A stretch of DNA of 48,742 nucleotides from Burkholderiales bacterium (GTDB lineage: Bacteria > Pseudomonadota > Gammaproteobacteria > Burkholderiales > SG8-41): NCBI GenBank assembly GCA_030684405.1, contig JAUXYA010000025.1:1-48742 (forward strand). Reading direction: 5' to 3'. The notes under the pieces were generated by a model. The model ran no database searches and was not told where the DNA came from. It saw only the letters and a list, made by a program, of their open reading frames with translations. How positions within the stretch are numbered: the first letter of the stretch is position 1; each line of letters opens with the position of its first letter. Both the position numbers and the translations under genes were made by a program. This document shows, in pieces, positions 1-48,742 of this stretch.

Positions 1-146
1 GCACACCAACTGCAGTACGGAACCCGATTTCCAGCAGCCTGCGACAACTTTCGAAAAATTCGGAAAAACTGGGGGAAATGAGCAAAATTGGCATCAGCCT
101 GGTGGATGGTCTTGGCGCTCAACGTGTATGTAACGCGATGGTCTGA
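1..146 (+). CDS. pseG: PseG C-terminus (partial): UDP-2,4-diacetamido-2,4,6-trideoxy-beta-L-altrose hydrolase
   Basis: The window opens inside a reading frame that runs from codon position 3 to the TGA at 144-146, with no stop in between. The last residues read GISLVDGLGAQRVCNAMV, which resembles the 'DG.GA.RV' tail of PseG, the UDP-sugar hydrolase before pseudaminic acid synthase. About 47 codons are visible and the start lies outside the window. It ends 2 nt before the next gene, and PseI follows one gene later, so the neighbours support the call. The fragment is short and carries no catalytic residues, so the identification rests on the tail motif plus context. Confidence 0.6.
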   Translation, partial: TPTAVRNPISSSLRQLSKNSEKLGEMSKIGISLVDGLGAQRVCNAMV

Positions 147-148
147 AA

Positions 149-799
149 ATGCGGATATCTCTCCTGTCGTCTGACGAGAAACACCCCATTCGCCCCAGAT
201 TGGAAAAGTGGGTGGAACGACATGCTATCGACCATGACATAGAACTGGTTACCCGAGCCGCCGAACTTTCGGGCGGAGATATGCTGTTTCTCGTATCGTG
301 CAGCGAAATCGTGGATGCGGAAATACGGTCCCGTTACAAACACAGCCTTGTTTTGCACGGCAGCGACCTGCCCGAGGGAAGAGGCTGGTCCCCGGTGGTC
401 TGGCAGGTGCTTGAGGGGCGAACGACTATTACCGTCACGCTGCTGGAAGCGGCAGATCAGGTTGACTCCGGAGACATCTGGGCCAAAACAACCTTCGAAC
501 TAGCCGGAAACGAGCTTGCCGATGAGATCAATAAAAAACTTTTTGATGCGGAACTGAGGTTGATGGATTATGCCCTCAGCAACATCGGGCTTATCAAGCC
601 TTGCGCACAGGATGCCGCACGCGAGAGTCATTACCGCAAACGAAGCCCGGAGGACAGCCGGCTCAATCCGGAACTTTCCCTTGCTGAACAGTTTGAATTG
701 ATGCGTGTTGCTGATCCGGAACGCTTTCCGTGCTATTTCGACCATCGGGGATACAGGTACATTCTGCACCTGAAAAAGGCCGGGCAGAAAGGGGATTAA
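149..799 (+). CDS. Formyltransferase-like protein in the pseudaminic acid operon
   Basis: 216 residues. The segment LVLHGSDLPEGRGWSP (67-82) matches the H-x-S-x-LP-x-x-RG-x-x-P signature of the formyl-tetrahydrofolate transferase fold, and VDSGDI (105-110) matches its D-S-G-D-I motif with the catalytic Asp. The Asn normally two residues before the His (N-x-H) is Val here, so the classical N-H-D triad is not complete by eye. Sitting between pseG and pseI, it most likely formylates an amino group on the pseudaminic acid precursor; N-formylated pseudaminic acids are known in bacterial glycans. It could instead bind or transfer another acyl group. The start is 2 nt after the pseG stop and the end is 2 nt before the pseI start. 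Confidence 0.7.
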   Translation: MRISLLSSDEKHPIRPRLEKWVERHAIDHDIELVTRAAELSGGDMLFLVSCSEIVDAEIRSRYKHSLVLHGSDLPEGRGWSPVVWQVLEGRTTITVTLLEAADQVDSGDIWAKTTFELAGNELADEINKKLFDAELRLMDYALSNIGLIKPCAQDAARESHYRKRSPEDSRLNPELSLAEQFELMRVADPERFPCYFDHRGYRYILHLKKAGQKGD

Positions 800-801
800 T
801 C

Positions 802-1860
802 TTGAAACAACCCGCCATAAAAATTGGCAACAAGATTCTTGGCGACTCGTGCGCGCCTCTTGTTGTTGCCGAGATGTCCGGCAATCACAATCAGTCGCTT
901 GATCGCGCACTCTCGATTGTCGAAGCCGCCGCTGCAGCTGGAGCACATGCCTTAAAAATCCAGACCTACACTGCCGATACCATGACACTGCAAATGGCAG
1001 GAGGCGGATTTTCGATCGAAGACCCCTCCAGCCTCTGGAGCGGGCGTTCGCTTTACGACCTTTACAAAGAAGCCCATACCCCTTGGGAATGGCACAAACC
1101 GATCTTCGAGCGCAGTCGAGAATTGGGAATGATCGGCTTCAGCAGCCCGTTCGATGAAACAGCCGTTGATTTTCTCGAGTCACACAACGTGCCGTGCTAC
1201 AAGATTGCGTCTTTTGAAATTTTGGATATTCCTCTTATCAGAAGATGCGCTGCGACCAAAAAACCGCTGATCATCTCTACAGGGATGGCCACCGAAGAGG
1301 AAATTGATGACGCTGTGACGGCTGCTCGTAATTCCGGTTGCACAGAGCTCGTGCTCCTTAAATGCACCAGCACGTATCCGGCCACACCCGAAAACACAAA
1401 CATCCTCACCATTCCGGCAATGCGCCAACGATTCGAATGTCATGTGGGTCTTTCCGATCACACCATGGGCATTGGGGTAGCAATAGCAAGTGTTGCTCTT
1501 GGCGCAGTCGCCATCGAAAAACATTTCACGCTTTGTCGCGCTGACGGCGGTGTGGACTCGGCCTTCTCGCTGGAACCCGAAGAACTTCGGGTCTTAGTCG
1601 AGGAATCATCGCGTGCGGCCCAGGCAATGGGCACACCGCGTTTCGGCCCGACCGAGGGGGAAAAAAATTCCCTTGTTTTCAGGCGTTCCCTATACATCGT
1701 CGAGGAACTGCGGGCAGGCGATATTCTGACTCCAAAGAACGTCCGCGCAATTCGACCCGGATATGGATTGCCTCCAAAATACCTCGACCAAATTTTAGGA
1801 AAACGAGCCAGTAAATTTATCGCAAAGGGAACGCCAGTTTCCTGGGATCTTGTGAGCTGA
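802..1860 (+). CDS. pseI: Pseudaminic acid synthase PseI
   Basis: 352 residues from a TTG start. A start further upstream in this frame would lie inside the previous gene and add 24 residues foreign to the family. PseI condenses 2,4-diacetamido-2,4,6-trideoxy-L-altrose with phosphoenolpyruvate to give pseudaminic acid in the cytoplasm. The N-terminal TIM-barrel NeuB domain shows AEMSGNHN (23-30), QTYTADTMT (54-62, the PseI-type variant), GLSDHT (216-221) and EKHFT (239-243). A C-terminal SAF/antifreeze-like domain starts at RRSLYIVEEL (about 294) and includes IRPGYGLPP. Length is normal for the family. It lies in a tight operon with pseG, the formyltransferase-like gene and the GNAT gene. Confidence 0.93.
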   Translation: MKQPAIKIGNKILGDSCAPLVVAEMSGNHNQSLDRALSIVEAAAAAGAHALKIQTYTADTMTLQMAGGGFSIEDPSSLWSGRSLYDLYKEAHTPWEWHKPIFERSRELGMIGFSSPFDETAVDFLESHNVPCYKIASFEILDIPLIRRCAATKKPLIISTGMATEEEIDDAVTAARNSGCTELVLLKCTSTYPATPENTNILTIPAMRQRFECHVGLSDHTMGIGVAIASVALGAVAIEKHFTLCRADGGVDSAFSLEPEELRVLVEESSRAAQAMGTPRFGPTEGEKNSLVFRRSLYIVEELRAGDILTPKNVRAIRPGYGLPPKYLDQILGKRASKFIAKGTPVSWDLVS

Positions 1861-1864
1861 ATTC

Positions 1865-2386
1865 GTGGACTCAGTAGTTATCGAAACACCGAGGTTCACG
1901 CTTCGCACCCTCACCATCGAAGACGCAACCGAAAAATACAGCCGCTGGTTTGATGATCCAGTAGTCGCCGAACATATCGTGGGCGCCAAAACTGCCCACG
2001 ACATTGCCTCCCTGCGCGACTACATAGTCCAAAAATCAGCTCACCCAAATGTGCTTTTTCTCGGCATTTTTGCGAAGGCAACTGGGACCCATATTGGCAA
2101 TCTGAAATTCGAGCCAATTGACTTTAACGCCTGCCATGCCGTTCTTGGCATCATGGTGGGGGATGTGCGCTGGCGCGGACGCAGCGTTGCTGGTGAGGTA
2201 ATTAACGCCGCAGGACAATGGCTTAACAAGACGTTTGGAATTTCCGAACTCGCGTTAGGCGTTGCAAAGAGTAATGTCGCCGCCCAAAAAGCCTATAAAA
2301 AATCGGGGTTTATTTTCGGTCATCGCCACTACCTGCAGGTCGATACCGCCACTACACTCTCGATGATAAAAAAAGTCGATGGCTAA
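1865..2386 (+). CDS. GNAT-family N-acetyltransferase (possible PseH)
   Basis: 173 residues from a GTG start 4 nt after pseI. The RimJ/RimL-type GNAT fold is indicated by the N-terminal ETPRFTLRTL strand, RWRGRSVAGE (102-111) at the acetyl-CoA pyrophosphate-binding turn, and NVAAQKAYKKSGF (137-149). In pseudaminic acid pathways PseH acetylates the 4-amino group of the UDP-sugar before PseG acts, and position next to pseI fits that role. It may instead acylate a finished residue, since a formyltransferase-like gene shares the operon. Its last 8 nt (ATGGCTAA) contain the start of the next gene, a sign of translational coupling. Confidence 0.75.
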   Translation: MDSVVIETPRFTLRTLTIEDATEKYSRWFDDPVVAEHIVGAKTAHDIASLRDYIVQKSAHPNVLFLGIFAKATGTHIGNLKFEPIDFNACHAVLGIMVGDVRWRGRSVAGEVINAAGQWLNKTFGISELALGVAKSNVAAQKAYKKSGFIFGHRHYLQVDTATTLSMIKKVDG

Positions 2387-4403
2387 ATCGTCGCCATTGA
2401 ATATCAGAAATGCACCTGCGTCGACAGCATCTGATAATGAACCGCGCGAATCAATTTCGCCTGAAAAAAACCTTGGTCATTTAGGCTTGGATTCTGCGCC
2501 CCTTAAGATCAAGATGCCAGTCGCCGTTGTCGACCACCTGACCCCAATACTGCTGCCCGGATTGATATCTGCCAGACCAGCCAAAGTTATTGTCTTGGAG
2601 GGCAGTGGAAAACTGGCTCGCATCACAGAGTTTATTCTCAAGCGTCAATCCATTCCCGTCGAATATCCAGAATTCTTTATGGGAGATTTTCGTTCGAGCA
2701 GCGGTGAGTCCTCATATCTTTCTGCACGCGACAACTCCTACGTTGTTGCAGCAGAACTCGCAACAGAAAAAATACGGCAGTCCATCCTGCTTACAGAGCT
2801 CGATAAATTTGGGCGTCCTGGGAACATATTACTGTGGCTGACAAAAACCTTGCTGCCCGCCAGCTTCGAAGTCTCCCTGCGTCTGGAAGCCGCACGCGCA
2901 CTCACCGGGACTGAACGCACATCGGCGTGGATACTCGTGCACCCCGAATTGCCACTCGATGCGGTCCATCGACTGGCGCCAGACATGACCGTCATTCCCC
3001 GACGGAGACTGATAGCTACGGGCTGGTGGCGGCTGATGCGGACCCTTGGCGGAGAGTTTCTCAAAACCATTCGCAGCCATTTTGACAAGCCTTCGGTCAC
3101 CGAGTGGAAAGCTGAGCCGACCGTCCTTACTGTCCAGGAAGAGGATCTGATCAGCGACCCCTCCTATCGAGGACAGTTGCACTGGCTTAATGCTTCACCT
3201 GTCACACCATTCTTCCGGACAATGATAATGCCCAGGCGTGGCCCTTCCTACGGCTGCACTGCCACTGACGACACTTTATCCAAGCAGAGAATCACCTTAC
3301 TTTCCGACGGCGACGTTGCAAGGTGCTTAGTTAAGGCGAAAAGTAGCATACAGAATGTCCTCGCCAGGAAAGAACATGCTTGCTTGCTGCAATTGCTGAC
3401 AACATCCGGGATTGAAAACCGGATTGCGATAGCTAATGTATGGCTGCTTATCCGAACTGCCCGCCGGGTTTCCGCGGTAATAGAGGCTTCCGGAGCACGC
3501 GCCTGGGTTGGCTGCGAAACCTACTTTCCTCATGCGGATGCGGTAAACCTGGTCGCTGATTTCCACGCCATGCATACGGTTGCTTTCCAGTACGGCTCGA
3601 TTCGCAAATGGTCCCCGCAAATGCTTTCCACCGTTGATGCGATGGCAATGATCGGCTCCGCTTATGCAGGGCTCTACAATTCAACTCCTGTTGGCCCAAA
3701 ATCACTGATCCCCCTCGGATATCCGTACAGCTACGCCGGGCCACTTGTGATGGGACGGGCAAAAAAACTGAGATCAACGTTGGCTGCCACAGGGGCGAAG
3801 TTTGTGATCTGCTATTTCGACGAAAGCGTTCAAAAGAACCGATGGGGTTTCATCAGTGAAGAACATCATCTGGGAGAACTCAGGATCCTGGCCAAGATCG
3901 TGCTCGAAGTACCGGATGTCGCCGTTCTTATCAAAACAAAATATGCCTGGAACGACCCCGCAATCCTTTATCCCTCCGAGCAATCGATACAAACTGCTGT
4001 TGCCACAGGCCGGTTCCGGACCGTAGTGGAAGGTATCCACAGAAATGGCATATTTCCCGCAGAGGCAGCACTCGCGGCAGATATCTCCATAGGGCATGCA
4101 TTCGGTGCAACAGCAGCACTTGAGTCCGTTATCGCCGGAACCCCCGCAATCCTGATACGCCGCTACGGGGAGAAAACACTGATTGATCATTTGCTGGCAC
4201 CACTCGATGTGGTTTTTCCGTCGATCGAAGAATGCCTGTCAGCCATCGCAGAGTACCGCCAAAACCATTCCGCACGAGCCGCTTTGGGAGATTGGACAGC
4301 CGTACTCCACCATCTCGATGCCGGTCGCGACAGAGGAGCCGCACATCGGCTTCGCGAGATGCTGGAAAAAGCTCTCTTCCGGAGTCCGGTCATGGCACAA
4401 TGA
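2379..4403 (+). CDS. Large GT-B-like surface carbohydrate protein, function unknown
   Basis: 674 residues, starting inside the stop of the previous gene (8-nt overlap). No family is recognised with certainty. The N-terminal 50 residues are polar and low in structure. The C-terminal part contains HAFGATAALESVIAGTPAIL, which resembles the nucleotide-sugar-binding half of GT-B glycosyltransferases and capsule proteins (a loop followed by A-L-E-S and G-x-P). A similar ALESLMLGRPV motif occurs in the 583-residue protein at 19868-21619. No signal peptide or membrane segment is obvious. It probably transfers the nonulosonic acid or another sugar in the cytoplasm; that role is inferred from context only. 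Confidence 0.55.
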   Translation: MAKSSPLNIRNAPASTASDNEPRESISPEKNLGHLGLDSAPLKIKMPVAVVDHLTPILLPGLISARPAKVIVLEGSGKLARITEFILKRQSIPVEYPEFFMGDFRSSSGESSYLSARDNSYVVAAELATEKIRQSILLTELDKFGRPGNILLWLTKTLLPASFEVSLRLEAARALTGTERTSAWILVHPELPLDAVHRLAPDMTVIPRRRLIATGWWRLMRTLGGEFLKTIRSHFDKPSVTEWKAEPTVLTVQEEDLISDPSYRGQLHWLNASPVTPFFRTMIMPRRGPSYGCTATDDTLSKQRITLLSDGDVARCLVKAKSSIQNVLARKEHACLLQLLTTSGIENRIAIANVWLLIRTARRVSAVIEASGARAWVGCETYFPHADAVNLVADFHAMHTVAFQYGSIRKWSPQMLSTVDAMAMIGSAYAGLYNSTPVGPKSLIPLGYPYSYAGPLVMGRAKKLRSTLAATGAKFVICYFDESVQKNRWGFISEEHHLGELRILAKIVLEVPDVAVLIKTKYAWNDPAILYPSEQSIQTAVATGRFRTVVEGIHRNGIFPAEAALAADISIGHAFGATAALESVIAGTPAILIRRYGEKTLIDHLLAPLDVVFPSIEECLSAIAEYRQNHSARAALGDWTAVLHHLDAGRDRGAAHRLREMLEKALFRSPVMAQ

Positions 4404-4462
4404 GAAGTGATGTAATGTAAGTGCATGATTTATATGTATTTTTTTAAAAAGCGACCCACAAC

Positions 4463-5791
4463 ATGCAAATGACAGATGTCATCGAAAAACTCCTCATGAA
4501 AAACCGCACCATCGTTTCACGGGATGACGCGGAATGCATGAGTCTTCTGTCCCGGCATTTTCCATTACATGTTCACAAATACGCGACCGGGAACGAGTAT
4601 CAAACATGGCCGATACCGCCCGAGTGGAATGTGCGAAAGGCCGTACTGTCCGACAAAAACGGAATTATCGGCAGTTACGACGAGAGCCCGCTTTTCCTCG
4701 CGCCTTATTCCATGCCGTTTTCGGGCCAAGTGACGCGTGATGAACTGGTTAAACACGTATTTTCCAATCCCGCGGTGCCCGACGCTTACTGCTACGAATT
4801 CAGGCTCGCATACAACTTCCAGCGCCGACTGAAAGAATGGCGAATATCCCTGCCGCATGAACGACTCGAAAACCTGCCTGAAGGCCCCTTTAATGTCGAG
4901 ATCGACGTTGAAGTTTCGCCTGGCCACATGCTCATCGGCGAAATGGCACATCCGGGAAGGAGCGGGAACTGGTTTTCTCTGCTGGCACATTACTGTCACG
5001 TAGCCCAGGCGAACGACGGTATTGCCGGCGTAGCAGTAATGCTGGAAGCAATGAAACGTATCCAGAAAAAGCATCCCGATCCGCTGCACGGCTATAAAGC
5101 TCTGCTGATGCCGGAAACCATAGGTAGCAGCGTTTACGCCGCCACGCACGAAGAGGAAATCGACAAGACGCTTGGTGCTGTATTTAGTGAAATGGCCGGC
5201 GCTGAATCGCCGCTGCAACTCGTATATTCACGGCGGGGCGACACTTATATTGACCGCGTGTTTCTGCATGTGCTTAGCAACAAGGGAAAGTTGCCATGCC
5301 GCTGCATACCCTTCAGAAGGGGATGGGGGAATGATGAGTTAGTCTTTGATGCGCCAGGCGTCGGCGTGCCTGTCGTATCGATGGATCGATATCCATTTGC
5401 TGCATATCACACCCATCACGACAACATGTCATTAGTCAAGCCAGCGCGCTTGGAAGAGGTTGTCGACATCATTACGTCCGTTGTTGATGTTCTTGAGGAA
5501 GACTACATTCCCCGACCCCGGCATCGCGTGCCCACTTACCTTACACGCTTCAACCTCTACGCTGACTGGACGTGCGAGCGGGCCCAGTACGACGTGAATA
5601 CACGCCTGATAGACAGCATGTGGTCGGGACTTTCCGTACTGGATATCGCCCTCAGTAACGAACTTGATCCCACAAGAGTCAGCGAATACATAGGTGGCTT
5701 CGTACGTGAAGGGCTTGTCGAAGCATCACCTGTCACCGCCGAATATACGCGCAAGACTCGTTTTCTCTCCAAGGTATTCCAGAATGGCTAA
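4463..5791 (+). CDS. DUF4910/M28-like zinc hydrolase, copy 1, with C-terminal winged helix
   Basis: 442 residues. It belongs to the DUF2172/DUF4910 aminopeptidase-like family found in surface-glycan loci. Candidate metal-site motifs are HYCH..AND (176-185), PETIGS (217-222), NDE (290-292) and YHTHHDN (315-321). The last 90 residues look like a small winged-helix domain. Copy 2 (8680-9975) shares the same motifs in the same order but differs elsewhere, including AND versus ANN at the metal site. The substrate is unknown; an amide bond on an amino sugar or an aminoacyl substituent is plausible. The AT-rich 59-bp gap upstream (4404-4462) contains a T7 run. The gene ends in an 8-nt overlap with the sulfotransferase. 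Confidence 0.75.
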   Translation: MQMTDVIEKLLMKNRTIVSRDDAECMSLLSRHFPLHVHKYATGNEYQTWPIPPEWNVRKAVLSDKNGIIGSYDESPLFLAPYSMPFSGQVTRDELVKHVFSNPAVPDAYCYEFRLAYNFQRRLKEWRISLPHERLENLPEGPFNVEIDVEVSPGHMLIGEMAHPGRSGNWFSLLAHYCHVAQANDGIAGVAVMLEAMKRIQKKHPDPLHGYKALLMPETIGSSVYAATHEEEIDKTLGAVFSEMAGAESPLQLVYSRRGDTYIDRVFLHVLSNKGKLPCRCIPFRRGWGNDELVFDAPGVGVPVVSMDRYPFAAYHTHHDNMSLVKPARLEEVVDIITSVVDVLEEDYIPRPRHRVPTYLTRFNLYADWTCERAQYDVNTRLIDSMWSGLSVLDIALSNELDPTRVSEYIGGFVREGLVEASPVTAEYTRKTRFLSKVFQNG

Positions 5792-6959
5792 ACCTCCGCG
5801 CCTGCTGTTCACCTCCGGCACTGCACGCGGTGGAACCAATTTCCGCACGCTGATCCTCGATAGACATCCACGGATCCGGATGTCACTGGATCCATTTATC
5901 CCGTTGTTCCGCTTTTATCGGGACAGCCTGCTGGCATCCGTAGGAGAAAGCGGCCTTCTGCAACGCCTCGAGTCAGGCGTCCTTGATGACTATTACTTCA
6001 ACAACACGAAGCGCCGCATCATGCAATTAGTGCAATCCGCCGACCCAGATATCCCCTTTGATCTTGGCAAGTGGGATCAGCTGCGGGACGCGATTGCATC
6101 GCGGATGACGCTCGCATCAGTCAATCTGGTCCCCCATCTTGCAAAGCTGCCCGCCCCCACCTTCAGGGAAGTCTTCGAAAATACAGTCTCCATGGTTGCA
6201 GAGGCACGCGGTGGTGTCGATCTCGTTTGGGCGGGATTCAACGACAACTGGGCAATGGAATTCTTCCGGCCTCTGGCGCGCCTGATCCCCGACGCAAAAT
6301 TCATGCTGCATCTCCGGGATCCACGAGGCGTCGTGCATTCCTCTGAGTTTGCAGAACCGGATCCACGAAAACGACCAACTGTCGTCTCGTTTGCCCGGCA
6401 CCTAAGAAAATATTTCGCCTTTGCCAGCGTCCTGCCAAACGATCCCTTGATGAAAGATCGGCTGCTCATTACCAGCTACGAACCTTTTCTGCTTGATCCA
6501 GAATCCGAAGTGCGGCGAATGACGGATTTCCTTGACCTCGACTATGTATCCGACATGATTGATATTTCCAGCTTCCGCAAAGCGGATGGAACACCCTGGC
6601 AATCGGACTGGGCAATTTACAAGTCTTCAGCGGACATCTGGCGCAAAGAATGTCCGGAAGAAATGGCCGAGCTCACAGAGTTCATATGTGATCCTGAAAT
6701 GCAGATGCACGGTTACAAGCCGGAACTTTACGATCGTAAAAAAGGGCTTTCGGAAAAAGCTTTTGATTACGCACTCCGAAATTTCCGTGAATGTCTGGGA
6801 TGGAAAACCGATTTCCGCGAAATAGAACAGACCATGGGCTGCGAGTTTTTCCGGAAGCGGGCACTGGAGTCAAGCTCAGAGATGGATGAAGAAACGATCG
6901 AAAGATGCTTTCTCTTCACTGATGTTCTGAAAAAACTGAAAGCGATATCCGTTGGTTAG
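5784..6959 (+). CDS. Sulfotransferase-family protein
   Basis: 391 residues from ATG 5784, which overlaps the previous stop by 8 nt (ATGGCTAA). An in-frame extension 30 codons upstream lies inside the neighbour and is rejected. The PAPS 5'-phosphosulfate loop is seen as TSGTARGGTNF (10-20). The 3'-phosphate motif is LRDPRGVVHSS (177-187), with the Arg and Ser spacing typical of sulfotransferases. The family transfers sulfate from PAPS to hydroxyl groups. In this locus the target is probably a sugar hydroxyl of the glycan or its lipid-linked precursor. No transmembrane segment is seen, so it is probably cytoplasmic. Confidence 0.85.
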   Translation: MAKPPRLLFTSGTARGGTNFRTLILDRHPRIRMSLDPFIPLFRFYRDSLLASVGESGLLQRLESGVLDDYYFNNTKRRIMQLVQSADPDIPFDLGKWDQLRDAIASRMTLASVNLVPHLAKLPAPTFREVFENTVSMVAEARGGVDLVWAGFNDNWAMEFFRPLARLIPDAKFMLHLRDPRGVVHSSEFAEPDPRKRPTVVSFARHLRKYFAFASVLPNDPLMKDRLLITSYEPFLLDPESEVRRMTDFLDLDYVSDMIDISSFRKADGTPWQSDWAIYKSSADIWRKECPEEMAELTEFICDPEMQMHGYKPELYDRKKGLSEKAFDYALRNFRECLGWKTDFREIEQTMGCEFFRKRALESSSEMDEETIERCFLFTDVLKKLKAISVG

Positions 6960-6995
6960 CCATGTAACATCTTCCGGCAGCGACTGCCTTGCCCT

Positions 6996-7035
6996 GCGGC
7001 CTCCATTACAAACCGGCCGTTAATATTATTTTTTT
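6996..7035 (+). terminator. Weak terminator-like hairpin after the sulfotransferase gene
   Basis: GCGGCC (6996-7001) pairs with GGCCGT (7015-7020, one G-U pair) around a 13-nt loop. A run of seven T's (7029-7035) follows in an AT-rich stretch. The T-run begins 8 nt after the stem, too far for a strong intrinsic terminator, so this may only attenuate transcription. The next gene has a good ribosome-binding site (AGGAAAG, 7041-7047) just beyond it. Confidence 0.3.
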
Positions 7036-7053
7036 ATTTCAGGAAAGCCACCG

Positions 7054-7962
7054 ATGCAAAAGCCATCCAACAGCCCGGGCGTAGCCCCTCCGGAGGTTGT
7101 TGAGTATTACTCCAAAAACTGGGAAAAAATAGCAAACTGCTACGACCTTGGGCTAACCGGCCTTCCGATTGACCCCGCTTGGTACCGTCGCCGTCTCTAC
7201 CAGCAATTCCTGGATGAAAATTGTCCCGGCTCGATATTCGATGCGGGATGCGGCGGTGGTTGGACTGTGCTGGATGCACTCACGAGAAACATTGACGCGC
7301 ATGGAGTCGAGCCGGTCACCGAATTGCACGCATTCGCCCAATCGCTGATCAGTGCCGAAGGCCATGATCCTAAGCGTATTACCCGGAATGACTTGTCCGT
7401 AATACGCGAGCACAAATCATCAAGCTGGGACTGCACGGCCCTTTTAAGCGTGTTGCCACATATACCTACCGAACAATGGGACGCGACTCACGAGAACATT
7501 CACAGAATATTAAAGCCCGGTGGGCATCTGGTTGCAGCCTACCGGAATAGTCTTTTTGACATGTACACCTTCAACAGCCTTACCGTCGACTTCTTTGAAG
7601 AACACTTATGGGATATAACGCCAACTGGGGATAAAAATGCCCACATTAATGCCGAGAACCTGAAAAGCCTGATCATCAACCCGTCAATCCCCGGTCGCCA
7701 CTTTACTGCGGCAGAAGATAAATCTTTCGGAAAACTTCGGCGCCCGAAATCCAATCCACTGACGATCACAAATTACCTGTCCAAATTCGGATTCCAGGTT
7801 AACCGAATCCGTTTTTATCACTTTCATTGCGTACCCCCATTGTTAAAGGGCAAAACGCCAGACTTCGAAGAAATCAATCACAAAATGGAGATGTCCATGT
7901 CCGATGACTGGCGTGGGCACTTCATGGCCGCCATGTTTCTCGTCGAAGCACAAAAAGTCTGA
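7054..7962 (+). CDS. Class I SAM-dependent methyltransferase
   Basis: 302 residues. The SAM-binding motif I is IFDAGCGGGWTV (61-72), followed by HGVEP and, further on, LSVLPHIP and LKPGGHLVAAYR, as in UbiG/Methyltransf_11-type enzymes. It probably methylates a sugar in the glycan; the exact acceptor cannot be read from the sequence. The start is supported by AGGAAAG 6 nt upstream. It is followed after 3 nt by a second methyltransferase, so the two are likely co-translated. Confidence 0.8.
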   Translation: MQKPSNSPGVAPPEVVEYYSKNWEKIANCYDLGLTGLPIDPAWYRRRLYQQFLDENCPGSIFDAGCGGGWTVLDALTRNIDAHGVEPVTELHAFAQSLISAEGHDPKRITRNDLSVIREHKSSSWDCTALLSVLPHIPTEQWDATHENIHRILKPGGHLVAAYRNSLFDMYTFNSLTVDFFEEHLWDITPTGDKNAHINAENLKSLIINPSIPGRHFTAAEDKSFGKLRRPKSNPLTITNYLSKFGFQVNRIRFYHFHCVPPLLKGKTPDFEEINHKMEMSMSDDWRGHFMAAMFLVEAQKV

Positions 7963-7965
7963 GTC

Positions 7966-8673
7966 ATGAGTATGTCCCACAACACGGATAACGCCACGGA
8001 AAAGCAGAAGGCAAGGTACGATTCGGGCTATTTCACGGCTTACCGGAATGACCCCAAGCGCGAAGCGATGTACGTCTCCGAGCGCAAACGGATCTGCAAT
8101 CTAAAACCATCTGGCGGACGCATACTGGACGTGGGCTGCGGTTTGGGTGGATTTCTTGCCGGCTTCTCTCCGGAGCAATGGCAACGCCACGGAATTGAAA
8201 TATCAGAATTGGCTGCGAATGAAGCGCGTAAGGCCGGGATTCAGGTCAATGACTTCGAAAAAGCCTACGAATATCCCGATGAATACTTTGATGTCATCAC
8301 GTTCCGGGGATCGTTGCAACTTATTCCCACCCCGTTTGCGGTAATCCAGACTTGCATAAAGCTGCTTGTTCCCGGCGGAATTCTGGTGTTCCTGGCCACA
8401 CCCAACTCCAACAGCCCCTACTATCGTCGATTCAAAACATTGCCTTTTCTGACCCCGCACGGCAATTTTTTGATTCCCTCGGACATCATGATGCGCAACG
8501 CATTGCAAAATTTCGGCATGCTAATCATTGAAATCAACTATCCATACCTGGAAACTCCTTATGCCCGACCGATATCGGACCACTTGAAATTTCTGATGAG
8601 TTATTTCGGAATCAAAAAAAAATTTGCCTTCTGGAGAAGCTCGATGGAAATTTACAGTGAGAAGCCGAGATGA
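7966..8673 (+). CDS. Class I SAM-dependent methyltransferase
   Basis: 235 residues. Motif I is RILDVGCGLGGFL (52-64) and the post-motif segment LVPGGILVFLATPNS is typical of Methyltransf_11/23 proteins. The N-terminus (YDSGYFTAYRNDPKREAMY) resembles methyltransferases of glycan clusters. A second ATG two codons in is an alternative start. It sits 3 nt after another methyltransferase and 6 nt before the second DUF4910 gene, so it belongs to the same transcription unit. The acceptor is unknown. Confidence 0.82.
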   Translation: MSMSHNTDNATEKQKARYDSGYFTAYRNDPKREAMYVSERKRICNLKPSGGRILDVGCGLGGFLAGFSPEQWQRHGIEISELAANEARKAGIQVNDFEKAYEYPDEYFDVITFRGSLQLIPTPFAVIQTCIKLLVPGGILVFLATPNSNSPYYRRFKTLPFLTPHGNFLIPSDIMMRNALQNFGMLIIEINYPYLETPYARPISDHLKFLMSYFGIKKKFAFWRSSMEIYSEKPR

Positions 8674-8679
8674 ACCATC

Positions 8680-9975
8680 ATGAGTGACCGCAAACCCTCC
8701 TCCGGCGAGGAAATTTATTCCCTCATTCAACGCTTGTGGCCGATATGCCGGAGCATCACCGGCCCTGGCGTAAGAGAGACCCTCAATATCATCAAGCAAA
8801 AAATTCCTGAACTTTTGATTCATGAGGTGCCTACGGGAACTGCATGCTTTGACTGGGTAGTCCCCAAAGAATGGTCTGTCAGGGATGCGTATATCCTGAC
8901 ACCGGAAGGTAAAAAAATCGCTGATTTCCAGATCAACAATCTGCACTTGGTCAGCTACTCCATCCCGATCGAGATGGAAGTTGACCTGGCAACCCTGGAA
9001 AGTCACCTGCACTCTTTACCCGATCAACCGGACGCCATTCCTTACGTAACGTCTTACTACAAGCCCGATTGGGGGTTCTGCTTGCCGCATAACGTGCGAG
9101 CACGGCTGAAACCGGGCCGATATCACGTAAAGATAGATAGCACTCTGAGTGATGGTTACCTGACGTATGGGTCGGTTACCCTGCCAGGCAGGGAGCGCCA
9201 GGAGATATTTCTATCCACGTATATATGCCATCCGTCGCTTGCAAACAACGAACTTTCCGGACCCTGCGTTACAGCGCAGATTGCAGAATGGCTACAAACA
9301 ATAGACAGGCGTTACACGTACAGAATTATTTTTATTCCTGAAACGATCGGAGCCATTCTTTACCTGAGTCGCCATCTTGAGGATCTTAAAAAGAATGTCA
9401 TTGCTGGCTATGTCATCACCTGCGTAGGTGATGACCGGACATGGTCTTTCATGCCCTCCAGGAAGGGCAATACCTTGAGTGACGCCGTTGCCCGGCATGT
9501 TTTGCAGCACATTGCGCCAGACTTCAAAGAATACTCATTCCTGGAACGCGGATCCGACGAAAGACAATATTGCAGCCCGGGCGTTGATCTACCAGTCGCT
9601 TCAATCATGCGCTCCAAATATGCAACTTATCCCGAATACCATACATCTTTTGACAACCTCGATTTTGTTTCCCCCCAAGGTTTAGAGAAAAGCTTTATTG
9701 CCTACACACGGGCGATCGAAACAATCGAGTCGAACTGCACACCCCATACCCGGGTGCTGGGTGAACCGATGATGAGTAAACGGGGTTTACGCGCGACAAC
9801 GGGAAAATTCGGTTCCGCCAGTAGCACAGTATCCATGATGAATCTTCTCGCATATTCAGATGGTAGAAATTCGATGATAGATATTGCAAACATCATCGGC
9901 ATACCCGCATGGGAACTGTCTCTTATTGCCAGGAAACTGCAAGCTGAAAATCTTTTGGCTATGGAGGGCATTTGA
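8680..9975 (+). CDS. DUF4910/M28-like zinc hydrolase, copy 2, with C-terminal winged helix
   Basis: 431 residues of the same family as the gene at 4463-5791. Motifs in order: YICHPSLANNELSG (181-194), PETIG (220-224), RKGNTLSDA (261-269), GSDE (291-294) and YHTSFDN (320-326), which together probably form an M28-like metal site. An N-terminal DUF2172-like part and a C-terminal winged-helix domain (about 355-431) flank the core. This copy is the more canonical of the two. The substrate is unknown; tight linkage to methyltransferase and sulfotransferase genes suggests a role in glycan tailoring, such as removing an N-acyl or aminoacyl group. Confidence 0.8.
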   Translation: MSDRKPSSGEEIYSLIQRLWPICRSITGPGVRETLNIIKQKIPELLIHEVPTGTACFDWVVPKEWSVRDAYILTPEGKKIADFQINNLHLVSYSIPIEMEVDLATLESHLHSLPDQPDAIPYVTSYYKPDWGFCLPHNVRARLKPGRYHVKIDSTLSDGYLTYGSVTLPGRERQEIFLSTYICHPSLANNELSGPCVTAQIAEWLQTIDRRYTYRIIFIPETIGAILYLSRHLEDLKKNVIAGYVITCVGDDRTWSFMPSRKGNTLSDAVARHVLQHIAPDFKEYSFLERGSDERQYCSPGVDLPVASIMRSKYATYPEYHTSFDNLDFVSPQGLEKSFIAYTRAIETIESNCTPHTRVLGEPMMSKRGLRATTGKFGSASSTVSMMNLLAYSDGRNSMIDIANIIGIPAWELSLIARKLQAENLLAMEGI

Positions 9976-10031
9976 CCGCGCAACACATCCTGGCATCACG
10001 GCGTCAATCTACCTAACTTAGACGGCTATCA

Positions 10032-10850
10032 ATGCATACACCCCCCCTCTCATGGAAGGAATTGCCGGGTCCGAGATTGGTAGTCAGGATCTACGGCGAT
10101 TCATTAAGCATGCCCAGGGATACCGAGCAGATTTCTCCTTGGCAAACTTATCCAGAACTGTTAATCGCAAACTTAGTTGCAAACAGTCCCGGGCAAAAGT
10201 TCTACCTTTACAATCGTTCGATCGGTGGCGCCACTGTAGACATTTTGCATGATTTTTACATAAACGATTGCAGCTACTTTGGCGCAAAAAATAACCAGAT
10301 CATAATTATTCAATGTGGTGTGGTTGATTGCGCTCCACGCCCTATCCCCAAAAAAGCTAGAACTTTGTTGGGAAAATTGCATGGTCGCATACGCACACCC
10401 ATCTCAAAGTTGCTGCACATACTTCGCCCTTTGCTTCTGAGGTCCGGTATATTCTGGCGCCTTACTGACGAAGGACAGTTTTCCACGCTCTTGTGCCGTT
10501 GGCTAGATCATGCCGAACGCAACTACAGTCATGTCTACGTAATCAACATAGCACCAACAACATCCGCAACCTCCAGACATTCACCCGGCCTTCAGGACAG
10601 CATAAATAAATACAACGAACTAATAAAAAGTGCGGTCGAAAAAAGAACGGGGGCCTCTTTGATCAACGCTCACTCAGAAATATCAAAATCGGACAACATA
10701 GAAAATTTTATAACCCATTCTGACGGTCACCACATCAATATGCATGGCCATTTCTTGTATGCGGATCTAATAACGCAATTTGAGCTGGCTCGCCTCAAAA
10801 GTCAAATCAATCCCGTGGAAGAACAACAAATGGAAATCACCCTGAAATAA
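10032..10850 (+). CDS. SGNH/GDSL-family hydrolase
   Basis: 272 residues. Block I is YGDSLS (21-26) with the nucleophilic Ser24. Block II is NRSIGGAT with the conserved Gly. Block V is DGHHINMHGH with Asp231 and His234 as likely catalytic partners. Block III reads GVVD (96-99) instead of the usual GxND, so the oxyanion-hole Asn is missing. The family includes carbohydrate esterases and O-acyltransferases; here an O-acetyl-adding or -removing role on the glycan is plausible. No signal peptide is clear. It precedes the ABC exporter by 8 nt and shares the AT-rich composition of region A. Confidence 0.78.
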   Translation: MHTPPLSWKELPGPRLVVRIYGDSLSMPRDTEQISPWQTYPELLIANLVANSPGQKFYLYNRSIGGATVDILHDFYINDCSYFGAKNNQIIIIQCGVVDCAPRPIPKKARTLLGKLHGRIRTPISKLLHILRPLLLRSGIFWRLTDEGQFSTLLCRWLDHAERNYSHVYVINIAPTTSATSRHSPGLQDSINKYNELIKSAVEKRTGASLINAHSEISKSDNIENFITHSDGHHINMHGHFLYADLITQFELARLKSQINPVEEQQMEITLK

Positions 10851-10858
10851 CCTTAGAC

Positions 10859-12646
10859 ATGCCCATTCTCTCGCATGAATCCAAGCTGGTTTTCAGGCAG
10901 CTTTTTTACATTCTCTCGCCAGCAGAATCTCGAAAGCTTGTAATAATTTCAGGGCTTGCGGTGGTCGCGGCTGCCGCAGAAGCCCTCAGCATCGGACTGA
11001 TATTTCCCTTTATGTCCCTGCTCACCAACCCAGAGTTGGTCCTGTCACATCCAATAACAACAGCCTTGTTCAAAAACGCGGGAGAAATTAACGCTGGGAA
11101 ACTTGCAACTCTGGGCTCCATAACCTTGATAGTCGTCTTTACCCTTAAAAATCTTTTCTTGTTGGCACTTTATGCGTATCAGGCACATTTTGTTTGCAAC
11201 TTGGAAGCGCGCATAGGAGCTGACCTACTCCAATCATATTTGACTGCACCATTCTCAGAACGTCTTGCGAAAAATTCCTCTGATCGAATCCGGGTCATAA
11301 CAAACGAGGTGGGAAGAGTAACCGCCGGAGTAATCCAGTCCTCCATTACGGTTCTATCCGAAATTCTCGTAGTTATCGCGGTCGCGTCGCTTTTGCTGAT
11401 CGCACAGCCGCTTATTGCAGTGGTCTCAATAGTTGTGATTGGTGTAGTTGGCATCCTCATGCAAACCGTATTCCGCAAATCTCTTGATTCACATAGGGCA
11501 TCACGTGTCGAAACCCTGAAGGCCATGTATCGATGGGCGACAGAAGGGCTTGGTGCAATAAAAGAAATCAAAGCCCTTGAAAGGGAAGCTTACGTAATTG
11601 ACGAGTTTCAAAAGAACAGCCGGGCTTACGCAAAAAACACCTACGTATTTAATACCTTGATAATCCTGCCCCGAATAGCACTGGAAGCCACTGCGATATC
11701 AATACTGGCCATTTCGGTAATCATATCGCTTGAAGCAGGCATGTCATTACCATCCATTGTTCCGGCACTGACCATATTTGCTTTGGCGGCAATTCGATTA
11801 ATGCCCTCCGCTTCACGGCTAATAAGCAGTCTGAGCACGATTAGCTACTACATTCCCGCAGTAAATACCGTGGCAACAGATTTAAGGAGCGCGGAAGAAC
11901 CCCTGAAGCGACCGTTGAAGTCAGTGCAAAAGTTACATGTAACTATCCCCTTTGAATCCTTGCGTCTTAACGGTATTTCTTACTCCTACCCGGAATCGAC
12001 TACACCCAGCCTTTCAAATATCGACCTTCATATAAAAAAGGGGGAAGCAATTGCCGTGATAGGTCGATCCGGATCAGGCAAGTCCACCTTGGGAGATATC
12101 CTTCTGGGATTACTGAAGCCAGATACCGGAACAATTGTTATTAATGACAAGAGGAAGGTTTTTTCTCTGCGAGGTGAATGGGCCGAAACAGTCGGTCTGG
12201 TCCCGCAGGAATTTTTTCTAATCGATGACTCGATACGCAGAAACGTGGCCTTTGGATTGCCCGACGACAAAATTGATGATTTAAGGGTGTGGAAATCCTT
12301 GCGCCTCGCCCAACTTGAACAGCGAGTAATCGCGCTACCAAATCAATTGCAGAACTCCGTGGGGGAACGAGGCGGCATACTCTCTGGCGGCGAACGTCAA
12401 CGACTAGGAATTGCAAGAGCTCTATATACAGACCCAGATATATTGGTTTTGGACGAAGCTACTTCCGCACTCGATTCGGCCACAGAGGCTGAAGTTCTGA
12501 GAGTATTGCAATCATTAAAAAATAAAAAAACCATCATTTTCATTACGCACCGAATTGAGTCCGTAGCCTGGTGCGACCGCGTCATTAAAATCGAGAATGG
12601 GCAGATCGTTCTGAATGGCACGCCCTCTGGCCTGAAAGAAGCCTGA
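10859..12646 (+). CDS. ABC exporter, fused permease and ATPase (PglK/MsbA-like)
   Basis: 595 residues. The N-terminal 340 residues carry about six hydrophobic helices of an ABC-type permease. The C-terminal ATPase has Walker A GRSGSGKST (402-410), signature LSGGERQ (508-514), Walker B ILVLDEA (528-534) and a switch His (FITHR, about 564). Half-transporters of this type act as homodimers and flip lipid-linked oligosaccharides (PglK) or lipid A (MsbA). In this locus a PglK-like role for the pseudaminic-acid-containing oligosaccharide is the best fit. It is the last gene of the AT-rich part of the window. Confidence 0.88.
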   Translation: MPILSHESKLVFRQLFYILSPAESRKLVIISGLAVVAAAAEALSIGLIFPFMSLLTNPELVLSHPITTALFKNAGEINAGKLATLGSITLIVVFTLKNLFLLALYAYQAHFVCNLEARIGADLLQSYLTAPFSERLAKNSSDRIRVITNEVGRVTAGVIQSSITVLSEILVVIAVASLLLIAQPLIAVVSIVVIGVVGILMQTVFRKSLDSHRASRVETLKAMYRWATEGLGAIKEIKALEREAYVIDEFQKNSRAYAKNTYVFNTLIILPRIALEATAISILAISVIISLEAGMSLPSIVPALTIFALAAIRLMPSASRLISSLSTISYYIPAVNTVATDLRSAEEPLKRPLKSVQKLHVTIPFESLRLNGISYSYPESTTPSLSNIDLHIKKGEAIAVIGRSGSGKSTLGDILLGLLKPDTGTIVINDKRKVFSLRGEWAETVGLVPQEFFLIDDSIRRNVAFGLPDDKIDDLRVWKSLRLAQLEQRVIALPNQLQNSVGERGGILSGGERQRLGIARALYTDPDILVLDEATSALDSATEAEVLRVLQSLKNKKTIIFITHRIESVAWCDRVIKIENGQIVLNGTPSGLKEA

Positions 12647-12650
12647 CATA

Positions 12651-13463
12651 ATGAAAAATGCAAACGAAATTGCGATCCCGTCTAATCCATTTGAAAGCGA
12701 CAAAATTCGCGGAAAACTGGCGTGCCAAAAAGACTTGGCGGAGCTGAAAGCCAGCTACGAGCCAGGCGCCCTGCCAGAGCTCACGGACATGAGTTCGGCC
12801 CGCTTGTGGGACGAATTGGCAGCCTGCTCGGACGTACCGGCATTCCGCGTCCGAAGGCTGCAGGCCGTGGCTGACCAGCTACCAGCCGGTGCCAGGGTTC
12901 TCGACATCGGAATAGGCTGGGGCGAAATCATTCCCATGATCCAGTCGCGCGGCTGCAGTTACTCCGGGGTTGATTTCTCGGAAAAAATCGTCGCCCATGT
13001 CTCACAACAACACCCGGGTTGCACGTTTTACACCGGCGGGCTCGATCAGATAATCGCGTCTTATGATGCCGTGCTGGCGCTTGAGGTTTGCGAACATATT
13101 CTACCCAGCAAAATCTTCGGTTTTTTTGGTGAATTACGACGAATTCTTGCGGACAACGGCAGTTTGATCATCACGGTGCCTGTCTTTGAAAACCTGCGCG
13201 CGATGACCCTGAACTGCCCGCAATGCGGTCATATGCACAACCGCATGGGGCATGTGCGCGCATACACCCCGGAGCTGATCACCGCCGAACTGAAACTGGC
13301 CGGTTTTGCGATTGAAAAGTCTTTTTTCATCTACGCAAGTTTCGAAAACTCATTTGCCGGTACCCTGAAGCGCCGGCTGGTTGACCTCGGACGGAGCCTG
13401 TTCAAGCTCGGAAAAACCATGCCGCTCAACATCGTGATTGTTGCGCGCAAGCTTCCTGACTGA
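12651..13463 (+). CDS. Class I SAM-dependent methyltransferase with CxxC element
   Basis: 270 residues. Motif I is RVLDIGIGWGEI (82-93), followed by GVDFSEK and ALEVCEHIL. A NCPQCGHMHNRMGH segment in the C-terminal half looks like a partial zinc-binding element in an insert. It starts 4 nt after the ABC exporter gene. Codon use is more G+C-rich from here on, so the region boundary falls at about this gene. The acceptor is unknown. Confidence 0.78.
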   Translation: MKNANEIAIPSNPFESDKIRGKLACQKDLAELKASYEPGALPELTDMSSARLWDELAACSDVPAFRVRRLQAVADQLPAGARVLDIGIGWGEIIPMIQSRGCSYSGVDFSEKIVAHVSQQHPGCTFYTGGLDQIIASYDAVLALEVCEHILPSKIFGFFGELRRILADNGSLIITVPVFENLRAMTLNCPQCGHMHNRMGHVRAYTPELITAELKLAGFAIEKSFFIYASFENSFAGTLKRRLVDLGRSLFKLGKTMPLNIVIVARKLPD

Positions 13464-13493
13464 ACCCAAAGCTTTGCCGCATTGCCCCAGCCC

Positions 13494-14411
13494 ATGCATA
13501 AACTCGCCCTGGTCGTACCCACCAAAGACCGTCCGGACGATCTCAGAAAGCTGCTGTCCAGTCTGGCGTCACAGACCCGGCAACCGGACCAACTGATCAT
13601 TGTTGACGGCAGCAGTCCCGATATCCGGCATGTCATTGCCGAATTCCCCGCACTCTCCGTCGATTACGTCCGCGTATATCCCCCGTCCCTTTCGCAGCAG
13701 CGCAACGCCGGGATGCAACGCCTGAATCCAGACATCACCCTCGCCGGCTATCTCGATGACGACATCGTGGTGGAAACACAGGCTGTCGAGGCCATGCTCG
13801 CCTTCTGGTCGATGGCCGATGCGGATGTCGGCGGCGCCGCCTTCAACATCACCAATGCAGCCAGGCCCAACTGGATTCGGCTGAAAAGCCTGCTGCTGGT
13901 TGACGCGACAAAGCCGGGCCGGATGCTGCCTTCCGGCTTTCCGAGCACTATAGGCTTCCAGCAGGCCGATCTCGATACCGACTGGCTTTACGGCGGTGCA
14001 ACCGTATGGCGCCGGGAAGTCGTGAACCGTTATGCCTACGACGAATGGTTCCTCGGCACGGGATTCATGGAAGACGTCGATTTCAGTTTCACGGTGCGCC
14101 GTGACTACCGCCTGAAAGTCATCGCAGGAGCCCGACTGGCGCACTACAGCCATCCAATCAAACTCGAACGCGAAACCCTGCTTGGCAGGTGGCAGATCAC
14201 CAATCGCATGTATTTTGTGCGCAAACACCGGGGCCGCGGCCTTTCTATTGCCGCCGCATGGGTCGCCAATGGCGGTACGGCGTTGTTGAACATCGCAATC
14301 GCCCTGGTTCGCTGGCGCCGTGACTACTGGTTGCGCGCGAAAGGCAACTTTCAGGGCATGTTCTTCGAACTTGCAGGCAAGCGGGGGCCGCTCGGCGGAC
14401 ACCTGAAATAG
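13494..14411 (+). CDS. Family 2 glycosyltransferase
   Basis: 305 residues from ATG 13494; a TTG four codons upstream is possible but less likely. The GT-A nucleotide-binding start is LALVVPTKDRPDDL with IIVDGSS, and the metal-binding DxD is in GYLDDDIVV. The later segment FMEDVDFSFTVRR carries the acidic ED motif typical of the catalytic base region. It transfers one sugar from a nucleotide donor to the growing lipid-linked glycan at the cytoplasmic face. The donor and linkage cannot be told from the sequence. Confidence 0.85.
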   Translation: MHKLALVVPTKDRPDDLRKLLSSLASQTRQPDQLIIVDGSSPDIRHVIAEFPALSVDYVRVYPPSLSQQRNAGMQRLNPDITLAGYLDDDIVVETQAVEAMLAFWSMADADVGGAAFNITNAARPNWIRLKSLLLVDATKPGRMLPSGFPSTIGFQQADLDTDWLYGGATVWRREVVNRYAYDEWFLGTGFMEDVDFSFTVRRDYRLKVIAGARLAHYSHPIKLERETLLGRWQITNRMYFVRKHRGRGLSIAAAWVANGGTALLNIAIALVRWRRDYWLRAKGNFQGMFFELAGKRGPLGGHLK

Positions 14412-14469
14412 CACTGGCGAATCGTTACAAGAACGGCAACTTCCGACCGGCTCGCCATGAGCGATAGGC

Positions 14470-14475
14470 TATAAT
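14470..14475 (+). promoter_or_regulatory. Possible sigma-70 -10 element
   Basis: A perfect TATAAT lies 30 nt before the ATG at 14505 in a 93-bp gap, the longest break in this part of the operon. No good -35 hexamer sits 16-18 nt upstream and there is no extended TG motif, so the call is weak. Confidence 0.25.
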
Positions 14476-14504
14476 TTTAGCTCCTCACTAGCTGCGCTTC
14501 CCTG

Positions 14505-15341
14505 ATGAATTCAATAATAAATCTGCTCTCCCGAATAGCCTTTCATCCATTGCCATTGAGAGTTGTATTCCTGCGCTACTTTCTGCGCAAACTGGGCTGG
14601 TTCGGTTATTCGACACGACTTGAACTGGATGCCGTGCAGCGCCCGCAATACGGGTTTTGCATGTACAACGCCGCGGTGCTTGCCAAAGCCCTGGGGCATC
14701 GCAAGATCAGTGTCATCGAGTTTGGCGTGGCCGGGGGCAATGGCCTCGTCAACATGGAACAGCACGCCGCGGAAATTACCGCTGAACTTGGCGTGGAGTT
14801 TGAAATCTACGGATTCGACATGGGCAGCGGGCTGCCGAAGCCACTGGATTACCGGGACATGCCGTATATGTGGGCGGAAGGCTTTTACAAAATGGATCGA
14901 CCTCTGCTGGAAAGCCGCTTGCGCAAGGCAAAGCTGGTCATCGGCAACGTGTCCGAAACCGCCGGCCGCTTTTTTACCGAGCATGATCCGGCGCCGCTGG
15001 GTTGCGTGCTGTTTGACCTTGATTACTACTCTTCGACAGCCGACGCTTTTGCGCTGTTCAAGGCCGCCCCGGATACGCGGCTGCCACGGGTCTACTGCTA
15101 CTTTGACGACATCGCAAGCGGCGGCCTGCGTGCAAACAACATCAATGTCGGCGTTCTCAGAGCCATTGATGAATTCAATGAAAGCGCCCCGGCTCGACAG
15201 ATTGCAAAAATCAGCAGCCTCTCGACCTCGCGCAGGATTCCTTCATCCTGGAATGATCAGGTTTTTGTGCTGCACGATTTCAAACACCCGAAATACAACG
15301 ATTTCATTGGCAACGCACACCAGAGCCTGCCCTTGGCATGA
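14505..15341 (+). CDS. TylF-like / Rossmann-fold putative methyltransferase
   Basis: 278 residues. VIEFGVAGGNGLV is a SAM-type glycine loop, and LFDLDYYSSTADAFALF followed by YCYFDDI resembles the metal-binding acidic motifs of TylF/MycF sugar O-methyltransferases. Proteins of this kind are often annotated as hypothetical in glycan loci. Function is inferred: O-methylation or related chemistry on a sugar. The reading frame is preferred over an overlapping frame of similar length because of these motifs. Confidence 0.6.
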   Translation: MNSIINLLSRIAFHPLPLRVVFLRYFLRKLGWFGYSTRLELDAVQRPQYGFCMYNAAVLAKALGHRKISVIEFGVAGGNGLVNMEQHAAEITAELGVEFEIYGFDMGSGLPKPLDYRDMPYMWAEGFYKMDRPLLESRLRKAKLVIGNVSETAGRFFTEHDPAPLGCVLFDLDYYSSTADAFALFKAAPDTRLPRVYCYFDDIASGGLRANNINVGVLRAIDEFNESAPARQIAKISSLSTSRRIPSSWNDQVFVLHDFKHPKYNDFIGNAHQSLPLA

Positions 15342-15400
15342 CAATCTGCCGATTCGGCAAATTTTCATGCGCCCGTCCCGGATATTGCTGACGCAGCGAA

Positions 15401-16405
15401 ATGGTTAAATTTCCCCTCGCACCGTCCGTCAGCCGGCGCCTCGCTTCATTCTTGCAGTCCGGCGCAGACATCGCTCCGCGCTCCGGTCACTGGGAATATT
15501 TTTCCGGACTCAATCGCATCACCGTTAATGTTGCAGAAACCACAGCGGTTTTTTCGGCTGGGGCCGGTTTCGACAGCGAATATGAACTGAATTTCCGTAA
15601 AAGGACTTTCACCGAGATAATTGCCCGACATTGGCTTGATATCAGAAAACTCAATCCCGACTCGCGCTTTTCCGACGCATTTTTCAAGCTTTGGCCGGGC
15701 AGTCCGGCCATCGACGCCCGGGCTGCCGCAGACTTGTTGCGCCCACCCCTGACCGCACACAAGTTCCTTGCGGCGCATTACGCCAACCTGTTGCTGCCGT
15801 CACTGCCGGTCACCGGCAAAACCACCTACGTCGAAATCGGGCCAGGTTCCGGTTATCTGGCCACGCTGGTCCACCACCACCGGCCCGGTCGCCTGATCCT
15901 GATCGACCTGCCGGAAATCCTCCCCTATTCCTTTCTGCTGCTGCAGCGTACTTTTCCGGATGTTCCATTCGTGCTGCCCAATGAACTGGCAGGTGACCCC
16001 GTCCGCTTGCCTGAAGAGGGGTTTGTATTCATGACCTCCGACCAGGCCACCCGTCTGCCCGATCACTGCATGGACATCGGGGTCAACACGGCGTCTTTCG
16101 GAGAAATGCTTCCCGGACTCGTGGAGCACTACTTCACCCTGCTGCGCCGGATTGTCCGGCCCGATGGACTTTTTTTCACCTGCAACCGTATCGAGAAATG
16201 GATGGATGAGCCCGGAAGCTCGTCATCCGAAACTGCGCGACCCCCAAAACACTGCCTTCGCTTTGAAAGTTACCCGTGGAGCCCACTTGACCGTGATCTG
16301 TTCTACGGACAATCGGCATTTCATGATCTCGTACAGCCCCAGAATCCGATGATGCACCGCCTCTGCCACCTTGCGCCTCAGAGCACTGCAGCAAAACCGT
16401 CCTGA
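15401..16405 (+). CDS. Putative sugar O-methyltransferase (TIGR04371-like)
   Basis: 334 residues. YVEIGPGSGYLATL (143-156) is the SAM-binding motif, and LILIDLPEILPYSFLLLQRT is a strong hallmark of the putative sugar O-methyltransferase family found in O-antigen loci. The N-terminal 110 residues are a separate region that may recognise the acceptor. It probably methylates a hydroxyl of a nucleotide sugar or lipid-linked glycan, possibly as a chain-length cap. Confidence 0.75.
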   Translation: MVKFPLAPSVSRRLASFLQSGADIAPRSGHWEYFSGLNRITVNVAETTAVFSAGAGFDSEYELNFRKRTFTEIIARHWLDIRKLNPDSRFSDAFFKLWPGSPAIDARAAADLLRPPLTAHKFLAAHYANLLLPSLPVTGKTTYVEIGPGSGYLATLVHHHRPGRLILIDLPEILPYSFLLLQRTFPDVPFVLPNELAGDPVRLPEEGFVFMTSDQATRLPDHCMDIGVNTASFGEMLPGLVEHYFTLLRRIVRPDGLFFTCNRIEKWMDEPGSSSSETARPPKHCLRFESYPWSPLDRDLFYGQSAFHDLVQPQNPMMHRLCHLAPQSTAAKPS

Positions 16406-16428
16406 GCCGCGGCACCGGAATACCCGCC

Positions 16429-17460
16429 ATGGATCCCCGCCCTGTCCTGCTCGCCGCAGGGGATGATGGTCCCCGCCAAACCCTCCAGCCACTGACTCAC
16501 GCGTACGGCGCCATCGTTAACGACAGCACGGATGCCGTCTGGGCTGATGATGCGCGCTGGCTCGAGCTGATCCTCGCACGCAGGCCACGTGGACTGGTCT
16601 GCGGCACCTCGGACAGCCCCGAAGGCAGGGCCGTCGAAGCCGGTGCCCGGCGTGCGGCGGCCCGGGCAGGGATTCCGGTCGCAATGGTCGAGGATTTCCC
16701 GGGGAACTACCGCGCCGAATCCGGATGCGGCATCCATCTCCTGCTGGTGGAAAGCCAATCCGTTGCTGCAGTAACCCGCGCACGCCTGGGCACTGCATGT
16801 CCGCCATTACATGTGCTGAGCCCCGCCCGTTACGACCCATATCGCCTGCAGGTTGCCGCGCGCAGGGCAACCCTCCGTCAGGCCTGGGCCGGCGGCGGCA
16901 AGCCTTCCGTGCTGTGGGCCGGCCAGCCTGAAACCGCCGATTGTCTACTCACACTGGAAGCACTGCGCCCGGTGCTTGCGGTTCTGCGGCTTCAGCTCCT
17001 GTTCAAGGCCCATCCCCGCGATGCAGGATATGTTGCAGGGGCCTACCACGATCTGCTGCATGATCCCGCACTGTCGCCGGTTGACGTCACCGCGCTGCCG
17101 GTCGAGGCCGCGCTGCTTCTGGCGCCGCGGCTGGTGATCACGCAGTTCTCGTCGCTGGCCGTCGAGGCCGGGTTCTGCGGCATCCCTAGCCTCAATGTGT
17201 TGCTGCCGGGCGCCGGCGCCGACCGCCTTTTCGAAAAAAAATCCTGCACCGTGCCGCCGCACTGCCTTGAAGGTGCCGCATTGCACACCCACGATCCAGC
17301 AGCGCTCACCGGCATGATTCACAGTGCCGTCTCGGACAAAACTCTGCGTGCCGGCATCGTCCGCTGTTTCGACTCGTATTTCAGCACCGGCGCCCCCACC
17401 CTGCCCGCATTCATCGAAATACTCGAAGACCTTTTCGCAAACAGGGCATTTTCGCCCTGA
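16429..17460 (+). CDS. GT-B-like protein, function unknown
   Basis: 343 residues. The C-terminal half contains LLFKAHPRD, then LVITQFSSLAVEAGFCGIPSLNVLLPG, a pattern shared with PseG, UDP-GlcNAc 2-epimerases and GT-B glycosyltransferases (S-S-x-x-x-E-A followed by G-x-P). The N-terminal half is Ala/Arg-rich and not recognised. It may be a transferase or a nucleotide-sugar hydrolase. No transmembrane segments are visible. It lies 23 nt after the methyltransferase gene and 48 nt before the radical SAM gene. Confidence 0.55.
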   Translation: MDPRPVLLAAGDDGPRQTLQPLTHAYGAIVNDSTDAVWADDARWLELILARRPRGLVCGTSDSPEGRAVEAGARRAAARAGIPVAMVEDFPGNYRAESGCGIHLLLVESQSVAAVTRARLGTACPPLHVLSPARYDPYRLQVAARRATLRQAWAGGGKPSVLWAGQPETADCLLTLEALRPVLAVLRLQLLFKAHPRDAGYVAGAYHDLLHDPALSPVDVTALPVEAALLLAPRLVITQFSSLAVEAGFCGIPSLNVLLPGAGADRLFEKKSCTVPPHCLEGAALHTHDPAALTGMIHSAVSDKTLRAGIVRCFDSYFSTGAPTLPAFIEILEDLFANRAFSP

Positions 17461-17508
17461 AATCATGGAGTTCGGGTAAAATTCTCTGAACAGAAACTTG
17501 GGGCTCCG

Positions 17509-18645
17509 ATGAGCACAACCGCCAAAAAAGTAATCCCGATTCAGGCGCTGGACAACAACCGCTACGGCGTTGACCGGCTGCTGCGCGACGGCAGCTTTGT
17601 CGCCACCGACGGCGAAAGGCGCCTTGCGGCGGAAGCTCTGGTGGCTGAGCCCGAAATCACCCGCCTGCTGCACCCCGAGGTGCGCTACGAAGTCACCGAC
17701 CACTGCAACGCCAGCTGTATCATGTGCCCGCGCGACAAGCACGAGCACGGCCGCGAGCACGGCATCATGGATCAGGCCAAGTACGAAAAAAGCATCGATG
17801 AAGTGGTCGGCCTCGGCGCCAAGAAAGTCGTACTTACCGGTTTTGGTGAACCGATGCTGGACAAGCGGCTCGAGGACAAGGTGGCCTATGCCACCGGCAA
17901 GGGCCTGTCGACCTATTTCATCACCAACGGCTCCGCACTGACACCCAAACGCTCGCGCCGGCTGATGGAAGCAGGGCTCGCGGAAATGCGCGTCAGTTTC
18001 TACGGCATGCGCCCCGAGACCTACAACGCCGTGATGCAGGGCCTGGATTTCGACCGCACGATGAAGGGCCTGCTCGAGTTCCTGAAAATCCGCGACGAGT
18101 CGGGTTCGAAAACCCGGGTCCAGATTTCCTACCTGGAGCTGGAACAGAACAAATCCGACACGGCAGCCTTCCGCGAATTCTGGGAGCCCAAGGTCAACGC
18201 CATCGAGATCTGGAAGCCGCACAATTTCGGTGACGGCCGCGATTACCGCTTCCGCGAGGGCGACCTCGAACGCAAGACCAGCTGCGGGCGGCCGGAGAAC
18301 GGCCCCTTCCAGATCCAGTGGAACGGCGAAGTAATCCCCTGCTGCTATGACTACAACAACCAGATCATTCTCGGCAACGCCTTCGAGCAGCCGGTGCTGG
18401 AAATCCTCAACAACGAGAAATACCGCCTGCTGCGCTACGCGCACCGGATGAAGAAGTTCGGCATGTTCCCGTACTGCGACCAGTGCGACCAGCTGCTGCC
18501 CCATGCCGATGCGCTGGTCTACACCAACCGCCACAACCTGCCTCCCGAGGAAGCGGTCAAGCTGTCGAACACCGACCTTTTCGACCTGGTGGCGGGCAAG
18601 GAGATCGGCGAGAACCAGCTGAGCGAACGTTACCGCTCGAACTGA
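17509..18645 (+). CDS. Radical SAM protein with SPASM-like C-terminus
   Basis: 378 residues. The 4Fe-4S cluster motif is CNASCIMC (Cys66, Cys70, Cys73), followed by GFGEPMLD (the GGE-type SAM-contact region). A second Cys set near the C-terminus (SCGRPEN, IPCCYDYN, YCDQCDQ) looks like a SPASM/twitch auxiliary cluster site. It should carry out a radical reaction such as epimerisation, dehydrogenation or deamination of a sugar or other substrate. It is followed by a 2OG-Fe(II) oxygenase, so the two may act in sequence on one residue. The substrate is unknown. Confidence 0.85.
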   Translation: MSTTAKKVIPIQALDNNRYGVDRLLRDGSFVATDGERRLAAEALVAEPEITRLLHPEVRYEVTDHCNASCIMCPRDKHEHGREHGIMDQAKYEKSIDEVVGLGAKKVVLTGFGEPMLDKRLEDKVAYATGKGLSTYFITNGSALTPKRSRRLMEAGLAEMRVSFYGMRPETYNAVMQGLDFDRTMKGLLEFLKIRDESGSKTRVQISYLELEQNKSDTAAFREFWEPKVNAIEIWKPHNFGDGRDYRFREGDLERKTSCGRPENGPFQIQWNGEVIPCCYDYNNQIILGNAFEQPVLEILNNEKYRLLRYAHRMKKFGMFPYCDQCDQLLPHADALVYTNRHNLPPEEAVKLSNTDLFDLVAGKEIGENQLSERYRSN

Positions 18646-18697
18646 GTCCGCGAAGGCCGGCCGCCCAAAAAACGCCACAACCCGGAAACCACGATCC

Positions 18698-19657
18698 ATG
18701 CTTGCTGCAGCAACCCATCCTGAATCTCCTGCATCCGAGTCCGGTATCGTTCCTGCGGCAACGATCGCAAACGCCGCGCTGGCGGGTCCCGAGAAAGTTT
18801 TCAACCTGCCGGATTCCGGCGCGGTGACTACCGCCTACCGCGAAGCAAAACCCTATCCGCACCTGGTCATCGACAACTTTTTCGATGAAGCGATGCTGGA
18901 ACAGATCTCCAGGGAAATCGTCGGGGAAAAGGTGAACTTCAACAAGGTCTTCACCGACGCCTACCAGCGCAACAAGACCATCAGCACCGGCGATGCGGTT
19001 CCGCCACTGATCAATGTCATCGCGTCCAAGTTCGCGGCCTCCGGCATGCTGCGTTACCTGGAGAAGGTGACGGGACTCAACCGCCTGATCCCCGATCCGC
19101 ATTACAACTCGGACTACGGCTACTACCACATCGTCGGGGCGGGCGGCGTACTCGGCAGCCATGTCGATCACAGCCGGCACAACACCCTGCATGTGCCGCA
19201 TGTACTCAATCTCGTGGTCTACCTGTCGAAAGACTGGGACGAAAAGGACGGCGGCACACTCTGCCTGTATGACGAAAGCGGCAAGAACGTCGTCAAGCGG
19301 GTATCCTGCCTGTACAACCGCGCGATCATTTTTGCCTGCACCCCAACCGCCTATCATGGCGTTGAGCCCGTGGCCGAATCATCGAAACGCCGCAGGCATT
19401 CGCTTTATTTTGCCTACTATACGGTCGAGTCAAGCGGCAGCTCAGCCGCAGGGGAACAGTTTCCCGGCCTGCAGGAAGGCAAGACCAATGCCGATCATGA
19501 CGTCAATTACGGCACCTACTTCGTCGTCCCGTTCCGCGACCTGCTCAAGCGCGAAAACTGGGTGCATCTGCGGATGCGGCTGGTCTATTTCATTCATCTG
19601 GTAACCCCGCCCATCCTCGTGCGGCTGCTGCGTCGCGTCGCCAAAGCCTTGCGCTGA
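18698..19657 (+). CDS. 2-oxoglutarate/Fe(II)-dependent oxygenase
   Basis: 319 residues. The facial triad is H155-x-D157 in GSHVDHSRHNT and H220 in AYHGVEPV; an Arg in KRRRHSLYF about 12 residues later is the likely 2OG carboxylate ligand. The jelly-roll core (about 145-245) fits the 2OG-FeII_Oxy_3 family, which also includes prolyl hydroxylase-like proteins. It probably hydroxylates a glycan component. The N-terminal 45 residues are Ala-rich and probably unstructured. Confidence 0.83.
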   Translation: MLAAATHPESPASESGIVPAATIANAALAGPEKVFNLPDSGAVTTAYREAKPYPHLVIDNFFDEAMLEQISREIVGEKVNFNKVFTDAYQRNKTISTGDAVPPLINVIASKFAASGMLRYLEKVTGLNRLIPDPHYNSDYGYYHIVGAGGVLGSHVDHSRHNTLHVPHVLNLVVYLSKDWDEKDGGTLCLYDESGKNVVKRVSCLYNRAIIFACTPTAYHGVEPVAESSKRRRHSLYFAYYTVESSGSSAAGEQFPGLQEGKTNADHDVNYGTYFVVPFRDLLKRENWVHLRMRLVYFIHLVTPPILVRLLRRVAKALR

Positions 19658-19659
19658 CA

Positions 19660-19675
19660 GCGCGGATATCCGCGC
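19660..19675. other. Perfect 16-bp palindrome downstream of the oxygenase gene
   Basis: GCGCGGATATCCGCGC starts 2 nt after the TGA. It can fold to a six-base stem around ATAT. The following ATTCGCCTGTTTCTTTATTC is only partly T-rich, so it may be a weak terminator or RNA-stability element; a protein-binding site is also possible. A 210-bp gap follows (19658-19867) in which nothing else stands out. Confidence 0.4.
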
Positions 19676-19867
19676 ATTCGCCTGTTTCTTTATTCAGTCG
19701 TATTCTTGCAGCATGAAATTATTCTGCGCCTCGACTGAAATCGAAAATCGTTTGAAATGAAGAAGCACACTGTCCGTCTGCATGGTCACCCAGACTCGTG
19801 ACCCGCAATGCCACTGTCAGCATTCGACAGGCGATAACTACTTCAACCTGTAATCGGCACATACCTG

Positions 19868-21619
19868 TTGTCCACCCCCGCCACCATCCGGTTCGTGACT
19901 CGCCGGCCACCACCGCAGCCCGGGGCCGTCTGTGTCGACCTCCATGCGCAGCCACAGCCTGGCACCGGCATTGAAACACTGACCGCGGACGAGTTGCTGG
20001 CCCGTTGGTCCGGAGATGCCGTTGAGTGGTTCGCCGGCTGGCTCGGGCAACTGAACGCGCGGCATGCGGCGCTCGACTGGTGGGCCTACTCCTCGACCTC
20101 GAAGAACTTCCTGTCATCGGCCCTGGGTGCGCGGACACTGCAACTGCTGGCCCTGCGCAACCTGGCACGCTCGGGCCGCTACCGGCTGATCGTTGTGCTG
20201 GGGGCAACACCCGGCCAGATGCGCTCCGGTGCGCGCCTGCTGCAGCCTGAATTCACGGTCACACTGCCATCCACCCTCGGGCTCGGACTGCGCAACCTCG
20301 CCGCACATGCGCTGGCCATCGGACGCGTCATCTACCAGGCCGTCAGGATACGCGGGGCTTTCCGTTTCGGAACAGTCCCGCCCGAAACACGGCGTGACGT
20401 GATCCTGTTCACCTATCTCGATGGCGAATTCAGCGCCGGATGGGATCGCTACTTCGGCGACCTGGCCGACCTGATCCGTCAGCAGCAGCCGGAGCTGCGC
20501 ACGGCCTGCGTTGCCTATGTCTACACGCCCTATCGGCAGCGACTGGACGAGATGCTTGCCCGGGCCACCGAGCCGTACCTGCCGCTTTACGGCTTTCTCG
20601 ACAACGGCGAACTCCTGCGCGCCCTCGGCCGCAGCATCGCGGCAACTTTCGGCCTGAACAAATACAGTGCCGGCATGGATGTCGAAGCGGCGGCCATGGC
20701 CAGCCTGCTGGAGGAAGCACTGATCGAAGATGTCAGCAGGCGGGGTTACCTCCACAACCTGCTGGTCCATCACGCCACGGCAGCGATGGTTCGCACCCTG
20801 TCGCCATCAAGGGTGATTTATCCCTACGAAAACAAGTCGCTGGAAAAAGCACTGCTGCTCGGCGCGCGCGCAGCAGGCGGCGTCAGGCTGGTCGGCTACC
20901 AGCACACCTCGATCACGCCGCGACACATCGGCCTGCGCTTTGAAGCAGGGGAAACGGCAACAACCCCGCTGCCGGACCGGATCGTCACCGTCGGCAGCAT
21001 TACCCGGGATTACCTTGAAGAGTCGGGCAATTACCCGGCCGGCCGGCTGGTCGCAGGCTGCGCCCTCCGCCAGGCGTGGACCGCGCCCCTGCCATCCCGA
21101 CCTCTTGCGGCAGGACATCCGCGCATCCTGCTCGCGCTGTCATCCAGCATCCGGGAACTGGTGTCGGCCGTCGAATTCATGCGCGAAGTCAAAACACGGC
21201 TGCCCGGCGTCGAGATCGGCGTGCGCCCGCACCTCAACTTTCCGCTGACGATACTGTCACCGGAACTGCGCGACTGGGTACGAACCCATGCCACTGATTT
21301 CAGCGGATCCTTACTGCAGGACAATCTCGCCTGGGCCGATGTCACCGCCTATGTGTCCTCGACCGTGGCGCTGGAATCACTGATGCTGGGCCGTCCGGTG
21401 ATATACCTCGCCATCGATCCCGATAATCCCGACCCCCTGCTCGGCAATCCGCGTTTTCGCTGGACCGCGGGAACCACCGATGAATTTGTCGCTGCGCTGG
21501 ATGCTCTGGCCGCGCTGGATACGGCGCAGCGGGAAAATGAGCGGGATGCCGCGCTGGACTATGTGCGCAGCTACCTGACCCCGAAATCGCCGCAGACCGT
21601 TGCGCAATTCCTGCAATGA
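19868..21619 (+). CDS. GT-B-like surface carbohydrate biosynthesis protein
   Basis: 583 residues from a TTG start; no better start is visible nearby. The C-terminal half has ILLALSSSIRELVSAVEFM, IGVRPHLNFPL and ADVTAYVSSTVALESLMLGRPVIYL, the pattern of the donor-binding domain of GT-B transferases and capsule proteins. Two internal helical regions precede it. It resembles the 674-residue protein at 2379-4403 in general plan and C-terminal motif, though identity looks low. It is probably a cytoplasmic glycosyltransferase. It ends 19 nt before the flippase gene. Confidence 0.6.
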   Translation: MSTPATIRFVTRRPPPQPGAVCVDLHAQPQPGTGIETLTADELLARWSGDAVEWFAGWLGQLNARHAALDWWAYSSTSKNFLSSALGARTLQLLALRNLARSGRYRLIVVLGATPGQMRSGARLLQPEFTVTLPSTLGLGLRNLAAHALAIGRVIYQAVRIRGAFRFGTVPPETRRDVILFTYLDGEFSAGWDRYFGDLADLIRQQQPELRTACVAYVYTPYRQRLDEMLARATEPYLPLYGFLDNGELLRALGRSIAATFGLNKYSAGMDVEAAAMASLLEEALIEDVSRRGYLHNLLVHHATAAMVRTLSPSRVIYPYENKSLEKALLLGARAAGGVRLVGYQHTSITPRHIGLRFEAGETATTPLPDRIVTVGSITRDYLEESGNYPAGRLVAGCALRQAWTAPLPSRPLAAGHPRILLALSSSIRELVSAVEFMREVKTRLPGVEIGVRPHLNFPLTILSPELRDWVRTHATDFSGSLLQDNLAWADVTAYVSSTVALESLMLGRPVIYLAIDPDNPDPLLGNPRFRWTAGTTDEFVAALDALAALDTAQRENERDAALDYVRSYLTPKSPQTVAQFLQ

Positions 21620-21638
21620 AGCTCCGCATCCTTCCCCG

Positions 21639-23162
21639 ATGACTGCGCCCATCCACTCACCCTCGCACGGACTTGCCCGCAACGCCGGCTGGAACCTGCT
21701 GGGCGCCGCGCTGCCACTGCCGGTCGCACTGTTGTGCATTCCATTGCTGGTGGCCGCACTCGGCGTGGACCGTTTCGGCGTACTGGGGCTGGCGTGGGTG
21801 GTCATGGGCTACTTCGGCATGTTCGATTTCGGCCTCGGCCAGAGCACCACCCGGCTGGTGGCCCAGAGGAAGGCATCGCAGGATCTGCGCACGCTGATGC
21901 TGAATTCGCTGCTGCTGCATGCGGCGCTGGGCTTGCTCGGGGGTGCGGCATTCGCGGCACTGGTTCCGTGGCTTGCCACCCGGGCATTCGAGGTACCACC
22001 GGAGCTGGTCGGCGAAACCACCCATGCCCTCTACTGGCTGGCGGCCTCGGTGCCGGCCATCGTCATCTCGGCGGCACTGCGCGGCATGCTGGAGGGCCTG
22101 CACCGCTTCGATATCGTGAATCTGGTGCGCATTCCCGCAGGCATCGTCAATTTCGCCGGGCCGGTGATCGCGCTGCAGTTCGCCGACGGCCTGCCCGCGG
22201 CCGTTGCGGTGATTGCGGTGGCCCGTTTTGTGGTGGTCCTCGCCTATGCCGCAGCCTGCCTGCGCCTGCTGCCCGCAAAAACCGGGACAACCCGCATCGA
22301 AGGCGCGCTGCTGCGGCGACTCGCGTCCTATGGCGGCTGGCTGACGGTGTCCAACTTCGTCAACCCGCTGATCATCGTCACCGACCGCTTCGTGGTGGCC
22401 GCAGCGGTATCGGTCGCTGCGGTGGCTTATTACGTAACCCCTTATGAGGTCATCACCAAGACCTGGATCATTTCGGCCAGCGTGCTGGGCGCGTTGTTCC
22501 CGGTACTGTCTGCCGCGGCGGCGGACAAACCGGCTGCGCTGCGCGGCATCTGCCGGCAGGCTGAAACCGTCCTGCTCTGCCTTGCCGCACCCGTCGTGGC
22601 GGTGCTCCTTGCCGGCTCCGACCTGCTGCTGGAGCTGTGGCTGGGGACAAGTTTCCGCGAGCAGTCGACGGTTGTCGCGCAGCTGCTGGCTATCGGCATT
22701 CTGGTCAACGTCGTCGCCCAGGTGCCGCTTACCGCGCTGAACGCCTCGGGACGCGCGGATCTCTCCGCAAAAATCGCGGCTGTGGAACTGCCGCTCTATG
22801 TGGTGGCAATCTGGTACGGGGCGCATGCCTGGGGCATCAATGGCGTTGCCGCAGTCTGGGCCCTGCGCGCGGCAATCGATGCCGTCCTGCTGTCTGCGGC
22901 GGCCCATGCCACGCTGCCGCCGGGTGATGCCGGGGCACCGCGCGGACTGACTGCAGTCAACCTCCTGCTGCTGGGCGGCTTTCTGCTCGCATTCTGGCTG
23001 ATCGGCATGCTGCTGCCCGGCTCATGGCTGCTGCGCGCGATGCTGGTCGGCACATTGCTTGCAGCGCTGCTGGTGTGGGAGTGGCATCGCGTGCTGAACG
23101 CCGATGATCGCAAGACAATACTGGCGCTATATGCCCGTCTTGCCGGAAAATCGGCGGCATGA
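21639..23162 (+). CDS. wzx: Wzx-type polysaccharide flippase (MOP/PST family)
   Basis: 507 residues from ATG 21639; a start 13 codons upstream would overlap the previous gene. The protein is highly hydrophobic, with about 12-14 membrane helices. The N-terminal RNAGWNLLGAALPLPVAL and FGVLGLAWVVMGYFGMFDFGLG are typical of lipopolysaccharide flippases, as is the TDRFVVAAA region in the middle. It moves undecaprenyl-pyrophosphate-linked repeat units to the periplasm. It overlaps the next glycosyltransferase gene by 4 nt (ATGA). Confidence 0.9.
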   Translation: MTAPIHSPSHGLARNAGWNLLGAALPLPVALLCIPLLVAALGVDRFGVLGLAWVVMGYFGMFDFGLGQSTTRLVAQRKASQDLRTLMLNSLLLHAALGLLGGAAFAALVPWLATRAFEVPPELVGETTHALYWLAASVPAIVISAALRGMLEGLHRFDIVNLVRIPAGIVNFAGPVIALQFADGLPAAVAVIAVARFVVVLAYAAACLRLLPAKTGTTRIEGALLRRLASYGGWLTVSNFVNPLIIVTDRFVVAAAVSVAAVAYYVTPYEVITKTWIISASVLGALFPVLSAAAADKPAALRGICRQAETVLLCLAAPVVAVLLAGSDLLLELWLGTSFREQSTVVAQLLAIGILVNVVAQVPLTALNASGRADLSAKIAAVELPLYVVAIWYGAHAWGINGVAAVWALRAAIDAVLLSAAAHATLPPGDAGAPRGLTAVNLLLLGGFLLAFWLIGMLLPGSWLLRAMLVGTLLAALLVWEWHRVLNADDRKTILALYARLAGKSAA

Positions 23163-24103
23163 ATTCTGATGTCCGCTCAGCACCGCTGGTGTCGATTGTT
23201 GTCCCGTCCTATAACCACGGGCGCTACCTGAAGGAAGCCATCGACAGCATCCTCGCCCAGGACTATCCGCATATCGAACTGATCGTCATCGACGACGGCT
23301 CCACCGACGATTCGCCGCGGATCCTCGCCAGCCATCCGGGACGTTTTCACCGGGAATACCAGCCCAACCAGGGTCAGGTTGCAACACTCAACCGCGGCTG
23401 GCAGATGTCGAAGGGCGACATCATCGGTTATCTCAGTGCGGACGACATACTGTTGCCGCAGTCCGTCAGCGCCGCCGTGCTGTGCCTGAGCGACCACCCG
23501 GATGCCATGCTGTCTTACAGCGATTTCAACCTGCTCGACCCCGATTCCGCGGTGGTGCGCAGGGTAACCACGCAGGAATGCAGCTACCGGGACATGGCGG
23601 TCAGGATGCTCTGCCCGCCGGGGCCGGGGGCTTTCTTCCGGCGCTCAGCCTTCGAAAAGGCGGGGCTGTGGCACACCGGATACAAACAGCTGCTCGATTT
23701 CGAATACTGGCTGCGCCTGGGGCTGCACGGCCGTTTCGTGCGCATCCCGCGGGTGCTGGCGGGGTATCGGGTGCACCCGGGCTCGCAAACATTCGCCTCC
23801 TCCAGCAACATACGCCCAGAAGAACCTGTGCAGATCATGGAGGATTATTTCGCCAATCCGCTGGTGCCTGCCGACGTGCGCGCTGCAAAAGACGAAGCAA
23901 TCAGCCATGCCCTGATGCACTCCGGGTATACCTACTTTCGCATTGGCGAATATGCACGAGGATGCACGGCACTGGGTCGCGCATTCCGTCTGCATCCGCG
24001 GAATCTGCTCTCGCTGCGGCTGCTGCGCATGATGTTCAATGCGCTGTTCAATACGACGGGCCATCGCCTGTTGTGGTGGGTGCGCCGCATGCTCAACCGT
24101 TAG
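23159..24103 (+). CDS. Family 2 glycosyltransferase
   Basis: 314 residues. SIVVPSYNHGRYLKEAI and IVIDDGSTDDS form the donor-binding fold of GT2 and SADDILLP has the DxD-like acidic motif. GYRVHPGSQTF near residue 205 resembles the catalytic region of capsule/O-antigen transferases. It starts in the stop of the Wzx gene (ATGA), so they are co-translated. Donor and acceptor are unknown. Confidence 0.88.
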   Translation: MNSDVRSAPLVSIVVPSYNHGRYLKEAIDSILAQDYPHIELIVIDDGSTDDSPRILASHPGRFHREYQPNQGQVATLNRGWQMSKGDIIGYLSADDILLPQSVSAAVLCLSDHPDAMLSYSDFNLLDPDSAVVRRVTTQECSYRDMAVRMLCPPGPGAFFRRSAFEKAGLWHTGYKQLLDFEYWLRLGLHGRFVRIPRVLAGYRVHPGSQTFASSSNIRPEEPVQIMEDYFANPLVPADVRAAKDEAISHALMHSGYTYFRIGEYARGCTALGRAFRLHPRNLLSLRLLRMMFNALFNTTGHRLLWWVRRMLNR

Positions 24104-24170
24104 TCCGTCACGCTTGGCCATCCTCAGCGTATACTTCATAACTAATTGATTTTATTGATATTTTTACTAG

Positions 24171-25610
24171 ATGTCCGTCAACAAAGTCCTGGGCGCACTG
24201 AAAATACTGCTGGTGATGGCAATCGCTGCCATTGTTGGCACGCTGATTGCGGCAACGTTTCAACACTACAGCGGGTCCGCGTTGACGCTGGCAGCTTTCC
24301 ATATTTCTTATCTCCTGCTACTTGGACTGGCCTTTCCACGCCCCCGCCTGTATTTCTATACCTTCCTTGCTGGCTTCCTGTTCCTGGGTTTCTGGCCGAA
24401 AGCGGCGATTCAAACCATCTGGAACGTCGGGTTCATCGATCCCGTCGGCAGCTTTGCCGGGAGCGCGGCGGAATGGGATGCCGCCCTTTGGGCCGCCATC
24501 GCCGGAGCCGGCGGTGTCATGGTGGCACGGCTGATCCATCTGGCGCTTGCAGGCCGCCGGAACGAAAGCCCCCCGGAAACACCACAACTACCACCCGACT
24601 GGTATCCCCGTTACCGGCGCTGGATCTGGTCGGCAACGCTGATTCTGGTCGTCGTGGTGAACGGACTGAATTTCCATTTCTCTTTTTTCCAGATCGGCGT
24701 AAACCCGAAACTCATTCTCCCGTTCAGGCTCAACGTGCCGGTCGCGTGGCTGGTCAATGTCGGTTTTGCGTTCTGGATCTCCGCACTCGTGCATTGGGAA
24801 CGATTGATGCCAAAGCCAAGCTTGGCAAGAGCTCTCGTGGCGCCAATCGTTGAAGCCTTTTTTTCTTCAGTTTGCGCTCTAAGCCGCCTGACCTACCTTC
24901 TGCATACCCTGCCCTACTGGCTCGCTCTTTGGGAAAAATGGGTTGCGCTTCGCGGGCAAATGGCGAAACGTAACCTCGGCTTGCTTTTCGCCACCTTCAT
25001 TATCTTGTTTGTAATCAGCATTTATGCCGTTTTCTGGCTTCGCATAAACATTTACTACTACGTGCCGCCGACCGATTCCGTGACCACGCAAGCCCACAGA
25101 ACCATGGCTTTTCAGCTTCCCCATCTTTTTGTTCAGCGCTGGGTAGGTCTTGAGGGCACTCTGGTCGTTGGCGCAGCGACAGATCGTGGCACAGACCGTC
25201 TGGCCGAAGTGCTGACAACCGATCCAGCCGAGGGCGCGCTGTCGCTGTATCAGCGACTCGCAAAAGTTCACTTTCTGTCGGAGAACCCGGACAAGTTCAC
25301 TTTTCTTGCCAATGCAGGAATCGTTGCGATTCTTCTTTTTTCAGGCTCGTTGGCAGTCGTGTTTCTCGGAATGGTTTTTGTTACCGCCTTGATGATTACC
25401 ACCGAAACCTGCATCACCAGACTGCTGGCCAATGACTTCTTTCGTGCAATGGCCGGCGCATCGCTTGCCAACGTGGTCGCGCAGACCACCTTTCCCTACC
25501 TGACCCTGATTTTTTTCCTGCAGCTGTGCGTGGCCATCGCTTTTCTTGCATGGCTGCAACGGCTGAAAGTTACGGACCTGAGGGCGCTGTTGCTGCGTAG
25601 AGGCGCATAG
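24171..25610 (+). CDS. Polytopic membrane protein, candidate Wzy polymerase
   Basis: 479 residues with about 10 hydrophobic segments (for example 11-29, 39-54, 60-75, 105-125, 152-166, 190-207, 269-291, 380-409, 440-462). A soluble loop at about 296-375 carries RWVGLEG (323-329), and similar large loops with a functional Arg are a feature of Wzy polymerases. No HN-type ligase motif is present. Position right after a Wzx and a GT2 gene supports a Wzy role, but the family is not recognised with certainty. The 67-bp gap upstream is AT-rich and may hold a promoter. It converges on the - strand gene at 25657 with a 46-bp gap that has no clear terminator. Confidence 0.5.
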   Translation: MSVNKVLGALKILLVMAIAAIVGTLIAATFQHYSGSALTLAAFHISYLLLLGLAFPRPRLYFYTFLAGFLFLGFWPKAAIQTIWNVGFIDPVGSFAGSAAEWDAALWAAIAGAGGVMVARLIHLALAGRRNESPPETPQLPPDWYPRYRRWIWSATLILVVVVNGLNFHFSFFQIGVNPKLILPFRLNVPVAWLVNVGFAFWISALVHWERLMPKPSLARALVAPIVEAFFSSVCALSRLTYLLHTLPYWLALWEKWVALRGQMAKRNLGLLFATFIILFVISIYAVFWLRINIYYYVPPTDSVTTQAHRTMAFQLPHLFVQRWVGLEGTLVVGAATDRGTDRLAEVLTTDPAEGALSLYQRLAKVHFLSENPDKFTFLANAGIVAILLFSGSLAVVFLGMVFVTALMITTETCITRLLANDFFRAMAGASLANVVAQTTFPYLTLIFFLQLCVAIAFLAWLQRLKVTDLRALLLRRGA

Positions 25611-25656
25611 GCGCGGAAGCCTGTCTCCAACAACAGTGCGGACGAAACCGTGAAAT

Positions 25657-26643
25657 TCAACCGGCCTTCGCCAGTTCACTGCGCACCGCATTGAGTTCTT
25701 CCCGGTGGGCAGCGGCAGCCAGCGCAGCCAGCGGAACGATCGTGACCAGCACACAGATCTGCAGAACGATGGAATAAGCCACTGCTGACGATTCAGCCAC
25801 CCCGAACAATGCAAGCGCAAGTACGCAGGCAAGCTGGTACACCCCGGCATAGCCGGGGGCTGCGGGCAATGAAGTGCCAATTGCCAGAAATACCAGGACA
25901 GTAACCGGCGCAATCGTCGGCAAAGTCCAGCCGAAGGATTGTATTACCGTGAAAAATACCGCGATGTCACAAACAAACACTATCGCGGTAAGCACAAGTA
26001 TTTTCCCCAGCCGTATCGGTGATGCGATCTGATCGGCCGTCTGCACGGCACCGGCATAGAACCGCTGAATCCGCTCTGCAAACTTCGCGGGCACTCTCCC
26101 ACCCCATCGCGTCGACCATCGCCGCCAGATGTGATCACCCTTGCCAAAGAGGATGATTGTCATCAATGCGGCCACGGCCACGATCAAGGTAACCACTGCC
26201 AGATTTTCAGCATAGGGCAGTCCGGTATGTGTTGCGACGACGGCCACGGCACAGACCCCCAGTAGCAGGGCATCGGCCAGCCGATCAATCAGCGCGCTGG
26301 TAGCGGCCTGACCCAGCGGTACCGAGGCCATTTTTCTGAGCGCGAAAATCCTGATTACTTCGCCCGCACGAAGTGGATAAATCTGGTTGAGCGCAATTCC
26401 GATCACCGCTGAATTCCAGAAGGCCGGAAAAGCAATCATGGGCATTCCAGCCGCAAGTCCCCAGCGCAGCGCGCGCAACGCCATGCCAAACACGATGAAT
26501 ATCAAGGCTGCTCCCAGCCATACGTATTGCAAATTTCGGAACTCCGCCACGAAAACCGGCCAGTCCATCCGCCAGAGAATGGCGGCAAGAAACGTCGCGC
26601 TGAGCAGGAAACCGGCGGCCAACAGCCATTTTCGGGCGGTCAT
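25657..26643 (-). CDS. LPG-synthase-TM / UPF0104 flippase-like membrane protein
   Basis: 328 residues with about eight membrane helices. LNQIYPLRAGEVIRIFAL and the C-terminal SLPAAPGYAGVYQLACVLAL are hallmarks of the lysylphosphatidylglycerol-synthetase transmembrane family. Such proteins are often next to DPM1-like GT2 enzymes and are proposed lipid-linked sugar flippases. Here it is 6 nt downstream of a DPM1-like gene and last of the four-gene - strand unit. A role in moving a polyprenyl-phosphate-sugar is inferred from that pairing. Confidence 0.82.
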   Translation of the reverse strand: MTARKWLLAAGFLLSATFLAAILWRMDWPVFVAEFRNLQYVWLGAALIFIVFGMALRALRWGLAAGMPMIAFPAFWNSAVIGIALNQIYPLRAGEVIRIFALRKMASVPLGQAATSALIDRLADALLLGVCAVAVVATHTGLPYAENLAVVTLIVAVAALMTIILFGKGDHIWRRWSTRWGGRVPAKFAERIQRFYAGAVQTADQIASPIRLGKILVLTAIVFVCDIAVFFTVIQSFGWTLPTIAPVTVLVFLAIGTSLPAAPGYAGVYQLACVLALALFGVAESSAVAYSIVLQICVLVTIVPLAALAAAAHREELNAVRSELAKAG

Positions 26644-26649
26644 CGCGAT

Positions 26650-27387
26650 TTACCAGCGTGGCAGCAGGTGCCGCAGGTATTGCCAGTACACGCCGAAGGA
26701 GTAACTGAATTTCGATACTGATCCATCATCACGAACGGTGAGTGTGTAGGGCACCTCGGCAAATCGGGCACCCGCACGACGTGCCTGGCAGACTTCCTCC
26801 ATCAGCATTGCAAAACCGTTTTCCCGCGTATCCAGTTTCGGCAGGAAATCGGTGCGTATGGCGCGAAACCCGTTGGTGAAGTCACTGACTCCGCAACGCA
26901 ATACAACCTGCGCCACCCGATTGCCGATCCAGGACACCATGGCCCGGGCGAACGGTACGCCCTCGACTTTCCCGCCTTTTGCATAACGGGTGGCCTTGAT
27001 GAAATCCGCCTTTGTTTTCATGGCATCAATAAAACCATGGATATAAACCGGGTCCTGCGTCAGATCGGCATCCATGACCAGCGCGTACTCAAATCCTTCG
27101 CTGATCGCGCGCAAGAATCCGGTGCGGTTTGCACCGCCATAGCCGCAGTTTTTTTCGTGCACTTCCACGTACAATCCCGAGAACCTGTTACCAAGCTCGC
27201 GTAAAGTCTGCCCGGTTCCGTCGCTACTGCCATCATCTACAGCAACAATACCCGTCCGCGCAGGAATTGCCCCGAGAAACGCTGATATGGTTCCTATGCA
27301 TTTTTCCGCATTGGCTTGCTCGTTGTACATGGGCAACACCACGCAGAAACTGGGTATCCGGCCTGCAGAGTACTGCTCTGCGTTCAT
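26650..27387 (-). CDS. DPM1-like family 2 glycosyltransferase (polyprenyl-phosphate sugar synthase)
   Basis: 245 residues. [37 protein letters not shown] (DxD) and [11 protein letters not shown] are characteristic of dolichyl-/polyprenyl-phosphate mannose- or glucose-synthase-type enzymes. It lacks the C-terminal membrane helices seen in GtrB-type members. It would make a polyprenyl-phosphate-linked sugar donor used by the GT-C-like protein in the same unit. It overlaps the methyltransferase upstream by 4 nt. Confidence 0.85.
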
Positions 27388-28283
27388 GCCGGTGCGACCA
27401 CGTCAGCGGACGAGATTTTCCGCGCGGCAAAAATCATTTCACCGCCATAAAGCGGAAACCTTGCATTGAGAAGTGCCTTGGGAATCCAGGGTTCAATCCG
27501 CTGAACAATATGATGGAGCTCGGTTCCAAAGTACTGCAGCTGTGCAAATGCATAACCAAGGCGCAATGATTTCCAGTGCGCATGAGCCCCCAGAATTTCA
27601 AAACCATGGCGCACGGCCAATCGGCTCAGGGTTTTCCCTGAAAAATAGAACGTATGTTCCGGCGCGGCCAGACAGGGCCAGTACTTGCCCATGGTCCGCG
27701 CTGGTAAGGAATCGTTGTTCGGGGTCTGAATCAGCAGAATTCCGCCTGGTTTCAGGCATTCCCCTGCGACCTCCAGCAACCGGACCGGATCAAGCAGGTG
27801 TTCGATGACGCCAGACGCGGTTACCGCGTCGAATATTCCCGCCAATCCCAGTTTCTGTGGATCGAAACTTTCCACGGTGCCAAACGAGATTCGCCCCGGG
27901 TGTTTGATTGCGGCCATGTCGGCTGCCGGTCCCTGGAATTCAAGTCCATGGGTTTCCCAGCTTGAGCCCGCTGCAATATCCAGCAATTGCCCGTCGAAAC
28001 ATCCGATATCAAGAATCCTGCCCGAACGCACAGGCGCGGTCTTTTCTAGCAGAAAAGAGAACAGCTTCTCGTCAACATGCCGGCGCTCAAGCGATTTGCC
28101 CGGCTCGTAATTTCCCGCTTGCGCTCGTTCGGCGTAATGCGCAGCAAGCGCCTCCAGGGATGGTTGCGGATCAAGCCGGGCAAGGCCGCACCGCTTGCAT
28201 GCCACAAAATCGTAGCCCTGCTTGTGGAAACGATGGCGCCATTCCGCCGCACCGCAAACCGGACAAATGTATCGCTCGCTCAT
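27384..28283 (-). CDS. Zinc-ribbon class I SAM methyltransferase
   Basis: 299 residues if started at the ATG at 28283; in-frame ATGs at 28307 and 28337 are alternatives and none has a strong ribosome-binding site. The chosen start places the zinc ribbon (CPVC and CKRC, Cys7/10/29/32) at the very N-terminus, as is usual in this family. The SAM motif is ILDIGCFDG (90-98). Such two-part methyltransferases are common in glycan loci; the acceptor is unknown. It shares an ATGA overlap with the DPM1-like gene. Confidence 0.8.
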
Positions 28284-28393
28284 GATGTCAGGCTGGCTGA
28301 CTTGCATGATGGCACTGCATTGATTGTCGACCGCCATTGAAGATCAAAATATGATTCATGCAAATGCCCTGTAATAACCGGTCAATTGACCAT

Positions 28394-30325
28394 TTAGCGC
28401 AGATCGTAAACGACATATCCCGGGTTCTCGAAAGCGACCGGAAACTCGACTGGCTTCCAGGACTTCCTTCGCACCGCGTAATCACCGCCGAAGGCATCTG
28501 CATAAGCCCGTAGCCCTTTCGTATCAAGACCTGAATACCCGCTATTTCCGTGCCGCGCAAAGAAAGCCCCCACTTTGCCGGATTCTTCCAGTCCGGCGTT
28601 CGAACATACATAAAACCCACATCCGCCGGGGGAGATACGTGCCCGGTGCGTGTAATTTCTCCACGCCTCATATACCGAAGTATCTGAAACAATAAATGTC
28701 GCGCTAACCGCTGTTGATGTGCGGGCCCACACCTGAACTTCGTAATATTCACGCGCCTCACCGCTGGTGCCGGCCAAACCGGATTTGTAGTTGGTGAACA
28801 GCAAATATACGGCCAGCAGCGCCAGAAAAAATACCGCGCCTGGCGATAGGCCTCCTCCTTGCGGCGCCAAAGAAGCCTCTTTTCCCCGCACATGGCTTGA
28901 TCGCCAAACCAACGCCAGGAAAACCGCCCCCGAGATCGCAACGGCAAGCACCGGCAACTTCACACCCCAGGAGTGATAATTGAAAAACAGCGGCTTGTAT
29001 GCTGAAGCCATCCATTGATCAATGATCAACGGATCGATATATTCGCGAAGTTGCGGCACGAAACGAACTGCTGTCAACACGAGCAGGAAAGCGCCTGCTG
29101 CATAGCAAGCCCGTGCGAACCATTTCCCGAAGCTGCCGCCTGACATTAATACAGGCTGCGTCAACAACAGCGACAGGCCCGTGGCGGGCGAGGGTAACAT
29201 CATGAAAGAACCCGCGACCATTCGCTTATAGGTGCCTGCATCCCGGAAAGCTCCCCACGCAAGCGCAACAACCGGCGGAACCGAAAAAGCAAGCAGCAGT
29301 ATCGTCGAACGCGAAGAAATCACCCGTAATAGCGTAGGATCACGCATCAAATAGGCCACGAAATGGAGCACGCAAGCTGCGAATGCAACGGCCGCCACTA
29401 CAGGCATGAATAATCGCAGTCCGGCATGCATGGACGGATGCCGGGCGGCCACCAGCGCCAGCACGGCCATTATCGGAACAATCAACAGGCTGCTCACAAA
29501 CAGCGGCATGCAATAACTGCACTCGGGATTGGCCCAGGGAATCGCATGTCCATTTCTTAGTACTAGCGAAAGTATGTGGGCTACGGGGGCCTCTTCAGCG
29601 CCCGCTCTGACCAACATCACCGGCAACAGAAAAACAAAACCGGTAACAGAAAACGCCACAACTGATCTGACCAGTTCACGCAGTTCTTTTTCGCGCAAAG
29701 ACAATAGCACCCAGTAAGCGCCAAACATTGCTCCGGCAAACAGGCCGAGAATCGGATGTACAAGTCCGCCGATCAACAGCATGCTGACCGTCATTGCGAT
29801 ACGTCGTTCAAGCGCGTAAGCGCCGGCATATATCAGGAAAGGCAAGGCCGTCCAGGCGCCGTACGGCATCCAGTCGAGATCCGCAAACAGCCCCATGTTC
29901 CACCAGTGCGGCCGGAACGCCAGTGTGAAAACTGCGCTAATCAAAGCTGATTCGCGGCTGCCAGTCATCACTATCGCAAGGCGATACATGGCCAACGCCA
30001 GCAGAATGTTCTGCAGGAAAATGAAAAGCCCGTAAAAAAAATCCGGCGGAATCCCTACATATTTGAACAGCACCGCCGGCAACCAGTTCAGCATCGAAGT
30101 GAGCCCGACTGGTGCCCAGTTACGCAAGTTGGCGTCCTGCGCAAACCGTTCCGGATACTTCAGGAAATAGGAATAAGCAACGAGCCCGTCATCGGTACTG
30201 GTATTGGCGAGCCTCACCCCGAGATCGCCGATCAGCAAATAGGTGGAGATGCAGACCAGAACGGCCAGGCAGATCTGGTCCAGACATGTCCAGCGGGAAA
30301 TGCGGGGCAGCATGTTGCTCGTCAT
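28394..30325 (-). CDS. Large polytopic membrane protein with C-terminal soluble domain (GT-C-like)
   Basis: 643 residues. About 10-12 hydrophobic helices span residues 15 to about 500, followed by roughly 130 soluble residues that include VSDTSVYEAWRNYTHRA. The layout (membrane domain then a periplasmic-facing globular tail) matches GT-C transferases. The STDDGLVAY acidic pair in the first loop is suggestive of the GT-C catalytic Asp site. No family is recognised with certainty. It is first in the - strand unit and would use the DPM1-like enzyme's product. Confidence 0.55.
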   Translation of the reverse strand: MTSNMLPRISRWTCLDQICLAVLVCISTYLLIGDLGVRLANTSTDDGLVAYSYFLKYPERFAQDANLRNWAPVGLTSMLNWLPAVLFKYVGIPPDFFYGLFIFLQNILLALAMYRLAIVMTGSRESALISAVFTLAFRPHWWNMGLFADLDWMPYGAWTALPFLIYAGAYALERRIAMTVSMLLIGGLVHPILGLFAGAMFGAYWVLLSLREKELRELVRSVVAFSVTGFVFLLPVMLVRAGAEEAPVAHILSLVLRNGHAIPWANPECSYCMPLFVSSLLIVPIMAVLALVAARHPSMHAGLRLFMPVVAAVAFAACVLHFVAYLMRDPTLLRVISSRSTILLLAFSVPPVVALAWGAFRDAGTYKRMVAGSFMMLPSPATGLSLLLTQPVLMSGGSFGKWFARACYAAGAFLLVLTAVRFVPQLREYIDPLIIDQWMASAYKPLFFNYHSWGVKLPVLAVAISGAVFLALVWRSSHVRGKEASLAPQGGGLSPGAVFFLALLAVYLLFTNYKSGLAGTSGEAREYYEVQVWARTSTAVSATFIVSDTSVYEAWRNYTHRARISPGGCGFYVCSNAGLEESGKVGAFFARHGNSGYSGLDTKGLRAYADAFGGDYAVRRKSWKPVEFPVAFENPGYVVYDLR

Positions 30326-30638
30326 GTGTTGCGATTCACGCTGGTCATGCTTGGGCCTGTGTTTGTTGCAAGGAGCGATTACTCCGGCAAGCGCGTTCCG
30401 GACTGCGATGCATCAAGGTAAAGTATTGTATGAAAAGGGATTATTTCCGGATTATCTGGGCGCAAAGGCAGCATGTCAAAGACCGCTTACGTTAAAAAAC
30501 CTTCCCATGGCCGCATTCGTTGAGTCAGATTTGGCAATGAACGCGAATGCATACCGCATAAACACGGTCTCGGGTCACTGTAGTTCAGTGGTCTGCCGTA
30601 CTGGCTACGTTCTGCCGGTTAGAGCTTAAAATCGCGAC
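30326..30638. promoter_or_regulatory. Divergent intergenic region (313 bp)
   Basis: This gap separates the - strand unit from the + strand methyltransferase, so promoters for both directions must lie here or nearby. On the - strand a TACAAT hexamer (complement of 30425-30430) is a possible -10 but has no clear -35. On the + strand TAAAAT (30627-30632) is only 6 nt before the ATG, so it is unlikely to be the promoter. No repeat, RNA gene or hairpin stands out. Confidence 0.4.
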
Positions 30639-31364
30639 ATGCCCGACATTGACCCGATTGCAGCACGCTATCTTGGCGCAGACTACCTGCGCGACAACCC
30701 GTCCTGGGACAGCGAAGATTCACCGTGGAAAGCCGGCAAGGTGCGTGAACTGCTCGAGGGCAATGCAATCGCTCCGGCATCGGTGGTCGATGTCGGATGC
30801 GGAGCCGGCATCGTGCTGGCGGAACTGCAGAAAAGCTGGCACTCGGCGCGTTATGCCGGTTATGACATTGCCCCCGACGCCGAGCGTTTCTGGGCAGCAC
30901 CCCGTGCACGCGGTATAGAACTGGTCGTCGGCGACTTCCTTGACGCTGCCACGCCGGTGTATGACGTCCTGATGGCCCTCGATGTGCTGGAACACCTGCA
31001 GGATCCGTTCGCCTTCCTGGCCCGACTCAAGGGCAGGGCCAACCATTACGTATTCCACTTCCCGCTGGACCTGTCTGCAATCAGTGTCCTGCGCGAATCG
31101 CCGCTGTTGCATGTGCGGCGAAAAGTCGGGCATGTTCATTACTACACCCGGGGCCTGGCCACGGCGCTGCTTGAGGACTGCGGCTACCACATCGTCGACG
31201 CCCGATATACCGGTGCGGCCTTCACCGCGCCTCAGCGTTCCCTCAAGACCTGGCTTGCCAGCCTGCCCCGCCGCGTTGCGCGCGTGGTGAACCCGGACTG
31301 GGGAGTCCGCCTGTTCGGAGGGGAAACGCTGATGGTCCTCGCAAGCTGCAAGGCGACCGATTGA
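30639..31364 (+). CDS. Class I SAM-dependent methyltransferase
   Basis: 241 residues. SVVDVGCGAGIVLAEL (48-63) is the SAM-binding motif and LMALDVLEHLQDP is the motif-IV-like segment of UbiG/Methyltransf_23-type enzymes. It heads the + strand unit of region D and its stop overlaps the TTG start of the next gene by 4 nt (TTGA). The acceptor is unknown. Confidence 0.82.
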   Translation: MPDIDPIAARYLGADYLRDNPSWDSEDSPWKAGKVRELLEGNAIAPASVVDVGCGAGIVLAELQKSWHSARYAGYDIAPDAERFWAAPRARGIELVVGDFLDAATPVYDVLMALDVLEHLQDPFAFLARLKGRANHYVFHFPLDLSAISVLRESPLLHVRRKVGHVHYYTRGLATALLEDCGYHIVDARYTGAAFTAPQRSLKTWLASLPRRVARVVNPDWGVRLFGGETLMVLASCKATD

Positions 31365-32395
31365 GCCTGATCATTCACGCCCCGAACGTGCACCGGGGGG
31401 GCGGCCGAACGCTGCTGCTCAGCCTGCTGCAGGCGACCGCCCGGTCAGGAGGCTGCCTGGTTCTGGCCGACGATCGTCTCGCAACACTCCCGCTTCCGGA
31501 GAACACCGAGGTCATCAGGTTTCCGCCCAGCGTTGCCGGCAGGCTCGCTGCGGAACGATTCCTGCGGGCACGCGCGCAGCCGGCCGACGTGGTGCTTTGC
31601 ATGGGCAATCTGCCACCCTTGTTTCAGCTGCGTGCGCGCCGCACGGTACTTTTCATCCAGAACCGCTACCTGCTGGACGCGGTCGACACTTCCGCGTTCG
31701 ACGCAATCGTGCGCCTGCGCATCGCCATTGAGCGACTATGGCTGCGCCGCACAATCAGCCGCGTGCAGCAGATCCTCGTGCAATCCCCATCCATGGCGGA
31801 TGCGGTGCATCGTTGCCTTGACATCAGGTCTGAAGTAGCGCCGTTCGCACTCCTTGATTCCGGACACACTGCCCCGGTAACAAAAGACAGTCCCGGGGAT
31901 GCCGGCACAGCCGGATTCCTGTACGTCGCTTCCGGCGAGCCGCACAAGAATCACCGGCGACTGGTGGAAGCCTGGCTGCTACTGGCCGAAGCCGGCATCC
32001 GGCCCCTGCTGCGACTGACCCTGAACACCGCTCATCATCCCGAACTTGCCGCGTGGATCACTGCCTCCAGCGAGCATTCCGGACTGCGCATCGAAAATTC
32101 AGGGGAGGTCAGCCCGGAACAGCTTGCGCGGCTGTACAAAGAATCTGCCGCGCTGATTTACCCCTCACTGACCGAATCGCTCGGACTGCCTTTGCTCGAA
32201 GCGCGTGCACACGGACTGCCGATCATCGCTTCTGAACGCGATTTCGTGCGTGATATCGTAACTCCACGCGAAACCTTTGATCCCGAATCGGCGCAGTCCA
32301 TTGCACGCGCGGTCCGTCGTTTTCTCGGCGCTGACGAAGCCGGCCTGCAGATCAGGACGCCAGCGGAGTTCCTTGATCTGGTGCGGGGCGGCTGA
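31361..32395 (+). CDS. Family 4 (GT-B) glycosyltransferase
   Basis: 344 residues from a TTG start overlapping the previous stop (TTGA). The C-terminal domain shows YKESAALIYPSLTESLGLPL followed by EARAHGLPIIASE, the E-x7-E motif of GT4 retaining transferases. The N-terminal APNVHRGGGRTLLLSLL holds the Gly-rich donor/acceptor loop. It adds one sugar to the lipid-linked repeat in the cytoplasm. Confidence 0.87.
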   Translation: MSLIIHAPNVHRGGGRTLLLSLLQATARSGGCLVLADDRLATLPLPENTEVIRFPPSVAGRLAAERFLRARAQPADVVLCMGNLPPLFQLRARRTVLFIQNRYLLDAVDTSAFDAIVRLRIAIERLWLRRTISRVQQILVQSPSMADAVHRCLDIRSEVAPFALLDSGHTAPVTKDSPGDAGTAGFLYVASGEPHKNHRRLVEAWLLLAEAGIRPLLRLTLNTAHHPELAAWITASSEHSGLRIENSGEVSPEQLARLYKESAALIYPSLTESLGLPLLEARAHGLPIIASERDFVRDIVTPRETFDPESAQSIARAVRRFLGADEAGLQIRTPAEFLDLVRGG

Positions 32396-32424
32396 CGCCG
32401 CGCGAGCACCGCATTCGCTGCGCC

Positions 32425-34827
32425 ATGAACTACGTTTTCCCGGCCGCACTGATGGCCAATACCTTCTCGGTCACCGGGCTGATGATCATCCTCGGCCTCG
32501 CCGGCGAACCGGTGATGGCCGCGGATTTCGGCATCGTGCACGGCGCAACCGTGGCCCTCCTCTACTCCTTTTCGGCCAACGCCCGCAGCATCATCCTCAA
32601 TCCCGCATCGGCCATTTCGACGGGCGCCATCCTCGGCTCCCGGCTGCTGTTGCTGCTGCCATTGGGTCTGTCGTCACTGTGGCTGAGCACGAACCTGGGC
32701 AGCGTCGGCGCGGCGCTCGCCCTCGCGCTGATCGTCCGGCGTTGTGCCGAATGGATTGCCGAAGTGCATGTCAGCCAGATGGAAGCCTCGCGGGAAGTGC
32801 TCCCGGCGAAACGTTTCCTGGTCGTGCAGGGCGCCCTGTTTCCGGTAACGGCCGCGTCGCTGGTCACCGGGCTGCCATTTGCACTGCCGGTATTGTTCGC
32901 CTGGGCCACCTCACCGCTCTGGCTGAGCCTCCGCTTCGTGCTGCAGCAGGCTGACATCCGGTCCACTGCCGCCGGACACTGGCTGCAGTTGCTGCCGCAT
33001 TTCGGATCAACAGCAATCATCGGCATTTCGGTTTATGTCTTCCGCCTGCTGATCCTGCTGCTGGTCGGCAAAGCGGTTGCCGGGGATCTCTATACGGCAT
33101 TTGCGATCGGCGGCCTGCTGGGATCGGTGTTTGCGCAGGCAATCGGTCCCACGCTGGTGCTGCAGGAAACCCGCGGCACCGCCCGGGGATTTCCGGCCTG
33201 GATCCGGATTGTGCTCGCGGCGGCAACCGCAGCGGGATTGGCGCTCTATGCGCTGGCCGGCGCCAGCCCACAGTGGCTGGATCTCGCCGGAAAATCGGCC
33301 CTCTTCTGGCAGGCCGCGGGCCTTTCGCTCGTCGGCGGCGCCATCATGGTCATCGCCCAGCAGCTGCGGCTGCGGATGCTCCAGCAACAGGCAAACAGTG
33401 ACGTCTTCGGGCCGGATGTGCTGATGAACATCCTGATCGTGGCAGCGGTGCCTTATTCCTTTTATCTGTTGGGGCTCAATGCCCTCGCAGCCCTCTACCT
33501 GCTGAATGCCATGCTGGCGCTGCTGTTTTATTTCAGCGCGGGCACCGGCATCCGGGCATCGATGAAGGCGGAGGGTGCCGCGAACCGGCGTATCAGGACA
33601 ACCATCGCACTCCTGCTGGTGCTGCCGCTTTTTTTCCAGTTGAGCGGGACGATTTTCAGGGACACCACCTACCTGTTCAACTCCGAAGGCAATCTGATGC
33701 TGTTGCCGATACCGGTTTCCGTGCTGGCCTGTTACGGCGGCATTCTGCTGCTGGGGCACTACGCCCGGGCCCGCCTGGCCCTGACACTGATCTTCGCCAC
33801 ATTTGCACTGATGCTGGTCACCAGTGTTCTTCTCGCCCATGTGCAGGCCGGACAGGAACAGGCAAAACTGATCCTTCTGATCCAGTTCGTGCTGCCGATG
33901 TTCGCCCTGGTCCTCGGGCAGTTGCATGGCGAAGACACGACGGCTCAGCCAATCGTCCCGGTATGTTTTCTGTGGGTGCTGGCCATCCTGGTGCCGGTCC
34001 AGTTGCTCTTAACCTGGTCAGAGTCCTCGTGGATACTGTCGCCCTCTTACGTGGTGTTCAGCGCCTACCAGCATCTGCAGTATGTTCCGGCGATGTTTGT
34101 GGCGGCTTATCTGGTGGCGCTGTATGCGCTTTGGGACATGCCCCGCTACCGCATGCTGCTGCTGGTGCTGGGGGCGCCGATGGGCATGTACGCCGGCGCC
34201 TCCGTCTCGGCACTGGCAACGGCAGGGCTGGTTGCCGGAGTCGCCGCTTTTGGCTTGCTTGCCTGGCGACGCGGCGGACAGGGCAGGCCGCTGCTGGTTC
34301 TGGTGGTGACAGTCCTGATCTGCGCGATCGGTTATTTCTCGATGGCCTCAGGCAGGATGGGGCCCCGGTACGACCTGATCCGGCTCCAGACCGACACTGC
34401 AGTGTTTGCCCCGAAAAATCTGGCCCAGCGCATCGCCTACTGGAAATTCTATACAGGAGAAATCCTCGCCAGTCCCAGAAGTGCCGTGCTGGGCCATGTC
34501 GCCCCTCCGGACCGGACCAAGTACCCCAGCGCCCACAATTACTACCTCGACTTCGCCTACAACTTCGGCATCGTGCCGCTGCTGCCGCTGCTGGGACTGA
34601 TCGGCTTGACCCTGCTGGGGGTGCGCCGGAAATGGCAGGCCGTCAAATCATCCATGCCGCTGCTGGGCCTGACCGCAGTGGTACTTTTTCTGGTGCTGGT
34701 CGATAATTCGTTCAAGGTGGGCATGCGCCAGCCCTATCCGGGCATCCTGACCTTTTTCCTCTGGGGAATTCTGCTGAGTCATCTCTTCAAGCCTTCAACA
34801 CCGGCCCGCGGGCAGGCCCCCGCATGA
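32425..34827 (+). CDS. Wzx-Wzy fusion candidate: flippase-like domain joined to O-antigen polymerase/ligase domain
   Basis: 800 residues in one frame, highly hydrophobic throughout. Residues 1 to about 385 look like a PST/MOP flippase, with segments such as DLYTAFAIGGLLGSVFAQAI (221-240) and QQLRLRMLQQQ (312-322). The part from about 390 to 800 is a Wzy_C/WaaL-like domain: MGPRYDLIRL (645-654), then NLAQRIAYWKF, then the hallmark SAHNYYLDFAYNFGIVPLLP (702-721) with the conserved H-N and G. The switch between halves lies near the basic RRIRTT (388-393). It would flip and polymerise or ligate the same repeat unit. Each half is about the minimum length for its family. The alternative is a flippase domain with unrelated membrane extension, but the HN motif argues against that. 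Confidence 0.72.
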   Translation: MNYVFPAALMANTFSVTGLMIILGLAGEPVMAADFGIVHGATVALLYSFSANARSIILNPASAISTGAILGSRLLLLLPLGLSSLWLSTNLGSVGAALALALIVRRCAEWIAEVHVSQMEASREVLPAKRFLVVQGALFPVTAASLVTGLPFALPVLFAWATSPLWLSLRFVLQQADIRSTAAGHWLQLLPHFGSTAIIGISVYVFRLLILLLVGKAVAGDLYTAFAIGGLLGSVFAQAIGPTLVLQETRGTARGFPAWIRIVLAAATAAGLALYALAGASPQWLDLAGKSALFWQAAGLSLVGGAIMVIAQQLRLRMLQQQANSDVFGPDVLMNILIVAAVPYSFYLLGLNALAALYLLNAMLALLFYFSAGTGIRASMKAEGAANRRIRTTIALLLVLPLFFQLSGTIFRDTTYLFNSEGNLMLLPIPVSVLACYGGILLLGHYARARLALTLIFATFALMLVTSVLLAHVQAGQEQAKLILLIQFVLPMFALVLGQLHGEDTTAQPIVPVCFLWVLAILVPVQLLLTWSESSWILSPSYVVFSAYQHLQYVPAMFVAAYLVALYALWDMPRYRMLLLVLGAPMGMYAGASVSALATAGLVAGVAAFGLLAWRRGGQGRPLLVLVVTVLICAIGYFSMASGRMGPRYDLIRLQTDTAVFAPKNLAQRIAYWKFYTGEILASPRSAVLGHVAPPDRTKYPSAHNYYLDFAYNFGIVPLLPLLGLIGLTLLGVRRKWQAVKSSMPLLGLTAVVLFLVLVDNSFKVGMRQPYPGILTFFLWGILLSHLFKPSTPARGQAPA

Positions 34828-34840
34828 TGGAAGCCCTGTC

Positions 34841-36064
34841 TTGAGGCTGCTCATCGTCACCCAGTACTTCTGGCCGGAGGCGTTTCGCGTCAATGACCTT
34901 GCGCTCGGGCTGAAATCCCTGGGACACGAAGTGGAAGTGCTGACCGGCATGCCGAACTATCCGCAGGGCAGCCTGTTCCCCGGCTACGGCTGGCTGCGGC
35001 CGGCCAGCGAAGAATTTGAAGGCATCCGCGTGGTGCGCGTGCCGATGGTGACGCGCGGACGCAGCAAGGGCTTGCGCCTGGCGCTGAATTACCTGTCCTT
35101 CGCCGTCATGGCGAGCCTGCTGGGGCCGCTGCGCTGCCGGGGGCGTTTCGATGCCGTGCTGATTTTCCAGCCCTCGCCGGTCACCATCGGACTGCCCGGT
35201 CTGCTGATGTCAGCGATCAAGAAAGCCCCGGCGCTGATCTGGATCCAGGATCTGTGGCCGGACACGCTGGAGGCCATGGGATTCCGCCGCTCCGGCATTC
35301 CCTTCCGGGTCGCGGCATGGCTGTCGGATTTTGTCCATCGCCGTTGCGAGCGGGTGCTGGCACAGTCGCGGGCTTACATTCCGCGGATCGAGGCGCGCGG
35401 TGTGGCGCCATCGCGCATCGCCTACCTGCCGAACTGGGCCGAATCGTTTTATCGCCCGCTGTTCCCGCAGGAAAACATCGCAGACCCGATGGCGCAGATC
35501 CGCGGCTTCAGGGTGGTGTTCGCCGGCAACATCGGCAGCGCGCAGGCCTTCGACACCATCATCGGTGCCGCGCGGGAGTTGCAGCATGTAGAGGACCTGC
35601 ACTGGGTCGTGCTCGGTGACGGCAACATGAAGGCGTGGCTCGAGGCGGAAATCGCCCGCCACGGACTCGGGCAGCGGTTTCACCTGCCCGGCCGGCGTCC
35701 GCCGGAGGACATGCCGGCGTATTTTGCGCACGCCGATGTGCTTCTGGTAACCTTGCGCTCCGATCCGGTTTTCTCATTGACGATACCCAGCAAAATCCAG
35801 TCGTATCTGGCATGCGCAAAGCCGGTCGTCGCATCACTGGACGGCGAAGGTGCGGCCATCATGCGGGAGTGCGGGGCGGGTGCGGTCTGTTCCGCTGAAG
35901 ATGTTCCCGGACTTGCCTCCGCCGTGCTCGCTGTCCATCGCATGACCCCGCAGGAAAGGGTGGCCTGCGGGATGCGCGGCCGGAAATATTACGAAGACAA
36001 TTTTGAGCGCACCCTGCTGCTGAACCGGCTCGACGAATGGATCAAACAACTGGCTCGAAATTGA
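34841..36064 (+). CDS. WbuB-like GT4 glycosyltransferase (L-amino-sugar transferase)
   Basis: 407 residues from a TTG start. The N-terminus QYFWPEAFRVNDLALGL and EVLTGMPNYPQG is the recognised signature of the WbuB/WcaI-type GT4 subfamily, whose WbuB members transfer L-FucNAc or related L-sugars. FAHADVLLVTLRSDPVFSLTIPSK and the YEDNF tail are also typical. The three genes that follow make a UDP-L-amino sugar, a natural donor for it. It ends 1 nt before the next gene. Confidence 0.82.
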   Translation: MRLLIVTQYFWPEAFRVNDLALGLKSLGHEVEVLTGMPNYPQGSLFPGYGWLRPASEEFEGIRVVRVPMVTRGRSKGLRLALNYLSFAVMASLLGPLRCRGRFDAVLIFQPSPVTIGLPGLLMSAIKKAPALIWIQDLWPDTLEAMGFRRSGIPFRVAAWLSDFVHRRCERVLAQSRAYIPRIEARGVAPSRIAYLPNWAESFYRPLFPQENIADPMAQIRGFRVVFAGNIGSAQAFDTIIGAARELQHVEDLHWVVLGDGNMKAWLEAEIARHGLGQRFHLPGRRPPEDMPAYFAHADVLLVTLRSDPVFSLTIPSKIQSYLACAKPVVASLDGEGAAIMRECGAGAVCSAEDVPGLASAVLAVHRMTPQERVACGMRGRKYYEDNFERTLLLNRLDEWIKQLARN

Positions 36065-36065
36065 C

Positions 36066-36935
36066 ATGCGCATACTGATACTCGGCGGCGACGGCATGCT
36101 GGGACACCGGCTGCTGAAGGACCTCTCGCAGACACATCAGGTGCGGGTGACGCTGCGCCAGGAGCGCCATGCCTACAGCCAGTTCGCGCTGTTCACCGAG
36201 GAAAATTCCTATACCGGGGTCGATGTGCGGGTGACCGACCGCCTGGTCAGTGTGCTGGCGGACTTCCATCCCGAGGCGGTGATCAACGCCGTCGGCGTGG
36301 TCAAGCAGCGCAAGGACGGGCTGGACCCGATCCCCAATCTCGAAATCAACGCCCTGCTCCCCCACCGGCTCGCGGCGCTGTGCAAGGCCATCCGGGCGCA
36401 CCTGATCCACATCAGCACCGACTGCGTGTTCTCGGGTCGCACCGGCGGTTACGCCGAAAACGACCAGCCCGACCCCATCGATGTTTACGGGCACAGCAAG
36501 CTGCTCGGTGAAGTCACCGCCGACGGCTGCATCACCCTGCGCACCTCGATCATCGGCCCGGAACTGTGGCGCCGGACCAGCCTGCTGGAATGGTTTCTGG
36601 CCCAGAAAGGCCGGGCCCTGGGCTACCGGAACGCCATTTTCTCCGGCCTGACAACTCTCGAGATGGGCCGGATCATGGAGCGGCTGGTGACGAATTTCCC
36701 GCAGTCCGCCGGCATTTACCACGTGTCCAGCCAGCCCATCAGCAAATTCGAACTGCTGACGCTGATCCGCGACAAGTTCGGCCTGTCGATCGAACTGGCG
36801 CCCGATGACGCCTTCCACTGCGACCGCAGCCTGAACTCCGAGCGTTTCCGCAGGAACTTCAACTACGAGCCGCCGACCTGGGCGCAGATGATTGACGAAT
36901 TGGCGGCAGACCACCGTTCCAGAAAGGCATCATGA
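36066..36935 (+). CDS. RmlD-like NAD(P)-dependent 4-keto reductase of a UDP-L-amino-sugar pathway
   Basis: 289 residues. The Rossmann loop is GGDGMLGH (7-14), the SDR active site is YGHSK (Tyr141, Lys145), and STDCVFSG (117-124) carries the Ser. It sits between the WbuB-like transferase and the WbjB-like dehydratase. CapF/FnlB enzymes of L-FucNAc synthesis have an extra C-terminal cupin (about 370 residues in all) that does the C3 epimerisation. This protein lacks the cupin, like WbvR/QnlB of the UDP-L-RhaNAc/L-QuiNAc route. It overlaps the next gene by 4 nt (ATGA). Confidence 0.82.
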   Translation: MRILILGGDGMLGHRLLKDLSQTHQVRVTLRQERHAYSQFALFTEENSYTGVDVRVTDRLVSVLADFHPEAVINAVGVVKQRKDGLDPIPNLEINALLPHRLAALCKAIRAHLIHISTDCVFSGRTGGYAENDQPDPIDVYGHSKLLGEVTADGCITLRTSIIGPELWRRTSLLEWFLAQKGRALGYRNAIFSGLTTLEMGRIMERLVTNFPQSAGIYHVSSQPISKFELLTLIRDKFGLSIELAPDDAFHCDRSLNSERFRRNFNYEPPTWAQMIDELAADHRSRKAS

Positions 36936-37999
36936 TGTTCAAGGGCAAGACCATACTCGTCACCGGCGGCACCGGATCCATGGGCAAGACCTTCGTGCGC
37001 CGCGTGCTCTCGGGCGAACTGGGCAAACCGAAGAAGGTGATCGTGTTCTCGCGCGACGAGGCCAAGCAGCATGAAATGCGCATTTCGTACCTGCACCGCA
37101 CGGTGACCACGGACGAGGTCATCTTCCGCAATTTCATGGACGTGCTGGAGTTCCGCATCGGCGACGTGCGTAATTTCGCCGAGGTCTGTTCGGCGGTGAA
37201 AAATGCCGACATCGTGGTCAACGCCGCGGCGCTGAAACAGGTACCCACCTGCGAATACTTCCCGGCCCAGGCCATCGCCACCAACTGCCTCGGCGCGATG
37301 AACATCGTGCGCGCAATCGAGGAAAACAGCTACCCGGTCGACACCGTCATCGGCATCAGCACCGATAAGGCCTGCAAACCCGTCAACGTGATGGGCATGA
37401 CCAAGTCGCTGCAGGAGCGGATTTTCATTTCTGCCAACGTGCTGAACCCGAAGACGCGTTTCATCTGCGTGCGTTACGGCAACGTGCTGGCCTCGCGTGG
37501 CTCGGTGATTCCGCTGTTCCATGACCAGATCCGCGCCGGCGGCCCGGTCACCCTGACCGTGCCGGAAATGACCCGCTTCCTGCTGACCCTGGACCAGGCC
37601 GTCGACACCGTGTTCACCGCGCTGAAGGAAGCGAAACGCGGCGAGACCTATGTCCCGAATGCACCGGCCGCAACCGTGGAGAACATCGCCAAGGCGCTGA
37701 TCGGCAAGCGCCCCGTCAAGACCAGGATCACCGGTATCCGCCCCGGCGAAAAAATGCACGAAATCATGGTGTCCGACGAAGAGGCTCACTACTGCGTGAA
37801 ACGGGGCGACTATTACGCGATCCTGCCGATGCTGCCGGAACTGGCGCCGCGCGGCGGCAAACCGAAACCTGCCCTGCGCAAGGAATTCAGTTCGGGCGAC
37901 ACCGTGCTGGATCTCGCCGGAACCATCGCTCTGCTCAAGCGCCATCGCCTGATGGTTGACGATGTCGAATCCGGCAACGGCCTTGAGCTGTTGCGCTGA
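36932..37999 (+). CDS. wbjB: WbjB/FnlA-type UDP-GlcNAc 4,6-dehydratase/5-epimerase
   Basis: 355 residues. The N-terminal GTGSMGKTFVRRVLSGELGK and VIVFSRDEAKQHEMRISY are the recognised signature of WbjB/CapE/FnlA enzymes. GISTDKACKPVNVMGMTKS carries the Ser and the Met-x3-Lys active site in place of Tyr-x3-Lys. It converts UDP-GlcNAc to the UDP-4-keto-6-deoxy-L-sugar that the neighbouring RmlD-like reductase acts on. Both ATG codons at the start (ATGATG) are usable. Confidence 0.93.
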   Translation: MMFKGKTILVTGGTGSMGKTFVRRVLSGELGKPKKVIVFSRDEAKQHEMRISYLHRTVTTDEVIFRNFMDVLEFRIGDVRNFAEVCSAVKNADIVVNAAALKQVPTCEYFPAQAIATNCLGAMNIVRAIEENSYPVDTVIGISTDKACKPVNVMGMTKSLQERIFISANVLNPKTRFICVRYGNVLASRGSVIPLFHDQIRAGGPVTLTVPEMTRFLLTLDQAVDTVFTALKEAKRGETYVPNAPAATVENIAKALIGKRPVKTRITGIRPGEKMHEIMVSDEEAHYCVKRGDYYAILPMLPELAPRGGKPKPALRKEFSSGDTVLDLAGTIALLKRHRLMVDDVESGNGLELLR

Positions 38000-38017
38000 T
38001 CCGGGGATGTCCCGCGG

Positions 38018-39007
38018 TTGAAACGGATCCTGGTCACCGGAGCCAGTGGTTTCGTCGGACGCCGGCTCTGCGCGCACCTCGTCAAACAAGGCTGGCAGGT
38101 CGGTGCGGCGGTGCGCGGCACTTCCGCAGTATCCCTCGCCGGCGGCATCGACTGGCATGTAGTCCCGGACATCGGACCGCAGACCGACTGGTCTGAAGCT
38201 TTGGCCGGAATCGAAGCAGTCGTGCACCTCGCCGCACGGGTGCATGTCATGCACGAAACCGCAATGGAAGGCCTGCGTGAACACCGGCGGGTCAACACCG
38301 AAGGCACTGCAGCTCTCGCCCGCGCCGCTGTGCATGCCGGCGTGCAGCGCTTTGTCTACCTGAGCACCATCAAGGTCAACGGCGAACGGACATCGGACAA
38401 ACCCTTTACCGAGGCCGATGCGCCCGACCCGGCCGATGCCTACGGCCTCTCCAAACTGGAGGCGGAGCAGCAACTGGCCCGGATTGCCGGTGAAACCGGG
38501 CTTGCCACCGCGATATTCAGGCCACCGCTGATGTACGGCCCCGGGGTCAAGGGCAACTTCCGGCGGCTGATCTCGCTGGTGCGGCGCCGGATCCCGCTGC
38601 CGCTTGCGAGCATCAGCAATGCGCGCAGCATGCTCTGCGTAGACAACATGGTGAGTGCCATCGAAGCCGTGCTGGGCCGGCCGCAGCCGGTGAGCGGCAC
38701 CTTCCTGGTCAGCGACGATCACGATCTGTCGACCCCGGAGCTGGTGCGCAGGATCAGCGTGGCCATGGGACGGAATCCGCTGCTTTTCCCCTGCCCGCCG
38801 TCGCTGCTGCTGGCCGCCGCGGGCCTCGCCGGCAAGGGGGGGGAAGCAAGGCGCATGATAGAATCGTTGCGCGTCGATTGCGGCAAACTTCGGCGAGAAC
38901 TGCAATGGAATCCGCCGGTTAGCGTTGATGCCGGCATCGCCGCTGCGGTGCACTGGCAACTGCAGAAGACCAATCCGCCCGACACCCGTAGCCCCGGACA
39001 TGAATAA
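38018..39007 (+). CDS. wbpV: WbpV-like NAD-dependent epimerase/dehydratase (UDP-4-keto-sugar reductase)
   Basis: 329 residues from a TTG start that leaves the canonical MKRILVTGASGFVGRR N-terminus. The Rossmann loop is GASGFVG (8-14), the active site is AYGLSKLEAE with Tyr and Lys, and STIKVNG provides the Ser. WbpV reduces the UDP-4-keto product of WbpM to UDP-D-QuiNAc in Pseudomonas O-antigen loci, and wbpM is 4 kb downstream here. It overlaps the C-methyltransferase gene by 8 nt. Confidence 0.75.
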   Translation: MKRILVTGASGFVGRRLCAHLVKQGWQVGAAVRGTSAVSLAGGIDWHVVPDIGPQTDWSEALAGIEAVVHLAARVHVMHETAMEGLREHRRVNTEGTAALARAAVHAGVQRFVYLSTIKVNGERTSDKPFTEADAPDPADAYGLSKLEAEQQLARIAGETGLATAIFRPPLMYGPGVKGNFRRLISLVRRRIPLPLASISNARSMLCVDNMVSAIEAVLGRPQPVSGTFLVSDDHDLSTPELVRRISVAMGRNPLLFPCPPSLLLAAAGLAGKGGEARRMIESLRVDCGKLRRELQWNPPVSVDAGIAAAVHWQLQKTNPPDTRSPGHE

Positions 39008-40274
39008 CTACAAAGCACGAACGACCTGTGCGTTCTGCGACAGCAAGGCGCTCGAAAAAATCATCGATTTCGGCAATGTTGCGCTTGCCGGCGGCTTCCT
39101 GAAGCCCGAAAAATTCGCGTCCGAACAGCGGTTCCCGCTGCGCGTGCACTTCTGCCGGGACTGTTACGCGCTGCAGGTGCTGGACATCATTGATCCCGAG
39201 GTCCTGTTTGCCGACTATTTCTACTTCTCTTCGGCCATCCAGTCGCTGCGGGACCATTTCATCGACTATGCCGACGAGGTCGTGCCTCGGTTCCTGGATC
39301 CGGCGAATGCGACGGCCGTCGAGATCGGCTGCAACGACGGCATCCTGCTCAAGCCGATCGCCAACCACGGCGTGCGCAAGGTCATCGGCGTGGATCCCGC
39401 GACCAACATCGTCCGCACCATCAACGATCCGCGCATCACCATCGTCAACACCTTTTTCAGCAGCGCCGTCGCCGAAAAAATCCGCGCCGAACACGGCCCC
39501 GCGCAGTTGATCGTCGCCAACAACGTCTACGCCCACATCCCGGAAATCAACGATGTCACCCGCGGCATTGCCGGGCTGCTGGACGACGACGGGGTGTTCG
39601 TCTTCGAGGCCCATTACCTCGGCAGTGTCGTCAAGGGCCTGCAGTACGACATGATCTACCACGAGCACCTGTACTATTACTCGCTGCTGTCGCTGGAGAA
39701 CCACATGGCGCGGCACGGGCTGCTGGTGTTCGACGTCAAGTCCATCAGCATCCACGGCGGTTCGATGCGCTTCTACGTGTGCCGGAAAGACAGCAAACAT
39801 GCGCGCACGGTTTCCGCCCAGGTGCAGCGCCTGCGCAAGGAAGAGCTCGAGCAGGGTTACAACCGGGTCGAGTGTTTCGAGCAGTTCGCCGGCGAAATCG
39901 CCCGGCGCAAGGACCGGTTGATGGCGCTGCTGGAAGAGGCGCGCGGGAAGGGCCTGCGGGTTGCCGGTTACGGCGCCTCCGGCCGCGCGAACACCATCAT
40001 CCAGTATTGCGGCATCACCGACCGGCATGTCGACTTCATGGTCGACGACGCATCAGCCAAATGGGGCTTTTTCACGCCGGGTTCGCACATTGAGGTGGTC
40101 CCGCGCGACAGACTTGCCACGACGCCGCCCGACTATCTGCTGGTGTTCGCCTGGGCCTACCTTAACGAGATCGCCAGGAAATGCAGGGACTACCTGGAAC
40201 AGGGTGGCAGACTGCTGACACCGCTGCCAGAAGTGCGCCAGGTTTCGCACCCCAGGCCCGAACGCGACAGATGA
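39000..40274 (+). CDS. Sugar C-methyltransferase (Methyltransf_13/14 architecture)
   Basis: 424 residues from ATG 39000, which overlaps the previous stop by 8 nt (ATGAATAA); a longer frame upstream would overlap that gene by about 80 nt. An N-terminal zinc site (Cys10/13/52/55) is followed by SAM motif EIGCNDGILL (108-117), the YHEHLYYYS segment and a C-terminal GYGASGRANTIIQYCGI that marks the C-methyltransferase C-terminal domain (as in TylC3/NovU). It would add a methyl group to a carbon of a 4-keto nucleotide sugar, giving a branched sugar. Confidence 0.87.
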   Translation: MNNYKARTTCAFCDSKALEKIIDFGNVALAGGFLKPEKFASEQRFPLRVHFCRDCYALQVLDIIDPEVLFADYFYFSSAIQSLRDHFIDYADEVVPRFLDPANATAVEIGCNDGILLKPIANHGVRKVIGVDPATNIVRTINDPRITIVNTFFSSAVAEKIRAEHGPAQLIVANNVYAHIPEINDVTRGIAGLLDDDGVFVFEAHYLGSVVKGLQYDMIYHEHLYYYSLLSLENHMARHGLLVFDVKSISIHGGSMRFYVCRKDSKHARTVSAQVQRLRKEELEQGYNRVECFEQFAGEIARRKDRLMALLEEARGKGLRVAGYGASGRANTIIQYCGITDRHVDFMVDDASAKWGFFTPGSHIEVVPRDRLATTPPDYLLVFAWAYLNEIARKCRDYLEQGGRLLTPLPEVRQVSHPRPERDR

Positions 40275-40317
40275 TCCTTTTCGCCACCAGACATTCAACG
40301 ACTGCAGAGAGTACATC

Positions 40318-41400
40318 ATGAAAGTGCTGTCAATATTCGGAACCCGTCCTGAAATGATCAAGATGTGGTCCACCCTGAACAAGCTCGACGAACTCAATTT
40401 CGAGCACATCATGGTACACACGGGACAGAACTTCACACCCGAACTGAAGGACTTTTTCTTCCGCGACCTGAAGCTGCGCAAGCCTGATTACGAGCTCGGC
40501 ATCGACACCAGCAGCTACGGCAAGGAAGTGGCGGACGTGGTTGCAAAATCCGACGCGCTGATGGCAAAAATAAAGCCCGACGCCCTGCTGATCCTCGGCG
40601 ACACCTACAGCGGGCTTTCGGTGATGCCGGCCTCGTACCGCGGCATCAAGGTCTTTCACATGGAAGCCGGCCTGCGCGCCTGGGACAAACGCATGCCCGA
40701 GCAGCGCAACCGCATCCTGATCGACCACATGAGCGATTACCTGCTGCCGTTCAACCAGTATCACCGCGAAAACCTGATGCGGGAGAACATCCACCCATCG
40801 AAGATTTTCATCACCGGCAACCCGACATTCGAGGCGATGCGCGCGTTCATGCCGCAGATAAAAAAAAGCAACATCCTCAAGAAACTCGGCCTTGCTCCGA
40901 AAGACTATTTCATCGTCACCGCACACCGCAGTGAAAACGTCGACAACCCCGTGCACAGGGATGCGATCATCCAGGCGCTGGGCGAGCTTTACCGGAAATT
41001 CAAGCGCGAGGTCATCTACCCGATGCACCCGCGCACCAAGAGCAAGATCGGCAACACCCGTCTGCCCAAGGGCGTACGCGTGATGGAGCCACTGGGCTTC
41101 TATGATTTCAACCGCCTGATGCAGAGCAGTTTCTGCATTCTGTCGGATTCCGGAACCGCGCCCGAGGAAGCCTATTTCTACAAGATCCCCTGCGTCAGCC
41201 TGCGCATGACCACCGAACGGCCGGAAACCGTGGAAGGCGGCGCGCATATCGTTGCTGGCATGGACGCGCAAAACATTGCTGCAGCAGTGGAGACAGCCAC
41301 GTCGAACAAGTGGACCGGCAAATACGACCTGGAAGAGAATTTCGAGCCGTCGACCGTGGTCGTCAACGTGATCCGCAGCCGGATCACCAATTTCTTCTGA
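40318..41400 (+). CDS. wbjD: Non-hydrolysing UDP-sugar C2-epimerase (WbjD/FnlC type)
   Basis: 360 residues. GTRPEMIKM (8-16), FHMEAGLRAWD, TAHRSENVD and SDSGTAPEEA match the UDP-GlcNAc 2-epimerase family. In the WbjBCD or WbvBRD route this is the final step, inverting C2 to give UDP-L-FucNAc or UDP-L-QuiNAc. It is separated from the first two enzymes by wbpV and the C-methyltransferase gene, an unusual arrangement. The gap to the previous gene is 43 nt. Confidence 0.88.
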   Translation: MKVLSIFGTRPEMIKMWSTLNKLDELNFEHIMVHTGQNFTPELKDFFFRDLKLRKPDYELGIDTSSYGKEVADVVAKSDALMAKIKPDALLILGDTYSGLSVMPASYRGIKVFHMEAGLRAWDKRMPEQRNRILIDHMSDYLLPFNQYHRENLMRENIHPSKIFITGNPTFEAMRAFMPQIKKSNILKKLGLAPKDYFIVTAHRSENVDNPVHRDAIIQALGELYRKFKREVIYPMHPRTKSKIGNTRLPKGVRVMEPLGFYDFNRLMQSSFCILSDSGTAPEEAYFYKIPCVSLRMTTERPETVEGGAHIVAGMDAQNIAAAVETATSNKWTGKYDLEENFEPSTVVVNVIRSRITNFF

Positions 41401-41454
41401 TCCGCAGCCGTCAACGGCATTGAATGATTCAGCGCAGCGGAGGTCTTGCCGTTG

Positions 41455-42438
41455 ATGTCCGGAACCGGATCCGCACCGATACTGTCATTTGCCGTGGCCA
41501 GCGGGCTCGTCTGGTGGCTGGCCACGCGGGCGGCACGACGGCTTCCTGTCGATACGCCGAATGAGCGGTCGCTGCATTCGACGCCGGTTCCGCGCGCGGG
41601 CGGCATCGGGCTTCTGGGGGGATTCTGTACTGCGGCGGTCCTGATCGCACCGGGGCTGCCGGCAACATTGTGGGTTGCCGTTGCCCTGCTGATTGCCGTG
41701 TCGCTGGTCGATGATTTCAGGGCGCTGCCGGCGAGCCTGCGGCTGGCTGCCCATTTGTTCGCAGCGGCGATTTTTTCGGTTCCGCTGCTGATCGGCGACT
41801 ATGGCCTCATGGTTGCCGTCCTGATGACACTTGCCGCGGGCTGGATGATCAATCTTTACAATTTCATGGACGGCTCCGACGGTCTGGCAGGCGGCATGGC
41901 CGTATCAGGCTTCACGTTTTTTGCGATCGCCGCCGCACTCGACGGCAATGCTGACTTCGCCCTGCTCAACGCCAGCCTCGCCGCCGCCGCTGCGGCCTTC
42001 CTGCTGTTCAACTTCCACCCCGCGCGGATTTTCCTGGGCGACGCCGGTTCGGTGCCGCTGGGCTTTCTCGCTGCAGCCTTTGGTCTGATCGGCTGGCTCA
42101 ACAGCCACTGGCCGTGGTGGTTCCCCCTGCTGGTGTTCTCACCGTTCATCGTGGATGCCAGCGTAACCCTGGCTCGCCGCCTGCTCTCCCGGGCACGTGT
42201 GTGGGAAGCGCATCGGGATCACTACTACCAACGCCTGGTGCGCCTCGGCCTGGGACACCGCAACACCGCGCTTGCCGAATATGCGCTGATGGCGGCATGC
42301 GGGGTTGCCGGGCTATGGGCGATGAAGATTTCCCCCGCATCCCAGCTGACTGTTCTGGCCGCGGTTGCCGCCGTTTACTTGGCGCTGATCGGGACCATTG
42401 AGCACATCTGGCGCAAAAGGCCTGCCGGCGATGTTTAG
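41455..42438 (+). CDS. wbpL: WbpL-like polyprenyl-phosphate HexNAc-1-phosphate transferase
   Basis: 327 residues from ATG 41455; CGGAGG at 41438-41443 is 11 nt upstream, whereas a TTG at 41446 would be too near it. A polytopic MraY/WecA-family enzyme: NLYNFMDGSDGLAGG and FLGDAGSVPLGF are the signature cytoplasmic loops, and ERSLHSTPVPRAGG is the N-terminal one. It starts glycan assembly by transferring the sugar-1-phosphate to undecaprenyl phosphate, here probably from UDP-D-QuiNAc or similar made by WbpM/WbpV. It overlaps wbpM by 8 nt. Confidence 0.9.
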   Translation: MSGTGSAPILSFAVASGLVWWLATRAARRLPVDTPNERSLHSTPVPRAGGIGLLGGFCTAAVLIAPGLPATLWVAVALLIAVSLVDDFRALPASLRLAAHLFAAAIFSVPLLIGDYGLMVAVLMTLAAGWMINLYNFMDGSDGLAGGMAVSGFTFFAIAAALDGNADFALLNASLAAAAAAFLLFNFHPARIFLGDAGSVPLGFLAAAFGLIGWLNSHWPWWFPLLVFSPFIVDASVTLARRLLSRARVWEAHRDHYYQRLVRLGLGHRNTALAEYALMAACGVAGLWAMKISPASQLTVLAAVAAVYLALIGTIEHIWRKRPAGDV

Positions 42439-44242
42439 TATCCGCACCCTGCTCGCGATCCTGCACGATCTGATGGCGGTGGCGCTGTCATGGATACTGG
42501 CCTACTGGCTGCGATTTAATCTCGAGTTGCCGGAGCCGTACGACGCCCAGGCTTTTGACTCGGTGTTATGGGTGGTTCCGCTGTATGCGGCACTCTTTTT
42601 CATGTCGGGCCTTTATCGCGGCATCTGGCGCTTTGCCAGCCTGCCGGATCTGAAACGCATCATCCTCGCGGTGGCGGCCGGCGCACTCGCGGTACCGGCA
42701 ATGCTGTTCATGCTGCAATTGATCGTGCCGCGCTCCGTGCTGGTCATGAGCCCGCTGCTGCTGGTGATGATCATGGGCGGCAGCCGGCTCGTCTACCGCG
42801 CATGGAGGGAATACCGCTTCGGCGGCACACTGCCAGCCAGCCGGGAGCCCGTCGTCGTACTGGGTGCCGCCGACGCTGCGGCGAGCCTGATCAAGGATCT
42901 GGCGCGCAGTCCGCAGTGGCAGGTCATCGGCGTGTTCGACGACAACCGCACGCACCACGGACGGCAGATTCACGGCGCGATGGTCTACGGCGCAATTGGC
43001 GATTTGCCACAGTTTCAACCGAAATTGAAAGCGCAGCGTGCCATTGTCGCGATGCCCGAAGCTGGCCATCGTGAACGGCGGCGTGCGGTCGAAATCGCCC
43101 GCACCGCCGGCTTGCAGGTGCTGACCGTGCCCTCCTACGATGATCTGATCAGCGGCCGGGTTACGGTGTCGCAGATCCGCAATGTCGAACTCGACGACCT
43201 GCTGGGCCGGGACCCGGTGCAGCTTGACGCCACCGGGCTCCACGAATGGCTGGGCCAGCAAGTCGTGCTGGTTTCGGGCGCCGGTGGTTCGATCGGTTCC
43301 GAACTGTGCCGACAGGTCGCACGTTATCAGCCGCAACGCATCGTGCTGCTGGAGAACAGCGAATTCTCGTTGTACAGCGTGGAGCAGGAGTTCGCGCAGC
43401 GCTTTCCGGACATTACCATCACGCCGGTGATCGGCAGCGTCGGTGACCCGCGACAGGTAAACCATATACTCGCGACGTACCGTCCGACCGTGGTGTTCCA
43501 CGCCGCCGCCTACAAACATGTGCCGCTGATGGAAAACGGGAATGCCTGGCAGGCAGTGCTTAACAACGTGCTCGGCACACGCGTACTGGCCGAAGCAGCG
43601 ATTGCGCATGGTGTGAAAAAGTTCGTATTGATATCCACCGACAAGGCGGTGAACCCGACCAATGTGATGGGTGCCACCAAGCGGCTCGCGGAGCTGGTTT
43701 GCCAATCGCTGCAGCGTCTGGAGGGCACCCGCTTCGTGATCGTGCGTTTCGGCAACGTGCTGGGCTCCACCGGCAGCGTGATCCCGAAATTCCGCGAGCA
43801 GATCGCCGCCGGCGGCCCGGTGACGGTCACTGATCCGGAAATCACCCGCTATTTCATGTCGATTCCGGAGGCGGTGCAGCTGGTGATGCAGGCCGGTCTG
43901 ATGGGTAATGGCGGCGAGATTTTTGTGCTCGACATGGGCGAGCCGGTGAAAATCGCCGACCTCGCGCGCGACATGATCCGCCTCTCGGGTTTTCAGGAAA
44001 ATGAGATCCGGATCGTCTACACCGGACTGCGCCCCGGCGAAAAACTCTATGAAGAGGTCCTCGCGGCCGACGAAAATTCGTTGCCGACGCCGCACCCGAA
44101 GCTGCGCATCGCGCAGGTGCGCCCGGCCGATCCGGCCATGCTGGCGCAGCTGTTCTCCTGGCTTGAGCGTTCCGACCAGCTCGATGCGGATGCTGTAAAG
44201 ACGGATCTTTCGCGGTGGTTGCCCGAGTACAGCCGGCGCTAG
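42431..44242 (+). CDS. wbpM: WbpM-type UDP-GlcNAc 4,6-dehydratase
   Basis: 603 residues from ATG 42431 (8-nt overlap ATGTTTAG). About four N-terminal membrane helices (1-115) are followed by a Rossmann-like nucleotide-binding domain (VVLGAADAAAS, near 142) and the C-terminal SDR domain with GAGGSIGSE (283-291), STDKAVNPTNVMGATK (402-417; Ser, Met and Lys in place of Ser-Tyr-Lys). This is the standard full-length WbpM/FlaA1/PglF plan. It makes the UDP-4-keto-6-deoxy-GlcNAc that WbpV reduces. Confidence 0.95.
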   Translation: MFSIRTLLAILHDLMAVALSWILAYWLRFNLELPEPYDAQAFDSVLWVVPLYAALFFMSGLYRGIWRFASLPDLKRIILAVAAGALAVPAMLFMLQLIVPRSVLVMSPLLLVMIMGGSRLVYRAWREYRFGGTLPASREPVVVLGAADAAASLIKDLARSPQWQVIGVFDDNRTHHGRQIHGAMVYGAIGDLPQFQPKLKAQRAIVAMPEAGHRERRRAVEIARTAGLQVLTVPSYDDLISGRVTVSQIRNVELDDLLGRDPVQLDATGLHEWLGQQVVLVSGAGGSIGSELCRQVARYQPQRIVLLENSEFSLYSVEQEFAQRFPDITITPVIGSVGDPRQVNHILATYRPTVVFHAAAYKHVPLMENGNAWQAVLNNVLGTRVLAEAAIAHGVKKFVLISTDKAVNPTNVMGATKRLAELVCQSLQRLEGTRFVIVRFGNVLGSTGSVIPKFREQIAAGGPVTVTDPEITRYFMSIPEAVQLVMQAGLMGNGGEIFVLDMGEPVKIADLARDMIRLSGFQENEIRIVYTGLRPGEKLYEEVLAADENSLPTPHPKLRIAQVRPADPAMLAQLFSWLERSDQLDADAVKTDLSRWLPEYSRR

Positions 44243-44246
44243 GCCG

Positions 44247-45467
44247 ATGAGCGTCCTGGCATTGCCGCGTCAAATGGAGCGGACCGGGCGCTGGGCCGCC
44301 ATCGCGCTGGGCGCGTCGATCCCCGTATCGGTGGCGCTCGACAATGTACTGCTGCTGGTGATCCTGATCTGCTGGTTGGCCGGCGGGCGTTTTGCGGAGA
44401 AACGCGAGGCCAGCGGCAGCATCGTGTCCATCTGGGCGCTGATCCTGTTCGGTCTGCTGCTGCTCGGTACGCTGTGGGGTGATCAGTCGCCCGCCGATGC
44501 CCGGACTTATCTGCTCAAGTACCTAGACCTCGCCTTCATCCCCCTGTTCGCCTATTTTTTCCGCGATCCTGAAACCCGGCAGCAGGGCCTGTGGGTATTT
44601 GCGGGGTCGCTGATCCTGATGCTGCTGCTCTCCTTCATGATCAAGTTCGGTGTGATCGGGCAGGGCGCGATCATCCTGGGCAGTGACCTGTCACCGGTAG
44701 TCTTCAAGTTCCGCATCACCCATAACCTGCTGATGGCCTTCGCAGCATTCATGTTTGCGCTGATGGCGCTGGAAGCCGGAATGCGCAGGGATCGGATAAT
44801 CTGGGGCATTCTCGCCCTGCTGGCTGCCATCAATGTCACACTGATGGTGGAGGGAGCGACGGGTTATGTCGTCCTTGGGCTGCTTGCACTGCTGCTGATC
44901 CTGATCCGGTTGCCGGCACGGATCGCGATGGCGGCGATGGTCGCCCTCTTTGCAATCTCGGCGATCCTGGTCACCGTCCCCGGACCGCTGTCGCAGAGGG
45001 TCGCTTCGCTGGCCGGGGAGGTGCGCAACTGGAGCCCGGACACTGCGGCGCGCCATTCCTCCGCCGGTTTCCGCCTCGAGTTCTACAGCAACACGTTACG
45101 CATCGTCGCCGACCACCCGCTTACCGGCGTCGGCACCGGCGGCTTCCCGGACGCCTACGCCGAACAGGTCCGCGGCACGGCCATGGTGGCCACGCGTAAT
45201 CCGCACAACGAATACCTGCACATCGCGGCACAGATCGGCCTGGTCGGACTGGCGGCCATGCTGGCACTGTTCGCCGTGCAATGGCGCGCGGCCCGGCACC
45301 TGCCGACGCGCCTCGAGACCCATCTCGCCCGTGGACTGGTGGTAACCATCGCCGCCGGCTGCCTGTTCAACTCCTTCCTGCTCGACCATGCCGAGGGGCT
45401 GTTCTTTGCCTGGATGACGGGGCTGCTGTATGCGGGATTAAAATCCAGTGATTCAGTAAACAGGTGA
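44247..45467 (+). CDS. O-antigen ligase-family membrane protein (WaaL/Wzy-like)
   Basis: 406 residues, polytopic with about 10 hydrophobic segments. The large soluble loop contains FRLEFYSNTLRIV, DHPLTGVGTGGFPDAY and PHNEYLHIAAQIGLVGLAA (319-337), the Wzy_C domain with the conserved HN (320-321). This family contains both ligases and polymerases and the sequence alone cannot tell them apart. The fusion protein upstream is already a polymerase candidate, so a WaaL role joining O-antigen to lipid A-core is a reasonable guess. It starts 4 nt after wbpM. Confidence 0.85.
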   Translation: MSVLALPRQMERTGRWAAIALGASIPVSVALDNVLLLVILICWLAGGRFAEKREASGSIVSIWALILFGLLLLGTLWGDQSPADARTYLLKYLDLAFIPLFAYFFRDPETRQQGLWVFAGSLILMLLLSFMIKFGVIGQGAIILGSDLSPVVFKFRITHNLLMAFAAFMFALMALEAGMRRDRIIWGILALLAAINVTLMVEGATGYVVLGLLALLLILIRLPARIAMAAMVALFAISAILVTVPGPLSQRVASLAGEVRNWSPDTAARHSSAGFRLEFYSNTLRIVADHPLTGVGTGGFPDAYAEQVRGTAMVATRNPHNEYLHIAAQIGLVGLAAMLALFAVQWRAARHLPTRLETHLARGLVVTIAAGCLFNSFLLDHAEGLFFAWMTGLLYAGLKSSDSVNR

Positions 45468-45499
45468 TTAAGTGATTGAGTAATATAAGGGCGCTTATA

Positions 45500-45617
45500 A
45501 AAATGACTCTTTGTGTGCCACACCCGTAGCCCGGAGGGAGGCCGCAGGCCGGAGTCCGGGAACACAGTCGCTCATGGCAAGGACTGACCCGGATTACGCT
45601 GCGCTCCATCCGGCTAC
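45500..45617 (+). repeat. Interspersed repeat, copy 1 (GTAGCCCGG...CCGGGCTAC type)
   Basis: About 118 bp matching the copies at 47411-47529 and 48494-48607 almost base for base, including the left flank AAAATGACTCTTTGTG. The core runs from GTAGCCCGG (45526) to an imperfect CCGGCTAC (45610-45617), an inverted pair that would make an RNA hairpin. It begins 32 nt after the ligase gene stop. Such elements are non-coding and possibly affect mRNA ends. Confidence 0.9.
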
Positions 45618-45676
45618 AGCCCCTAAAATCGGGTAAGTAGTGATTGGTGACCGGCAATTGATAGAACCGCATACCC

Positions 45677-45709
45677 CCAATTACCATTCACCAGTCACCA
45701 ATCATCACT
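45677..45709 (+). repeat. TCAC-rich low-complexity spacer, copy 1
   Basis: A pyrimidine-rich stretch (CCAATTACCATTCACCAGT...) just before the GT2 gene at 45714. The similar but longer run at 46505-46563 precedes the next gene. AGTGATTGGTGAC (45641-45653) is nearly the inverse complement of GTCACCAATCATCACT (45694-45709), giving a potential long hairpin. Confidence 0.6.
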
Positions 45710-45713
45710 AAAC

Positions 45714-46460
45714 ATGTCCATCTCCGTAATCATCATCACCAAGAACGCCGGTGCCACCCTCCGCCGCTGCCTCGAATCCGTGGCCTGGGCCGACGAGATC
45801 GTGGTGATCGATTCGGGCAGCAGCGACGACACGCTGGATATCTGCCGCGAACTGGGCACAAAGATTTCAGTCACCACCGACTGGCCGGGTTTCGGTCCGC
45901 AGAAGAACCGTGCGCTGGATGCCGCGTCCGGCGACTGGCTGTTCAACATCGATGCCGACGAATGGGTGACGCCGGAACTGGGCGACGAGATCCGCGCGGC
46001 GGCCGCGGGCGGCAGCGCGGCATCGGCGTTTGCCCTGCCGCGGCGTTCCAGCTTCTGCGGCCGCTACATGAAACATTCCGGCTGGTGGCCGGATTACGTG
46101 GTCCGGCTGTTCCGCCGCGACGCGGCGCGTTTCTCCGATGACCAGGCCCACGAACGCCTGATCGTCAACGGCGCGACGCACAAACTGAAGAACCCGCTGA
46201 TGCACGAGGCAATCAGCGACCTCGACCAGATGGTCGCCAAGATGAACCTTTATTCGACCGCCAGTGCGCGCGGACTGCATGCCCGCGGCCGCCGCGCGTC
46301 GATCGGCACCGCACTGCTGCATGGCGGCTGGGCCTTCTTCCGCACCTATGTGCTGCGGCTGGGTTTCCTCGACGGCCGCGAGGGCTTGATGCTCGCCATC
46401 GCCAATGCCGAGGGGTCGTATTACCGGTATGTGAAGTTGATGCTTCTGGGAAAGCGGTGA
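45714..46460 (+). CDS. WaaE-like LPS core family 2 glycosyltransferase
   Basis: 248 residues. SVIIITKNAGATLRRCLESV, VVIDSGSSDDT and NIDADEWVTPEL (DAD/E metal site) are typical of the WaaE/KdtX-type family 2 transferases that add the beta-1,4-glucose to heptose I of the LPS core. WWPDYVVRLFRRDAARFSDD is also a WaaE-type segment. It sits at the end of the polymer genes, beside the ligase-family gene, which fits core biosynthesis. The exact acceptor is not proven. Confidence 0.85.
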   Translation: MSISVIIITKNAGATLRRCLESVAWADEIVVIDSGSSDDTLDICRELGTKISVTTDWPGFGPQKNRALDAASGDWLFNIDADEWVTPELGDEIRAAAAGGSAASAFALPRRSSFCGRYMKHSGWWPDYVVRLFRRDAARFSDDQAHERLIVNGATHKLKNPLMHEAISDLDQMVAKMNLYSTASARGLHARGRRASIGTALLHGGWAFFRTYVLRLGFLDGREGLMLAIANAEGSYYRYVKLMLLGKR

Positions 46461-46504
46461 ATGGGGTGCGGTGAGCAGTAAGCAATGACCCACCGAGGTT
46501 TTAC

Positions 46505-46563
46505 CAATTACCCGTCACCATTCACCCCTTACCGCTCACTACTCACTACTCACCGTTCACCCA
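46505..46563 (+). repeat. TCAC-rich low-complexity spacer, copy 2
   Basis: CCAATTACCCGTCACCATTC followed by repeated ACTCACT/ACTCACC units, 59 bp just before the gene at 46568. It is related to the stretch at 45677-45709. Such spacers are non-coding and of unknown role. Confidence 0.6.
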
Positions 46564-46567
46564 ATCC

Positions 46568-47380
46568 ATGCAAATCGCAGTCGTCATCGCAACCTACAAC
46601 CGCCCCGACGCGCTCGCGGCGCTGCTCGAAGGGTATCTGCATCAGGATGCCGGCGACTTCGAGTTGATTGTCGCGGACGACGGATCGAAGGACGATGTGC
46701 GCCTGCTGACCGAGGACTATGCGCGACGCGCACCCTTTCCGGTGACCCATCTCTGGCACGAGGATCGCGGTTTCCGCGCCGCGGTGATGCGCAACCGCGG
46801 GCTGGCGGCGACGCAGGCCGAGTACGTGATCTATACCGATGCCGACTGCGTGCCGGCCCCGGATTTCGTGCGCCGCCACCGCATGCTCGCCGAATCCGGC
46901 TGCTTTCTGTCAGGCAACCGCGTGCTGTTGAGCGAAGCGCTGACGCAGCGCGCGCTGCGCGAGCACCTGCCGCTGCACGGCTGGTCATTCGCGCAATGGA
47001 CTGCCGCCCGGCTGCGCGGCGAAATCAACCGGCTGCTGCCGCTGCTGCGCCTGCCGGACGGTGCGTTCCGTCTGCGCACGCCGGAACGCTGGGAAGGCGT
47101 GAAGACCTGCAATTTTTCGGCCTGGCGCGCCGACCTGCTGCGCGTCAACGGATTCGATGAAGCCTATGCCGGACGCTGGGGCCTGGAGGATTCCGATCTT
47201 GCAATCCGCCTGATTCATGCCGGGGTCAAACACAAGAATGCGCGCTTCGGCGCTTCGGTGTTTCATCTCTGGCATCGCGAAGCCGACAAGCGCGGTTTCG
47301 ACGAGAACCAGCGTCTGCTCGACGAGCTGATCGCCTCGCGCCGCTTTCGGGCACAGCTGGGTGTAGACCAGTATCTCTGA
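46568..47380 (+). CDS. Family 2 glycosyltransferase, LPS-core type with galactosyltransferase-like C-terminus
   Basis: 270 residues. AVVIATYNRPDALAALL, IVADDGSKDD and YTDADCVPAPDF (DxD) give the GT-A fold. The C-terminal segment CNFSAWRADLLRVNGFDEAY then GLEDSDLAIRLIHAG is the Glyco_transf_7C-like region with the ED motif. It probably adds a hexose to the LPS core or the glycan. The start is ATG 46568 right after the TCAC-rich spacer. Confidence 0.87.
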   Translation: MQIAVVIATYNRPDALAALLEGYLHQDAGDFELIVADDGSKDDVRLLTEDYARRAPFPVTHLWHEDRGFRAAVMRNRGLAATQAEYVIYTDADCVPAPDFVRRHRMLAESGCFLSGNRVLLSEALTQRALREHLPLHGWSFAQWTAARLRGEINRLLPLLRLPDGAFRLRTPERWEGVKTCNFSAWRADLLRVNGFDEAYAGRWGLEDSDLAIRLIHAGVKHKNARFGASVFHLWHREADKRGFDENQRLLDELIASRRFRAQLGVDQYL

Positions 47381-47410
47381 ACATTAAAAATGTCATCTGG
47401 AATGCCTAAC

Positions 47411-47529
47411 AAAATGACTCTTTGTGCGCCATACCCGTAGCCCGGAGGGAGGCCGCAGGCCGGAGTCCGGGAACACAGTCGCTCATGGCAAGGACTGACC
47501 CGGATTACGCTGCGCTCCATCCGGGCTAC
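47411..47529 (+). repeat. Interspersed repeat, copy 2 (perfect terminal inverted repeats)
   Basis: 119 bp, 30 nt after the previous gene stop. The core runs from GTAGCCCGG (47437) to CCGGGCTAC (47521-47529), exact inverse complements. The left flank AAAATGACTCTTTGTGCGCC is shared with the other copies. This is the best preserved copy. Confidence 0.92.
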
Positions 47530-47602
47530 AACCCTGTAATCCGCTCACCTTGATGTTAGAGGAAAATTTGATTTTGTCAGGTGCTCTTAAAAACAAATAC
47601 TG

Positions 47603-48469
47603 ATGAATACCTCCGAAACGCCTTACCTTACGACCTGCCCGATCAGCTGCACGGCCCCGCTCGCCGACACGACACTGCGGCTGCGCGAAGGCCTGTTGCG
47701 CCGCTGCAGCGCCTGCGGCCAGTTGCTGAGCAGTGCCAGCGCAGCGCGCTACAGCGAGACCATGGCGCAGTTCGACGACAGCACCTTCAACATCACCGCG
47801 GGCCGCGCGCAGAAACGCCGCGATGCCGTCGCACACCGGCGGCTCATGCGCATCGCCGCGCTTCTCGACAAATCACCGCAAGACATCCGTCTCTGCGACG
47901 TCGGCTGTTCGCGCGGCCAGTTCGTCGCCGCAGCCATAGCCGCAGGCTTCAGCGCCGAGGGCGTCGAGCCTGCGCCGCAGATTGCGCAGGCGGCGCGCGA
48001 TGCCGGGCTGCCGGTGCGCACCGGCCTGCTCGAAGACCAGCAGTACGCGGATTCGAGCTTCGACGCGCTGACGCTGTTCGAAGTGGTCGAGCACCTGCGC
48101 GCGCCGCTGCCGCTGCTCGCCGAATGCCGGCGCGTGCTGAAACCCGGTGGCATTCTGCTGATCAGCACCGGCAATGCGGCGAGCTGGACAACAGGGGCAA
48201 TGGGCACGCGCTGGGATTATTTCGACATGGCGCGCGACGGCGGGCACATCAGCTTTTTCAATCTGCGCTCGATGGCCCTGCTTGCGGCCAGGGCCGGTTT
48301 CGAGGTCGCAGGCATAGATACCGCGCGGGTGAAATTCCACGACCGCGAAAACACGCCACGCTGGCGTTACGCCGCAGGCAAGCTGCTGGCCGAGGCGCTG
48401 AACCTGCCGGCGCGGCTGGCAGGGCGCGGCCACGACATGCTGGCCTGGCTGCGCAAGCCGGCGCAATAA
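47603..48469 (+). CDS. SAM-dependent methyltransferase with N-terminal Cys pairs
   Basis: 288 residues. The SAM motif is LCDVGCSRGQFV (97-108), with LFEVVEHLRAPLPL and [13 protein letters not shown] downstream, the Methyltransf_23 pattern. Four Cys near the N-terminus (Cys12, Cys16, Cys35, Cys38) look like a zinc-ribbon. It closes the visible glycan locus. The acceptor may be a core or O-antigen sugar. Confidence 0.83.
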   Translation: MNTSETPYLTTCPISCTAPLADTTLRLREGLLRRCSACGQLLSSASAARYSETMAQFDDSTFNITAGRAQKRRDAVAHRRLMRIAALLDKSPQDIRLCDVGCSRGQFVAAAIAAGFSAEGVEPAPQIAQAARDAGLPVRTGLLEDQQYADSSFDALTLFEVVEHLRAPLPLLAECRRVLKPGGILLISTGNAASWTTGAMGTRWDYFDMARDGGHISFFNLRSMALLAARAGFEVAGIDTARVKFHDRENTPRWRYAAGKLLAEALNLPARLAGRGHDMLAWLRKPAQ

Positions 48470-48493
48470 AACCGCAAACCAAGAACGCCTGAC

Positions 48494-48607
48494 AAAGTGG
48501 CTCTTTGTGCGCCATACCCGTAGCCCGGAGGGAGGCCGCAGGCCGGAGTCCGGGAACACAGTCGCCCATGGCAAGGACTGACCCCGGATTACGCTGCGCT
48601 CCATCCG
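48494..48607 (+). repeat. Interspersed repeat, copy 3 (right end truncated)
   Basis: 114 bp, 24 nt after the methyltransferase stop. The left arm GTAGCCCGG (48520) is intact but the right arm breaks off after CCATCCG, so it has lost CCGGGCTAC. The flank has two substitutions relative to copies 1 and 2. The rest of the window (48608-48742) holds no gene that can be supported. Confidence 0.87.
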
Positions 48608-48742
48608 TATATGGACTCCTCCCGGTTTGCAAACACGGCATGGATTGCAGTAGGTACGATTGCTCACGTATATCCGGCCTGTTCGTCGGGTCAATGACCC
48701 TGGCCATAATGGGCTATTCGCGCGCCTTCTCCTGATCGGGCT

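Follow-up and report, generated by a model that had tools for sequence, protein, structure and literature searches.

The gene at positions 32425-34827 (+) of the window, by which we mean the whole 48,742-nucleotide stretch of Burkholderiales DNA that was analyzed, encodes a single 800-aa chain that joins a flippase-like N-terminal half to a C-terminal half of the Wzy/WaaL superfamily. Flipping and polymerization of the O unit are normally performed by two separate proteins. We consider it somewhat probable that the gene product is a covalent Wzx-Wzy fusion of the O-antigen pathway, one protein that would both flip and polymerize, and we infer the two activities as well as the handover between the halves. 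Judged from sequence, the fusion is real and conserved and has an unrecognized N-terminal domain, and that domain is the weakest link in assigning both activities to one chain.

The frame begins with ATG, contains no internal stops, and ends with a stop codon at 34825-34827 (+). Residues 1 to 377 (32425-33555, +) are predicted to form about 12 transmembrane (TM) helices and resemble diverged MOP flippases by profile-profile comparison, with no Pfam match, and residues 393 to 800 (33601-34824, +) form the putative O-antigen polymerase of the Wzy/WaaL superfamily. Between them, residues 378 to 392 (33556-33600, +) constitute the fusion junction, a basic linker that is poorly conserved compared with both halves. 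On a topology drawn by eye, for which the helix cores of a low-confidence AF2 model were trimmed manually, 17 K and R residues lie inside and 2 outside, which would place the linker in the cytoplasm. The preliminary description had proposed an 800-residue single-frame fusion with a SAHNYYLD motif in its ligase-like half and a basic junction near residue 390. The single frame was confirmed and is shared by 16 full-length uninterrupted relatives, the motif is present at residues 702 to 709, and the basic stretch RASMKAEGAANRRIRT lies near residue 390 at the position expected of the cytoplasmic linker.

Distribution and gene neighborhood

The 16 relatives are approximately 36 to 74% identical to the window protein, and together with it they make 17 distinct full-length members, spread over nine families and two classes within a single phylum. 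Within the genus of the window and its kin, the fused gene was found in 9 of 61 genomes (its own counted), all of which fall within the 21 genomes of the genus. Wider sampling recovered at least five full-length members among 399 genomes of the order (the window's own genome, G000, and G006, G072, G345, and G118), with short or weak partial matches only in G167 and G195; at least four among 369 genomes of the class (G000, G652, G669, and G461), with at least three partial ones; and at least three among 398 genomes of the phylum (G000, G1131, and G807, of which G807 belongs to another class), again with at least three partial ones. In these three samples, scoring was limited to two candidates per genome, such that the counts are lower bounds, and as the genome samples overlap, the counts were left unsummed. 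The G461 frame is 808 aa long, and its one counted stop lies just beyond the frame end. A scan of genome contigs indicated one relative locus, L013, in a Betaproteobacteria MAG, and no relatives were found in plasmids or in phages. No independent MOP-Wzy fusion beyond the present family appeared among 166 frames of at least 600 aa in 215 loci.

Two relatives, G006 and G007, carry 1238-aa frames (L019:7730-11446 and L021:8287-12003) in which an N-terminal GT2 domain (PF00535, 6e-29 and 1.3e-28) precedes the flippase-like/Wzy fusion. By reading, the G003 frame leaves its contig in the corresponding region, past the part with a PF00535 match. Between G006 and G007, dN/dS was 0.12 for the GT2 domain and 0.17 for the GT2-flippase junction, the latter at 82.5% identity. 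On the sequence alone, the 1238-aa chain could alternatively start internally. Counted from the shared start, the G006, G007, and G003 proteins are 939 to 941 aa long compared with 800 aa in the window, and the approximately 140 extra residues lie in the loop before SAHNYY.

The fused gene sits within an O-antigen cassette. Immediately upstream is a GT4-type glycosyltransferase gene (31361-32395, +), which is the same neighbor in G019, in G016, and, by reading, in G807. The next cassette gene after the fused gene encodes a WcaI-like glycosyltransferase (34841-36064, +; NF007640, 6.6e-44, below its cut-off), followed by RmlD-like and PseB/FnlA-like genes (36066-37999, +; TIGR01214, 9.3e-29; TIGR03589, 7.9e-90; TIGR04130, 5.3e-75; all below cut-off), a UDP-GlcNAc 2-epimerase family gene (40318-41400, +; PF02350, E 4.4e-88), a methyltransferase gene, and an Epimerase_2 gene. 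The order continues with a WbpL-like Glycos_transf_4 gene resembling initiating transferases and a WbpM-like Polysacc_synt_2 dehydratase gene (together 41446-44242, +; PF00953, 1.1e-28; PF02719, 2.1e-119), a separate Wzy_C protein that is the putative WaaL ligase (44247-45467, +; PF04932, 7.9e-22), two GT2 genes, and another methyltransferase gene. We presume that the RmlD-like gene is FnlB and that the 40318-41400 gene is FnlC, and the labels WbpL, WbpM, and WaaL are likewise our assumption after comparable clusters. The cassette thus combines sugar genes with those for an initiating transferase and a ligase-type protein, the set by which a Wzx/Wzy-dependent-type O-antigen cluster is recognized, and much of its order recurs around the fused gene in relatives. 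Elsewhere in the window, a NeuB-family gene and two DUF4910/DUF2172 proteins (730-1860 and 4463-9975) perhaps mark a region for nonulosonic acid or a related modification.

Accompanying flippases and polymerase candidates

A canonical Wzx is also encoded in the window (21600-23162, +; PF01943, 1.1e-17), such that the locus may make two glycans, and another is found in the same genome at G000:C5. Elsewhere, a MOP gene lies directly upstream of the fused gene in G652 and within approximately 9 kb of it in G006, G007, G019, and G345. When the fused-carrying genomes other than G1131 and G807 were searched with a MOP profile, 11 of 15 gave a match, and the search, which was not exhaustive, gave none in G002, G003, G014, and G072. 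The single match in G669 was MurJ-like, and G016 gave MurJ and a weak partial match. The profile missed both the MurJ of G014 and a second MOP protein of that genome, which were found otherwise. By Pfam and NCBIfam, the second MOP protein of G014, the weakly matching protein of G016, and one protein of G003, each a weak match to a MurJ model, are of the MATE/DinF type and not Wzx. At the limited sensitivity of the MOP profile, G072, G014, G016, and G669 showed no MOP protein of the Wzx type; these genomes are 98%, 91%, 91%, and 99% complete. G002, G003, and G008 are 74%, 79%, and 79% complete, and absences there say little. By these searches, some genomes have no Wzx candidate other than the fused protein, and others do. 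The absence of Wzx in some genomes is weak evidence, as the same search missed the MurJ and the MATE protein of G014. A role as the sole flippase and polymerase of the window cluster was considered for the fused protein and dropped, as the canonical Wzx and f479, a polytopic membrane protein described below, are present.

The strongest alternative, which we regard as unlikely but worth weighing, is that the N-terminal half is MOP-like and non-transporting, with a docking or regulatory role, such that a separate Wzx flips and the fused protein only polymerizes. Such an arrangement is consistent with the canonical MOP proteins found inside or close to the cassette in the window, G006, G007, G019, G345, and G652, with the strong divergence of the N-terminal half, and with the existence of a stand-alone C-terminal half. 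The stand-alone gene (L031:2103-3584, -; G072:C22) lies in a second cluster of G072, which also has the full fusion; its product is nearest to the C-terminal half of the G072 fused protein (48.6%) and groups with G072 and G345 at 40% support. That tree position fits, and does not prove, a secondary loss of the N-terminal half. Against a non-transporting half stand the four genomes in which Wzx-type MOP proteins went undetected, with the limited sensitivity noted above, and the conservation of the half itself: its dN/dS is 0.15 to 0.22, and all 17 members keep seven charged residues (R54, R105, R207, R315, E109, E113, and D331).

That the C-terminal half is of the Wzy/O-antigen ligase superfamily, as had been proposed, was borne out. 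The Pfam model PF04932 (Wzy_C) matched the C-terminal half alone at E 1.3e-4 and 22.2 bits, below the curated cut-off of 31.7, and did not match the whole protein. A genome search with PF04932 gave 25.9 bits for the window protein and 31.7 for the G008 relative, which was counted as over the cut-off, and scanning nine members one by one gave a Wzy_C match (E up to 0.1) in one. In profile-profile comparison by hhalign, the C-half profile scored 63.1 against Wzy_C (E 2.9e-7 over 288 columns) compared with 20.6 and 24.5 for reversed controls. The same profile scored 68.5 against a polymerase set collected with TIGR04370, most of which falls below the TIGR04370 cut-off. We conclude that membership of the C-terminal half in the Wzy/WaaL superfamily is supported by homology at the profile level.

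We consider it improbable that the C-terminal half is a WaaL-like ligase or another transferase and that polymerization falls to f479 or to the separate Wzy_C protein. PF04932 covers ligases and polymerases both, and relatives of f479 (24171-25610, +; 479 aa) directly adjoin the fused gene in 5 of the 17 members (G345, G652, and G461 by HMM; G1131 and G807 by reading), are present in the G669 cassette, and occur next to the stand-alone C-terminal half of G072. Both points favor a ligase, and f479 is possibly an unrecognized polymerase or partner. However, no f479 was found within the 46 to 60 kb examined in G019, G016, G006, G007, and G118, and no profile match of f479 to the Wzy sets extended beyond 34 columns. 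Four f479 members matched no Pfam family, save for one weak MARVEL match below cut-off. The SAHNYY histidine, H704, is conserved in no more than 14 of the 17 members, which we count against a ligase.

A further argument against a ligase comes from the separate 44247 protein, which has counterparts in G019, G016, G002, G006, G003, G007, and G072. A WbpM search gave matches in 9 of 13 genomes, G014 among them. In the four sister genomes examined that lack the fused gene (G004, G005, G013, and G020), chosen for contigs that reach upstream, a counterpart follows WbpM, and an ABC-2 permease and ATPase are nearby (confirmed by Pfam in G004 and G020 and, for G005 and G013, recognized from similarity and the number of TM helices). 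ABC-exported O-antigen requires a ligase and no Wzy. As the 44247 counterpart occurs in ABC-exporter clusters, the most fitting assignment is WaaL for the 44247 protein and Wzy for the fused C-terminal half. We conclude from the separate WaaL-like gene that the C-terminal half is more likely a polymerase than a ligase.

The WbpL-WbpM-WaaL-like block is kept at the sister loci (L210, L211, L212, and L214) with the ABC-2 pair nearby, and an exporter swap at one O-antigen locus is possible. We also considered that a locus would have either the fused gene or an ABC exporter and dropped this idea, as G014 and G016 have an ABC-2 pair nearby as well as the fused gene. A separate 875-aa frame with GT2 and GT41 domains was observed in G013 (L213:13083-15707, -).

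Kinship of the N-terminal half and unity of the fusion

The N-terminal half had been described as an apparent flippase, to be judged by a match to MATE/MOP proteins, and that claim survived in part: direct searches failed, and sensitive profile-profile comparison gave a weak match. Pfam gave no match for residues 1 to 390, NCBIfam and PHROGs gave none for the fused protein, curated MOP/Wzx models (PF01943, PF13440, PF03023, and PF01554) did not match the N-terminal half, and HMMs built from Wzx proteins failed to detect single N-terminal halves. A MurJ HMM scored single halves, at a best E of 0.037, little better than reversed sequences, at 0.072. As the same Wzx HMM reached three MATE/DinF-type proteins at E 6e-6 to 2e-9, values that hold for a small sequence set, the N-terminal half is, by sequence comparison, further diverged from Wzx than MATE is.

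An hhalign comparison of the 17-member N-half profile with a combined MOP and MurJ profile (24 MOP rows and 8 of 27 MurJ rows) gave a score of 38.1, with E 3.3e-4 and Prob 38.5, the E value being that of a single pair, as for all hhalign values here, and not of a database search. The alignment spans residues 183 to 364, approximately TM7 to TM12, and places them on the corresponding second lobe of the MOP proteins. Control profiles scored 16.3 (Wzy), 15.6 (f479), 17.2 (MFS), and 15.4 (WbpL). When MOP profiles were shuffled in blocks of 20 columns, none of 100 reached 38.1 (best, 32.2), and in coarse blocks of 30 columns, 1 of 200 did (best, 41.7). The score varied with the reference, being 37.0 for a first Wzx set, 28.7 for a 24-row Wzx set, and 26.4 over 39 columns for MurJ alone, and with both Wzx-only sets, residues 183 to 374, approximately, aligned best to the first, homologous MOP lobe. 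The first lobe of the N-terminal half alone scored only 15 to 18 against three MOP/MurJ profiles and matched nothing. For scale, Wzx scored 97.6 against MurJ. The reference sets were taken from the best loci, of which a length filter kept 20 of the 21 Wzx, 22 of the 30 Wzy_C, all 27 MurJ, and 28 of the 30 MFS. The MOP profile is sound, as a PDB search with it recovers chains of WzxE (2e-27), of a teichoic acid flippase, of MurJ, and of further MOP transporters.

One of the seven invariant charged residues falls at a known position. From hhalign output counted by hand, R207 aligns with R250 of the window's own Wzx (507-aa form), a MOP column that is basic in 14 of 24 proteins (10 R and 4 K), and by profile alignment the R250 column corresponds to R239 of WzxE. 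In a WzxE study, R239 is reported as 100% conserved among WzxE, and R44, rather than R239, as critical in the assay (PMC11706664).

It is quite improbable that the N-terminal half is some other polytopic domain and no MOP relative at all. Such a domain would agree with the appearance of the kinship in profile-profile comparison only, at a Prob of about 40%, with the failure of MOP HMMs that reach MATE to reach the N-terminal half, and with AF2 models from a two-row alignment (window and L013) that gave about 12 helices at pLDDT 35.8 and 38.5, too low to assign a fold. Searches of PDB sequences with fused-protein profiles and with the 44247 protein gave nothing or chance matches. Against another domain, the MFS, WbpL, Wzy, and f479 profiles stay at 15 to 17 while MOP and MurJ reach 38, and the match covers a full lobe. 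We conclude that kinship of the N-terminal half with MOP proteins is moderately supported by the profile comparisons.

The two halves appear to have evolved together. Over 14 members, identity to the window protein was 39 to 73% in the N-terminal half, 35 to 77% in the C-terminal half, and 0 to 20% in the 15-residue linker; for the N- and C-terminal halves of G1131 and G807 it was 45/39% and 36/35%. In three pairs of relatives, dN/dS was 0.22, 0.19, and 0.15 for the N-terminal half and, in the same order, 0.18, 0.10, and 0.16 for the C-terminal half, which indicates that purifying selection acts on both. Over the 15 linker codons, dN/dS was 1.37 for the window-G008 pair, undefined for the second pair, and 0.25 for the third. 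Maximum likelihood trees of the two halves, built with no outgroup, have 10 of 14 bipartitions in common, and the four conflicting bipartitions on each side have at most 66% support. That an error of sequencing or assembly joined two genes, or that an internal start gives two proteins, is hardly credible: nothing was found in favor of an error and an internal start is compatible with the sequence, but GC3 is similar in the halves (0.79 N and 0.77 C), and purifying selection on both, agreeing trees, and 16 other uninterrupted frames exclude a missing stop codon between merged genes. We conclude from identity, dN/dS, and tree agreement together that there was probably one old fusion, which has been inherited as a unit.

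Proposed pathway and comparison with known systems

If the protein is a Wzx-Wzy fusion, glycosyltransferases would assemble the O unit on undecaprenyl diphosphate at the cytoplasmic side of the membrane, with the WbpL-like enzyme starting it; the MOP-like half would flip the unit; the Wzy half, held on its cytoplasmic linker as a tether, would polymerize units in the periplasm; and the separate WaaL-like protein would ligate the chain to lipid A-core. In the two relatives whose cytoplasmic N terminus carries a GT2 domain, sugar addition would be a further task of this chain. Slightly short of an even chance, in our estimate, is the broader proposal of a family for single-chain O-antigen assembly, in which one protein finishes, flips, and polymerizes the unit, with GT2-Wzx-Wzy and an enlarged periplasmic Wzy loop in one lineage. 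Some observations count against flipping and polymerization by one chain: there is a canonical Wzx in the window and there are MOP genes or ABC-2 pairs near the fused gene elsewhere, and the polymerase could instead be f479, which is found with the fused gene in several clusters.

The searches made of open-licence PMC full texts brought up no description of a Wzx-Wzy fusion, and in the portion consulted of one such text, Wzx and Wzy are treated as separate proteins (PMC12004945). It has long been asked whether Wzx, Wzy, Wzz, and the ligase assemble into a complex. A 2015 article has "Does the proposed protein complex really exist?" among its listed questions, with only the Wzy-Wzz interaction given as confirmed (PMC4863624). 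If the fused protein both flips and polymerizes, a natural Wzx-Wzy fusion in two classes would argue strongly that flippase and polymerase act next to each other in a 1:1 ratio, and it would offer structural work a single-protein target for handover of the flipped unit. The GT2-containing version would extend that coupling across the membrane to synthesis.

Compared with Wzx proteins of the MOP superfamily such as Escherichia coli WzxE (PDB 9g95), the N-terminal half is alike in its approximately 12 predicted TM helices, in its basic cytoplasmic loops and C end, and in its profile similarity at residues 183 to 364, with an Arg at the position of R239. It differs in that similarity is not seen at the level of Pfam, in that it is fused to a polymerase-type domain, and in that its first lobe is unmatched, such that a counterpart of R44 cannot be placed. 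Like Wzy polymerases and WaaL ligases, the C-terminal half matches the PF04932 superfamily at the profile level and has a SAHNYY-bearing loop; unlike them, it is preceded within its own chain by a 12-TM domain, and in three relatives the loop preceding SAHNYY is approximately 140 residues longer. Finally, the cassette has the same kinds of pathway neighbors as O-antigen clusters with separate Wzx and Wzy (an initiating transferase, a WbpM-like protein, and a WaaL-like protein), whereas here one gene would hold both functions, and two relatives add GT2 in frame.
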